Origin: Tachypleus tridentatus
Taxonomy: Eukaryota; Arthropoda; Merostomata; Xiphosura; Limulidae
NCBI RefSeq assembly: GCF_004210375.1
Contig: NC_134829.1
Span: 58,768,107 to 58,832,106, forward strand
Direction of reading: 5' to 3'
Length of the DNA: 64,000 bases
Under the pieces are notes generated by a model. The model did no database searches. It saw only the letters and a program-made list of their open reading frames with translations, and was not told the origin of the DNA. Position numbers and translations under genes: made by a program. Below, piece by piece: positions 1 to 64,000 of the stretch (its first letter is position 1; every line of letters starts with the position of its first letter).

Positions 1-312
1 AAACTTCTAAAATTATCTTTGCTAGAGAGGAGCAGGCCGAATTCGATTGGTCGGCCTCCTTAGGGCATGAATAGGTGACGTGCACTAGCACTATTGTCTA
101 CGACTCAACGTCATGTCCTGAACCTCGCCTTCGCCCGCTGGCGACAATTTTCCCTAACCTCTGCTGTCCGTCATTCATTATTGGTGAAAATTTTATTACC
201 TTTTACAGTTACTACAAGAAATTGAAGGTAAATTGATTATTATTTAGCATATTGTTGTGACTTTACTGAATTTATTAAAATTTTTGCTTTCAGATGCATC
301 TGATTCTATGTA

Positions 313-761
313 CAGTGTGACCTCGTTATTCGCGGGGTTACGTTCTTTACCCTCCGCGAATAGCGAAAACCGCGAATATTGGACGCAGTTTTAAAACGTA
401 TATGTATGCGATTATATACTATATGAAATCCTTCACAAACACTAATGATACTTATACTCATTGATGCAGTAATAATGTAGCAATATTGCATACTGTTATG
501 TATTTCACTAAATTGTACCGTGCGTTACCGGGCTGTGCTTTGCCGTTTGCGTTGTTGGGGAAGCTGAGGCAGTCAGCCAATAGCAGTCCAATCTTGTTTG
601 GTGAAGACGACAATTGATAAAACGGCTTGATTGAGTAAATACAACAGAAATCTCCTCGAAAAGCCCTTTCAGTCTCTGTGACCTACAAAACGCAGTTCGC
701 GCATAACCCGCGAATATGCGGGGCCGCGAATGGCGAACCGCGAATAGGCGAGGTCACACTG
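313..761. mobile_element. MITE with pogo/Tigger-like terminal inverted repeats
   Basis: The two ends are inverted copies beginning CAGTGTGACCTCG, and the element is bounded by TA on both sides (311-312 and 762-763), the target duplication of Tc1/mariner/pogo elements. The ends are rich in the phrase 'attcgcgg', which pogo/Tigger/jerky-type termini commonly carry. At 449 bp with no coding frame it can only be a non-autonomous element mobilised by a transposase supplied elsewhere. The short minus-strand open frame inside it is not a gene. Family assignment rests on end sequence and TA only. Confidence 0.7.
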
Positions 762-1034
762 TATTTTGCTATTCTCAATTAATTTAAGTACCGGAAGGCT
801 ATGATCGGGATGCCAATTTAGAAATATGTGTTAGAAACAAACGCATCAAAACATATAAATTATGATGAATTTTATATGTCAGAAATATCGCTTTATTAGA
901 ACAAAGCATACGGTGAAATTTTCTCGTCTTCTCCAAAATGTATAAATTGTATTAGGGTTTACATATAAAATATCTGTTTATCTACAATTTGTACTGATAA
1001 AGACTAAGATAAAATTTATTTTTATGTTTCTTTT

Positions 1035-1132
1035 TTAAGCACAAAGCTACAGAATGGGCTATCTGTGCCGTGCCCACCACCGGTTTTTAGCGGTGTGAGC
1101 TCTAAGACTTACCACAAGAAAGCCTGTGCTCT
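1035..1132 (-). repeat. SINE fragment, second tRNA-derived family
   Basis: Read on the minus strand this ends in 'gatagcccattctgtagctttgtgctta', split here as gatagcccattctg then tagctttgtgctta. It is the same 3' body seen at 37,358-37,470. The tRNA-like head is degraded. Confidence 0.5.
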
Positions 1133-1514
1133 TTCTAACAAAAGTATGGTGCTTCTAAATAGTTTCTTTTATTCGATATTAGAACGGTAAAAAATGTTTG
1201 ATCAAGGTTTATATTTCAAAGAATACAATAAGTATGAGTGATATTTTAGTTACACAGTCCATGAATAAAATGAATAAAAAAGACAATATAAAAATTTGAC
1301 AATAGTCGCAAAGGTCACAAAGTCGTAGGATCGACTGCAGTCGGACTTTGCAGTGAAAGAGTTAATGACTGAAGTTGGTTTTTCTGACAGTCTCTCAAAC
1401 ATATACATTAATCGATAATCCACAGGTAACACACCGTTTAACAAACAGAAATTTACATAAACCGCCAACCAACATAATACGGTAGCCACTGTTAATCTCA
1501 CTTAGAGATGTCGC

Positions 1515-1700
1515 AACAAATACCTTACTGAAATCAAAGTTGTTAACAGTTAATGTAGTGGCTTCATGTCAAATACCCTAATGAAATCAAAGTTGTTAAC
1601 TATTAATGTAGTGGCTTCATATCAAATACCCTAATGAAACCAAAGTTGTTAACTGTTCATTTAGCGGTGTCATAACAAATACCCTAAAGAAGCCATAGTT
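1515..1700. repeat. Minisatellite, about 53-bp unit, 3 to 3.5 copies
   Basis: The phrase 'caaataccctaatgaaa' recurs with a spacing of about 53 bp, each time followed by 'caaagttgttaac' and a 'tagtggcttcat'-like block. The copies have drifted, the last most of all. No coding potential is visible. Confidence 0.75.
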
Positions 1701-2580
1701 ACAACGGTAACACGTACAATGATGAAGAATGATACTTAAGTTATGCAAATATTGTATGAAAGCAGAATATTTCAGTTATACTATGCAATATAATCAATTA
1801 TGCAACTTAAACAAATACTAAAGCATTTTATGCTGAACAGTGTTTCAAAATTTCAGTGAGCATTGGACTTTTGATACTTGTTAGCACAATGTTATTAGCA
1901 ACCCCATCATGTGTTACAAATACAATTTTCTTGGCTGTGGAAATTCATTACAATTACACCTCCATGTTAAATCTGTGTTATAGTTATTAGTAACATGTAT
2001 TCTGGTTCATTCATGAAGTAAGCAAAAATAAAGTATAACATTAAACCAATCTTTAAGTAGAGTTTTACTAAAACATTCTCTAATTGAAATTGATACTCAA
2101 GACTCTACAATTTGATCTTTAGCTATATTTAACTGTTGTGAAATGTATCTATTGTGTGATTGGAAAAAAAAAACTGAGCCAGGCTAGTACAGATACTTAT
2201 GTACATTTCTGTATTTTGAACTTTACACCATCACTGACATCATTGTTAGATATGACTGGACATGCACTGGACATCAGCAGCTGAACTTATCAGAAGAAAA
2301 CAAATACGACTACACATTGTAGAAAATGTAGGTGAGGAAGTGGTAATTGTTTATGTTTACAAAATGTCTTTATGGATTTTGTAGAAAGTAGCAGCTTATA
2401 AGTCACTTACTTTAAGTGTAAACCAAACCTTTACTCAAAGATAAACAATCATAAACAGTATTTTGTATTTATGGCAAAAGCTACTGAAACTACCTGCCAC
2501 AATCTTTAATTTTGAGCTACTTATCAGAGAGAAGATAGCAAACCACTACTTCTCCCACCTCCTGTGCTAAGGGATTGCTA
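1701..2580. other. Unannotated AT-rich stretch
   Basis: I see no supported gene, RNA or recognisable repeat in this stretch, which is AT-rich with stops in every frame. Confidence 0.5.
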
Positions 2581-2584
2581 AGGG

Positions 2585-2735
2585 TTTTCTTTGTGAACCT
2601 GACGATGACCGAAGAAGGTCGAAACGTTGTTCGCTCTTCTATGTAAAGTGTTTTCTCAGCCCAAACGAGCCGTTTTTGCATATAAATTTCTCAACAAGTG
2701 GGTTTCTTGTCATCACTGAATATTCAAACCACTTC
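2585..2735 (+). mobile_element. Penelope-like element terminal fragment
   Basis: The stretch carries a hammerhead-like core, then a 27-bp block at 2,660-2,686 that recurs exactly in inverted orientation at 44,643-44,669, and then 'caagtgggtttcttgtcatc'. Terminal repeats of Penelope-like retroelements are known to carry hammerhead ribozyme motifs, and a GIY-YIG fragment typical of these elements lies elsewhere in the window (45,485-45,700). No reverse transcriptase remains here. The assignment combines the ribozyme-like core with the shared block and is an inference. Confidence 0.5.
2599..2625 (+). ncRNA. Hammerhead ribozyme-like core
   Basis: CTGACGA is followed by the hairpin GACC-gaagaa-GGTC and then GAAAC. 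This matches the conserved hammerhead core CUGANGA / stem II / GAAA, with one unpaired U between the core and stem II. Stems I and III cannot be placed with confidence from the single copy, so self-cleavage is not shown. More degenerate relatives occur near 15,550, 24,545 and 38,860. Confidence 0.45.
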
Positions 2736-2978
2736 AATTTCGACATGTCTGTTGCATACGACGCTTTTCATTCATCAATAAAGTGCATTTTTAAAAGATA
2801 TGCCTAATGGTAATATATGGTAAAATTAAGGATATTAGTGTAAAGATAAAATTGATTTTGGTTGTTATTAGTGGATATAAAAGAAAGGCCTTTTAGTGGG
2901 AATTTCTTAAAAACCACAATAGTACTGATGAAATAAGTAAGAATCTTTACAATCAGATTAAGATTTCAGCTCTTAATG

Positions 2979-3392
2979 AAACCATGAGGGGACATATGTA
3001 TTAGGTAATATTAAAGTCAAACCATGAGGGAACATATATATTGGGTAATATTAAAGTCAAACCATGAGGGAACATATGTATTGGGTAATATTAAAGTCAA
3101 ACCATGATGGAACATATATATTGGGTAATATTAAAGTCAAACCATGATGGAACATATGTATTGGGTAATATTAAAGTCAAACCATGATGGAACATATGTA
3201 TTGGGTAATATTAAAGTCAAACCATGATGGAACATATGTATTGGGTAATATTAAAGTCAAACCATGATGGAACATATGTATTGGGTAATATTAAAGTCAA
3301 ATCATGATGTAACATATATATTGGGTAATATTAAAGTCAAACCATGATGGAACATATGTATTGGGTAATATTAAAGTCAAACCATGAGGGAG
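2979..3392. repeat. 40-bp minisatellite, about 10 copies
   Basis: The unit reads approximately 'aaaccatgagggaacatatg' followed by 'tattgggtaatattaaagtc' and repeats about 10.3 times with few changes. The main variants are GAGGG versus GATGG, and TATGTATT versus TATATATT. The unit length is not a multiple of three and no frame stays open, so it is non-coding. Confidence 0.95.
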
Positions 3393-3399
3393 AAATGTT

Positions 3400-4890
3400 T
3401 TAAAACTGTTGAGTTTCATAAGGAACTAGTCAAGGAACCTATTAAAACAATGGTATGTTAAATTTATTGTTAACTTCAAATACAGAAATGATTATGGAAA
3501 TTGGAGAACGTATGGATGGGTATGATAAGTGCTCTATCAGGTGAAATGTTCTGTTGCAAATAGAGATAAATAAGAACGATATATGGGTCATAATTTAAAA
3601 TAAAAATTAAAAGGATGCAACAAGAATAATCTGTTCTGAATTGGTCAACTGAGTTATGTAGCGACACTGATCACATGTATAAACTCTTTAAAGGTAAATT
3701 CTTTAATATTCAAGATAAACATATTCCTCATAGAATGAAAGGGGTAGCTACAAGGAAACAATAAACAGGTTGACTCACAAACAGTTTAAGATATAAGATT
3801 TATTAAAATCATCATAAATTTAAGAAATTTGAATTGACTGGTATGACACGAGATTCATGAGATCAAAATGTTGTTGAAACAAGAAATGAAAATATGATAA
3901 AAGATTGACTGTAAATTAAAAATTAAGAGTACAGACTTTTTTTAAAGCACACTAAAAAAAAAGAAAATATTGTTTTATCATACGTGGAGATGCTGATGCA
4001 TAATCGTTTGTTTTTTTCCATATTTGCCAACGAAAATAGTAGAACTAGGGACACAGGTATAACTTATGGACTGGTAGGAATCATCTTCAGCTAAGGCAGT
4101 TTTAATTATTTAAGAGTTTGGTTGGCTTTTGGAATGGGTTATCTTCAGACGTTGAAAAAGCAGTACATGAGAGTTTAGATAAAAGCTTGGAAAGTGCATG
4201 AATGATAACGACTGGCTTTAATTATTTTTAAATTATTCTAATTTGGTTTAGAAGATGACACAACCGAGATTGACTAATGTTTTTCGAAAATACTATGTGA
4301 ATAGAGTGTCATTGTGTGTAGGTCATACTGCACAATCTACGTTGTGAGAAAATTAATAAATTGTTAAAAAGAAATATGTCCAGATTTTTTATTGTAATCA
4401 TGTAACCGAAAATCATTATTGAGTTAATTTAATATTTAAGAGTTCGTTTCAATTATTCTACAGTATCATCCTTTTTTAGGATGATTTAATTGAATGGTAA
4501 GGAAAGTTAATTAACTGGTAAATTACTGATTTAAACTGATTGTATTAATTATATATTGATTATATTCAGTGAAGCTTTGTTCATAAAATTATATCTCTTT
4601 CTGGATTGATTCCTCTGTAGCAAGTCTGTCTTGAATTCTGTTTCTGTTGTTTCATCATTTGAACAATAAAATCCAGCAGACAATTTTGTATTATCTGTCT
4701 TGAATTCTGTTGGTGTTATTTCATCATTTGAACAATAAAATCCAATACAACATTTTGCAATACATTTAATAAAATAAACAATACAATTTAAACTGTTCTT
4801 AATTTATTATTTTACAATTTTAAACAACAAACATAACATATATAAATACACAAATTACTATTTACAATGAGAAATCCATTTTATCTTTTT
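3400..4890. other. Unannotated AT-rich stretch downstream of the PDZ gene
   Basis: Lies just beyond the minus-strand PDZ gene's 3' end. It holds a short imperfect direct repeat (4,625-4,680 and 4,690-4,745, sharing 'tgtcttgaattctgtt' and 'catttgaacaataaaatcca'). I see no gene here. Confidence 0.45.
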
Positions 4891-4899
4891 TTGCGTGTA

Positions 4900-4905
4900 T
4901 TTATT
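4900..4905 (-). promoter_or_regulatory. Candidate poly(A) signal of the PDZ gene
   Basis: AATAAA on the minus strand lies 13 bases past the TGA stop of the terminal PDZ exon. It is placed correctly but unusually close to the stop, and other AT-rich hexamers lie further downstream. Confidence 0.3.
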
Positions 4906-4918
4906 TCTCCTTCCAAAT

Positions 4919-5097
4919 TCAAAATGACCGGGTTGTGAAGCGTATTTTGTCGGTATTTATTATCATATTTCTGATTTCTTTGATGTGTTTTCGGCTGACA
5001 CTAACGCTATCTATTTCTAGAATTTCGTCACCAGGATCAAGAATTCCAATGAGTGAAATAAATGTTTCGAAATTTTTTATACGAGTAACGAAAACTC
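4919..5097 (-). CDS. Terminal exon: second half of a PDZ domain
   Basis: This exon encodes the C-terminal half of a PDZ domain, a module that binds the C-terminal tails of partner proteins and scaffolds complexes under membranes. It reads GVFVTRIKNF and then GDEILEIDSVSV, matching the usual PDZ strand 'GIFV.RI' and the 'GDEIL.VNG..V' turn, and ends IRFTTRSF with a TGA stop, so the protein ends within or just after the domain. The acceptor is TAGTTTCAG/GA. The exon enters in phase 1, exactly what the donors of both first-half exons (6,605 and 10,802) deliver, joining as ...NSN-G-VFVTRI. The half-domain reminds me of PDZ domains of the PAR-6 and SYD-1/RhoGAP100F kind, but I cannot choose between them. 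The family is secure; the gene identity is not. Confidence 0.75.
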
Positions 5098-5925
5098 CTG
5101 AAACTATTAAAACAATAAATATATACATATATGTACACTTTGTAGTAATTTTGCTATTTAGTGCGTCAATCTTCTTTACTAAAATTCGTCTATGAATTGC
5201 TAACTTGCTTTGTTTAACAATGTTAATGAGGTAAGACACGAATACAAAATAGCTTGAAAACATATTGTCCGAATAAGAAAAGAAAATGTTTGAACATTTA
5301 GATCGCGTTAACCAGTTAAAATCCTTCCTCTTCTCTTTTCACAACAAAAACATTCCTTAAAGTAACAACAAATCAATGAAAGACACATGGAATAGCGACT
5401 CACAACTATGTAGGCATGATAACGCAATTTTTCTAGACTCTGTTATAAAACTGTTGGTAATACAACGTGCTCTGAGCAAATTGGTCCTCATTGACTGTGC
5501 TCAATTCGTATATTTATTACATTACTTATCCCTCAAATTATGGACTTGTTCTTGGCTGTTAACTTCAGGAGGAAAGACAACATATTAAGTCATATCGAAC
5601 AATTGTTTTTACCTATTGAAACTGTTAAATGGGCAGGATGTTGCTCTGGAGTAGGCTGAAAAGGACAACGGTTTTATTGAGTAATTAACTTCTATCTTAT
5701 TAATAAGTTTAAAACCTGGAACTGCTATGTGCAGTTATTCCATAGGTGGCTTTGAGTGAAGAATATCCTAAGCCATACAATAATCAATCTGTTACGACAA
5801 TTCGGAGTGAATCTGTGTGTGTGCGCGTTTAATCTTAACAAAGGTCTATCTGCCCTATGCTCACCCTAACTGTTTTAAAACTTTATTTTAAAACCATATT
5901 AAGCGCAAAGTGTAAAACCAATAAA
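5098..5925. other. Intron, part 1
   Basis: Between the last PDZ exon and the next SINE. No exon is visible. The plus-strand frame at 5,376-5,588 looks like chance. Confidence 0.4.
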
Positions 5926-5927
5926 GT

Positions 5928-6199
5928 TTGTTTGCGTTTGAAATTCGCACAAAGCTTCACGAGAGCTATCTATGCCAGGCGTTCCTAATTTAAAATGTAA
6001 TACAACAAGGAAGGCAGCTAGTCGTCACCGCCCATAGCCAACTCTTGAGCTACTCTTTTACCAGCGAATAGTGGGATTGACCGTCAGTTATAACAGACCC
6101 ACGGCTGAAAGGACGAGTATGTTTCGTGTGACAGGGATTCGAACTCGCAACCCTCGGATTACGATTTCAATGTGTTAACCATCGGGCCAAGTCGGGCTC
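5928..6199 (-). repeat. tRNA-Thr-derived SINE
   Basis: A near full-length reverse copy running from the 3' tail 'gaaattcgcacaaagct' to the degraded tRNA head at 6,120-6,199. It sits in an intron of the PDZ gene. The 15 bases after its head (aaaactattgaagtg) also follow the SINE at 9,790, hinting at exchange between the two sites. Confidence 0.9.
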
Positions 6200-6604
6200 A
6201 AAACTATTGAAGTGTTTTCCAATGAAGCGAAAGCAATCGTATAGCAGAGCACATAGGACAGCAACAGACTCCAAAACCAAACCTTAGGTCAACTCAGAGC
6301 AGCCTTATCCTTAACGAAATATAAACTATGACTACATGATGTGTTGTATCCTACAGATTGTATTATTATTCTCATAATTCGTAGCATGTGCACGATTCAC
6401 TAACGTCACGGCAGTACAAATTGCAATGTTAAAGCGTTTCTTAAATGACAACATTTCAGTGTCTAGTAACTAAGTTATAGACAGACAACACACTACCATA
6501 AAGTGGTGTAAATGATTAAAATGGGTGATCTCTCCAGGTCATCTTTTACTGTAATAATAATAATAAAAGAAACGCTATTCTGATACAAACAAGAGACTGC
6601 TTAC

Positions 6605-6774
6605 CATTACTGTTCTTTAACTTCTTCTTAGCAATACAAAATCCGAAAGGTTTATTTCTAGGCTTCACTATCTCTATAACACGTTTTTCATCCTCTTCAA
6701 ATTTAATGACACGACCAGTTGGGTAATTCACAACTGGTGAGCTATCCAACTCGATTTCTTCATTATCATTGCTA
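6605..6774 (-). CDS. PDZ first-half exon, copy A
   Basis: The exon encodes an acidic lead (NDNEEIELDSS) and then EKRVIEIVKPRNKPFGFCIA, the first strand and carboxylate-binding loop of a PDZ domain, with FGFC in the position of the usual GLGF. It ends KNSN plus one base before the donor G/GTAAGC. The upstream acceptor is CTCTAG after a pyrimidine-rich tract. The exon is 170 nt, entering in phase 2 and leaving in phase 1, so it splices in frame to the terminal exon at 5,097 and completes the domain. It differs strongly from copy B (10,802-10,965) although the introns around both are almost identical. Gene identity is unknown; PAR-6 or SYD-1-like PDZ domains are the closest I recall. Confidence 0.65.
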
Positions 6775-6944
6775 CTAGAGTGTGTTTTGGAGAGAAAAAA
6801 TGTTGTTAAAGCACAGATTGTTGTTTCCCTTTTATACATGCATAAATTAAAAAGGTGAGACATCCAATTACTGTCATGCCACGCGGATGAGAGTAAGAAA
6901 TAAACAGAAAAGAAACTACGACATGGTTGTTCAAAGAAGTCCAA

Positions 6945-7874
6945 CGAAGCTGTATGATATACAAAGTCAATACAAGTTAGTGTTTAATATAAACGTATTT
7001 TAAATTAGAAATCGTCGATTACCCTAGGGACATGTTAAAATCTGTTACATTTTTCACATCACTCTTCCTTCAAACAGATCCTTTCAGAGATTAAAAGATA
7101 ACATAAATTTATACTTATTATATTCTACTTGGACGGGCCAGCAATAACTGATATTCAGTATGCAGTGTTGCGTTTCTCAGTGTCTAATATTCGAGCCACA
7201 ATGCAGCTGAATACAGCCCGTAAGTTCGGTTGTACTCGGGTTATAGTAATGGCAGTCATTCCCATTCTTCGGGTCTAACAGACGGCTAAAGTTTCTTATG
7301 GTAATGAGTAGTTGGTCAGTTGTTTAGAATTAGGAATGTTAAGTGATTCTGACTTGCCATTTAGCCCTTGTGAGCATAAAATACCCATCAATTGAAAATA
7401 TCGGAATCAAGCTACTGAGAGACTTTCCAGGAGATTTGAGAAATTAAGAACTCTTAGTTTTCAACCAGAGAATATTCGTGATGAAATGTACGAGGGTTTC
7501 ATACAAAAACAAAAGAAAACGCCTACTAAATGTCAATTGGATGTTCAAGTTATTCACCCTCTAGATATTTAGTCTCAGGTAAAATAGAGTTAAATGGTCA
7601 GTATAGCTTTCACTCGTATGAGAAAAAATAGGCAAAAGGCACACAACGTTGTCCACAAAGCCACTTATCACAAAGCTTTAGTGTTTATCCTTCGGCTAAA
7701 CTGTACACTGTGAAAACGATTACATGGATATGTGTAGTAAGAAATGTAGGTTTCTGAGAGGGCCGTAAGAAGCGATAAGTTCAGTCAGACTTTTTCGTAA
7801 AGCTATACATTACGTTGAGTATATGTAGTATGAAAATACGGTATCCTAGTTAATTCATAAAACCTAGAACTTAC
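6945..7874. other. Intron with a short conserved open stretch
   Basis: Mostly intron of the minus-strand gene. At about 7,131-7,283 the plus strand has a 51-codon open stretch including ATMQLNTARKFG and VIVMAVIPILRV, duplicated nearly unchanged at about 11,323-11,480. It has no obvious splice sites and I do not recognise it. It may be a transposon remnant. Confidence 0.3.
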
Positions 7875-7984
7875 GAGTCGTGACACCAGACTCTTTCCTG
7901 CTTGGTTTGATGCTTACAACAAAAACTCTTTTAAACCCGTCCTCAATCCTCTCCTTCAATGATTTCTTCTGCGGGGCAAAGTCA
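7875..7984 (-). CDS. Exon 'DFAP', copy A (possible PDZ strand segment)
   Basis: A 110-nt segment between a good acceptor (TTCTATTCCAG) and a strong donor (GTAAGT). It has one open frame, entering in phase 2 and leaving in phase 1. It reads DFAPQKKSLKERIEDG and then KRVFVVSIKPSRKESGVTT. The last part resembles the PDZ motif 'VFV..I.P.....SGV', so it may be part of a second, divergent PDZ domain. It joins in frame to the exon at 9,271-9,349, making an S codon at the junction. It does not join in frame to the PDZ first-half exon at 6,774, so an unseen exon lies between them or the two are alternatives. Copy B has one extra base in a run of A. Confidence 0.5.
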
Positions 7985-7999
7985 CTGGAATAGAAGCAA

Positions 8000-8935
8000 T
8001 ACTTACAAATAATTAATTTGTCATACTATATTTACACAAAAGTGACTTGTATGAGAGAAGATCAATATTTATTTAAATGAATTGTGTTATATTGATAAAT
8101 CAGTTCCTTAATGTTAATGGTTAACAACTGAGATAAAATTGGTAAATATCACGATCCACACTAAAACAATTATTGTTCAGACAGTATAACAGTATGAACA
8201 GTATTTCAATAACTACTAGATCTGTCGTGTATCAGTGAAACTGTGGAGTCCTGCTATTATACAGAGGTGCTCGATAATAGTGGATATTGCAGATGTAATG
8301 GAGTTAACATATTCTTCTCTACTCTCATTCACAAGTTACTATAATACCCACACTAAAATTACTTATAATGAAAAATGGTTGCAATTGTGTATAGAGAAAA
8401 ACAGTAGTTGAGGTTTGTCAGATGATTATTAAACGTACTTAAATATTTATATGGTGGAATAGATAACGAATTATGGTTATTTCATGGTCACATAAAACAT
8501 ATGTTACCAAATTTGTCTGCTTGAATCAAAAATACAAGAATTAAGGTCCCAAAACAAATTATAAGTGAAAACGACTCTACAAGATGTTGACGGCAAAGAT
8601 GTTATGACAGGTAGCGTTTAACTAGTTGTAGCCAAGCAGCAAAGGTGCAATGTATTGAAGAAATACATAGGTTATGTAAGTAACTATGAAACCTAATTAT
8701 ATCATTGGATTACATACTTTTCATTGAATTTTAAGTTAACAGTTTTTCTGCTTGATAACAGATTATAATCATCAATAGTACGCATTCTTATCAAAACACA
8801 AGTTTTATGGTGAGATAAAAACAACTAAGAACAACAATATATAATATACATGAACTGTTACATATTTACTGAGAAACTATTTTAAAATATTTTTATAATT
8901 TTAATTTTTTTCGATACTTAGTCTATTTGATTTGG
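8000..8935. other. Intron of unit A
   Basis: AT-rich sequence, duplicated almost unchanged at about 12,196-13,135. I see nothing else in it. Confidence 0.5.
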
Positions 8936-8939
8936 TTTC

Positions 8940-9195
8940 TTTTAAATTTTGCGCGAAACAACACGTAGGCTGTATACACCAACCATATTTTCAGCAATTG
9001 TAGTCTAAAGGAAAGACACCAAGTCAACACCTTACACTGTCAACTATTGGGTTACTCTTAGATCAACGAATAATGAAATAGACTGTCATATTTTAATTTT
9101 CCCTTTCGACTAAATAGGTTGAATGTGTTTGGTGTGACAGGAGCTCAAAACAGTTTTCTGGGTATTGTGAGCAGAGCGTCCTGGCAACCACTTAG
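8940..9195 (-). repeat. Old degraded SINE (also at 13,140-13,390)
   Basis: Follows the order of the tRNA-Thr SINE in reverse: a 'ttgcgcgaaa' tail, 'ttgggttactctt', 'atcaacgaataatg', 'gtgtttggtgtgacagg'. It is much more diverged than the other copies. It was present before the tandem duplication, because both units carry it. Confidence 0.6.
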
Positions 9196-9214
9196 ATAAA
9201 AGTCAGGATTTATT

Positions 9215-9300
9215 TGAGAATACATACCTATTGGGTATGAAAATCCCGGTAGGAACTTGAGAATACATACCTTTTGGGTATGAAAATCCCGGAAGGAACT
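9215..9300. repeat. 43-bp tandem duplication across a splice donor
   Basis: The segment 'gagaatacatacctattggg' through 'cggtaggaactt' occurs twice in a row. On the minus strand each copy contains the exon end and the GTATGT donor, so the exon has two donors 43 bp apart. Using the distal one would run into an in-frame TAG. The same duplication is in unit B (13,412-13,498), so it predates the unit duplication. Confidence 0.8.
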
Positions 9301-9349
9301 GATTCTTCTTCTTCATTCCAGATTGTATCATTAATTGGCCAAGATTCAC
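9271..9349 (-). CDS. Exon 'ESWP', copy A
   Basis: A 79-nt segment with acceptor CTTAG and donor GTATGT. Its open frame reads ESWPINDTIWNEEEESVPSG and then IFIPK, entering in phase 1 and leaving in phase 2. It therefore follows the PDZ first-half exon of unit B (phase 1 out) and precedes the 7,875-7,984 exon (phase 2 in) without a frame break. A related peptide, ISDTLCELQEKSVPPEIVTK, is encoded at 14,400-14,480, which supports this being coding. The product segment is acidic and has no recognised fold. Its donor region is duplicated just downstream. Confidence 0.45.
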
Positions 9350-9519
9350 CTAAGTCAAGATAAAAAATACTGATTTCTACAAAATTAAATAACATCTAAA
9401 CTAGTTTTGCTTTGATATCTAGTAAGGAATCTGCTATATTAAATAATTAAATTCAAAACACAATAACAGCAGCTTTTACACGAGGTAAACTATGACTTTA
9501 ATAACTACATCGTATTGTC

Positions 9520-9790
9520 CTTTTTTTTTACGTTCGTGCAAAGATACACCAAAACTGTCTTTGCTAGCCGTCCCTAATTTAGCAGTGTAAGACTAGAGGG
9601 AAGGCAGCTAGTCATCACCACCCACCGCCAACTTTTGGGCTACTCTTTTATCAACGAATAAAGGGATTGAACCTCACATTATAGCGTCCCCACAGCTGAA
9701 AGGGCAAACATGTTTGGCGCGACAGGGATTCGAACTCGAAACTTTGGGATTACGATTTGAATGTATTAACCACCTGGCCAAGTCGGGCTC
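9520..9790 (-). repeat. tRNA-Thr-derived SINE, flanked by about 90-bp direct repeats
   Basis: A reverse copy with recognisable body and head. It lies between two imperfect copies of about 90 bp (9,430-9,520 and 9,855-9,945) that share 'aaataattaaattcaaaa' and 'gactttaataactaa'. These are far longer than a normal SINE target duplication. The unit B equivalent is at 13,719-13,983 and lacks the second flank copy. Confidence 0.85.
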
Positions 9791-10106
9791 AAAACTATTG
9801 AAGTGAAATTTTAAACGTTAAGATAAAATTGTTTCAGTTACAATGCAAAACCTGCTTGACTAAATAATTAAATTCAAAATACAATAACAACAACTTCTAC
9901 ACCAGGTAAATCCTGACTTTAATAACTAAATCATATGGACCTTTAATACGACATCATCATCATCAGTTCAAAACTGTTGTTATCGTAATTTTAAATTAAC
10001 CGTCACGTTATTTTCTGCCGGATAATGCCATGATAATTTTGTTTCCCTATAATTAATTAATTTTAAAATAAAAATTGAACACATAATCCTATCATCTTTC
10101 TTTAGA

Positions 10107-10395
10107 TTTGCACTCGGCCCGGCATGACCAAGCGTGTTAAGGCGTGCAACTCGGAATCTGAGGGTCGCGGGTTCGCATTCCCGTCGCGCTAAACGTGCTC
10201 GCCCTTTCAGCCGTGGGGGCGTTATAATGTGACGGTCAATCCCACTATTCGTTGGTAAAAGAGTAGCCCAAGAGTTGGCGGTGGGTGGTGATGACTAGCT
10301 GTTTTCCCTCTCGTCTTACACTGCTAAATTAGGGACGGGTAGCACAGATAGCCCTCGTGTAGCTTTTGCGAAATTCAACAGCAAACAAACAAACT
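10107..10395 (+). repeat. tRNA-Thr-derived SINE with clear target-site duplication
   Basis: A full-length copy from the GGCCCGGCATGACCAAGCG head (tRNA-like, CGT in the anticodon place) to the 'aaacaaacaaac' tail. It is flanked on both sides by 'tagatttgcactc' (13 bp). The matching place in unit B (about 14,166) has no SINE, so it inserted after the unit duplication or is missing from B. Confidence 0.95.
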
Positions 10396-10801
10396 AGATT
10401 TGCACTCACGACATATATTAATCATCTTGATGTTTGGTGAAGGGACTTCTGACGTGTTTTGTACCAAGAACAGATAAAATCAAAATGAATCGTCACAAAT
10501 ATTTTAATTTCTTGCTTTTCAAGTTCTTACTTCATGCTGTGTTGTATCCTACAGATTGTATTATCTTTCTCGTAATTCGTGGCATGTGCACGATTCACTA
10601 ACGTCACGGCAGTACAAATTGCAATGTTAAGCGTTTCTTAAATGACAACATTTTAGTGTCTAGTAACTAAGTTATAGACAGACAACACACTACCATAAAG
10701 TGGTGTAAATGATTAAAATGGGTGATCTCTCCAGGTCATCTTTTACTGTAATAATAATAATAAAAGAAACGCTATTCTGATACAAACAAGAGACTGCTTA
10801 C

Positions 10802-10965
10802 CATTACTGTTCTTTAACATCTTCTTAGCAATACAAAATCCGTGAGGTTTATTTTTAGACTTTATTATCTCTATAACACGTTTTTCATCCTCTTCAAATT
10901 CAACAACACGACCAGTCGTGTAATTCCAAACGGATGAGCTATCCCATTCAATCTCTTCATTGCTA
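10802..10965 (-). CDS. PDZ first-half exon, copy B
   Basis: The counterpart of 6,605-6,774, with the same splice sites and phases (2 in, 1 out), 164 nt. It reads NEEIEWDSSSVWNYTTGRVV and then EKRVIEIIKSKNKPHGFCIA, and ends KNSN plus one base. Against copy A there are 11 amino-acid changes and a two-residue deletion. Many codons have changed at two positions, and the loop residue before GFC is H instead of F. The conserved core (EKRVIEI, NKP, GFCIAKK, LKNSNG) is kept, as expected of a functional alternative exon. It could splice to the terminal exon at 5,097 in place of copy A, or to the exon at 9,349. Confidence 0.65.
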
Positions 10966-12070
10966 CTAGAGTGTGTTTTGGAGAGAAAAAATGTTGTTAA
11001 AGCACAGATTGTTGTTTCCCTTTTATACAAGCATAAATTAAAAAGGTGAGACATCCAATTACTGTCATGCCACGCGGATGATAGTAAGAAATAAACAAAA
11101 AAGAAACTACGACATGGTTGTTCAAAGAAGTCCAACGAAGCTGTATGATATACAAAGTCAATACAAGTTAAAGTTTAATATAAACGTATTTTAAATTAGA
11201 AATCGTCGATTACCCTAGGGACATGTTAAAATCTGTTACATTTTTCACATCACTCTTCCTTCAAACAGATCCTTTCAGAGATTAAAAGATAACATTAATT
11301 TATACTTATTATATTCTACTTGGACGGGCCAGCAATAACTGATATTCAGTATGCAGTGTTGCGTTTCTCAGTGTCTAATATTCGAGCCACAATGCAGCTG
11401 AATACAGCCCGTAAGTTCGGTTGTGCTCGGGTTATAGTAATGGCAGTCATTCCCATTCTTCGGGTCTAACAGACGGCTAAAGTTTCTTATGGTAATGAGT
11501 AGTTGGTCAGTTGTTTAGAATTAGGAATGTTAAGTGATTCTGACTTGCCATTTAGCCCTTGTGAGCATAAAATACCCATCAATTGAAAATATCGGTATCA
11601 AGCTACTGAGAGACTTTCCAGGAGAGTTGAGAAATTAAGAACTCTCAGTTTTCAACCAGAGAATATTCGTGATGAAATGTACGAGAGTTTCATACAAAAA
11701 ACAAAAGAAAACGCCTACTAAATGTCAATTGGATGTTCAAGTTATTCACCCTCTAGATATTTAGTCTCAGGTAAAATAGAGTTAAATAGTCAGTATAGCT
11801 TTCACTCGGATCAGAAAAAATACACAAAAGGCACACAACGTTGTCCACAAAGCCACTTATCGCAAAAGCTTTAGTGTTTATCCTTCGGCTAAACTGTACA
11901 CTGTGAAAAACGATTACATGGATATGTGTAGTAAGAAATGTAGGTTTCTAAAAGGGCCGTAAGAAGCGATAAGTTCAGTCAGACTTTTTTCGTAAAGCTA
12001 TACATTACGTTGAGTATATGTAGTATGAAAATACGGTATCCTAGTTAATTCATAAAAACCTAGAACTTAC

Positions 12071-12181
12071 GAGTCGTGACACCAGACTCTTTCCTGCTTG
12101 GTTTGATGCTTACAACAAAAAACTCTTCTAAACCCGTCCTCAATCCTCTCCTTCAATGATTTCTTCTGCGGGGCAAAGTCA
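12071..12181 (-). CDS. Exon 'DFAP', copy B (one base longer)
   Basis: Almost identical to 7,875-7,984, with one substitution (K to R) and a run of six A instead of five. This shifts the frame in the second half: the PDZ-like VFVVSIKPSRKESGV is lost and the phase out becomes 2. In that phase it would join in frame to the PDZ first-half exon at 10,965, which copy A cannot do. It is either a real frameshift, a sequencing error in a homopolymer, or the original state. I favour copy A's frame as the coding one because its residues look like a protein strand. Confidence 0.4.
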
Positions 12182-13139
12182 CTGGAATAGAAGCAATACT
12201 TACAAATAATTAATTTGTCATAGTATATTTACACAAAAGTGACTTGTATGAGAAAAGATCAATATTTATTTAAATGAATTGTGTTATATTGATAAATCAG
12301 TACCTTAATGTTAATGGTTAACAACTGAGATAAAATTGGTAAATATCACGATCCACACTAAAACAATTATTGTTCAGACAGTATAACAATATGAACAGTA
12401 TTTCAATAACTACTAGATCTGTCGTGTATGAGTCAAACTGTGGAGTCCTGGTATTATACAGAGGTCCTCGATAATAGTGGATATTGCAGATGTAATGGAA
12501 TTAACATATTCTTCTCTACTCTCATTCACAAGTTGCTGTAATACCCACGTTAAAGTTACTTATAATGAAAAATGGTTGCAATTGTGTATAGAGAAAAACA
12601 GTAGTTGAGGTTTGTCAAATGATTATTAAACGTATTTGAAAATTTATATGGTGGAATAGATAACGAATTATGGTTATTTCAAAGTCACATAAAACATATG
12701 TTACCAAATTTGTCTGCTTGAATCAAAAATACAAGAATTAAGGTCCCAAAACAAATTATAAGTGAAAACGACTCTACAAGATGTTGACGGCAAAGATGTT
12801 ATGACAGGTAGCGTTTTACTAGTTGTAGCCAAGCAGCAAAGGTGCAATGTATTGAAGAAATACATAGGTTATGTAAGTAACTATGAAACCTAATTATATC
12901 ATTGGATTACATACTTTTCATTGAATTTTTAAGTTAACAGTTTTTCTGCTTGATAACAGATTATAATCATCAATAGTACGCATTCTTATCAAAACACAAG
13001 TTTTATGGTGAGATAAAAACAACTAAGAACAACAATATATAATATACATGAACTGTTACATATTTGCTGAGAAACTATTTTAAAATATTTTTATAATTTT
13101 AATTTTTTTCGATACTTAGTCTATTTGATTTGGTTTCTT

Positions 13140-13390
13140 TTAAATTTTGCGCGAAACAACACGTAGGCTGTATACACCAACCATATTTTCAGCAATTGTA
13201 GTCTAAAGGAAAGACACCAAGTCAACACCTTACACTGTCAACTATTGGGTTACTCTTAGATCAACGAATAATGAAATAGACTGTCATATTTTAATTTTCC
13301 CTTTCGACTAAATAGGTTGAATGTGTTTGGTGTGACAGGAGCTCAAAACAGTTTTCCGGGTATTGTGAGCAGAGCGTCCTGGCAACCACT
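13140..13390 (-). repeat. Old degraded SINE, unit B copy
   Basis: The duplicate of 8,940-9,195, almost unchanged between units. Confidence 0.6.
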
Positions 13391-13468
13391 TAGATAAAAG
13401 TCAGGATTTATTTGAGAATACATACCTATTGGGTATGAAAATCCCGGTAGGAACTTGAGAATACATAC

Positions 13469-13547
13469 CTTTTGGGTATGAAAATCTCGGAAGGAACTGA
13501 TTCTTCTTCTTCATTCCAGATTGTATCATTGATTGGCCAAGATTCAC
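13469..13547 (-). CDS. Exon 'ESWP', copy B
   Basis: Same splice sites, length (79 nt) and phases (1 in, 2 out) as 9,271-9,349. One synonymous change and one G-to-E change (VPSEIFIPK) bring it closer to the diverged relative KSVPPEIVTK at 14,400-14,480. It is preceded by intron and followed by the same duplicated donor. No fold is recognised. Position and phase place it just before the 12,071-12,181 exon. Confidence 0.45.
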
Positions 13548-13718
13548 CTAAGTCAAGATAAAAAATACTGATTTCTACAAAATTAAATAACATCTAAACT
13601 AGTTTTGCTTTGATATCTAGTAAGGAATATGCTAGATTAAATAATTAAATTCAAAACACAATAACAGCAGCTTTTACACGAGGTAAACTATGACTTTAAT
13701 AACTACATCGTATTGTCC

Positions 13719-13983
13719 TTTTGTTTTTTTACGTTCGTGCAATGATACAGAAGGACTGTCTTTGATAGCCGTCCCTAATTTAGCAGTGTAAGACTAGAAG
13801 GAAGGCAGCTAGTCATCACCACCCACCGCCAACTTTTGGGCTACTCTTTATCAAAGAATAATGGGATTGAACCTCACTTTATAGTGTTTCCACAGCTGAA
13901 AGGGCGAGCATGTTTGGTGTGACAGGGATTCGAACCCGAAACCCACAGATTACGAGTCGAATGCCTTAACCCACCTGGCCATG
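13719..13983 (-). repeat. tRNA-Thr-derived SINE, unit B copy
   Basis: The equivalent of the SINE at 9,520-9,790. It is more diverged from it than the introns are, and its right flank differs. Confidence 0.85.
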
Positions 13984-14278
13984 GCGAACCTCGTTCTTCG
14001 ATGTGGCATCTTTATCAGTTCAAACTGTTTGTTATTGTAATTTTAATTTAACGGTTACATTATTTTCTGAAGAATCATCTCATTATATTTGTCTCCATAA
14101 TTTTGTTTTCCCTTTAATGAATGAAACTGAAATTAATCAACTGAACATATCATTCCTTCATATTTAGTTAGATTTGCACTCACGAAATATATTAGTAAAT
14201 TAGACGTTTGGTGAAGAGTCTTCTAACGTGTTTTGTTTCAAGAGCATATAAGAATAAAATGAAGGTAAAAAAATGTTT

Positions 14279-14494
14279 TTATTTCTTGTTTTCAAGTTGG
14301 TATTTCATTCTGTTTTGTATCCTGCAGATTGTATAATTATTCTCGTGATTCATGGCATGTACACGTTTTACTATTATTACGGCATTACAAAATGCAGTGT
14401 TAAGCGTCCCTTTTGTCACAATCTCTGGAGGAACTGATTTTTCTTGGAGCTCACAGAGGGTGTCACTGATTGCTCTAGGAAAAAATGTGGTATC
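14279..14494 (-). CDS. Candidate exon in shrunken third copy of the array
   Basis: From the acceptor TTGCCTTTGTCAG the frame reads DTTFFPRAISDTLCELQEKS, continues VPPEIVTKGTLNTAFCNAV and stops with TAA inside AATAAA. The first part matches the ESWP exon peptide (SDT...EKSVPPEI against NDT...EESVPSGI). The second part matches non-coding-looking sequence at the start of units A and B (6,333-6,450 and 10,533-10,650). In this copy the two are side by side, so about 2.8 kb between them is absent. It enters in phase 0, which is what the candidate exon at 17,488 delivers. It may be an alternative last exon or a decayed copy. Confidence 0.35.
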   Translation of the reverse strand, partial: DTTFFPRAISDTLCELQEKSVPPEIVTKGTLNTAFCNAVIIVKRVHAMNHENNYTICRIQNRMKYQLENKK

Positions 14495-14889
14495 CTGACA
14501 AAGGCAATTTTTTTTCAGTAACATTGTGATTGGTTTTTGTCTGATTTTAAACCTGAAGAGAAAATAATATAAAGCTGTTTTCATTAACAATTTGACTTCT
14601 AAGAAATTTTTAACTAGTATCTTTGCGAATTATTCCATGTTATACACACACAGATATTTAAATACATGTATGTAAGTTATGAATAGAACGATTATTTTTT
14701 AGTTTTAGGAAGAGAATCCTACAATCACTGAACTCACAAAGAAGATTTAGAACTGAATTGCACTACTTAGAAAATGTAGTACTACCTAAAGGTTTAGGCC
14801 AAAGTTATATAATAGGGCTTGTATTAACGTTCAAAACCACACAATATATTATAACAACCAAATCCATTCTACCGGCATACCATTTCATG

Positions 14890-14978
14890 CTCTCTTCTAG
14901 TCTTACACTACTAAATTAGGGATGGCAGCGCAGATAGCTCCTGTGTAGTTTTGCGCGAAATTAAAAACAGAAACAAAC
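14890..14978 (+). repeat. 5'-truncated SINE with target-site duplication
   Basis: Only the 3' body survives, from 'tctagtcttacactactaaa' to 'gcgcgaaattaaaaacag'. It is flanked by 'accatttcat' on both sides (about 14,879 and 14,980), so it inserted already truncated. Confidence 0.85.
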
Positions 14979-14994
14979 AAACCATTTCATACCA

Positions 14995-15340
14995 GAAATT
15001 TCTTATGAAATTACCAGCCTCTTTAATAAATGGAAAATGATATTAAAACTTGAAATAATATAAACGTCTTATTCTTTAACCCTAAATAACTACTAATGAA
15101 GGAACAAAATATATCATGTACGTAGAATCCCATAGGAATGTATTGTGAAATATAATAGACAAATATCACATTTCTTGTAACTAAATCATAAAAAGAATAT
15201 AAAGGTCATATGAGTAAGGATGAATTCCAAATATCGTTTTTAACATGCCAGCCATTTGAGCCTTGTCACAAAATACCTTGTAACTGTACACTTTACTCGT
15301 ACGCTATCGTGCAACTGAAAACGAAAATATATTCTTTAGA
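14995..15340. other. Unannotated stretch
   Basis: No gene is supported. The plus-strand frame 15,210-15,455 has no recognisable domain and runs into repeat sequence. Confidence 0.4.
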
Positions 15341-15625
15341 AACTACGGAGATCAACAAACCAAACGGCATTTCTCCAAACCGTGATAATGTCTCTAGCAA
15401 TATCAACCATATTTCGCTTCGTTCATTCACCAACCATAGACTTTACCAACCTTGACATTTATATATAATCTTTTCATATGATGGAAACACTTCTTTTACT
15501 CTAAATTATTGTACCTCTTGTATATATACCATGTACTGCTTTGCTAAATACCATATCTGAAGAAGACAGACCAACACTCTTTCGAAAAGCGTTGTACGTT
15601 CTCCCCAAACTAAATCACTTCATTA
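15340..15625 (+). repeat. Possible retroelement 3' end with degenerate hammerhead-like core
   Basis: The sequence 'ctgaagaagacagaccaaca' and then 'cgaaaagcgttgta' near 15,556-15,600 follows the CUGANGA / hairpin / GAAA order with a mismatched stem. It resembles tails of Penelope-like elements. The family is uncertain. Confidence 0.3.
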
Positions 15626-17480
15626 AAAATATAGATTGTTGTTTACCAACTCATTGCTTTACTGAGCCTAAAGTACTTCTTTACTGAAGCATTAAAAGGA
15701 ATGTTTCTTGTGTCTTATGTTGCAGGTTTAATTATTATTTTGTTTAACGTGTTGAAAATCACCAAATATCTTATCCTATATTTTAATCGATAACAAAGAT
15801 AAATCAGATTTTAGGTAATACAAAAAGTAACATTCGGTAACTATAAAATATTTAAATTTATAAATATGACTTTCTACGTGGAAGAAACTGTAATGGAGAA
15901 ACAAAACGTGATCTAAAATATTGTATACATTAGCATGTAGAAGATATAAGAATATTGAAATTTTGGTCATAGCAGAGAATGTACAAGAACAAAATTCAGC
16001 ATAAAATATTATGTTAAGCATGAAGTACTAGAGTCAATGATATCCGGGAACAATTGAAAATAGCAAAAAGTGAACGGATTTAATGAATAATGAAATAGAG
16101 ACACATTTCTTTGTAAGAATATGTCGAGACTTGTCATAATTTTTTTTAAATCTGAAATATGCTTGTTAGACATGGTACGGGAATGTTTCTAAATGTTAAA
16201 AGTGTAAGAACTCAAAAGGTGTTCACACTTCCAACTTTCGTGTTTAGCCTAGTATGATCAATAACAGCACGTGAGGGTGATGTTTAATTCAAATATTCGT
16301 TGAAACGTACATCTATAAAATAAGACTAATATGAATTATTTCACTTTTTTAATCCTTCACTACCCAATTGTGGTGTTGATTGTAAATTAACAATTCCACT
16401 AAGTTTGCAGAATTGATTGGTTGTGATGTGAGATTCGATTTTGTCCTATTTTGTCTGTGTGTAGTCTATTCCAATTGTCAGATTATTTTATATTCTATCA
16501 TGAGGTGACAATAGCTCATTATCATTTAAAACACAGTCCAAAATATGTTGATTTGTTTCCAAGCTTACTAAAGAAACCTAGCTGTTGGATCGCGACGAGA
16601 TGATGAACAAGATTTTCCTTTGTCTTCAATGTGTTTGGCTTGTAATAAATATGGTTTCCTTTCTACATTTTGATCCTTTTTAACTAACTTTCGTTTGGTA
16701 AGAACATGGTTAGGTATACAGAGTATAATATATGTGTTAGTTTTCTAATGTCCAGGATTTTTCTCGTGGTTCTCTATAACTACGGCTTCAAATATTAGGC
16801 TCATATAGTCTTTATTTGCTCTGACAAGAAAAGAGTTGAAGATGTTTATTTACGACTTGTACATGATTAGTCGCTTGTGTCAGATGAATATGCCGTGTGT
16901 ATATTGAGTTTTCAATTAAATTAAATGTTACTTTTTTTCTTCTACTTCAATAATTAAGTTTGGAAATTATTGTTAACTGATGATAATGGTGCTTTGCTTC
17001 TAAAACTATTACACCGGATCTTTAAATATTCTAGACGTAACAGCCAAAAGGGAAATGTTACTGTAACGATTGTTCTCCGTTAAATCGCTTGAGACTACTA
17101 TTTGAATTGTTACATCCTGGTGGATATGATACTGGAAATTATATACAATTTGTACAAAATATATAATTATTGCCACTATTGCGGCATGTAGGTTGATTAT
17201 TTAAAAGTTTGAAACGAAACTCAGATTCAGTTTGATTTCGTAAAGATAAAACAACTGTTTAGTTTTTTACTAAGACATCTGACTTTGTTTAGTGCTTGAA
17301 AAGGAACAAGAAGTTCAGTTTTAGAAAGTGGAAATTCATGTGTTGAAATAAATATATTGATATGAAATATTTTCTTTGCAGATTTCTTTTCTCCGATTTT
17401 GAATTGAAATTGCTTGAGAAATCTTTTTGTGGTTGTTCTGGCGAAGAGAAGTAACTGAACTTAGGTTGGGTTTTTTTAAT
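15626..17480. other. Unannotated AT-rich stretch
   Basis: Probably intron of the minus-strand gene, if the exons at 17,488-17,741 belong to it. I see no repeat or exon I can support. Confidence 0.4.
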
Positions 17481-17487
17481 TCCATAC

Positions 17488-17564
17488 TTTCGATGCTTGT
17501 TTTGCAGTTTTGCAATTGGTGTAAATTTGATAAGTGGGAGGTGGAGGCGGTTTTGTTCTTGGGT
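17488..17564 (-). CDS. Candidate upstream exon, proline-rich
   Basis: Bounded by the acceptor TTTGGTAG and the donor GTATGG. In the frame supplied by the exon at 17,669 it reads DPRTKPPPPP and then TYQIYTNCKTAKQASK. It is 77 nt, entering in phase 1 and leaving in phase 0. A five-proline run next to a basic, polar segment suits an unstructured or SH3-binding linker of a scaffold protein. Other frames through the same DNA are also open, so the case rests on splice sites and matching phases, not on homology. Confidence 0.3.
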
Positions 17565-17668
17565 CTACCAAATGATAAAATAAATATTTTAGAAAAACGT
17601 TTCACAAATTTTGAAAGATTTTGCTGGTACTTTTAATATTAGACAACCAAAAAATAGAGATATTTTAC

Positions 17669-17741
17669 CTTTTTCTTTAGAGCTTTTCTGAGTATTATTC
17701 AAGCTTTTAGGCTTGATCCTGGCCATTCTTTTTTTCTTATC
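17669..17741 (-). CDS. Candidate upstream exon, lysine-rich
   Basis: A 73-nt segment with acceptor CACTAG and donor G/GTAAAA. It reads DKKKRMARIKPKSLNNTQKS and then SKEK, entering in phase 0 and leaving in phase 1. An intron of about 100 bases separates it from the 17,488-17,564 exon and the phases agree. It contains a Met (after DKKKR), so translation could begin here. It is very basic and unstructured. No homology is recognised. Confidence 0.3.
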
Positions 17742-17799
17742 CTAGTGAAACAAATATATATATTTAACCAAATTTCTGTCTCTCCATAAAGTTAAGATA

Positions 17800-17897
17800 A
17801 AACTACATAAATAGCTCTCTGCGTTCTGTCTGTGACAGGTATTGAAACCAGATTTCTAACGTTGTAAGTCCGTGTATTTACCGCTTGTCCCTGGGAG
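17800..17897 (-). repeat. SINE fragment, second tRNA-derived family
   Basis: On the minus strand it reads 'cggacttacaacgttagaaa', 'ctggtttcaatacc', then 'agctatttatgtag', matching the layout of the 37,358-37,470 element. Confidence 0.55.
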
Positions 17898-18465
17898 TAA
17901 TATCCAAAATATCGAAATGATTTTCTTGTGGATATGAATACCAAAATACTGGAATATATCACTTTTATTTCCTTGTTTTACCAGTTTCATAAGTTTCGCC
18001 GTTCAAGAAATAGTTACACTGAGAATCTTCGATATCCGTTGTGAGCAAAGCAAAGATAACCAGTTGTGTAAATTTGTTCTTAATTTCAAAATATCAATCA
18101 TTTAATTAACGTTTGTCTCCTTTTTAAATAGCTAGTAGTGAGGGAGCAGAAGAAACTGGTTGAGTACAGCCACCAGGAACTGTGAAAAGTTACTGAGACT
18201 TATAGATATGAAAAAGTAAGTTAAAGTTTGAAATTATATCACAAACAAATTGTATTTTTATTATAACAACAAAAGTACAATTAGAATAACATATTAATTT
18301 TAAAAGGAAAATATGCTAAGTAGTTATCTTTTAATAAATAGTTTTTATATGGACTTTATGATGTGTGTACATATAGCCAGCATATGTATTTATTTCAGAT
18401 TGTTTATGTTTAATTCAGAAAACGGTATTTGCATCTTTTGTTCTTATCGCAGATTCGTGGTAAAA

Positions 18466-18632
18466 CGGCCCGTTTTGGCCACGTGGTTAAGGCACCCGCC
18501 TTGTAATCTGAAGATCGCAGGTTCGAATCTGCATTACACCAAATATTCTCGTCTTTTAAGACGTGGGGGCGTTATTATGGGACGATGAATCCAATCCCAC
18601 TATTCGTTAGTGAAATAGTATTCAAAGAGTTA
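18466..18632 (+). repeat. tRNA-derived SINE, 3'-truncated, variant head
   Basis: The head 'ggcccgttttggccacgtgg' followed by 'ttaaggcacccgccttgtaa' has TGT in the anticodon position and a good T-loop (GGTTCGAATC). The body is lost after 'cactattcgttagtgaaata'. Confidence 0.75.
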
Positions 18633-18709
18633 TTAATAGTTTATCATAGCAACATTTAAGATAAATATTAATCTGTCTGTCTTTTAAATCGATAATGTTG
18701 TGCCATATC

Positions 18710-18835
18710 TACAGTCTGCCGCTGGTACAGCGGGAAGCATTCAGACTTACAAGACGAAAACAGGGGTTTTCAAATCTCCCCGCTGGACTCAACAGATAAC
18801 CCAATATGGTTTTGTTGTGAGGAAAACACATTTTT
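18710..18835 (+). repeat. tRNA-like SINE fragment, second family
   Basis: The sequence 'ctggtacagcgggaagcatt', 'cagacttacaagacg' and 'ggttttcaaatctccccgct' has the box A/box B layout of the 37,358 element with a different tail. Confidence 0.5.
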
Positions 18836-18849
18836 AAAGTTTAAGGTTG

Positions 18850-20495
18850 CTTCGGTAAGTATGAAAAACAGAACCATAGTTATTAAAATGTTAATACTAT
18901 TTTTAGCGAAAATGAAATTTATTAATATAATTCACGTTCAATTAAAATTTACATCTGATTTTATTTTGTGATAATCGGAAAGAAAATGCGTTAGCAACTT
19001 GGTTCAACAAAACTTGTAATGTAGAAACGGCCAGGTGATGAGGATGTTCGACCCTCTATACATTGGTAAAATAGTAAACAAGAGTTTGGCATGTGGTATT
19101 TCCCATAATGCACTTATTAATGTTTATATTAATGTTTCGTTTGCGTTTATGGCATAAAATACGTAAATTTATTCTGAAACTTGATGCAACGAAACGCTGA
19201 ATACAAGAGCAAAAGGAGGCTGAAAAAACATGGTGACAAAATATAATAGCACAGACAGCCTTAACTTCTATAATAAGTGAAGAGAGAACAGGCATGGAAG
19301 TGTTCGAAATGGTGTCCTCCAGATACTGGCGATGCTTGTGAGAATAATAATAATAATAACTTTTCTTAACAGAGAGCTGTTAAAACATCCAAAATAATGT
19401 CTCCAAAACAAAAGCAGAAGAAATGGCACATTATATGACAGAAGGTATAAAAATCCAGTTCAAATCCTTCCTAAGTTTCAGACAGAGCCGTTCTTTATTT
19501 ACAATTGTCAAATAGATGCAGATAACTATTAGCAATAGTTACCACTCTTATGTAACTATTTTTAACTGAATAACAATCATGATTAAGGTAGTTAAAACAC
19601 CCTTCAGTTAAAAGTATGAAACGTATTCAGCGATACATTGTGCTCCAATATGGGGCCATCAATCAGTGAACACCAACACAAGACATTAAACTACACCTAG
19701 CATTTCTACCATGTATAGTAATTTGTAAGACCCGAAAAATTTTACGTAACTTGTGGTCTTTTATGTCATGATGTAATTAGTATAGGTGTTTTCTTGTTGT
19801 AATATTTTCTTCTTACTGAAATTCACAAAAATCTCATTGCACGTACTGCTTACTTCGCATATTATAATAAAACATATTCTTTAGATCTATTCCAAGTTGC
19901 TTTGTGTCTCTGTGTAAGAAAATTCATATTCGTAGTCAGGTTTTAATTCCTGTCTCGTGTAAAATATACTAAAAAATGAACTAGCAAAAACACTTCGTTT
20001 CAGTCAGAGCTTTAAAGTTGGGAAGATATCAAATGTATTTTTAGTTTATCTAGAGTTTTCTCATTAAATTATTATAAAGACATATTTCTACCAAACAGAT
20101 TATGTCCCTCAAATTTTTATATGAAAAGATGAAATGAATACAAACAAAGTATATCCATATTCACAACTTACAGCCATGATTTCTCTTAACATGTATCCAC
20201 AAGGGCAGTTGATGTTGTTTTGTGATGCCAAATAAACTAAATAAAAAATTAAATAAAATTGTAAAAAGTATCAACATAACCATCTTCATAAAAATATTTA
20301 AGAAGGTGTTTTATTTGTGTTTGCGCAGGAAGTTTTTATTACGATAGGTAAAATTCTCCCTTTTTTTTCTGTTTAAGTATAAATTTACTTTTAAATCACA
20401 AGTAATGTTTACAAATCTAAATGATCAATTAGTTAAATGTATTGAGTTGGAATGTTTAAATCACATCACTACTGAATAACATTTATCAGTCTTAT
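18850..20495. other. Unannotated AT-rich stretch
   Basis: I see no gene or named repeat here. Confidence 0.45.
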
Positions 20496-20499
20496 GTCT

Positions 20500-21005
20500 T
20501 CTTTATATCTACGGTCAACATCTTTGATTAATTTGATTTCCATCCAAATTAATACAAAAGACTAGATACTATGTCTAAGAATTATGAAAAACATTCCAAT
20601 AGGGTAACTTGGTCCGGCATGACCAAGTGTGTTAAGGCGTTTGACTCGTAATCCGAGGGTCGCGGGTTCGAATCTCGGTCGCACAAAACATGCTCGCTCT
20701 CCCAGCCATGAGTGCGTTATAAGGTGGCGGTCAATCCCACTATTCGTTGGTAAAGGAGTAGCCCAAGAGTTGGCGGTGGGTGGTGATGACTAACTGCTTT
20801 CCCTCTAGTATTACACTGCTAAATTAGGGACGGCTAGCGCAGATAGATCTCGAGTAGCTTTGCGCGAAATTCAAAGACGAAAACAAACTTATATCTGCTT
20901 TATACTCACGGCCAACATCTTTGATTAATTTGAATATTTTCATCCAAATTAACACAAAAGACTAAAAACCATGTCTAAAAGATTATGAAAAACATGTCGA
21001 CAGAA
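20500..21005. repeat. About 110-bp direct repeat flanking a SINE
   Basis: Imperfect copies at 20,500-20,610 and 20,885-21,005 share 'caacatctttgattaatttga', here caacatctttg-attaatttga, then 'catccaaattaa' and 'acaaaagacta'. The SINE at 20,611-20,885 lies exactly between them. Confidence 0.8.
20611..20885 (+). repeat. tRNA-Thr-derived SINE
   Basis: Full length from 'ggtccggcatgaccaagtgt' to 'gcgcgaaattcaaagacg'. Its inverted counterpart is cut by the window edge at 63,737-64,000. It marks the outermost visible match of the two arms. Confidence 0.95.
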
Positions 21006-21009
21006 GTAA

Positions 21010-21985
21010 CTTTGAACTTCTGTTATAAAATAGCTGTGTTTGTTTGTCTTGAAGCGAAAAGATACAACACTTTTATTCATGCTCACATAATTCAGTAACC
21101 CATAACATACTTTGGGGGGAAGAGGAACTCAAACTGTACTTAATTTCAATTAAAGTGTTAATACCAATACCAGCCGACTTTTGAATACATTTTTCTCAAG
21201 TGGGTTTTCCTCATCATGAATCAGTACAACGATTTCTTGCTGGTTTCATTTCCATAAATTTTCTTTCTAGTATACAGTATTACATTGTAAATGGCCCCTA
21301 TCAAGAACTCGTACAACCCAAATTAAAAGGACATCTGTATTAGTTTTATATTATGATTTTATTTCCTACAGATACAATCGTTCCGCTTTAGCTTCTGCAA
21401 TCGTAATTAACAGAAGCAGTGACTGAGGGGTTTTCGGTTGGAAACAAGTTGTGTAAAGGAACTGCTGTATTATTTCGTTTCTGGATATAATAGTACATGT
21501 TTTTTACATTTTTAAGAGATAAAATAAATTTTTCATACATTTGGGTTGGGTATTGACAGCAAATATAATTAAGCAAAAATAATAATTTTAATGTTAATTC
21601 CATTATAATATCTTACTTCTCTTTTATAAGACGAAATATCAATATTTTTAGGCTTCTTGTTCTTCACTAACTTTCCGAAATTCTTTTCTTTACGTTTAAC
21701 GTTGCTAAGATACTCTGTAGTATAATCAGTATTGACGTCATTACTTGAAAGTCATTGTTAAATTCTACTAAGTAGATGTCCAATCACAGCCGTAGAAAAT
21801 ATGCAGGTGACAATACACATATGTTATTTTTTTAATGAGTGTTTTCCCACAAGACATTAAAAGAAAAAATTGGATAAATATTAACAAAGAATTGGGAGTT
21901 CGAATTTACCCGTTACATAACATGCTCGCTCTTTTATCCTTACTAGTGTGTATTCTTTCATTCAAAAGGACGTTATAAAGTTATT
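21010..21985. other. Unannotated stretch with a retroelement-like tail
   Basis: Near 21,165-21,225 the text 'accaataccagccgac' and 'tctcaagtgggttttcctca' resembles the Penelope-like end at 2,690-2,720. Otherwise nothing is recognised. The mirror is at 62,630-63,607. Confidence 0.35.
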
Positions 21986-21989
21986 AGCT

Positions 21990-22890
21990 GCTCAAGAGTA
22001 CGAGTCAAGTACTTTAAGTCCCAAGATATACCAGGTCGCTACGTACTAAAGAAAATTAGTGACGAAGGTATACGATTTTATGTAGAACTTATATAATTGG
22101 AGAAGTTAGAGGCAATGAAAAGAATTGTAGATTATGTGAAATGGAAGCAGTAGTCAGAGGGTGAATAATTTATTAATATGAAAGGGATATATCATATGAC
22201 AGTGTCTTTCAGGATGATAGAAAGAGTGCTATTAGTGTTAGAGTAAAAAATAATGAATTTACTTGTTATGAACCTATTATGTTGACAAACAAATTTCAGA
22301 ATTTGGATTCTGCATATGAACTGTTGGAGAAAATGAAAACAAAAGGATCAGAGAAGGATATGGAAGTTGTAGGAGATTTATCGACAAGATATATGGTTAG
22401 AATAATCTGTTGGTAAATGAGGACAAAATAATTAGATTATGCTATGTGGGAGAACAGGTGGAGAGTATAACCAAGAATTAACTGTGTAAATGAAGTTATA
22501 AGTAGGTCACTAGGGTTAAATGTTAGGTTTAGGTTTCAGTAAGTAAACTGTAAGGATGAGCAGTCTGACTGGACTTGTATCGATCAAGTTCATCGGAAGA
22601 AGGGAGCTCTTGGAATGGGTGGTTTACACTTAAATACTGTAGCAGCTGGCTTGTTTTCTAAGACTATTAACTCAGCTATAAGGGAGGTTTTAAACTAAAA
22701 CTAAACAGTGGTGAGGGCCAGAAGAAACTTAACACAAAGAGAATAAAAATTTAGCACTAAAGTTAGTACAGTAGTAGAAAAGGATAGACTTGATTGTTAC
22801 TGTTGTAATGCTAGGAGTATAAGAGAAAAAGTATATGATTTTGAAGCACTGGTATTGGAAATAAATTTGGAAAAATTAGTTTTTCAAAGG
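21990..22890 (+). mobile_element. CR1/L2-like LINE fragment (end of ORF1, start of ORF2)
   Basis: Broken frames give GLHLNTVAAGLFSKTINSAI at about 22,620-22,680, the C-terminal block of the SGNH/GDSL-type esterase domain found in ORF1 of several CR1/L2-type LINEs. About 130 bases later comes NARSIREKVYDFEALVLEI, the opening of the ORF2 endonuclease. Upstream, VVGDLS and RLCYVGEQVESI fit the esterase's first blocks. Several stops and frame changes show it is dead, and reverse transcriptase is absent. The mirror copy is at 61,728-62,625. Confidence 0.65.
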
Positions 22891-22899
22891 AGATGTTTG

Positions 22900-24530
22900 T
22901 AAATGATGTCCATAAATTTACAGAAAAAAAATTCATTAGGAATTTTGAGTAATTCTTTTAAATTTTAATTCTAAGTTGAAAATTGGTAGACACTTTCAAA
23001 AGTTTAAGTTTACTAGGGATTGATTAGACATAACTGTTCTCATCTTTGTTCACAACTAATTATTTTGTGAACATCATTTCATTTTTATGAAACTTTTTTG
23101 CTACTGTGTTGTCTTAATGGATTACACTGACTATGTTACGAGTTTTCATTCTTCATGGTTTTCCTTTGTCTGTAAAGAAACAATGTGTGGATGACGCTTT
23201 CACTGAAGCTGCATTTTTCCAGAATCTAAAGAGAGAAACATCTTTTCCTTCACAGGGCCTGGAGATCAGAGTCAGTTAAAGACAATGTGGCCATATCCAT
23301 TCTTTCCTGCAAGAGTGATGTTATTTTGGAAATAGTTCTGTCTAAAATGAAGATCTATATATATGTTCACATCCAAACCTTTTTAATTACTTCAAAAGAA
23401 TATTGAGACTGTAAGTCTTCTGATATGGTATGCTTAAGCAGCTTAAACAATTCTTAATTTTTATTTACATTCACTTCTGAATATCCTGAAGTAAATGCGA
23501 CAGAAAGGACATAAAGCAGGTATGGTTAAGTGTTATCAACTGAGAATTAGTACACTCTCTTATTAGGTATATAATAATGTATATAAATGTGATGTAACAT
23601 TTTATAAAGTGATACATAATACAGTTATGAATATTGTAAAATATATTTTAAATTTTAATCTCCAATAGCTGTTTACCTATAAGTCGTCATAAAATAAAAG
23701 GTTTTGTTCCAAAATATGATACTTACGGTTATTTTTTGTCATTTACAGATTTACTTGTCTTACTGTTCCACGAAAAGACAGTTACTACAATTTCATAAAA
23801 TACATGCCAATCTAAGATCACTCATAAATTAAGTATAATGAGCTCCCACAGACACACAAAAAGTTAATTATTCCAATTAGTTTAAGATCGTAATACTAGC
23901 CCATGAACAGAAGTTTGCTCATTTATCAGGTGAAGTATACATTCACAATTCAACAAGTATATTTCATTTGTAACTATTAAAATATGATGAACTTTGTACA
24001 ATTGGACAAAAGATGTACCTATATTAAAATTACTTAAGTTTCTATATTTCATATGACTATGCAAACATAGATTAACATTAAAAAAATTAAAACAAGTGCA
24101 TAATAATTTAACACTACTAATATACTTTCTATTCTAAGAACCTATATGCAAAAGCAAAAAACACGTTACACCAACCCCACTACATCTGCCATTCCCAGGC
24201 ACAGTAATTTCATTCAGAACATAAGTACTGGAATACAAGACTATTTTGATTTCTTCTTTGGTATGTACCCATGAGGGTACAAGGACAGGAGCAACCACAA
24301 CACTGGTGAATTCATTATATTTAACCCTCCAAACTGGCCATTAGATAAGAGGTAGTTTCATTGGTCCTCCAGTCATTTCTGAGAAATGTATAAATATGTT
24401 GAGAAAACATCTAGGGGAAAGATATTTTAAAATGGTCACCTTGCATAACTTGATAAGTGCAAAAACATCCAGAACTGGAATATTTCTGGTCAATCAACAT
24501 GTTTAAGCAAGTTCACTGACAATATGGTTA
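22900..24530. other. Unannotated AT-rich stretch, left arm
   Basis: No gene is supported. The mirror is at about 60,085-61,720. Confidence 0.45.
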
Positions 24531-24534
24531 ACCT

Positions 24535-24612
24535 TTCTTAACCTGAATATGACCTGGGAAGGTCAAAACATTGTTCTCTCCTTATCAATAAAAGTATTAA
24601 TATCCATACCAG
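24535..24612 (+). repeat. Degenerate Penelope-like tail
   Basis: The sequence 'cctgaatatgacctgggaag' followed by 'gtcaaaacattgttctct' follows the 2,599-2,640 motif (core, GACC/GGTC hairpin, AAAC, ttgttc) with decayed core bases. The mirror is at about 60,005-60,080. Confidence 0.4.
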
Positions 24613-24619
24613 TCATACA

Positions 24620-27250
24620 ATATGGCTAAAGTATTGGTAAAAAGTTGTTATTGGTTTTAAAGAGACAGATAAATCTACAAAAAAATCTATCAGTGTGAAG
24701 CTGAACTGTGGAGGAAATTATCGCAATGTGACTTGTACATCTGGTGAATCTGTATGGAAAGTGAATGCTGCTGGAAAATATTGTGTATATACTAAAATGC
24801 CTTAAAAAGTTAAGACTTGTGAAATGCTTTAGTGTATTAGATGTAAGTGACCAATCTTAATATGCATTACCATTGGAGGCTACTTATAAAACACTAGATG
24901 TCTATTTTGATGACTTGATATTTTGATGTTCACAAACATTTTTATTGTCTGTCCAGTCCTCTATTAATTTTGAGTAAAATGTGTGCACATTTGTTTTAAA
25001 CTTCCAATGAGTAAATAAGTAGGGTATGTAGCAAATAAGTGAATTTTCAACTATGTTATAGCAGAAGACAGGCTTCATAACATAAACAGTTTTGAAATGG
25101 TACTATTTGATTTATGAAAACACACACAAAGCTTGACTTATCAGTGTTAATGATTCAGTATTATCATTGTTAATGAAAATAAAGTATAATGTGAAAGTTT
25201 GAAACTGTATAGATATTGTGGATAGAGATGAAAACAAGGTATGGTAGTGTTTATAGCAAATACGAGTTTTCGCACTTGTGCTGCTTTAGCTTGTGAAGTT
25301 CCATGGTTTACACCAGTAATAAATGATGTAGGTTTTTCTGTAAATCAGTCTATTCAGTTTTGTTTTTTCTGTGAAGGCTGTGTGATTTGCCTTTATATTA
25401 TTTCTAAGATTGTTATTCTGTGATTTTAGTATAGGAGTTATCATTTTATTCTATATGGCCAACCTCTGCCTTTGGTCTATGAACATTCTGAAGTTAAATA
25501 TGAAATGAAGATCAAATTTCATTAATACAATTAAACAACAAATAAAGCATACAATATAGTCAATCAAATGAAAATAAAATTGTATTAAAAGTTTCTTTTA
25601 TATGCCATAGTTTCATCTCCTGTAGACTTAGGGTTAACAAGATTGTCTTTTGTTTGTGAAGGGATCTATGAGGCAAGAAAACTGAAAACCATTGCTGTAT
25701 AGACTTAATTATAAAAACTAAAAAAAGTCTCCTTAAAGTAATACAGATATATTGGCTGTGTTTCTGAAATGTCTTTACTTTTTTGCATATCACTTAGATG
25801 TGAATAAATGCAAGCAGTTATACAGCAACTGAATTTCTATATTTGCATAATAATAATAAGTATTAAAGCTTAACAGTGTATTAAACTGTCTGAACAGTGC
25901 TCAGTTATGATGCTTAAAACAAAATGTTATGTTTTATCTCTCAGTCATTATTTCTCTTCCCATAGTTGTGTTACCATAAAACAGCCTGTTTGTTGGTATT
26001 GATTTATACTTGAATTTGTGCAATATGTTAAAGTTGGTTGAAATATTATAAAATAAACAGGTGTCATAGTGATGCTAGTGTGCTTATTAACAAATTCCTT
26101 ACATGCATTAAGATCTTTAACAAAGTTGGTAAGGAAAATCTGCTGAAAATGTGACTTTCAGGTTTCATTTCCTGCACTTAAACATTTTTTTTAATGATAT
26201 TGCATGTCTTATTACACATTATAGAAACAATAATTATACAAGTAGGCTATGAAATGGCTACTGAAAGACATAAATCTATGTAACAGGTTCTTTCTTTTGT
26301 AAATTTTATATTTAACTTGTTTCATCAGCAATCCTTCAAAAAATTATGGCTTTGATTATATTGAAAGAATTCCTAAAAGTATTTAGTTCATAAAGTAATT
26401 CTGTAAAGGCATAAATGTTTTGTCTGAGGATTCACCAAAATAATATTTTAAAAGATGTTTTCATACATGCATTACACACGTGTACACACAAGGTTTTACT
26501 CTCAGAATTTCTTTTCAGTGAAAGTATGACATTAAAGATTACATGGTTTTGGAAATATTTTAAACTAGAAATGTGCAGGGCATAAACTTTGTGGCTTCAA
26601 AAGAACAAAGTACTAAGATTAATATTTCATGAATTATTAATTGAAGACTGGACATTTTAGTTTACTATAAAGCTTTAAAACTTAGAATTAAAGAAATTCA
26701 AGCACCTTTTGGAAAACGGAGCGACCTTCTTATGAAGTGAAAGGTAAAAGCCAATCATTCAAAGTGTAAAGATTTCATGAATTATCAATCATAATTGTTT
26801 AAAATTGCTAAAAATATTTTACCAACCATTCAATGGCATGATCCTTGATACATTTTGAAAATTTTGAGTTAAATGATACTTTGTGTGTGTGTGAGTGCAC
26901 TTTAATTGTGTCTGTTTGGATTATTCATTTTTTGCCTTATCTTTGTGTTTGACAGCTTTTTGTTACATTTTGTTTTGAAAAAAAATGTGTGCCAGTTACA
27001 TTTTTTTTATAATGTCATCAGTAAAGTTATTATATGTAGTTAATTAAATTGTTTTGGTGTCATTTAGTTTTCTCATTTTAGCAACTGAGCTATGCCTAGT
27101 ACTATAATAATTGTTTTGTTTTGTTTGGTAAAAGTACAATTTTTTATTTTATTTATTATAATATATTAATATAAAAATGACAATGTGCCATACTGATGTT
27201 ATTGCTGTCAAGTCATACAGTTCATTTATGTAATGCTAAGTTCTTTAGCA
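24620..27250. other. Unannotated AT-rich stretch, left arm
   Basis: No exon or repeat is recognised. Short mirrored frames at 25,241-25,423 and 25,560-25,793 occur in both arms only because the arms are copies. The mirror is at about 57,367-59,995. Confidence 0.5.
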
Positions 27251-27252
27251 CT

Positions 27253-27425
27253 GGCCCGGCATAGCCAAGCATGTTAAGGCTTGCGACTCGTAATTTGAGG
27301 GTCGCGGGTTCGCATCCCCCGTAGCGCCAAACATGCTTGCCTTCCCTCTAGTCTTACACTGCTAAATTAGGGACGGCTAGCACAGATAGCCCTCGAGTAG
27401 CTTTGTGCGAAATTCAAAACAAACC
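27253..27425 (+). repeat. tRNA-Thr-derived SINE with internal deletion
   Basis: The head (ggcccggcatagccaagcat) joins directly to the late body (cttccctctagtcttacact), with the middle third missing. 'tctttagc' lies on both sides as a likely target duplication. The mirror at 57,190-57,364 has the same deletion. Confidence 0.9.
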
Positions 27426-27429
27426 AAAC

Positions 27430-28225
27430 CAATCTTTAGCTCTTGGTCTCATAAATTGGTGATACAAATATAATGTAGAGAATTATCTATCAAAAATACT
27501 ACACTAAGTTATGGAATGGAATTGGTAAAGTTAATTACTCAGCAGAAATATTTTAAATCCATACATTCAATTGAACTGCTAAACTTGATTATTCTACAGA
27601 TTTTACCACTACAAAATTATGCAATACAATGTTCTTAAAATCTTCATATATGCTTTTAGTTTCAGCATCACATTTTTTATAAATAAAATAGGTTATTAGA
27701 TAAGCTTGCTGTTGCAATGTTTAGTTGGAAAGTTTATAACCATACAAACATTGAAAACATTCTCATTACTGATAACTACATAAAGTAATACTGACTATAA
27801 ATTATTATTATATACACTAGTTACAGAATGTAATGTATCTGATCTTCAATTATTTTTTTTAGTTTGCAATTAAGTACAATAAAATGACATTTATAATAAT
27901 GTTTTAATAGTGAAAGTTAGACTTTTAACCTTTAACCAAATGCTTGCAGGTGAATTTTCACAAAAATAATGCTAGCAGAGGAAAAGATTCTTAAACATAC
28001 TTGTAAATGCTTTATGTAAAATTGATAATAATTACATCACACACATGAAGTACATTTATTGTAGTGTGTCAAAAATTATCCGTGGGTTATTTCATTCTTA
28101 TATGTAGTGCTTAGGCACTGCTTTGTCTGTGGTATCCCATTTAGCTTGACAAGCTCTAGTATTTAAACACAGTAACAGTACAAAACTGAAGATTTGAATG
28201 AATATTTATCTTGTGTATAACTGAT
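27430..28225. other. Unannotated AT-rich stretch, left arm
   Basis: Nothing is recognised. The mirror is at about 56,395-57,187. Confidence 0.45.
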
Positions 28226-28227
28226 AT

Positions 28228-28640
28228 TGTTGTTCCTCCATCTGAAGTAAAGAGAATTCCCAGTGAAATTCATAAATGCTAAAAAAGGTTAAATGTAGCT
28301 GGCAAATGAAATCAGGATGGCAATAAGTGTAGCAAACAAATATCTTGGTATAACTGATAAAAGACTCTCCAAAAATCCAGTAAGTATCACTACTAGAAAT
28401 ATTAAAATACATATCTGGAAGAAAAGGAAATCTCTCCTCAGCAAGGCAGTATAGACAATATCAATAATATGGTATAACTGTCAAACAAAATCTCTCTTCA
28501 GTAGGGCAGTAATTACAGCAACTAAAAATATTCAGGTATATAAATACCAAAATAAATCTCTCTCCTGAAGGGCAGTAAGTATAGCAAATATCAATATTGT
28601 GGTACAACTTACCAAATTAAATCTTCAGAGGGAAGAGTAA
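28228..28640. repeat. Degenerate tandem repeat, about 60-75-bp units
   Basis: Phrases such as 'aaatctctcttcagtagggc', 'agtaagtatagcaaa' and 'atatcaatattgtggtacaa' recur four to five times in the same order with indels. The 68-codon minus-strand frame inside it has no domain. The mirror is at 55,975-56,390. Confidence 0.6.
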
Positions 28641-28649
28641 GATGTAACT

Positions 28650-29715
28650 AGCAACATCCAGGTATATTATTGATTTAAAAATTAAGAAAAAAAACTCCAG
28701 TATTAATAGATCACCAGAAAGCTGATTGTTTTGAAGTAGTAATGTTTGAACAAATAAATTAATTAGCTACTGCCAACCAGAACAATAACATCTATACACA
28801 AGAGAATCATTTTGAGTGAGAAAATCTCTACCAATTGACAAATCTGTATATCTGATGGAAAAAGAAAATCCATTATGTGCAAATCTCAGAAAACACAATT
28901 CCATAATCCAAACCATAAAAATAACTACTGAAATTTCAAAAACCATCACTGTGTAAATTCCTTAGAAGTAATATACAACATTTGTTTAACAAAGAAACTT
29001 GCAAAACATGACACCACAAACACCTAAAGAAAAACAAAAATAATTTGAGCTTAGTTCATATGCTGAATAAAAAAACTATTTGCATTAAAACAACGTGTAC
29101 AAATTCAGTAAAAGAACAACTAGCAACTTTAAGGACATAATATAAAACAAATTATTATTGGCCATCACAGAAAAACTAAAAGTGCATGGCATAAATAAGA
29201 AAACCCAAACTTATCAAGCACTCCACAGAAAAATACAGTTAAAATAATGAACAATTCATGGACTGTCAGAAATTAGAAAATGCAATAAAACAAAAAGTCA
29301 GTGATTGTAATAACATCAAATAGAAATGCAAGACAAAAAAAACTGAAAGAAAACTTCTAATAGTGACACGTATTAAAATTTTCATATGAAGAAACATAGC
29401 ATTCTGTATAATAAGTACTGATACCTAACAGTTAAGATTTGTGAAAGACATATACAAATCCAACCTCCAAAGGACCAACATGACAAATATAACAGTACCA
29501 CCAGATGTTTCAGTAGCAAAGATAATACCATTCTGAAAATACATTCTATCTTCTCTCTCTATCCAACATACAACACCCATGTTATTTTATTTACAACATT
29601 ACAATGAACCTGACATCAAGAAATATATAAATAAAAACTTGTAACCATAATATTTTTCATAAAGCTTCTCTCAAATGACAAAATTTAAGTACAACTATCA
29701 GTAAAAACAATTTAT
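28650..29715. other. Unannotated AT-rich stretch, left arm
   Basis: Nothing is recognised. It borders the truncated 5' side of the Copia fossil. The mirror is at about 54,905-55,967. Confidence 0.45.
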
Positions 29716-29717
29716 GA

Positions 29718-32639
29718 AAATTTTATGTCTTTGGTCCTATGCAAACTGCATCTATTGGAGGTAGCAAGTACTTTGTTACATTTATTGATGATTACTCAAG
29801 ATGCTGCAGAGTGTATTTCTTGAAAGAGAAGTCAGAAGGCTTTGAGAAATTCAAGGAATTTGAGAAGTTGTACTCAAATGAATCTGAAGAGTGCATAAAA
29901 ACCCTGCGCACAGATAGTGGCAGAAAATATACGTCAAATGAGTTCCAGCAATATTTGAAGTCAAGAGGCATTCATCATGAGATGTCAATAGCATATTATC
30001 CAGAACAAAATGGTGTTGCTGAGAGAAGGAACAGAACTCTTGTGGAATCAGTAAGAAGCATGCTGTCACATGCTAAGTTACCAAGAATGTACTGGGCAGA
30101 AGCTGTAGCTACTGCAGCGTATGTGGGTAACAGAGTATCCACATCAGCAATAAAAGATGGTTGTATGCCATATGAGAGATGGTATGGGAAGAAACCAGAT
30201 GTAGAACACATGAAAGTGTTTGGATGTCCTGCATATGCACATGTGCCAGATGTGTCAAGACAGAAATTAGACATGAAGGTACGTTTCATTGGATATGATA
30301 ACTGCATCAAGGGATATCGACTGTATGATGAAAAATCCAGGAAGATTTTCATATGGCGAGATGTTATCTTTAATGAAACAGAATTTGGTCAAGAGCCTGT
30401 GACAAATGAGTATATCTCATCAAGTGAACAGATAGTGGACCAAGAAACAGAAGTTAAAGCTAAAGATAAAGCTGAATGACCAACAAGAAACAGGAAACCC
30501 CCCCCCCTTCCATCAGCTATGGATATGATGAGTATGCAGATATGGCTGCAGCAAATGAATCAGTTTGTCACACTGCAAACTTATGCAGTATGCTAGAGCC
30601 AAGCACATTAAGTAAAGCAATGTCAAGTGACAATGCAAAGGAGTGGAACTCAGCCACAGATCTGGAATTTGAGTCTTTACAAGAAAATGACACCTGGGAT
30701 CTGGTGGAATTACCAGTTGGAAAAAACCTATAGGTTGTAAGTGGGTATTCAAAGTTAAGTATGGAAATACTGGAAATGTAGAGAGGTTCAAGAGTAGGCT
30801 GGTGGCCAAAGGTTACTCGCAGAATTATGGTTTGGATTATGAGGAAACCTTCTCCCCAGTGGTGCGCTATGCATCAATTTGCTCCTTGATTGCATTTGCT
30901 GTGCAGAATAACTTGAAAATTCACCAGATTAATGTCATAACTGCATTTTGAATGGAAATCTGGATGAAGAGATATACATGGAACAACCGAAGGCTACGCG
31001 GTTCCAGGGAAGGAAAATCTTGTGTGTAAACTGAAAAAATCACTGTATGGATTAAAACAGTCACCACACTGTTGGAACAAATCATTTCATGAACAAATGA
31101 TGGAACTAGAATTTCCAGTTCCAATGTTTACATATGAAAGGGTGAAAATCTAGCAATAGTTGCAGTATATGTGGATGATATTATTTTGGTTGCTGATAGT
31201 GATGACGAAATAATCACTATAGAGGAAGCACTGAAGGAAAATTTCTTCATGAAAGACCTTAGAAAGCTGCATTACATCCTTGGACTCAGTGTTATTCAGT
31301 TTGAAAAGAATGGCTGTGTATGGTTAAATCAAAGACGGTATATCCAAACTATGCTGATGAAATTTGGAATGACTGAGTGTAAGGCAGTTGCAACTCCATC
31401 AGATGTAAACGTGAAACTGCAAAAGGACGATGGTGTTGGCACTCGGGTTGATCGCAGTTTGTACCAATCGTTGGTAGGCAGCCTTCTGTATGCTGCAATG
31501 GGAACAAGACCAGATATTGCATATGCAGTGGGAGCACTATCGAAATATTGTGCTCAGCCCAACACAGCACATTTTACAGCAGCAAAGAGAATCCAACGTT
31601 ACTTGAAAGAAACAGGTGATCTTAGTCTTAAGTTTGAAAAGGTACCAGGAGACGTCGTTACTGGTTACTCAGATGTAGATTTTGCTGGAGACCTGGATAT
31701 AGGAAGTTCACATCAGGAAATATCTTTATTCAAGCAGGAGCAGCTGTAAGTTGGATTAGCAAAGGCAATCCACGGTGGCCCTATCCACCTCAGAGGCAGA
31801 GTATATAGCCTTGAGTCTTGCAGCACAGGAAACAGTATAATTGAGAACACTACTGCAAGAAATAGGTTCGAAGTTGATGACCCTGTTCGTATCATGGAAG
31901 ATAACCAAGGAACAATCGCAATGGCACAGAATCCAGTGGGTCATGCAAGAACAAAACACATTGATATTTGTTACCACTTCATTTGCCAATGTGTGCAGAA
32001 CAGATCAGTAAAACTGGAATATTGTCCCACAAACAGTATGACTGCTGACATTCTTACAAAGCCACTTGCTAGAAATGTATTTGAAAAGTTCAGAGATAAT
32101 GTTGGACTGGCACCAATGGATAAATGAACCAGATAAAGTGACAATTATAATAATAGATTGAAAGTAATTGTAAAACATTTAGAATAACTGTAAGATTATT
32201 GACAGTAATTGTAATTTTGTGTAAAACTTAAAATTAAGTGGGAGTGTTAAGAATATTGAGATAAATGCTGCCACCTGTAGTTAGTTTTTTTTTATACGTG
32301 TGTACTCAATGAATAGACACATATTAACAGTATTGGCAGGTTTCAGAAATGTTTTCTTTAAGGAAAGGCATAAAGGATGGTAGGAAGCAATCAGTGTTTT
32401 GATGTCATTCAGATCAGAACGTAAACCTCGACAGTTTCATTGTATAGGGTGGCCATTTTATTTATGTGTAGGCCAACTGGGTGGAGAACCCTTCGTTCAG
32501 TTTACGACCATGTCTTTTTTCTTTACTGTCTTTATTCGAGAGAGGTCTATTGATCTCTGTGGATCCTGCCCTGGGTTGATTGGGCAGAATAAACTATTTA
32601 GAAAATGAAATGATAAAAGTATGGATCAAACCATTAACA
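29718..32639 (+). mobile_element. Copia-type LTR retrotransposon fossil, 5'-truncated
   Basis: Parts in order are integrase (with NGVAERRNRTLVE and a downstream 'KVFGCPAYAHV' block), reverse transcriptase (CKWVFKVKYG and YVDDI regions) and RNase H with a C-terminal ADILTKPL. A polypurine-like tract then leads into one LTR at 32,245-32,639. Integrase before reverse transcriptase is the Copia order. Gag, protease and the 5' LTR are absent. It is broken, with several interruptions. The same insertion sits in the other arm (51,974-54,900), so it predates the arm duplication. The missing second LTR means its age cannot be read from LTR divergence. Confidence 0.95.
32245..32639 (+). repeat. 3' LTR of the Copia fossil
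   Basis: Begins TGTTAAGAATATTGAG just after 'aagtgggag' and ends CCATTAACA, so the ends form the inverted hexamer TGTTAA/TTAACA. About 395 bp. No partner LTR is in the window apart from the mirror copy. Confidence 0.75.
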
Positions 32640-33270
32640 CTGCTTTCAGTACCTGATTTATTTGTGCTACACCTATTACTACTACTGCAGTTTCATCTGT
32701 GATTGCAGGATTGTTATGAATTACTCCAGTTGTAACATTAACAAATCAAGTTCCAGAATTTAGCTGTTCACATCAACAACATTACCCAATTAATAAAAAA
32801 ACAGACTATGATGGAAAGGTACTAAGACAGATATACATTAGACGCGGTTCAAATTTCCACAGTGGTATAACAATAAGCTATTTATCTAGATACCCACTTA
32901 ATAGAAACAGTTTTAATGACAACTGGCGTACCTTCAGCCAAGAGTCGTAACAACTATTAAACACTGGTAGCTGCCTTGTCCAGGTCCTGAATGACACACC
33001 AAAAGAAGTTTCCAAAACAAAATCCCAGTACAGCGTCACGGAGAAAAGAAGGCATATTTGCCAAACTTGTGAAGAAACATGAATTTGTCATATTATCTTA
33101 CCCAAATGCTCTGCATGAAATGATGGGTTCACTGGCACATTATTAACTTAAAATACCATAACAAATGAGAATGGCAAATTAGGCAGAAGCAAAAGTAGAT
33201 ATACATCTTTAAAGAAAGTTCTCTTATGAACAATAGCATAGTCATCATTACTCATATTCTGAATTTATTT
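32640..33270. other. Unannotated stretch, left arm
   Basis: Between the Copia LTR and a SINE. Nothing is recognised. The mirror is at about 51,340-51,973. Confidence 0.45.
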
Positions 33271-33288
33271 GATTCACGTAAGTCTGGG

Positions 33289-33562
33289 TTTGGTTTGTTA
33301 TGGAATTTCGCACAAAGCTACTCGAGGGCTATCTGTGCTAGCCGTCCCTAATTTAGCAGTGTAAGACTAGAGGGAAGGCAGCTAGTCATCACCACCCACC
33401 GCCAACTCTTGGGCTACTCTTTTACCAACGAAAAGTGGGATTGACCGTCACATTATAACGCCCCACGGCTGGGAGGGCGAGCATGTATGGCGCGACTCGG
33501 GGCGAACCCGCGACCCTCAGATTACGAAGCGCACGCCTTAACGCGCTAGGCCATGCCAGGCC
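33289..33562 (-). repeat. tRNA-Thr-derived SINE with 12-bp target duplication
   Basis: A reverse full-length copy bounded by 'cgtaagtctggg' on both sides (33,277-33,288 and 33,563-33,574). The mirror copy at 51,058-51,327 has the same duplication. Confidence 0.95.
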
Positions 33563-33574
33563 CCGTAAGTCTGG

Positions 33575-35060
33575 GATTACTGCATATTTAAAATCTCTTG
33601 AAAAGGAAAACCACCCAAAAGTAATTTGGTGAATGGACAATTTAATGTAGTGTTCACTGTTTTATTTGTGTATGAAGATTATTCAAAGGACTTTACAAAC
33701 TGGAAAGAGTGCAGTGCTCTATGCTATGTTTTTAATATTTTTGTTTGTTGCTAAAGTGATTTCTAGATGATGTAATGATACTTTCAATTAAGTTATTAAT
33801 CTGGAAGTTTTGTGTAGTAACTGAAAAAATTAGAGGGTTATTCAGTGAAGCATTTGGTGGATCAAGTTCAGTTAATAAGCTAAACAGAAAGTTAATTAGC
33901 ATGTTTATTATCAATCAATTAGCAGTATGAAAATTAAGAGAATTTGCAAGTTGGGCATACCATTAGTCTCCATATTTCTGTTCAAATGTTGATTATGAAA
34001 TTAGACCTAAAAAGCCTGTATAAAATATAATTTAAGAAACTTGTTAATTGCCATTACAAGAATTAGATAAGACAATACAATGCAACATTATACCATGAAA
34101 TAAGTAGTATGTTAAGTAATGCTAATCAAATTACTATGATGCTTCTTTACGTAAACCAAACTACTTTCATAAAATTCAAGAAAAAATACCTCCAAGATTA
34201 CATTTCATCAAATGCCAATTGTCAAGCAGTTCTAAAATGTTTTATATTTTAGGGTACATTGTCTTTAATGTTTCACTTTTTTTTTATAGTTTTTGGTGAG
34301 AGCCACTTCTTTTTCCTTTTAGTTTTAAATAATAACTTCTATTTTCAGAGCAGCACATACCCAAATGTCAGTTTAGGATTAGCCCTGCATTGATAATTTA
34401 ACATCTGTGTGACAAGGCAAAATTTATAACTTACACAGAAAAGTTGTTCATTACTGTCTGATTCCAAGAATAATGAAACAATTTCAATTTTCCAGTGGTA
34501 AGGATTTCAGATTTAATAACAGATATGCACCAATTTCAAATTAGATAAAGATGTTAACAACATCTGCTCATACACAAGAAAAATGCTACAACAGTTGTTA
34601 GGGTCTTGATAACAACATATGTTGTTCATCTGAAGGCAGGTGGGATAAATAAATCCTATGCAAGAAACACAATGGTGTTGTGTATATTTTAGTTCTACTC
34701 CAACAGAAAGCCACAAATTCTAATCAACCAGTGCAAAACTGAAACATTAAGTTAAAAGCTAAAATAATAATAGATTACTAAAGTCAAGAAAATACTCTAT
34801 AATATAAATAAAGGCTAATCTACAAATTGTTCATCACTAGAATATTCAATACTAGCCAAGTAGTTCAGTGTTATTTGTAATTTACAACTTTGAAGTATTG
34901 GTAATTTATGCTAAATATTGTAACACATATTACAAGTTATCATAACATGCAAAGAGAATGATTCATGTCTTGTTTCAAGAGATCTTTCTTTGTCAGTGAT
35001 TTTATTACTAAAGCATTCCCCCATACACCCCTAGTGGAAAATCTGAAGACTTATAACTTT
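33575..35060. other. Unannotated AT-rich stretch, left arm
   Basis: No gene is supported. The mirror is at about 49,570-51,045. Confidence 0.5.
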
Positions 35061-35061
35061 A

Positions 35062-35137
35062 AAAACTAGGTTCCAATACCTCTGGTAGACACATCACAGA
35101 TAGTCAATCCATTGTGTAGCTTTGTGCTCAACATTAA
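35062..35137 (+). repeat. SINE fragment of the second family at the inner arm edge
   Basis: Reads 'ggttccaatacctctggtag' and then 'cattgtgtagctttgtgctc', matching the 37,358 element's second half. The arm homology stops inside it at 35,124. Confidence 0.7.
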
Positions 35138-35139
35138 CA

Positions 35140-36830
35140 ATTACTACAGACCTTTCTTGACACATTTATGATGACATATGCATTTAGTTTGAAAAAAAAA
35201 AACAACTAAAGCCAGAGGTTGAAAAAGTTTGCTAGAAGAGCTTCTAATTTATCCATGTCAACATAGAGTAAATAAAGTGGTTTAAACAGTAACCTGTACA
35301 TTCTCAAGATAGTAAATAAGAAAAAGTTTCAAATGAGTAGTATAAAACATTTAGCAACAAACCAGGAATTTGAGAAATTTATGTAATTTCCTTTTATATT
35401 ACTTTTATTCATGAAAATGATTTTGTGTTAAAGTATATCAGTTCCAGAGCTACACAAATTTTCTTACATAACAGATGTAAGCTTAATTTATAGAGCATGC
35501 TAATCAACTGCAAATTAATTAAATGACTGTTGGATTCAAGGAAAATTGCAGGATCATGGGAAAATAAAAAGTAACAATTTATCAATTAACCAACCAATCT
35601 GAAAAAGTTGATAGGCATTGAGATAATTAATGAATGTGTAAAATGTACTCGCATCATATTATTTATTATAACACCATTACACATTACTAGTCCCAGGCTG
35701 ATAATGACGATAATGTTCAATTTATAACAAAACAAAATACAACACAGCCAATGCTTGCTTTACTCTTGAATGCATGCAATATTTTCCTAATTCTTTTCAA
35801 GAAATTATTTTCCTTCATTTCTGAAATGTTTGTTTCAAAAATAGTATTGTTGGAATTTAGCTTTTAAAATGCACACCATAAATCACGTACACTAGTGTCA
35901 ACTTTCTTTCAAAGTCAGATTCATAAATGTGTGACACATACACCCTCACCTTTCCCTAAAACAATGTTGTGCTGGCAACTCAACACATACACTAAGCAGA
36001 CTTTGCTCAAAACAACCTTAAACTTGTGTTATAAAAGCATGGGCTAATAATAACTCAACATTAAAAGTCAATCACGTTATACAAAATGTGACTGTAATAC
36101 ATATTAAAGGTAACAGGGCATACTACATAGGGTAGTCACAAAATCTTTTACAAGTTGTGTGTTTGACACCATTGGCATATATTTTATACATACATACACA
36201 CACAATTTTATCTTTATCAACATATCAACATTCTTTCTGTGCTGTTGTTTACTGATCTATAAATATTCTCCTATATTTAAATGACAAAAATCTTATAAAG
36301 AATTACAGATGCTCCCTATTTCAAACTCAGAACTTTGTTTAGACCTATCAAATAACTGTTTGATAATTTTTCAACACTGCAGAAAAAAACAGAAATTTTG
36401 GTCCAAACAAAATCCAATCAAATTCCACTTTTATCAGCTGCAAATGTTGTTTCAAAAGAGATTTTCATTATTTGTCAGTCTCTAAGGTGGTGAATTTTAA
36501 GAATCACATAATCCAAAACACTTTGATATGTGAAGTGAGTTGAAAGTACTGCTTTAATGATTCAATAGGCTGAGTTTTACAAATAATATCGAGTATTTCT
36601 AAGATTGGACCTGGCAGCTTGTAATTTGTGCCACTACTGTACTTATAGCAAGCACACATGCTAACTGACCCCAAACAACAATGCCAATTGTTTTTTAACA
36701 GTGTAGGAGTTAAAAGTTTTATTCAGATCATTTCATGAAGCATGAAGACAAGTTGTCTCATAATTTGCAAATGCCAATTCTCTAACACAAGTGATGTGAT
36801 CATATCTCATCAACATTCAAATATTTTGAC
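35140..36830. other. Single-copy AT-rich stretch in the spacer
   Basis: No gene or repeat is recognised beyond short CA-rich runs near 36,190. Confidence 0.45.
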
Positions 36831-36831
36831 T

Positions 36832-37074
36832 GTTTGTTTTGAATTTCGCACTCGAGGGCAATCTGTGCTAGCCGTTCCGAATTGAGCAGTGTAAGACTAG
36901 AGGGAAGGCAGCTAGTCATCACCACCCACCACCAACTCTTGGGTTACTCTTTTATCAACGAATAGTGGGATTGACCGTCACATTATAACGTCCCCACGAC
37001 TAAAATGCGAGCTAAAAGGGATGCGAACGTCGGATTACGAGTCGCACGCCTTAACCCACCTGGCCATGCCGGGT
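36832..37074 (-). repeat. tRNA-Thr-derived SINE
   Basis: A reverse copy from 'gttttgaatttcgcactcga' to 'cctggccatgccggg', with small internal losses near the tRNA-like head. Confidence 0.9.
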
Positions 37075-37357
37075 CTTAAAGATGTTTTAAATGTGTTAAG
37101 ACCTTCCATCAACTTTCAGAGCTTTAAACTTTGTTAAAAGTTAAAGGTTTCAATTCAACTTGGGACTTTTAGATTTTCTTATGGTAATTTCAGAGCTAAA
37201 ATTTTAATCTCTCATGGAAATTTAAGCATGCATTAACATTTATTTATTATTTTTAATTTTAAAATGTTTGTAACGTAAAATAGATTTTGTTCATGTAATA
37301 TAGTACAGCAAAATTAATAAGCTGCGAGAAACAAAAGCGTCTCATTATAATTGTGTT

Positions 37358-37470
37358 CCCAGTGGCTCAACGGTATGTCTGCGGACTTATAACGCTAAAA
37401 CCGGGTTTCAATACCGGTGGTGGGCAGAGCACAGATAGCCCATTGTGTAGCTTTGTGCTTAATTCAAAAA
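37358..37470 (+). repeat. SINE of the second tRNA-derived family, best copy
   Basis: The head 'cccagtggctcaacggtatg' followed by 'tctgcggacttataacg' is tRNA-like (TAT in the anticodon place), then 'gggtttcaatacc', then the tail 'agcccattgtgtagctttgt'. The tail shares 'gatagccc' and 'tagctttgtgc' with the Thr-derived SINE, so the two families may share a 3' end. Confidence 0.8.
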
Positions 37471-37639
37471 ACTCATTATAATTGTATTTATTTGCAATTT
37501 ATTTAGCTTGTGCATGATTGCTCTTACATTACCACGAAAACTCTTCTACCTCGAAAGTAGATTTATTTTCGCCAATTTATTTTGTTGTCAATTATACTAT
37601 CATGGATAGTTTTCCAGTTTAAACAAAACTGACAGTAAT

Positions 37640-38462
37640 TTCGGTTTGTAGATCTCTATCCTCATAGGAGATAGAGATAACCGGGGTGCTCAGAAAGATA
37701 GACTTTCTCTTCGCCCCGCTCATGAATTTAGAATACGGTAAGGCTACCCGAAGAAAAAAATTAAAAAATCGTGACCAAAAAACGAACTGATTGCGAACTC
37801 AAAGCAAGCAAAGAAGACGAAAACCGGCGATCTAACACCAGACACCCAAGCTGAGTGAGTGATACCACAAATCCAATGACCGATGCGTGACTTAGGGTCC
37901 ATCAGGGCGGCTGGGATCTATAGATCCAATGCCAGAATTTAGATGTGGGGAAACGGGAGAACTCCGAGAAAACCCACTTTCACTAGCTAGTGCCAGTTTA
38001 GTTCACAACATAAGAGTGGGGGTCGTACTAGGAGAAGGAAGGGGCCGCTAGCCTTTTCCTAAACTTTGAAGTCCATCGAGAGGTAGTGAGTCCACTGCAC
38101 TGTGCGAAACTCCCGGTTCGGAGTCTAGAACTGGCCCGGTAGATTCTCTGGATATTCTTCAGTCGTCTGGAAAATTCGTGCATATTTATCTAACTTGAGG
38201 TGACTCACAACATAAGAGTGGGGAGTCGCACGGGGAGATAAAAGGGACCGTATCACGGTGAAGTCCTCACCCTTTCAATAACTTGTTAAAGCCAAAGATA
38301 GGTGTTAAGTCTTGTGTACTGTGTGGCAAAACTCCAGATTGGGGTTCTAGGACTTGCATAGGTAAATTCTCCGGGTATTCTTTAGTCGACTTGGAAAATT
38401 TATGTCTTCTAATATATTTTAGTTTGAGTGGCTTGAGGGATTTCCAGTTTAAGAAATAACTC
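37640..38462. repeat. GC-richer block with an internal diverged duplication
   Basis: Clearly richer in G and C than its surroundings. 'tcacaacataagagtggg' occurs at 37,999 and 38,206. The segments 38,095-38,200 and 38,315-38,420 repeat each other (ACTGTG, AAACTCC, GGTTC..AG, TAGATTCTC/TAAATTCTC, ATATTCTTCAGTCG, TGGAAAATT), about 220 bp apart. No frame stays open through it. It could be the end of an unrecognised transposon. It does not match rRNA as I know it. Confidence 0.5.
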
Positions 38463-38469
38463 ATTCGTT

Positions 38470-39230
38470 CGTTCTTCTAAGGCTATTTCGATGAAAGGGT
38501 GCACTGAATTCTATAGAATGCAACATTTAAAATTAATAACAACCAATATTTTATATCATTATTTGTTAAAACAAACGAATTAACTTGAAAAAACTATACA
38601 AGTTCTGAGAAAACAGTGCAACTCCTTAATAAATTACCTCAATTGCAGTGTTTCCTTTGCATGATGGGATAATATTACTACTGAAGATTTAGCAGTGTAG
38701 TTAGGCATAGACTGTCACTGTAACTTGGATTGGATTGTTATGTTCGTGTGTGTGGTCATTGTAATTCTTTTCCAAAGAAGTTAATAGAGATTCACGTTGT
38801 TAATAACAGTTTTTATATGTTATTATTATTGTCCAGCTCTTGCATTTGGTTTCGACCCTGAAGGTTGAAAAAGACGCAATGGTTATGGTAAAGTTCAATG
38901 AACCAGTAACGCAAAATTATCAAAATAAACTTATTCATATTTTCTTTTTAACAGTATGTCTAATTTCAACTTTGACATCGTGATTTTACTTTTATATTAT
39001 GGAATCATGGGCAATACAATATTAATTTATAAATGAAATTATGATAAACTGAATTCAGATTTAAAATATAGTGTATTAAAAATAAAAAATAGAAAATTTG
39101 AGGTTGATTTCTTGTGCTTTGAATTAATTATTTCTATTATATTGTAGAAATTTATCGATTCCAGATCGCATTTTAAGTCCTGAAACTGAAAACTTTAAAA
39201 AAGTTAAATACATAGAAACCTGACTCTTAA
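38470..39230. other. Unannotated stretch with a weak Penelope-like tail
   Basis: At 38,845-38,885 'tttcgaccctgaaggttgaa' resembles a decayed Penelope-like tail. Otherwise nothing is recognised. Confidence 0.35.
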
Positions 39231-39235
39231 AACAG

Positions 39236-39562
39236 GCACGGCAGGGCCAGGTGGGTTAAGGCGTTCGACTGGTAATCGTGGGGACGCGGGTGCGAGTCGC
39301 GGTCACACCAAACATGTTCACCCTTTTAGCCGTGGGGCGTTATAATGTAATGGTAAGTTCCACTATTCGTTGGTAAAAGAGTAACCCAAGTCATTACCAC
39401 CCGCCACCAACTCGAGCTACTCTTTACCAACGAATAGTGGGATTGACTGTCACATTTTACGCCCCAAAGCTGAAAGAGCGAGCATGTTTGGTGTAATGGG
39501 ATTCGAACCTGCGACCCTCAGATTACGGGTAAAGTGTCTTAACCACCTGGCATGCCAGCCCG
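39236..39562. repeat. SINE fold-back: two partial SINEs facing each other
   Basis: A plus-strand SINE (39,236-39,391, head and first half of body) is joined directly to a minus-strand SINE (39,391-39,562). The join falls in the 'gagtaaccc/actctttacc' region, so the first halves form a hairpin of about 150 bp per side with different decay on each side. Confidence 0.85.
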
Positions 39563-39564
39563 AG

Positions 39565-40630
39565 ACTAAAAAAACGCTCTCTCGTGAACAAAGGTCTTTA
39601 CTAACGTTACAGACATTCATAACACAACTTAGTCTGCAACTACTGATTCAGGAGGCTTCCTAACATCTAATGTACCTTGGCTACATGAGTAAATGATATC
39701 TCTGAGAATTTATCTTAACGAAAAGGAATCATATATGAATTAGATGTGCTGAAATATTTTGGCACCTGACAAGTTTATGACTGTATCAGGAAGTCTTTAT
39801 GGAGCTCCCAGGACATTGCCAGTCAGTGCATAGCAGCCCATTCTCTTGTCCAGACATCTTGTTAACAGTGGACAGAAAATTACACAATGATTTCTGTTAG
39901 CCAGAGTTATTTCCCGGCAGGTGAGACAATGGGCATCCACGGGTGAAGACTGTGATCCATGAGGAGAAATACTTTTCAATACACAAAGCTTTTCCATAAT
40001 ATTTACAGCAGCTCATAACAACTGAGCTATGCAAGGCTGTATGACCAGTCACCACAATTAACCCGTCTCCCTAAAATTTCAAACCAGGGACCAAGAGTCC
40101 ATTTGAGTGTTGAAGTCCCTGTGAGTAGCTATCATCAAGAGCCAATAAAAACGTTTCTTGACATCATTTGGAATTACGAGATAGGCTTTAGTCTGGTATG
40201 CAAGGCCCTTTGAGTGAGACCAACTAGATCATGACCCCAATGTTCGAGGTCACAGAAAAGATCTACATTGGTTTGTGAGATGTTTCAGGAATGTTACTGC
40301 CTAATATTGGTGAACTTTGGAGAATGATGTGCAATGGCTGGTCATGAGATGAGTTTAGATGATCGAGTTCTTGACATAACTTAATACCAGAATGAAGAGT
40401 ACAAGTTAAGTTACCAATTCAGCCTAGTAAAGAATTCAGTAATCCATTGGGCCAAGTTCACAGCTAATAATAATATTGTCACAAAGGGTCTAGCTACTTA
40501 TGCAAATACTGGGGCATACCCAGCAATGGCCTCTGCAGATCGTAAGAACATATTGATTGATAAATTAAATGAGGGAGTTTCCAGTGAGCTTAAGTGACAT
40601 TAGTTAAAAAAATATGGTACATGTTTTGAA
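39565..40630. other. Unrecognised stretch, faint gag-like character
   Basis: The plus strand around 40,440-40,600 has open segments with the feel of an LTR-element gag, too short to name. It surrounds the Tc1-like insertion at 40,637. Treat as unknown. Confidence 0.2.
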
Positions 40631-40636
40631 GAGATA

Positions 40637-41618
40637 CACCCTTGTGCAAATTAATTGAAACAAGACGGAAAATTACGATTTTTTCAATTTTTTTGCGTTT
40701 TATTTCTGAGAATCCAAAAAATTACTCACAAATTTATACATGATATGACCACCTTTATTTTTCAGACGATCATTAATCTGCTTTGGCATCGAGTCCACGA
40801 GATGACTGCAATCTTTACTAATTTTTGGATCGCGGTACCACACCTCAATTATGGTCTCAATTAGCTTATCTTTCGTAGTACAGTCTTTTCCCCGAAGTCT
40901 TTCTTTACAAGTCGCCCAAAAAATTTCAATAGGATTTATGTCCAGAGTTTTCAGGCCAGTCCAGCACCTTTATTCGCGTTGTAGTCATAACATTCTTCAC
41001 AAGTTTCGATGTGTGGCACGAAACCAGATCTTGCTGAAAAATGCCAGATCCATCTGGAAATCTCTTTTTCAATTCTGGAACGACTCTTCTCTGCAAAACT
41101 TCGATGTACTTTGGTCCTCGCATCATACCTTCTTCGATAAGTAAGCCTCTGACACCATAGTAGCTGAAAAAGCCCCAAAACATCTTCTTCAAAGGATTTT
41201 TACGAACTGATTGATGTGAGATTCCCGAAGTTTCTCACCTGGAGATCTGCGAACATGCAGACTTCTTTGACCCTGTACGAAGAAATGAATCTCGTCACTG
41301 AATAACACCTTCCTCCATTGTTCTTGCGTCCAGTTCTTGTATTTCAGATCCCATTGATACCGTTTTTTCTTCATTGAGTTGGTAAAAAGTTTTTTGACTG
41401 GTCTCCTTGCCCTTCTAACGCAATTTCGAATGAGGTAATATTCCTCAAAATTTCGTCATATATCCCAAAAATAGATCGACAGAAATGCAAAACACAACTA
41501 ATGACGCCGTGTGAAAAAATGACTATTAAAGGAAATCTAGTTCAGCGAGCCTACACCGGCCGCCATGCTGAAAATATTGTAAAATGACCATTTGTTCCAA
41601 TTAATTTGCACAAGAGTG
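40637..41618 (-). mobile_element. Tc1-like DNA transposon, both ends present, internally shortened
   Basis: The ends are inverted repeats (CACCCTTGTGCAAATTAATT and CACTCTTGTGCAAATTAATT) flanked by TA on both sides. The minus strand encodes the C-terminal part of a Tc1-family transposase with the DD34E triad in place: SDEIHF for the first D, IFQQD for the second and INPIE for the E 35 residues later, plus WRKVLFSDE and FWGFFSYYG. A frame change falls just after VLDWPEN. The N-terminal DNA-binding helix-turn-helix domains are missing, so at 982 bp it is a deletion derivative that cannot move itself but could be moved in trans. Confidence 0.9.
40727..41455 (-). pseudogene. Tc1-like transposase remnant (catalytic domain only)
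   Basis: Covers RRPVKKLF through the catalytic DDE region to SNFLDSQK and a stop. In a whole element this enzyme cuts the transposon out and joins it at TA. The frame changes at least twice (near 41,190 and near 40,960) and roughly the first third of the usual 340-residue protein is absent. Confidence 0.85.
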
Positions 41619-41621
41619 TAA

Positions 41622-42300
41622 CTTCAAATTAGCTATCTGAAAGAAAAGCCCATAGCAGCAACTGTTGCAGAAATACTTCCGATAGAAGGCGTGACTGAGA
41701 CAGCAGCTCCAATATAGTTAGTTAAATCCAGTTGGAAAGAAAACAACTAGCCACCTAAACATGATGGAAATGCAAGGTAAACACACTGGTCTCCAATGGA
41801 TAGTAGAGCTATGCAAGCATTCTTATGGTGTACATGCTGCAGCAAGGTCCATCCACAATAATGTATAGCTGGAGCAAGGTCAGATCAGGGGTATGACAAA
41901 CACAAGAATACATAAAACAACAAGGTCTGCTAATGGGATACATAATGCAGCCACAGGCAATTACTCTGCCTAGACATCATCCAGGAGAAGAATAGCAAAG
42001 CATTTTTTTTTATAAAGCACTAGCAACAGCACTGCCTATACTTTGTAGCATAACAAAAGAGCAGTGCTGTTGTCTCAAGCTAATGGCTAGGAGATGTCTG
42101 CCAACCATCATCATCAATACTCTACCAAACATCAAAGTAGGATAGGGTATAATTACCGGTTATTAAATTAGCAGGTTCAGGATGAAAATAACAAGTGATA
42201 GATGCTGTGGCAAATGTTCCAAAAACTCTGAGCTCAAATCAAGCACAATAGACAAATTGCATGAAAGTGTTTAATAGTTAGTCCATCTCTGACAGAACTG
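41622..42300. other. Unrecognised stretch
   Basis: Continues the sequence interrupted by the Tc1-like element. No frame stays open and I do not recognise it. Confidence 0.3.
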
Positions 42301-42304
42301 TATG

Positions 42305-42580
42305 GAGTTTGATTGTTTTACTGAATTGCATGCAAAGTTACACAAAGGCTATTTGTGTTAGCCATCCATAATTTCTCAGTGTAAGATTAGAGGGAAGGCA
42401 GCTAGTCACCACCACCAACTCTTGGGCTACTCTTTTACCAACAAATAGTAGGATTGGCCATCATATTATAATGCACCCATAGCTGACAGGGTGAGCATGT
42501 TTGTTGTGACAGGGTTTTGAACCCAAGATCCTTAAATTACAAGTCAAGCATCCTAACAACCTGGCCATTCTTGGCTGCAG
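42305..42580 (-). repeat. tRNA-Thr-derived SINE, older copy
   Basis: A reverse copy with body ('agattagagggaaggcagct', 'accaacaaatagtaggattg') and a decayed head. It is more diverged than the others. Confidence 0.9.
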
Positions 42581-42584
42581 AGTT

Positions 42585-44640
42585 TGATATATGCAAATAA
42601 AGGTGCAAGGACAAGAGAGTGAATTCCTTTTAAACACATAATCAGCAAGGACTCCAGTGGACATCATGAGAAACTACCATTACATCTAGTGGATACCAAC
42701 TTCATTTTGCAAATCACAACATACTAGCCATTATACATAGAGCAAAATGTACAACTTAGTCTAAGATGTGTTGCACACAGAATGTAAGTGATAATTTCTG
42801 ATCTAGATTAGGCATCCTTGGGATGAGCATACTGTAGTGTTTATCAGTTTGATTTGTTCATAACCATTGAGCTGATGTTTAATGCAAAAGTCAACCAATG
42901 CAGCTCTAATTGAGCACAAAAAACAGTGGACTACACATATATATAGCAAAGGGAATAATAGTATCTTCATACCTCTGTGTACATAAGTGGTGTTCTGTGA
43001 GTTAATTCATACAAGGTGGAATGTGTCAGTGCCTTGTAATGTGGTTATAAAATCCACACATCAAATAAATTTTTTTTCGAAATTTTAAAGGAAAAAAAGG
43101 TAACATTAGCTTGAAAATGGATGCAATTACAAAGTTGCTTTGTAATTATGAGCAATCAGCTATTCAGTTAGATGCTGAAATGATTAGAGGTATCAAAGTC
43201 AAAGTAACTGTCCTAGCTGTAACACTTGGGTTGCATCTGACACACTAAGATCAAGAGCAAATATGAAACTTCCAATACAACTGAAGGTACTGGTCTTAAC
43301 AACTGTAAGGAAAACCTCAAGTGAACCTGGTACTTTACTTTTAACTCTTAAATGGCAGCCATCATAAACTGTTGCTGTTACCTACAACATTCCTGATGTT
43401 TAAGGGTTAATCTCCTAATTTTGTACCTACCATCAAGGGATTAATATTTACCTCAGACTAAGTTAAATCCATTATTTACCTCAGAATGCTGCTACTGACT
43501 TCTCTTATTAAAAGAGGTAAACAAAAGCAAGAGAACATTTTAAAGTTCAGATGTTTCATAGTCTTCAACAAATATCATTCCATTAACATCTATTTAGAGT
43601 CCAAACCTGATACTAAAATCATATCTACCATTAATATATCTATTAAAATCTTGTTTTAGTTTTAACATTACCAGATAGCTACTTCACAAAAGCCCTTTGT
43701 GTTTTCCTGACTTCTTTTTTAACCAAATACTCAACTCTCTTGCAGCTTGCAAATCATCCATATTGTCAATTTTAACTTCTTCGAAATTTACATGCATTTA
43801 TTCTTTATTTTCTCCTATCTGTATTTTGTAAGTCAATTAGATTTTATCCTTCTTGCCATTTTTTTTTTAAGAATATGCTTATCTTTAGTAATAAAGTTTT
43901 GAATATTTACAAAATCCATTTAACATCACCTTTATCTTATTATTATAAATTCCTAATAAAACTCTATCACTGGACCTAAAAAATCAACTTTCTGAGAACT
44001 AGAAACTAAAATTGATTTTTTTTTTAAATTCACTCTTCACATTTTCTCTGTCTAAATCATGCAAAGAGTATTATTTTGTATCATAGTAGGTCAGTGTGAT
44101 AAATAAATGAAACCTTTATCAAAGTGAAAGGAGATCATATTTTATGATAAATAAAATACCTTGTTAAAGGACCAAATAGAGCAAGACTAATTCCAAGAAA
44201 GGAATATGATAAGTTGAGAATATTTCTGTGATGTAGCTTTCTGTGTCCAAAGGTCAGTATTCATGTAAAATGATGACGTAAAATTATATAAATAGTTAAT
44301 TAAGCAATGAATACTCTCTTATCCACTAAGTGACATGAATTATTTTAACTCGGTGAAGCTCTGATATTAGCGGTTGCTGGACATTTGGTTTCAGTTTACT
44401 TATGGCTCAGTTACAGTTCTTGACTAAAGAATCTAGTATAAAGTTATTAAGCATGTATGTTGTTTTTTTCTTTTCTGGAGCTAATGACAGTTTATAAAAT
44501 TGTGCAGTCAGTGCTGCATTTTTTTTAAATCTAAATTAAAATTTTCATTGTGTGCATTAATTATGGCATAATGACCAAAATAAAAAAATATATGTTGTGC
44601 AATATGATAATCAGTAAATATAATTAGAAAAATATTATTT
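42585..44640. other. Unannotated stretch in the spacer
   Basis: A short plus-strand frame at 43,117-43,247 (starts MDAITKLLCNYEQSAIQLDA) has no recognised domain. Otherwise AT-rich with no supported feature. Confidence 0.35.
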
Positions 44641-44642
44641 AG

Positions 44643-44890
44643 TTTATATGCAAAAACGGCTCGTTTGGGTTGACGCTGCACCAATTAAAAGGATCCCCAG
44701 GATACAGGCTATAATGTGATATATAAACTGTAGTCTAGATTTTGAAGGTGACTGATGACGTAGAAACTACATTGTAGTTGGAAACACTGTCAGATGACGT
44801 AGAAACCACATTGTGGTTGGAAGCACTGAATGTCAGTTTTAACCTCCACTCTCCAGTCTCACATGAAGAAATTCAAGAGCAATAAAATAA
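44643..44890 (-). mobile_element. Penelope-like terminal fragment with paired hairpins
   Basis: 44,643-44,669 is the exact reverse of 2,660-2,686. At 44,747-44,826 a 39-bp unit is repeated: CTGATGACGTAGAAACTAC then ATTGTAGTTGGAAAC, and the second copy with CCAC...GTGG in place of CTAC...GTAG. It probably belongs with the GIY-YIG fragment at 45,485-45,700 on the same strand, separated from it by a SINE. Confidence 0.5.
44747..44826 (+). ncRNA. Tandem hammerhead-like hairpins with a compensatory change
   Basis: The first unit has CTGATGA and GAAAC around the stem AACTAC-att-GTAGTT. The second has AACCAC-att-GTGGTT, a T-A to C-G exchange that keeps pairing, with weaker core bases (CAGATGA, GAAGC). 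Spacing between core and stem is not classical, so activity is unproven. Confidence 0.3.
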
Positions 44891-44899
44891 TCAAAATCA

Positions 44900-45203
44900 G
44901 TTGAAATTAGGACAGCGAGATGTGTGTGTTCGAGCCCATGACGACCCACATCTATATCACCCCTTACTACCAGCAAACAACTGTGGGAAAATGACTGCTC
45001 TCCAAAGTAAAGAAGAAGAAATCAAAGTAATAATATATCACCATATGGGGTAGTAAGATAAACTTACCTCCTGAAATTGGCATTCCAGCCCCAAATATGA
45101 AGGTAAGGAAGGAATTAGTAGTGTAGCAGACAAGTAATACTAGAGTGAAGGGGCCCAACCAGTTATGCAAAATAACTAATATAACTCTGAACCACCATCC
45201 ACT
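44900..45203. other. Short unannotated stretch
   Basis: Nothing is supported. The 88-codon minus-strand frame overlapping it has no domain. Confidence 0.35.
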
Positions 45204-45398
45204 GTATTGTTTGTTTGTTTTGATTTCGCACAAATCTACTCGCAGGGCTGTCTGTGCTAGCCGTCCGTAATTTAGCAGTGTAAGACTCCGAAGGAAGGCA
45301 GCTAGTCATCACCATGCACCGCCAACTCTTGGGCTACTCTTTTACCAACGAATAGTGGGATTGACCGCACATTATAACGCCCCCAACGGCTGAAGTTT
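45204..45398 (-). repeat. SINE fragment lacking the tRNA head
   Basis: A reverse body from 'gtttgttttgatttcgcaca' to 'ataacgcccccaacggctga', abutting the Penelope-like fragment. Confidence 0.85.
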
Positions 45399-45399
45399 A

Positions 45400-45700
45400 T
45401 TTTGGGTTTGTTGTTGTATAAGTAAGGTTTCTTTAATTTTCCGTTTGTTTGTTTCTTTATTTAACATTTGAGTGTTTTCTGTGGTTATGTTGTGTTTATT
45501 TGACTTGCAGTGTTCGAAAACGTGTGAAGGTGACTTTTATGTTGTTTGAATCTGGTTTCCATTTTTCTACTTGTTTCTCCAATATAGAAGTCGTGGCAGT
45601 TATCAAATTGTATTTTATAAATAATGTTGGTGTGGTGTTTGTCAGTGTAAAGGAACGCTTTTATACCTATATTAATATAGATATAATTATATTCAAACAT
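45400..45700 (-). mobile_element. Penelope-like element: GIY-YIG endonuclease fragment
   Basis: The minus strand reads IIYKIQFDNC, then DFYIGETSRKMETRFKQHKS and HLHTFSN. This is the GIY-YIG-type endonuclease at the C-terminus of Penelope-like retroelements: a Y-I-G core, R in the following helix, and KxHKSH. Canonical elements put this domain after a telomerase-related reverse transcriptase, which is absent here. It is sandwiched between two SINEs (45,204-45,398 and 45,702-45,978). Confidence 0.8.
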
Positions 45701-45701
45701 C

Positions 45702-45978
45702 GTTGTTTTTTGTTTTGGAATCTCGCACAAAGCTACTCGAGGGTTATCTGTGCTAGTCCTGTCCCTAATTTAGCTGTGTAAGACTAGAGGGAAGGCAGCT
45801 AGTCATCACCACCCACCGCCAACTCTTGGGCTACTCTTTTACCAACGAATAGTGGGATTCACCGTCACATTATACACCCCACGGTTGGGGAGAGCGAGCA
45901 TGTTTAGCAACGGCGCGAACCCGTGACCCTCGGATTACGAGTCGCACGCCTTACGCGCTTTGGCCATGCCAGGCCTTC
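45702..45978 (-). repeat. tRNA-Thr-derived SINE
   Basis: A reverse near full-length copy from 'gttttggaatctcgcacaaa' to 'ggccatgccaggcc'. Confidence 0.95.
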
Positions 45979-45979
45979 A

Positions 45980-46735
45980 AATACTTGTTGTGTACATAGG
46001 CACTGAAATACTGAATTATGTAAATTGTAACCAGTGCAATATTTGTACGTTGAAGTAACATATTGTACCTTGAATTTACCGTAGCGGCTAAGCCTAATTC
46101 CAGCTGTGAGTGTTAATACAAAAATGAGTTAGTTACATAATTGTTCATGCTAATTATAAGTAGTATCTGCAATATTATTACAAATGTTATGTTCAATGTA
46201 AGTAGATTTGGACAACGTTTTAAAATGAAATTATTAGTATATAACTCATAAGTAGGGACAACATAAATTGTAAATTTACGATTTTTAAACTTTAAAAGGC
46301 AATGGTGAAATAAGTGCATGTCCTTTCATTTTGAATTGTGGCTCTATCATCAATCAGGAAAAGGCTTTTCCAGCAGCTGGTAAATCATGAAGAGTACTTA
46401 ATAGGACAAGTACTTTTCCTTTTAACTTAATTGCTTTAGTGACTCTTCATGTGAAAGTTTTAAACTATGAAAAACTATTTTTTATAATACTAAATATTTT
46501 TTCATTAAAACAAATTCAGATACAAGACCAGAAACAACATGGGTAGATAATTGTACTTTGCTGTCAATCTGGATATTTTGTTTATTGGATGATGACTTTA
46601 ACACCTACTCATTGGCTAAAACAGACAACTGTTACACAGTTTATGAAAACTGGATCTCCAGCTGGCTACAAAACAGATATCAACATGCTACAACATTCAG
46701 TGATTAAGTGTACTGATCCCCTATTGATAAAGTAA
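45980..46735. other. Unannotated stretch
   Basis: No gene or repeat is recognised. Confidence 0.4.
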
Positions 46736-46739
46736 CATT

Positions 46740-46975
46740 AATACAGGAAAAAGAAGAAAGTGGCTTGTAAGTTCAAAGTGACAGTGTAGATGCAATGGTT
46801 CAGACTTGTAGGTCAAAATGGCACAAAAAAGCAGCAGGTGAAAGAGCTGCAAGGTAAATTAAAAGTATGAAGAAAGAGAAAATGAAGGACTGATTCATCT
46901 ATTCCACTGGAGAGTGATGAAGATGAAATGTCTAGCAGAACTTCTGAGGATCCCATAGAGTTTGTGACACTGAAT
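46740..46975 (+). pseudogene. Possible decayed transposase or cellular gene tail
   Basis: Broken plus-strand frames give a lysine-rich run followed by SSIPLESDEDEMSSRTSEDP and IEFVTLNE. A basic stretch followed by an acidic, serine-rich tail is seen at the C-terminal end of some DDE transposases and of many nuclear proteins. No catalytic motif is visible, so identity is open. Confidence 0.25.
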
Positions 46976-46979
46976 GAAT

Positions 46980-49000
46980 GATGCAGATAATCCAAGAATT
47001 GAAGTGTAAAAAGCAAGACATTGTGGTATTTCAACATGGCACAGGAGCAATGCCGATTCAATTTGGTATTGAATCCACAACAACATTAAACTTTCCAAAT
47101 CAAGAAGCTCTATGAAAAGCATCAAGTTTCAGTGCTCTTGAAAAAGAGCAGTTGATTGCTTGATTCTGCATGGCAGGATTAAGATTGTCTTTGTACTACA
47201 TTACTTCCAAGAGATTCAGATGATCTTATGAACATGACTGGAAATGCAATTAAATCTGATGATACAAAATTTTTCTCATATGCCAATAATATGTAAAAAA
47301 TTTTGCCAGAGAAAGTTTGTCTCACTTTGACTATCTGATTTAGATGTATATTGCTCAGCGTAAGGCCAGATAAAAATTTTGTGATGGCCTTTTAACATGT
47401 CTTTAACACTTTGTAATTTCATAATTATCATCAACATTGTCTGCAGGAAAGTAGGAAGAAAAACAGTATGAAAGGCTTTGTAAAATCATACTTCCATATA
47501 GTTATCTTATAAGTACCGTATTAAAGTCAAATTCATAAAGTGTAGTTTTCATCTTAACAGCTGTCATCATTTTCTTTATTTTTAATGAACGTATATTGGA
47601 TAATATGTTTTGAATATTTTAAAACTCTATCTTTGTAATGCATAATTTGTTTACTTAATCAATGAAATAGTATGCCATGTTTATTAAAGTTATTGATACA
47701 AAGGTTCAAACAAATTCTTGGTAGTAGAAGAGTAATCACACTCTACTCACATTACCTCAGGTAGATCAACAAGTAGGAAGGAAATTGAGGACCTGAACTT
47801 GATATTCAAATCTGTAACAACACAGAAAGGTAAAATACTACTATTTATATTATGAAATAGGTTTTTCTGTCACCTTTCCTTGCTTGTGGAGAATGAAGTT
47901 AATGTTAGATAACACTGCACAACAAAGCTTTTGCTTCTTGAACACTGTTGGGTCTTCCTTATAGATTTTTGGCTGCAAATCACGAAAATCACATCCACAT
48001 TTGCCCATTACATACAGTTTCATTGAAATCTTCAGTTTTGCTACAATGGGAAAACAATATCAGGGCAACTGGAATCCATCAATGTTTGCTGACTACTGTT
48101 GAACACTGCAACGTGATGCAACCGGACATTGAATACAAACAGAAATCAGAGCAAAACACTTTTAATTATGTTGAACTTATTAGCATATTACAAACATAAA
48201 TGCAATTAAATAAGTTATTTGCAACAGTTAACTGTCTATTTCTCAAAGTTTCTACGTTATGAAGCAAAACCAAAACTATATTTGTGCATACCCACCAGAT
48301 ACACCTGTCACAATCAGCAAAACTTTTCAGGAAGCAAAACATTTTAAAAAAATTGTTGTGCAGTATAATTTTGTATGGAGTATAAAGGTTTATTTTATTT
48401 TTACCTAATACAAATGCTAGATTAGACTAGCTTTCCCATAAGTTATTTCTATGTAATTTGATAGAGAGTGTGAGCAAGAAATTAGAAATTTGTATATTCC
48501 CATTGTTGTATGACTTTCAACATAACAAGTACGTGATATGTATCTCAGGACAACTGGTTATACCAAAATAAAACCTGTTTTGTCTTCTTAGGTCATCTTC
48601 AGATTAACCAAGAAGGGATTGATTGAAACACATTTTTTACTTAATTTCCTGTTGGTTTCGTCATCACAAAATACTTGATATATTGTTAATCACTTAACCT
48701 CCCCACATGTTGATATGGCATGTTTTGTAAACATAATAAATATAATTTTGATTTTTTCCATTATTGCTTTTGCTTGTTTTAAAGTGGTGTAAAATGAGCG
48801 GATGAATATGTCAATGAGGTTTAATAGTAATTAAAAAACATAGGATTTTATAGTTAACTGAAGACTTTAAGAATTACTACATAAAATGTTATTAATACAG
48901 ATTATCTTTGGATACATCAATGATCATTGTCTATCATAAGTCGTTGGTTTTTAGATTTTATTTCTTAGAAATAGCAAATAACATGTTGAATCTTTTCAAA
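46980..49000. other. Unannotated stretch up to the gap
   Basis: A decayed Penelope-like tail in reverse may lie at 48,575-48,620 ('taggtcatcttcagatta'). No gene is supported; the 83-codon frame at 47,948-48,199 has no domain. Confidence 0.4.
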
Positions 49001-49500
49001 NNNNNNNNNNNNNNNNNNNNNNNNNNNNNNNNNNNNNNNNNNNNNNNNNNNNNNNNNNNNNNNNNNNNNNNNNNNNNNNNNNNNNNNNNNNNNNNNNNNN
49101 NNNNNNNNNNNNNNNNNNNNNNNNNNNNNNNNNNNNNNNNNNNNNNNNNNNNNNNNNNNNNNNNNNNNNNNNNNNNNNNNNNNNNNNNNNNNNNNNNNNN
49201 NNNNNNNNNNNNNNNNNNNNNNNNNNNNNNNNNNNNNNNNNNNNNNNNNNNNNNNNNNNNNNNNNNNNNNNNNNNNNNNNNNNNNNNNNNNNNNNNNNNN
49301 NNNNNNNNNNNNNNNNNNNNNNNNNNNNNNNNNNNNNNNNNNNNNNNNNNNNNNNNNNNNNNNNNNNNNNNNNNNNNNNNNNNNNNNNNNNNNNNNNNNN
49401 NNNNNNNNNNNNNNNNNNNNNNNNNNNNNNNNNNNNNNNNNNNNNNNNNNNNNNNNNNNNNNNNNNNNNNNNNNNNNNNNNNNNNNNNNNNNNNNNNNNN
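49001..49500. other. Assembly gap, exactly 500 N
   Basis: A round number of N is a scaffolding placeholder, not a measured length. It sits within six bases of the inner end of the right arm. Confidence 1.
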
Positions 49501-49505
49501 GGCTA

Positions 49506-49570
49506 CAAAGCTACACAATGGATTGACTATCTGTGATGTGTCTACCAGAGGTATTGGAACCTAGTTTTTA
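49506..49570 (-). repeat. SINE fragment, second family, mirror copy
   Basis: The mirror of 35,062-35,124, cut by the end of homology at the gap. Confidence 0.65.
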
Positions 49571-49574
49571 AAGT

Positions 49575-51045
49575 TATAAGTCTTCAGATTTTCCACTAGG
49601 GGTGTATGGGGAATGCTTTAGTAATAAAATCACTGACAAAGAAAGATCTCTTGAAACAAGACATGAATCATTCTCTTTGCATGTTATGATAACTTGTAAT
49701 ATGTGTTACAATATTTAGCATAAATTACCAATACTTCAAAGTTGTAAATTACAAATAACACTGAACTACTTCGCTAGTATTGAATATTCTAGTGATGAAC
49801 AATTTGTAGATTAGCCTTTATTTATATTATAGAGTATTTTCTTGACTTTAGTAATCTATTATTATTTTAGCTTTTAACTTAATGTTTCAGTTTTGCACTG
49901 GTTGATTAGAATTTGTGGCTTTCTGTTGAGTAGAACTAAAATATACACAACACCATTGTGTTTCTTGCATAGGATTTATTTATCCCACCTGCCTTCAGAT
50001 GAACAACATATGTTGTTATCAAGACCCTAACAACTGTTGTAGCATTTTTCTTGTGTATGAGCAGATGTTGTTAACATCTTTATCTAATTTGAAATTGGTG
50101 CATATCTGTTATTAAATCTGAAATCCTTACCACTGGAAAATTGAAATTGTTTCATTATTCTTGAATCAGACAGTAATGAACAACTTTTCTGTGTAAGTTA
50201 TAAATTTTGCCTTGTCACACAGATGTTAAATTATCAATGCAGGGCTAATCCTAAACTGACATTTGGGTATGTGCTGCTCTGAAAATAAGTTATTATTTAA
50301 AACTAAAAGGAAAAAGAAGTGGCTCTCAAAAAAACTATAAAAAAAGTGAAACATTAAAGACAATGTACCCTAAAATATAAAACATTTTAGAACTGCTTGA
50401 CAATTGGCATTTGATGAAATGTAATCTTGGAGGTATTTTTTCTTGAATTTTATGAAAGTAGTTTGGTTTACGTGAAGCATCATAGTAATTTGATTAGCAT
50501 TACTTAACATACTACTTATTTCATGGTATAATGTTGCATTGTATTGTCTTATCTAATTCTTGTAATGGCAATTAACAAGTTTCTTAAATTATATTTTATA
50601 CAGGCTTTTTAGGTCTAATTTCATAATCAACATTTGAACAGAAATATGGAGACTAATGGTATGCCCAACTTGCAAATTCTCTTAATTTTCATACTGCTAA
50701 TTGATTGATAATAAACATGCTAATTAACTTTCTGTTTAGCTTATTAACTGAACTTGATCCACCAAATGCTTCACTGAATAACCCTCTAATTTTTTCTCAG
50801 TTACTACACAAAACTTCCAGATTAATAACTTAATTGAAAGTATCATTACATCATCTAGAAATCACTTTAGCAACAAACAAAAAATATTAAAAACATAGCA
50901 TAGAGCACTGCACTCTTTCCAGTTTGTAAAGTCCTTTGAATAATCTTCATACACAAATAAAACAGTGAACACTACATTAAATTGTCCATTCACCAAATTA
51001 CTTTTGGGTGGTTTTCTTTTCAAGAGATTTTAAATATGCAGTAAT
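49575..51045. other. Unannotated stretch, right arm
   Basis: The mirror of 33,575-35,060. Nothing is recognised. Confidence 0.5.
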
Positions 51046-51057
51046 CCCAGACTTACG

Positions 51058-51327
51058 GGCCTGGCATGGCCTAGCGTTAAAGGCGTGTGCTTCGTAATCT
51101 GAGGGTCGCTGGTTCGCCAAGCTCGCCATACATGCTCGCCCTCCCAGCCGTGGGGCGTTATAATGTGACGGTCAATCCCACTTTTCGTTGGTAAAGAGTA
51201 GCCCAAGAGTTGGCAGTGGGTGGTGATGACTAGCTGCCTTCCCTCTAGTCTTACACTGCTAAATTAGGGATGGCTAGCACAGATAGCCCTCAGTAGCTTT
51301 GTGCGAAATTCCATAACAAACCAAACC
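51058..51327 (+). repeat. tRNA-Thr-derived SINE, mirror copy
   Basis: The mirror of 33,289-33,562 with the same flanking duplication (cccagacttacg). It differs from the left copy more than the surrounding sequence does, chiefly in the tRNA-like head. Confidence 0.95.
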
Positions 51328-51339
51328 CAGACTTACGTG

Positions 51340-51973
51340 AATCAAATAAATTCAGAATATGAGTAATGATGACTATGCTATTGTTCAAGAGAACTTTCTT
51401 TAAAGATGTATATCTACTTTTTGCTTCTGCCTAATTTGCCATTCTCATTTGTTATGGTATTTTTAAGTTAATAATGTGCCAGTGAACCCATCATTTCATG
51501 CAGAGCATTTGGGTAAGATAATATGACAAATTCATGTTTCTTCACAAGTTTGGCAAATATGCCTTCTTTTCTCCGTACGCTGTACTGGGATTTTGTTTTG
51601 GAAACTTCTTTTTGGTGTGTCATTCAGGACCTGGACAAGGCAGCTACCAGTGTTTAATAGTTGTTACGACTCTTGGCTGAAGGTACGCCAGTTGTCATTA
51701 AAACTGTTTCTATTAAGTGGGTATCTAGATAAATAGCTTATTGTTATACCACTGTGGAAATTTGAACCGCGTCTAATGTATATCTGTCTTAGTACCTTTC
51801 CATCATAGTCTGTTTTTTATTAATTGGGTAATGTTGTTGATGTGAACAGCTAAATTCTGGAACTTGATTTGTTAATGTTACAACTGGAGTAATTCATAAC
51901 AATCCTGCAATCACAGATGAAACTGCAGTAGTAGTAATAGGTGTAGCACAAATAAATCAGGTACTGAAAGCAG
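51340..51973. other. Unannotated stretch, right arm
   Basis: The mirror of 32,640-33,270. Nothing is recognised. Confidence 0.45.
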
Positions 51974-52371
51974 TGTTAATGGTTTGATCCATACTTTTAT
52001 CATTTCATTTTCTAAATAGTTTATTCTGCCCAATCAACCCAGGGCAGGATCCACAGAGATCAATAGACCTCTCTCGAATAAAGACAGTAAAGAAAAAAAG
52101 ACATGGTCGTAAACTGAACGAAGGGTTCTCCACCCAGTTGGCCCACACATAAATAAAAATGGCCACCCTATACAATGAAACTGTCGAGGTTTACGTTCTG
52201 ATCTGAATGACATCAAAACACTGATTGCTTCCTACCATCCTTTATGCCTTTCCTTAAAGAAAACATTTCTGAAACCTGCCAATACTGTTAATATGTGTCT
52301 ATTCATTGAGTACACACGTATAAAAAAAAACCTAACTACAGGTGGCAGCATTTATCTCAATATTCTTAACA
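51974..52371 (-). repeat. LTR of the Copia fossil, mirror copy
   Basis: Bounded by TGTTAA and TTAACA as in the left arm. Confidence 0.75.
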
Positions 52372-54900
52372 CTCCCACTTAATTTTAAGTTTTACACAAA
52401 ATTACAATTACTGTCAATAATCTTACAGTTATTCTAAATGTTTTACAATTACTTTCAATCTATTATTATAATTGTCACTTTATCTGGTTCATTTATCCAT
52501 TGGTGCCAGTCCAACATTATCTCTGAACTTTTCAAATACATTTCTAGCAAGTGGCTTTGTAAGAATGTCAGCAGTCATACTGTTTGTGGGACAATATTCC
52601 AGTTTTACTGATCTGTTCTGCACACATTGGCAAATGAAGTGGTAACAAATATCAATGTGTTTTGTTCTTGCATGACCCACTGGATTCTGTGCCATTGCGA
52701 TTGTTCCTTGGTTATCTTCCATGATACGAACAGGGTCATCAACTTCGAACCTATTTCTTGCAGTAGTGTTCTCAATTATACTGTTTCCTGTGCTGCAAGA
52801 CTCAAGGCTATATACTCTGCCTCTGAGGTGGATAGGGCCACCGTGGATTGCCTTTTGCTAATCCAACTTACAGCTGCTCCTGCTTGAATAAAGATATTTC
52901 CTGATGTGAACTTCCTATATCCAGGTCTCCAGCAAAATCTACATCTGAGTAACCAGTAACGACGTCTCCTGGTACCTTTTCAAACTTAAGACTAAGATCA
53001 CCTGTTTCTTTCAAGTAACGTTGGATTCTCTTTGCTGCTGTAAAATGTGCTGTGTTGGGCTGAGCACAATATTTCGATAGTGCTCCCACTGCATATGCAA
53101 TATCTGGTCTTGTTCCCATTGCAGCATACAGAAGGCTGCCTACCAACGATTGGTACAAACTGCGATCAACCCGAGTGCTAACACCATCGTCCTTTTGCAG
53201 TTTCACGTTTACATCTGATGGAGTTGCAACTGCCTTACACTCAGTCATTCCAAATTTCATCAGCATAGTTTGGATATACCGTCTTTGATTTAACCATACA
53301 CAGCCATTCTTTTCAAACTGAATAACACTGAGTCCAAGGATGTAATGCAGCTTTCTAAGGTCTTTCATGAAGAAATTTTCCTTCAGTGCTTCCTCTATAG
53401 TGATTATTTCGTCATCACTATCAGCAACCAAAATAATATCATCCACATATACTGCAACTATTGCTAGATTTTCACCCTTTCATATGTAAACATTGGAACT
53501 GGAAATTCTAGTTCCATCATTTGTTCATGAAATGATTTGTTCCAACAGTGTGGTGACTGTTTTAATCCATACAGTGATTTTTTCAGTTTACACACAAGAT
53601 TTTCCTTCCCTGGAACCGCGTAGCCTTCGGTTGTTCCATGTATATCTCTTCATCCAGATTTCCATTCAAAAATGCAGTTATGACATTAATCTGGTGAATT
53701 TTCAAGTTATTCTGCACAGCAAATGCAATCAAGGAGCGAATTGATGCATAGCGCACCACTGGGAAGAAGGTTTCCTCATAATCCAAACCATAATTCTGCG
53801 AGTAACCTTTGGCCACCAGCCTACTCTTGAACCTCTCCACATTTCCAGTATTTCCATACTTAACTTTGAATACCCACTTACAACCTATAGGTTTTTTTCC
53901 AACTGGTAATTCCACCAGATCCCAGGTTTCATTTTCTTGTAAAGACTCAAATTCCAGATCTGTGGCTGAGTTCCACTCCTTTGCATTGTCACTTGACATT
54001 GCTTTACTTAATGTGCTTGGCTCTAGCATACTGCATAAGTTTGCAGTGTGACAAACTGATTCATTTGCTGCAGCCATATCTGCATACTCATCATATCCAT
54101 AGCTGATGGAAGGGGGGGGGGTTTCCTGTTTCTTGTTGGTCATTCAGCTTTATCTTTAGCTTTAACTTCTGTTTCTTGGTCTACTATCTGTTCACTTGAT
54201 GAGATATACTCATTTGTCACAGGCTCTTGACCAAATTCTGTTTCATTAAAGATAACATCTCACCATATGAAAATCTTCCTGGATTTTTCATCATACAGTC
54301 GATATCCCTTGATGCAGTTATCATATCCAATGAAACGTACCTTCATGTCTAATTTCTGTCTTGACACATCTGGCACATGTGCATATGCAGGACATCCAAA
54401 CACTTTCATGTGTTCTACATCTGGTTTCTTCCCATACCATCTCTCATATGGCATACAACCATCTTTTATTGCTGATGTGGATACTCTGTTACCCACATAC
54501 GCTGCAGTAGCTACAGCTTCTGCCCAGTACATTCTTGGTAACTTAGCATGTGACAGCATGCTTCTTACTGATTCCACAAGAGTTCTGTTCCTTCTCTCAG
54601 CAACACCATTTTGTTCTGGATAATATGCTATTGACATCTCATGATGAATGCCTCTTGACTTCAAATATTGCTGGAACTCATTTGACGTATATTTTCTGCC
54701 ACTATCTGTGCAAGGGGTTTTATCACTCTTCAGATTCATTTGAGTACAACTTCTCAAATTCCTTGAATTTCTCAAAGCCTTCTGACTTCTCTTTCAAGAA
54801 ATACACTCTGCAGCATCTTGAGTAATCATCAATAAATGTAACAAAGTACTTGCTACCTCCAATAGATGCAGTTTGCATAGGACCAAAGACATAAAATTTT
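51974..54900 (-). mobile_element. Copia-type fossil, mirror copy
   Basis: The same element as at 29,718-32,639, in reverse: one LTR at 51,974-52,371, then RNase H, reverse transcriptase and integrase parts. It is 5'-truncated at the same place and also broken, with a few interruptions. Sharing of the truncation point shows this is duplicated sequence, not a second insertion. Confidence 0.95.
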
Positions 54901-54904
54901 CATA

Positions 54905-55967
54905 AATTGTTTTTTTACTGATAGTTGTACTTAAATTTTGTCATTTGAGAGAAGCTTTATGAAAAATATTATGGTTACAAGTTTTTATTTATATATTTCT
55001 TGATGTCAGGTTCATTGTAATGTTGTAAATAAAATAACATGGGTGTTGTATGTTGGATAGAGAGAGAAGATAGAATGTATTTTCAGAATGGTATTATCTT
55101 TGCTACTGAAACATCTGGTGGTACTGTTATATTTGTCATGTTGGTCCTTTGGAGGTTGGATTTGTATATGTCTTTCACAAATCTTAACTGTTAGGTATCA
55201 GTACTTATTATACAGAATGCTATGTTTCTTCATATGAAAATTTTAATACGTGTCACTATTAGAAGTTTTCTTTCAGTTTTTTTGTCTTGCATTTCTATTT
55301 GATGTTATTACAATCACTGACTTTTTGTTTTATTGCATTTTCTAATTTCTGACAGTCCATGAATTGTTCATTATTTTAACTGTATTTTTCTGTGGAGTGC
55401 TTGATAAGTTTGGGTTTTCTTATTTATGCCATGCACTTTTAGTTTTTCTGTGATGGCCAATAATAATTTGTTTTATATTATGTCCTTAAAGTTGCTAGTT
55501 GTTCTTTTACTGAATTTGTACACGTTGTTTTAATGCAAATAGTTTTTTTATTCAGCATATGAACTAAGCTCAAATTATTTTTGTTTTTCTTTAGGTGTTT
55601 GTGGTGTCATGTTTTGCAAGTTTCTTTGTTAAACAAATGTTGTATATTACTTCTAAGGAATTTACACAGTGATGGTTTTTGAAATTTCAGTAGTTATTTT
55701 TATGGTTTGGATTATGGAATTGTGTTTTCTGAGATTTGCACATAATGGATTTTCTTTTTCCATCAGATATACAGATTTGTCAATTGGTAGAGATTTTCTC
55801 ACTCAAAATGATTCTCTTGTGTATAGATGTTATTGTTCTGGTTGGCAGTAGCTAATTAATTTATTTGTTCAAACATTACTACTTCAAAACAATCAGCTTT
55901 CTGGTGATCTATTAATACTGGAGTTTTTTTTCTTAATTTTTAAATCAATAATATACCTGGATGTTGC
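54905..55967. other. Unannotated stretch, right arm
   Basis: The mirror of 28,650-29,715. Nothing is recognised. Confidence 0.45.
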
Positions 55968-55974
55968 TAGTTAC

Positions 55975-56390
55975 ATCTTACTCTTCCCTCTGAAGATTTA
56001 ATTTGGTAAGTTGTACCACAATATTGATATTTGCTATACTTACTGCCCTTCAGGAGAGAGATTTATTTTGGTATTTATATACCTGAATATTTTTAGTTGC
56101 TGTAATTACTGCCCTACTGAAGAGAGATTTTGTTTGACAGTTATACCATATTATTGATATTGTCTATACTGCCTTGCTGAGGAGAGATTTCCTTTTCTTC
56201 CAGATATGTATTTTAATATTTCTAGTAGTGATACTTACTGGATTTTTGGAGAGTCTTTTATCAGTTATACCAAGATATTTGTTTGCTACACTTATTGCCA
56301 TCCTGATTTCATTTGCCAGCTACATTTAACCTTTTTTAGCATTTATGAATTTCACTGGGAATTCTCTTTACTTCAGATGGAGGAACAACA
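55975..56390. repeat. Degenerate tandem repeat, mirror copy
   Basis: The mirror of 28,228-28,640, with the same repeated phrases in reverse. Confidence 0.6.
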
Positions 56391-56394
56391 ATAT

Positions 56395-57187
56395 CAGTTA
56401 TACACAAGATAAATATTCATTCAAATCTTCAGTTTTGTACTGTTACTGTGTTTAAATACTAGAGCTTGTCAAGCTAAATGGGATACCACAGACAAAGCAG
56501 TGCCTAAGCACTACATATAAGAATGAAATAACCCACGGATAATTTTTGACACACTACAATAAATGTACTTCATGTGTGTGATGTAATTATTATCAATTTT
56601 ACATAAAGCATTTACAAGTATGTTTAAGAATCTTTTCCTCTGCTAGCATTATTTTTGTGAAAATTCACCTGCAAGCATTTGGTTAAAGGTTAAAAGTCTA
56701 ACTTTCACTATTAAAACATTATTATAAATGTCATTTTATTGTACTTAATTGCAAACTAAAAAAAATAATTGAAGATCAGATACATTACATTCTGTAACTA
56801 GTGTATATAATAATAATTTATAGTCAGTATTACTTTATGTAGTTATCAGTAATGAGAATGTTTTCAATGTTTGTATGGTTATAAACTTTCCAACTAAACA
56901 TTGCAACAGCAAGCTTATCTAATAACCTATTTTATTTATAAAAAATGTGATGCTGAAACTAAAAGCATATATGAAGATTTTAAGAACATTGTATTGCATA
57001 ATTTTGTAGTGGTAAAATCTGTAGAATAATCAAGTTTAGCAGTTCAATTGAATGTATGGATTTAAAATATTTCTGCTGAGTAATTAACTTTACCAATTCC
57101 ATTCCATAACTTAGTGTAGTATTTTTGATAGATAATTCTCTACATTATATTTGTATCACCAATTTATGAGACCAAGAGCTAAAGATT
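56395..57187. other. Unannotated stretch, right arm
   Basis: The mirror of 27,430-28,225. Nothing is recognised. Confidence 0.45.
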
Positions 57188-57189
57188 GG

Positions 57190-57364
57190 TTTGGTTTGTT
57201 TTGAATTTCGCACAAAGCTACTCGAGGGCTATCTGTGCTAGCCGTCCCTAATTTAGCAGTGTAAGACTAGAGGGAAGGCAAGCATGTTTGGCGCGACGGG
57301 GGATCTGAACCAGCGACCCTCAAATTACAGTGTAAAGCCTTAACATGCTTGGCTATGCGGGCCA
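57190..57364 (-). repeat. tRNA-Thr-derived SINE with internal deletion, mirror copy
   Basis: The mirror of 27,253-27,425 with the same missing middle. Confidence 0.9.
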
Positions 57365-57366
57365 GT

Positions 57367-59995
57367 GCTAAAGAACTTAGCATTACATAAATGAACTGTA
57401 TGACTTGACAGCAATAACATCAGTATGGCACATTGTCATTTTTATATTAATATATTATAATAAATAAAATAAAAAATTGTACTTTTACCAAACAAAACAA
57501 AACAATTATTATAGTACTAGGCATAGCTCAGTTGCTAAAATGAGAAAACTAAATGACACCAAAACAATTTAATTAACTACATATAATAACTTTACTGATG
57601 ACATTATAAAAAAATGTAACTGGCACACATTTTTTTCAAAACAAAATGTAACAAAAGCTGTCAAACACAAAGATAAGGCAAAAATGAATAATCCAAACAG
57701 ACACAATTAAAGTGCACTCACACACACACAAAGTATCATTTAACTCAAAATTTTCAAAATGTATCAAGGATCATGCCATTGAATGGTTGGTAAAATATTT
57801 TTAGCAATTTTAAACAATTATGATTGATAATTCATGAAATCTTTACACTTTGAATGATTGGCTTTTACCTTTCACTTCATAAGAAGGTCGCTCCGTTTTC
57901 CAAAAGGTGCTTGAATTTCTTTAATTCTAAGTTTTAAAGCTTTATAGTAAACTAAAATGTCCAGTCTTCAATTAATAATTCATGAAATATTAATCTTAGT
58001 ACTTTGTTCTTTTGAAGCCACAAAGTTTATGCCCTGCACATTTCTAGTTTAAAATATTTCCAAAACCATGTAATCTTTAATGTCATACTTTCACTGAAAA
58101 AGAAATTCTGGAGAGTAAAAACCTTGTGTGTACACGTGTGTACGCATGTATGAAAACATCTTTTAAAATATTATTTTGGTGAATCCTCAGACAAAACATT
58201 TATGCCTTTACAGAATTACTTTATGAACTAAATACTTTTAGGAATTCTTTCAATATAATCAAAGCCATAATTTTTTGAAGGATTGCTGATGAAACAAGTT
58301 AAATATAAAATTTACAAAAGAAAGAACCTGTTACATAGATTTATGTCTTTCAGTAGCCATTTCATAGCCTACTTGTATAATTATTGTTTCTATAATGTGT
58401 AATAAGACATGCAATATCATTAAAAAAAAATGTTTAAGTGCAGGAAATGAAACCTGAAAGTCACATTTTCAGCAGATTTTCCTTACCAACTTTGTTAAAG
58501 ATCTTAATGCATGTAAGGAATTTGTTAATAAGCACACTAGCATCACTATGACACCTGTTTATTTTATAATATTTCAACCAACTTTAACATATTGCACAAA
58601 TTCAAGTATAAATCAATACCAACAAACAGGCTGTTTTATGGTAACACAACTATGGGAAGAGAAATAATGACTGAGAGATAAAACATAACATTTTGTTTTA
58701 AGCATCATAACTGAGCACTGTTCAGACAGTTTAATACACTGTTAAGCTTTAATACTTATTATTATTATGCAAATATAGAAATTCAGTTGCTGTATAACTG
58801 CTTGCATTTATTCACATCTAAGTGATATGCAAAAAAGTAAAGACATTTCAGAAACACAGCCAATATATCTGTATTACTTTAAGGAGACTTTTTTTAGTTT
58901 TTATAATTAAGTCTATACAGCAATGGTTTTCAGTTTTCTTGCCTCATAGATCCCTTCACAAACAAAAGACAATCTTGTTAACCCTAAGTCTACAGGAGAT
59001 GAAACTATGGCATATAAAAGAAACTTTTAATACAATTTTATTTTCATTTGATTGACTATATTGTATGCTTTATTTGTTGTTTAATTGTATTAATGAAATT
59101 TGATCTTCATTTCATATTTAACTTCAGAATGTTCATAGACCAAAGGCAGAGGTTGGCCATATAGAATAAAATGATAACTCCTATACTAAAATCACAGAAT
59201 AACAATCTTAGAAATAATATAAAGGAAAATCACACAGCCTTCACAGAAAAAACAAAACTGAATAGACTGATTTACAGAAAAACCTACATCATTTATTACT
59301 GGTGTAAACCATGGAACTTCACAAGCTAAAGCAGCACAAGTGCGAAAACTCGTATTTGCTATAAACACTACCATACCTTGTTTTCATCTCTATCCACAAT
59401 ATCTATACAGTTTCAAACTTTCACATTATACTTTATTTTCATTAACAATGATAATACTGAATCATTAACACTGATAAGTCAAGCTTTGTGTGTGTGTGTT
59501 CATAAATCAAATAGTACCATTTCAAAACTGTTTATGTTATGAAGCCTGTCTTCTGCTATAACATAGTTGAAAATTCACTTATTTGCTACATACCCTACTT
59601 ATTTACTCACTGGAAGTTTAAAACAAATGTGCACACATTTTACTCAAAATTAATAGAGGACTGGACAGACAATAAAATGTTTGTGAACATCAAAATATCA
59701 AGTCATCAAAATAGACATCTAGTGTTTTATAAGTAGCCTCAATGGTAATGCATATTAAGATTGGTCACTTACATCTAATACACTAAAGCATTTCACAAGT
59801 CTTAACTTTTTAAGGCATTTTAGTATATACACAATATTTTCCAGCAGCATTCACTTTCCATACAGATTCACCAGATGTACAAGTCACATTGCGATAATTT
59901 CCTCCACAGTTCAGCTTCACACTGATAGATTTTTTTGTAGATTTATCTGTCTCTTTAAAACCAATAACAACTTTTTACCAATACTTTAGCCATAT
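57367..59995. other. Unannotated stretch, right arm
   Basis: The mirror of 24,620-27,250. Nothing is recognised. Confidence 0.5.
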
Positions 59996-60004
59996 TGTAT
60001 GACT

Positions 60005-60080
60005 GGTATGGATATTAATACTTTTATTGATAAGGAGAGAACAATGTTTTGACCTTCCTAGGTCATATTCAGGTTAAGAA
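60005..60080 (-). repeat. Degenerate Penelope-like tail, mirror copy
   Basis: The mirror of 24,535-24,612. Confidence 0.4.
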
Positions 60081-60084
60081 AGGT

Positions 60085-61720
60085 TAACCATATTGTCAGT
60101 GAACTTGCTTAAACATGTTGATTGACCAGAAATATTCCAGTTCTGGATGTTTTTGCACTTATCAAGTTATGCAAGGTGACCATTTTAAAATATCTTTCCC
60201 CTAGATGTTTTCTCAACATATTTATACATTTCTCAGAAATGACTGGAGGACCAATGAAACTACCTCTTATCTAATGGCCAGTTTGGAGGGTTAAATATAA
60301 TGAATTCACCAGTGTTGTGGTTGCTCCTGTCCTTGTACCCTCATGGGTACATACCAAAGAAGAAATCAAAATAGTCTTGTATTCCAGTACTTAGGTTCTG
60401 AATGAAATTACTGTGCCTGGGAATGGCAGATGTAGTGGGGTTGGTGTAACGTGTTTTTTTGCTTTTGCATATAGGTTCTTAGAATAGAAAGTATATTAGT
60501 AGTGTTAAATTATTATGCACTTGTTTTAATTTTTTTTAATGTTAATCTATGTTTGCATAGTCATATGAAATATAGAAACTTAAGTAATTTTTAATATAGG
60601 TACATCTTTTGTCCAATTGTACAAAGTTCATCATATTTTAATAGTTACAAATGAAATATACTTGTTGAATTGTGAATGTATACTTCACCTGATAAATGAG
60701 CAAACTTCTGTTCATGGGCTAGTATTACGATCTTAAACTAATTGGAATAATTAACTTTTTGTGTGCCTGTGGGAGCTCATTATACTTAATTTATGAGTGA
60801 TCTTAGATTGGCATGTATTTTATGAAATTGTAGTAACTGTCTTTTCGTGGAACAGTAAGACAAGTAAATCTGTAAATGACAAAAAATAACCGTAAGTATC
60901 ATATTTTGGAACAAAACCTTTTATTTTATGACGACTTATAGGTAAACAGCTATTGGAGATTAAAATTTAAAATATATTTTACAATATTCATAACTGTATT
61001 ATGTATCACTTTATAAAATGTTACATCACATTTATATACATTATTATATACCTAATAAGAGAGTGTACTAATTCTCAGTTGATAACACTTAACCATACCT
61101 GCTTTATGTCCTTTCTGTCGCATTTACTTCAGGATATTCAGAAGTGAATGTAAATAAAATTAAGAATTGTTTAAGCTGCTTAAGCATACCATATCAGAAG
61201 ACTTACAGTCTCAATATTCTTTTGAAGTAATTAAAAAGGTTTGGATGTGAACATATATATAGATCTTCATTTTAGACAGAACTATTTCCAAAATAACATC
61301 ACTCTTGCAGGAAAGAATGGATATGGCCACACTGTCTTTAACTGACTCTGATCTCCAGGCCCTGTGAAGGAAAAGATGTTTCTCTCTTTAGATTCTGGAA
61401 AAATGCAGCTTCAGTGAAAGCGTCATCCACACATTGTTTCTTTACAGACAAAGGAAAACCATGAAGAAGAATGAAAACTCGTAACATAGTCAGTGTAATC
61501 CATTAAGACAACACAGTAGCAAAAAAGTTTAATAAAAATGAAATGATGTTCACAAAATAATTAGTTGTGAACAAAGATGAGAACAGTTATGTCTAATCAA
61601 TCCCTAGTAAACTTAAACTTTTGAAAGTGTCTACCAATTTTCAACTTAGAATTAAAATTTAAAAGAATTACTCAAAATTCCTAATGAATTTTTTTCTGTA
61701 AATTTATGGACATCATTTAC
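60085..61720. other. Unannotated stretch, right arm
   Basis: The mirror of 22,900-24,530. Nothing is recognised. Confidence 0.45.
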
Positions 61721-61727
61721 AAACATC

Positions 61728-62625
61728 TCCTTTGAAAAAACTAATTTTTCCAAATTTATTTCCAATACCAGTGCTTCAAAATCATATACTTTTTCTCTTA
61801 TACTCCTAGCATTACAACAGTAACAATCAAGTCTATCCTTTTCTACTACTGTACTAACTTTAGTGCTAAATTTTTATTCTCTTTGTGTTAAGTTTCTTCT
61901 GGCCCTCACCACTGTTTAGTTTTAGTTTAAAACCTCCCTTATAGCTGAGTTAATAGTCTTAGAAAACAAGCCAGCTGCTACAGTATTTAAGTGTAAACCA
62001 CCCATTCCAAGAGCTCCCTTCTTCCGATGAACTTGATCGATACAAGTCCAGTCAGTCTGCTCATCCTTACAGTTTACTTACTGAAACCTAAACCTAACAT
62101 TTAACCCTAGTGACCTACTTATAACTTCATTTACACAGTTAATTCTTGGTTATACTCCCCACCTGTTCTCCCACATAGCATAATCTAATTATTTTGTCCT
62201 CATTTACCAACAGATTATTCTAACCATATATCTTGTCGATAAATCACCTACAACTTCCATATCCTTCTCTGATCCTTTTGTTTTCATTTTCTCCAACAGT
62301 TCATATGCAGAATCCAAATTCTGAAATTTGTTTGTCAACATAATAGGTTCATAACAAGTAAATTCATTATTTTTTACTCTAATACTAATAGCACTCTTTC
62401 TATCATCCTGAAAGACACTGTCATATGATATATCCCTTTCATGTTAATAAATTATTTACCTTCTGACTACTGCTTCCATTTCACATAATCTACAATTCTT
62501 TTCATTGCCTCTAACTTCTCCAATTATATAAGTTCTACATAAAATCATATACCTTCGTCACTAATTTTCTTTAGTACGTAGCGACCTGGTATATCTTGGG
62601 ACTTAAAGTACTTGACTCGTACTCT
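61728..62625 (-). mobile_element. CR1/L2-like LINE fragment, mirror copy
   Basis: The mirror of 21,990-22,890, carrying the same esterase-type ORF1 end and ORF2 start, equally decayed. Confidence 0.65.
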
Positions 62626-62629
62626 TGAG

Positions 62630-63607
62630 CAGCTAATAACTTTATAACGTCCTTTTGAATGAAAGAATACACACTAGTAAGGATAAAAGAGCGAGCATGT
62701 TATGTAACGGGTAAATTCGAACTCCCAATTCTTTGTTAATATTTATCCAATTTTTTCTTTTAATGTCTTGTGGGAAAACACTCATTAAAAAAATAACATA
62801 TGTGTATTGTCACCTGCATATTTTCTACGGCTGTGATTGGACATCTACTTAGTAGAATTTAACAATGACTTTCAAGTAATGACGTCAATACTGATTATAC
62901 TACAGAGTATCTTAGCAACGTTAAACGTAAAGAAAAGAATTTCGGAAAGTTAGTGAAGAACAAGAAGCCTAAAAAATATTGATATTTCGTCTTATAAAAG
63001 AGAAGTAAGATATTATAATGGAATTAACATTAAAATTATTATTTTTGCTTAATTATATTTGCTGTCAATACCCAACCCAAATGTATGAAAAATTTATTTT
63101 ATCTCTTAAAATGTAAAAAACATGTACTATTATATCCAGAAACGAAATAATACAGCAGTTCCTTTACACAACTTGTTTCCAACCGAAAACCCCTCAGTCA
63201 CTGCTTCTGTTAATTACGATTGCAGAAGCTAAAGCGGAACGATTGTATCTGTAGGAAATAAAATCATAATATAAAACTAATACAGATGTCCTTTTAATTT
63301 GGGTTGTACGAGTTCTTGATAGGGGCCATTTACAATGTAATACTGTATACTAGAAAGAAAATTTATGGAAATGAAACCAGCAAGAAATCGTTGTACTGAT
63401 TCATGATGAGGAAAAACCCACTTGAGAAAAATGTATTCAAAAGTCGGCTGGTATTGGTATTAACACTTTAATTGAAATTAAGTACAGTTTGAGTTCCTCT
63501 TCCCCCCAAAGTATGTTATGGGTTACTGAATTATGTGAGCATGAATAAAAGTGTTGTATCTTTTCGCTTCAAGACAAACAAACACAGCTATTTTATAACA
63601 GAAGTTC
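62630..63607. other. Unannotated stretch, right arm
   Basis: The mirror of 21,010-21,985. Confidence 0.4.
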
Positions 63608-63736
63608 AAAGTTACTTCTGTCGACATGTTTTTCATAATCTTTTAGACATGGTTTTTAGTCTTTTGTGTTAATTTGGATGAAAATATTCAAATTAATCAA
63701 AGATGTTGGCCGTGAGTATAAAGCAGATATAAGTTT

Positions 63737-64000
63737 GTTTTCGTCTTTGAATTTCGCGCAAAGCTACTCGAGATCTATCTGCGCTAGCCGTCCCTAATTT
63801 AGCAGTGTAATACTAGAGGGAAAGCAGTTAGTCATCACCACCCACCGCCAACTCTTGGGCTACTCCTTTACCAACGAATAGTGGGATTGACCGCCACCTT
63901 ATAACGCACTCATGGCTGGGAGAGCGAGCATGTTTTGTGCGACCGAGATTCGAACCCGCGACCCTCGGATTACGAGTCAAACGCCTTAACACACTTGGTC
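63737..64000 (-). repeat. tRNA-Thr-derived SINE cut by window edge
   Basis: The mirror of 20,611-20,885. The last visible bases are within its tRNA-like head, so arm homology continues past the window. Confidence 0.95.

Follow-up and report, generated by a model that had tools for sequence, protein, structure and literature searches.

Divergence confined to two exons amid nearly identical introns in a repeated-module PDZ gene family of the horseshoe crab Tachypleus tridentatus

Why should a short exon differ strongly between two tandem copies of a gene segment when the introns on either side of it are almost identical? We addressed this question in the genome of the horseshoe crab Tachypleus tridentatus, in a window of 64,000 nucleotides (the whole stretch of DNA that was analyzed; contig NC_134829.1, positions 58,768,107 to 58,832,106) that holds a 3.45 kb tandem duplicate with minus-strand exons D, A and B in each unit. 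The window is part of a repeated-module gene, in which an upstream exon is followed by (D-A-B) units and then by one C exon. The features are as follows:

4919..5097, minus strand: exon C, phase 1 to stop, predicted second half of the PDZ domain (splice sites, Pfam)
6331..9780, minus strand: tandem unit 1 (D, A, B), 96.6% identical to unit 2 (self-BLAST and divergence profile)
6331..6604, minus strand: 3' flank of exon B, unit 1, with little divergence, yet tracking exon B type
6605..6774, minus strand: exon B, unit 1, 170 nt, type I, phase 2 to 1 (splice sites, translation)
6775..7874, minus strand: A-B intron, unit 1, showing greater similarity inside arrays than across them and hardly reflecting exon B type
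7875..7984, minus strand: exon A, unit 1, 110 nt (splice sites and frame)
9271..9349, minus strand: exon D, unit 1, phase 1 to 2, conserved (splice sites and diversity sample)
10529..13981, minus strand: tandem unit 2 (D', A', B') (self-BLAST and divergence profile)
10802..10965, minus strand: exon B', unit 2, 164 nt, type II, with a middle stretch common to types I and III
12071..12181, minus strand: exon A', unit 2, 111 nt, phase 2 to 2, open, matching the A part of annotated protein P0001
13469..13547, minus strand: exon D', unit 2, conserved (splice sites and diversity sample)
17669..17741, minus strand: probable upstream exon of the same gene, DKKKRMARIKPKSLNNTQKSSKEK (splice sites; resembles the start of annotated protein P0003)

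The annotated protein P0001 has the same exon order as the window (D-A-B-C), and the exon at 17669..17741, whose phase is compatible with exon D, is probably the upstream exon of this gene; a single copy of exon C was found in the window. When scored against the Pfam PDZ family (PF00595, cutoff 23.2 bits), B and C joined exceed the curated score (29.0 bits), as do B' and C (25.7 bits) and P0001 (31.9 bits). Exon B is thereby predicted to encode the first half and exon C the second half of a PDZ domain, which here would be divided between two exons. Judging from P0003 and P0004, splicing of inner B exons to D would give a half-domain only. Exon A falls outside the PDZ match of P0001, and in unit 1 it is one base shorter than A', so that its frame is broken. 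The idea that exon A is an alternative first PDZ half, mutually exclusive with B, was dropped because the annotated proteins show D-A-B-C as one series, with A' (phase 2 to 2) as the open version. The sequence search of the PDB gave one match (1v62, E 3.4e-5), and the AlphaFold2 model of P0001 is of very low confidence (mean pLDDT 32.9). Protein searches for relatives returned matches from T. tridentatus only; P0007, annotated on a contig matching C7, is a more diverged relative.

Comparison of the two units bears out most of the original observation, including the coordinates of exon B, which lies on the minus strand between acceptor ctctag and donor gtaagc. The exon carries 20 substitutions and one 6-nt indel, as had been counted, all within 6622-6765, which leaves the outermost 9 and 17 bases of the exon unchanged. 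Fifteen codons are changed, 11 of them altering the residue, and five are hit twice, as claimed; the earlier figure of about 16 residue-changing substitutions was somewhat high, the NG86 method giving 13.5 nonsynonymous and 6.5 synonymous. The intron was said to be identical for over 100 bases on the donor side, where the first difference lies at 6457, 147 bases past the exon, and to differ at about five of 240 bases on the acceptor side, where exactly five were counted in 6775-7014. Exon B thus differs at 20 of 164 bases and the rest of the compared unit at 48 of 2950, an excess that chance would hardly produce (binomial P ~4e-12). In 2000 random placements of the differences, the densest 164-column stretch contained no more than 14 of them. 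Between B and B', dS is 0.25 and omega 0.43. An assembly chimera had been named as a possible cause, and a local one is no explanation, because the same exon versions recur among 52 copies on 10 contigs; the divergence confined to exon B is confirmed as a real and family-wide pattern.

These copies of exon B, at least 52 on 10 contigs with the two of the window included, were all aligned, and they represent at least 52 units, which are spread over about 28 places in one species. The exon searches scored 40 of 79 and 40 of 73 candidates, so further copies probably exist, and since resemblance to the exon was the means of detection, the set is short of more diverged exons. Below position 6331 the copies are not homologous (pi up to 0.28), and this region was excluded from the counts. 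Exon B types were assigned by our own sequence rule, based on exon motifs, giving 16 copies of type I, 14 of type II, 21 of type III and one unassigned; on the exon B tree, the grouping of type II into one clade is therefore partly built in. The type I copy L035 is an inner mosaic unit, not an end unit, and many copies have a mosaic exon B that combines types. Linkage between the types of the two exons is loose: type a of exon A is found together with types I, II and III of exon B, and type b with II and III and never with I.

Across the 52 copies, diversity reaches 0.12-0.14 in the bins of exon A and 0.09-0.13 in those of exon B, against 0.008-0.065 in the other bins of the unit (6331-8230), and the low-divergence non-exon sequence around A and B spans about 1.6 kb. 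The sampled D and C exons have no such peak. For exon D, pi is 0.025 against 0.016 in its flank among 17 copies (both window units and 15 others, from arrays with A types a and b, without C8/C9); for exon C it is 0.037 against 0.023 among 14 copies, again without C8/C9, 17 short stretches having been fetched of which nine held exon C and eight lacked it at the expected distance. Between types I and II, nine differences are fixed in 6331-8279, all within exon B and none in the flanks, a count that is partly by construction, since types come from exon motifs, whereas the absence in the flanks is not. In nine neighbor pairs pooled, differences amount to 12-17% in the interior of exon B and 1.1% in the first 50 bases of the A-B intron. 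Exon A has its own family-wide peak, though it hardly differs between the two units of the window, and in the neighbor pairs it differs at 0.8%, homogenized like the introns within arrays; A and B therefore behave differently. Both exons exist as a few old types that are far more divergent than the adjoining introns, at silent sites too.

Groupings of the copies by the A-B intron and by exon B run counter to each other. Distances were compared for 37 copies in 13 arrays, nine with a type I end unit and four without. In all nine type I end units, the A-B intron is nearest to its own array and exon B is nearest to end units elsewhere. Over the 13 arrays, the A-B intron differs by 0.0207 within and 0.0317 between arrays (0 of 2000 shuffles as low), and exon B by 0.083 within and 0.093 between (262 of 2000 as low); the copies are not independent, because whole arrays were duplicated. 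AU tests used 30 rows, with array pair tests where each side had two different rows. With type I and II rows only, a type II clade was rejected by the A-B intron (p 0.0004) and by exon A with its 5' flank (p 1e-5), and the A-B intron also rejected two C5 array pairs as pairs. All four combinations occur at 1125 of 3116 pairs of exon B and intron sites, and association with exon B is lost within 125 bases on the 5' side.

This conflict leads us to favor, as the likely explanation, that old exon types have persisted in DNA that is otherwise homogenized by conversion or unequal exchange. Gene conversion or unequal exchange between tandem units would repeatedly rewrite the introns and exon D, exon B would escape this rewriting, and exon A would escape it between arrays. 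Escape could come about if converted exons are purged by selection, if a mismatch of 10-20% aborts exchange, or both. Selection may keep exon types apart. Among the 52 copies, the frame is not open in 13 A exons and 14 B exons, so today not every copy can be under the protection of selection, a point against the favored explanation. Arrays already holding types I and II would later have been copied to many places, and the C-proximal unit, able to complete the PDZ domain directly, would mostly have retained type I. Homogenization of introns around protected exons was one of three causes originally proposed, and the opposite groupings in nine arrays, together with the rejection of the exon grouping by the A-B intron, make it the best fit, with the 3' flank of exon B standing against it. 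There, 260 bases follow exon type (two label changes; AU p 0.28 for one clade), r2 is 0.40-0.47 and end units are nearer to other end units in nine of nine cases; this flank does not fit neatly. Since it tracks type yet differs by a few percent, homogenization there would have occurred earlier and then stopped, which is an extra assumption. On the A-B intron tree, type II and III labels are clustered (1 and 3 of 500 shuffles as low), type I labels less so (68 of 500), with 10 of 48 inner branches well supported. The introns thus retain some association with exon type, which counts against the favored explanation.

An unlikely alternative, also among the original proposals in the form of conversion from another paralogue, is that the A and B exons of young copies were replaced from old paralogues with unrelated introns by exon-limited conversion, or from cDNA. 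Import of this kind would suit the halting of differences just inside the exon edges, the drop to about 1% there in the nine neighbor pairs, the involvement of both A and B across the family and the mosaic exon B, and P0007 testifies that a more diverged relative exists. However, the searches turned up no donor whose introns differ: the 52 copies, themselves found by exon similarity, all share introns that are 94.6-100% identical to window unit 1 over aligned pieces. Exons D and C, carried on the same mRNA, lack a comparable peak in the copies sampled, and the loose linkage of A and B types also speaks against import. It is improbable, too, that dispersed copies swap exon cassettes through a mechanism limited to exons, for instance conversion with spliced RNA or cDNA as template, with old A and B types circulating in young intron frames and building combinatorial PDZ half-domain proteins.

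We regard as very improbable that the introns are strongly constrained, for example as conserved RNA or regulatory sequence, and that exon silent sites record the true neutral rate. Three C8/C9 copies would agree with this, keeping introns 95.3-98% identical to window unit 1 despite an exon A dS of 0.6 to type a. Against it, the low divergence extends over about 1.6 kb of non-exon sequence, and scans of the window gave neither an Rfam match at gathering score nor, with ARAGORN, a tRNA. Nor does constraint predict the within-array likeness of the A-B intron that is absent in exon B.

Diversifying selection on a ligand-binding PDZ half-domain, with the introns as a neutral yardstick, is hardly credible as the sole cause. 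In its favor, five codons differ at two positions between B and B', and the residue before GF varies among exon B versions (PFGF, PHGF, PQGF, PYGF), in a stretch that we take to be the carboxylate-binding loop of the PDZ domain. Positive selection on amino acids, however, leaves silent divergence unraised. Here dS stands at 0.25 for the two units of the window and ranges over 0.098-0.97 across eight group comparisons (two C8/C9 copies of type III being pooled with the unassigned copy as a separate group), against 3-5% divergence in the introns; since silent sites are raised too, positive selection alone is no explanation. Type I and type II of exon B differ with dS 0.38, dN 0.16 and omega 0.43 (0.19-0.99), their introns by 3.4%; for types a and b of exon A, dS is 0.70 and omega 0.30 (0.08-0.85), with introns at 3.2%. 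In six of the eight comparisons omega is 0.18-0.43 with all upper bounds below 1, and in the other two it is 0.85 and 1.44, with wide intervals spanning 1. A dN above dS, the mark of a positively selected family, is thus seen neither in the window pair nor in those six; these values indicate amino-acid constraint, not a functional difference between types. Exon A, which the PDZ match of P0001 does not cover, peaks as well. Divergence that peaks in exons alone does not in itself amount to evidence of positive selection.

Least credible of all is exon-targeted hypermutation or an assembly artefact, suggested by divergence limited to two short blocks and by exon diversity about twice that of introns within types III (0.055/0.027) and b (0.041/0.020), but opposed by near-equal exon and intron diversity within types I (0.031/0.024), II (0.040/0.034) and a (0.027/0.029), by amino-acid constraint in six of eight comparisons and by the recurrence of the same types on 10 contigs.

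Survival of old exon types amid homogenized DNA has known parallels. As described in a gibbon study (PMC3213168) and a review (PMC3924837), the primate L/M opsins have an exon divergence peak amid intron gene conversion, and selection has been proposed to keep conversion out of the functional exons. As in those accounts, exon divergence here exceeds that of flanking introns, silent sites included, and the A-B intron, unlike the 3' flank, disagrees with exon B in its grouping of the copies. The opsins as treated there are two linked genes across species, unlike the horseshoe crab family with its at least 52 units, its two exons of different behavior and its exon types tied to position. By this analogy, the family would be a large instance of something known chiefly from primate colour-vision genes. 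No report of this exon-module family appeared among the literature listed by the searches. GOT1 paralogues of Tigriopus californicus (PMC3728101) similarly keep high-divergence regions despite apparently ongoing conversion, and rare transfers make new combinations; they were followed as paralogue pairs in populations and do not form a dispersed array of exon modules. In viperid three-finger toxin genes, ASSET, as outlined in PMC2474615, also combines similar introns with differing and exchanged exon segments. Its segments are distinctly different and tied to changed targeting, in contrast to the homologous horseshoe crab types, for which most comparisons give an omega well under 1. The usual case for concerted evolution that spares certain exons is built on one gene pair; with at least 52 units in one genome, two exempt exons and a sharp edge, selection and a mismatch stop become testable against each other. 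Intron identity can make such duplicates look far too young.

Two tandem units of 3.45 kb each, 96.6% identical in a self-comparison of the window, which spans C5:58768107-58832106, carry the exons of a repeated-module gene:

6331-9780, minus-strand exons D, A and B: tandem unit 1
10529-13981, minus-strand exons D, A and B: tandem unit 2
5097-4919, minus strand: exon C, downstream of the D-A-B units

Splice phases are consistent with the order D (1 to 2), A (2 to 2), B (2 to 1), C (1 to stop), and since B ends in phase 1, the next D is also compatible as its splice partner. The same D-A-B-C order occurs in the annotated protein P0001, whose B part is a further copy (L043, C5:59061454) differing from the window's versions, and B joined to C reaches the Pfam cutoff for PDZ. 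Exon D ends, in both units, in a tandem duplication of 43 bases that doubles the 5' splice site (window 9214-9300 and 13412-13498). The unit edges (window 5944-6214, 9533-9805, 10112-10395 and 13738-13982) carry a repeat with relatives elsewhere in the window, which we take to resemble a tRNA-derived SINE. What seems to be an older relative of the unit, in part degraded, lies upstream of unit 2 at window 14169-14629 and may include a D-like stretch.

Comparison of the two exon B versions over 164 bases gives 20 substitutions as well as an indel of 6 bases; the remainder of the compared unit shows 48 differences in 2950 bases, and the excess in the exon is beyond chance. The original prediction of about 20 substitutions and a 6-base deletion was thus borne out, and its counts of intron differences beside the exon proved exact. 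By the NG86 method, the pair shows 6.5 synonymous changes at 30.2 sites and 13.5 nonsynonymous changes at 131.8 sites (dS 0.25, dN 0.11, omega 0.43). Because silent sites of exon B are more than 10 times as divergent as the remainder of the unit (1.6%), selection on amino acids is not the whole explanation. Differences between the pair start 9 and 17 bases inward of the exon edges; across the family, positions 6771-6772 are also variable in a few copies.

Genome searches (2.17 Gb) with both exon B versions as queries uncovered at least 52 distinct copies, spread over 10 contigs and including the pair in the window, many of them arranged in arrays at a spacing of about 4.2 kb. We aligned 52 copies with 1.5 kb on either side, positions below 6331 being non-homologous. 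Within the unit, diversity peaks twice, at exons A and B, while the other 50-base bins from 6331 to 8230 range from 0.008 to 0.065; no comparable peak was seen at exon D (0.025 vs 0.016 in the flank, 17 copies) or exon C (0.037 vs 0.023, 14 copies). Over all pairs, intron divergence is 3.2%, pS and pN are 0.160 and 0.087 for exon B, and 0.236 and 0.097 for exon A. Exon B copies fall into types I (n=16), II (n=14) and III (n=21), with one left unassigned, and exon A copies into types a (n=36), b (n=13) and c (n=3); the reading frame is open in 39 of 52 copies of exon A and 38 of 52 of exon B. P0006 on C9 (copy L048, C9:3216531) is an annotated fusion of a DUF4187 domain (51 bits), a domain known from GPATCH11, with D-A-B-C downstream; the annotated relative P0007, on a contig matching C7, is more diverged, with changed D and A parts, and possibly represents an older lineage within the family.

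Between types, the exons are far more diverged at silent sites than the introns beside them: 0.38 for exon B, I vs II (omega 0.43; adjoining introns 3.4%), and 0.70 for exon A, a vs b (omega 0.30; adjoining introns 3.2%). Omega lies between 0.18 and 0.43, with upper bounds below 1, in six of eight between-group comparisons, the exceptions being I vs III (dS 0.098, omega 0.85) and II vs C8/C9 (dS 0.123, omega 1.44). Exons are about as diverse as introns when compared within type I, II or a, and ongoing faster mutation of the exons is therefore unnecessary for most of the family; within type III or b, exon diversity is roughly double the intron value. All nine fixed I/II differences in 6331-8279 fall within exon B.

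Exon B and the A-B intron group the copies in opposite ways. Nine of the 13 compared arrays terminate in a type I unit. In all nine, the A-B intron of this end unit is nearer the inner units of the same array than the end units elsewhere, whereas its exon B is nearer those other end units, by a factor of 2.7 to 10. Over the 13 arrays, the A-B intron differs by 0.0207 within and 0.0317 between arrays (as low in 0 of 2000 shuffles), and exon A shows a stronger array effect (0.028 vs 0.124), while exon B shows hardly any (0.083 vs 0.093; 262 of 2000 shuffles as low). In nine pooled neighbour pairs, divergence is 12-17% in the exon B interior, 1.1% in the first 50 bases upstream and 0.8% in exon A. 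The trees concur in part. Type II forms a single clade on the exon B tree (99.8, partly by construction), which is rejected by the A-B intron (p 0.0004) and by exon A with the 5' flank (p 1e-5) and is not rejected by the 3' flank of exon B (p 0.28). Support is weak on the A-B intron tree, which retains some clustering of types and rejects two C5 array pairs; the C5 arrays in question seem to reflect recent duplication of whole arrays. By the opposite groupings and the trees, exon type travels with exon B together with its 3' flank, while reshuffling or homogenisation within arrays has affected most of the 5' side.

Old exon types within a homogenised tandem array are the most likely explanation. 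Gene conversion or unequal exchange would homogenise introns and D exons, exon B being exempt through selection against converted exons, mismatch halting exchange, or both, and whole arrays would subsequently be copied to other places in the genome. The weakest point of this model is that the 3' flank tracks exon B yet differs by only a few percent; an earlier homogenisation of that flank would be required.

Type also relates to position in the array. A C region is seen about 1.5 kb downstream of 14 B copies, 12 of type I and two of type II (L016 and L018); at that distance the C exon is absent for three type I copies (L006, L008 and L045), and a further type I copy, L035, lies in an inner unit. 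Of the 14 type II copies, 11 (e.g. among L012-L020) carry a change that gives rise to a splice donor within the exon, 27 bases short of the normal site, and in 11 the normal site has the sequence GTTAGC; the window's own unit 2 version retains the normal donor. It is at this internal site that B is joined to the following D in the annotated proteins P0003 and P0004. Position and splice sites together suggest that type I may serve to complete the PDZ domain, with type II as a possible linker. In the array at C14:7655914-7672405, five B copies were detected, which run III, II, III, II, III, with type I absent among them.

An exon divergence peak of this kind is known from the primate L/M opsins (PMC3213168, PMC3924837), and the horseshoe crab family is alike in this respect. 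Copepod GOT1 (PMC3728101) and ASSET in snake toxins (PMC2474615) are relatives by resemblance. Unlike these cases, the horseshoe crab family has many copies, its exon types are mosaic, and its two exons differ in the scale of homogenisation (between arrays for A, between positions for B). The underlying principle is already known; the pattern here is large and clean.

Elsewhere in the window, a minisatellite with a 40-base period and about 10 copies occupies 2979-3391. A 14.5 kb inverted repeat, its arms (20621-35125 and 49505-64000) 99.2% identical, may be either a genuine palindrome or a haplotig placed wrongly; its second arm begins right beside a gap of 500 Ns (49001-49500).
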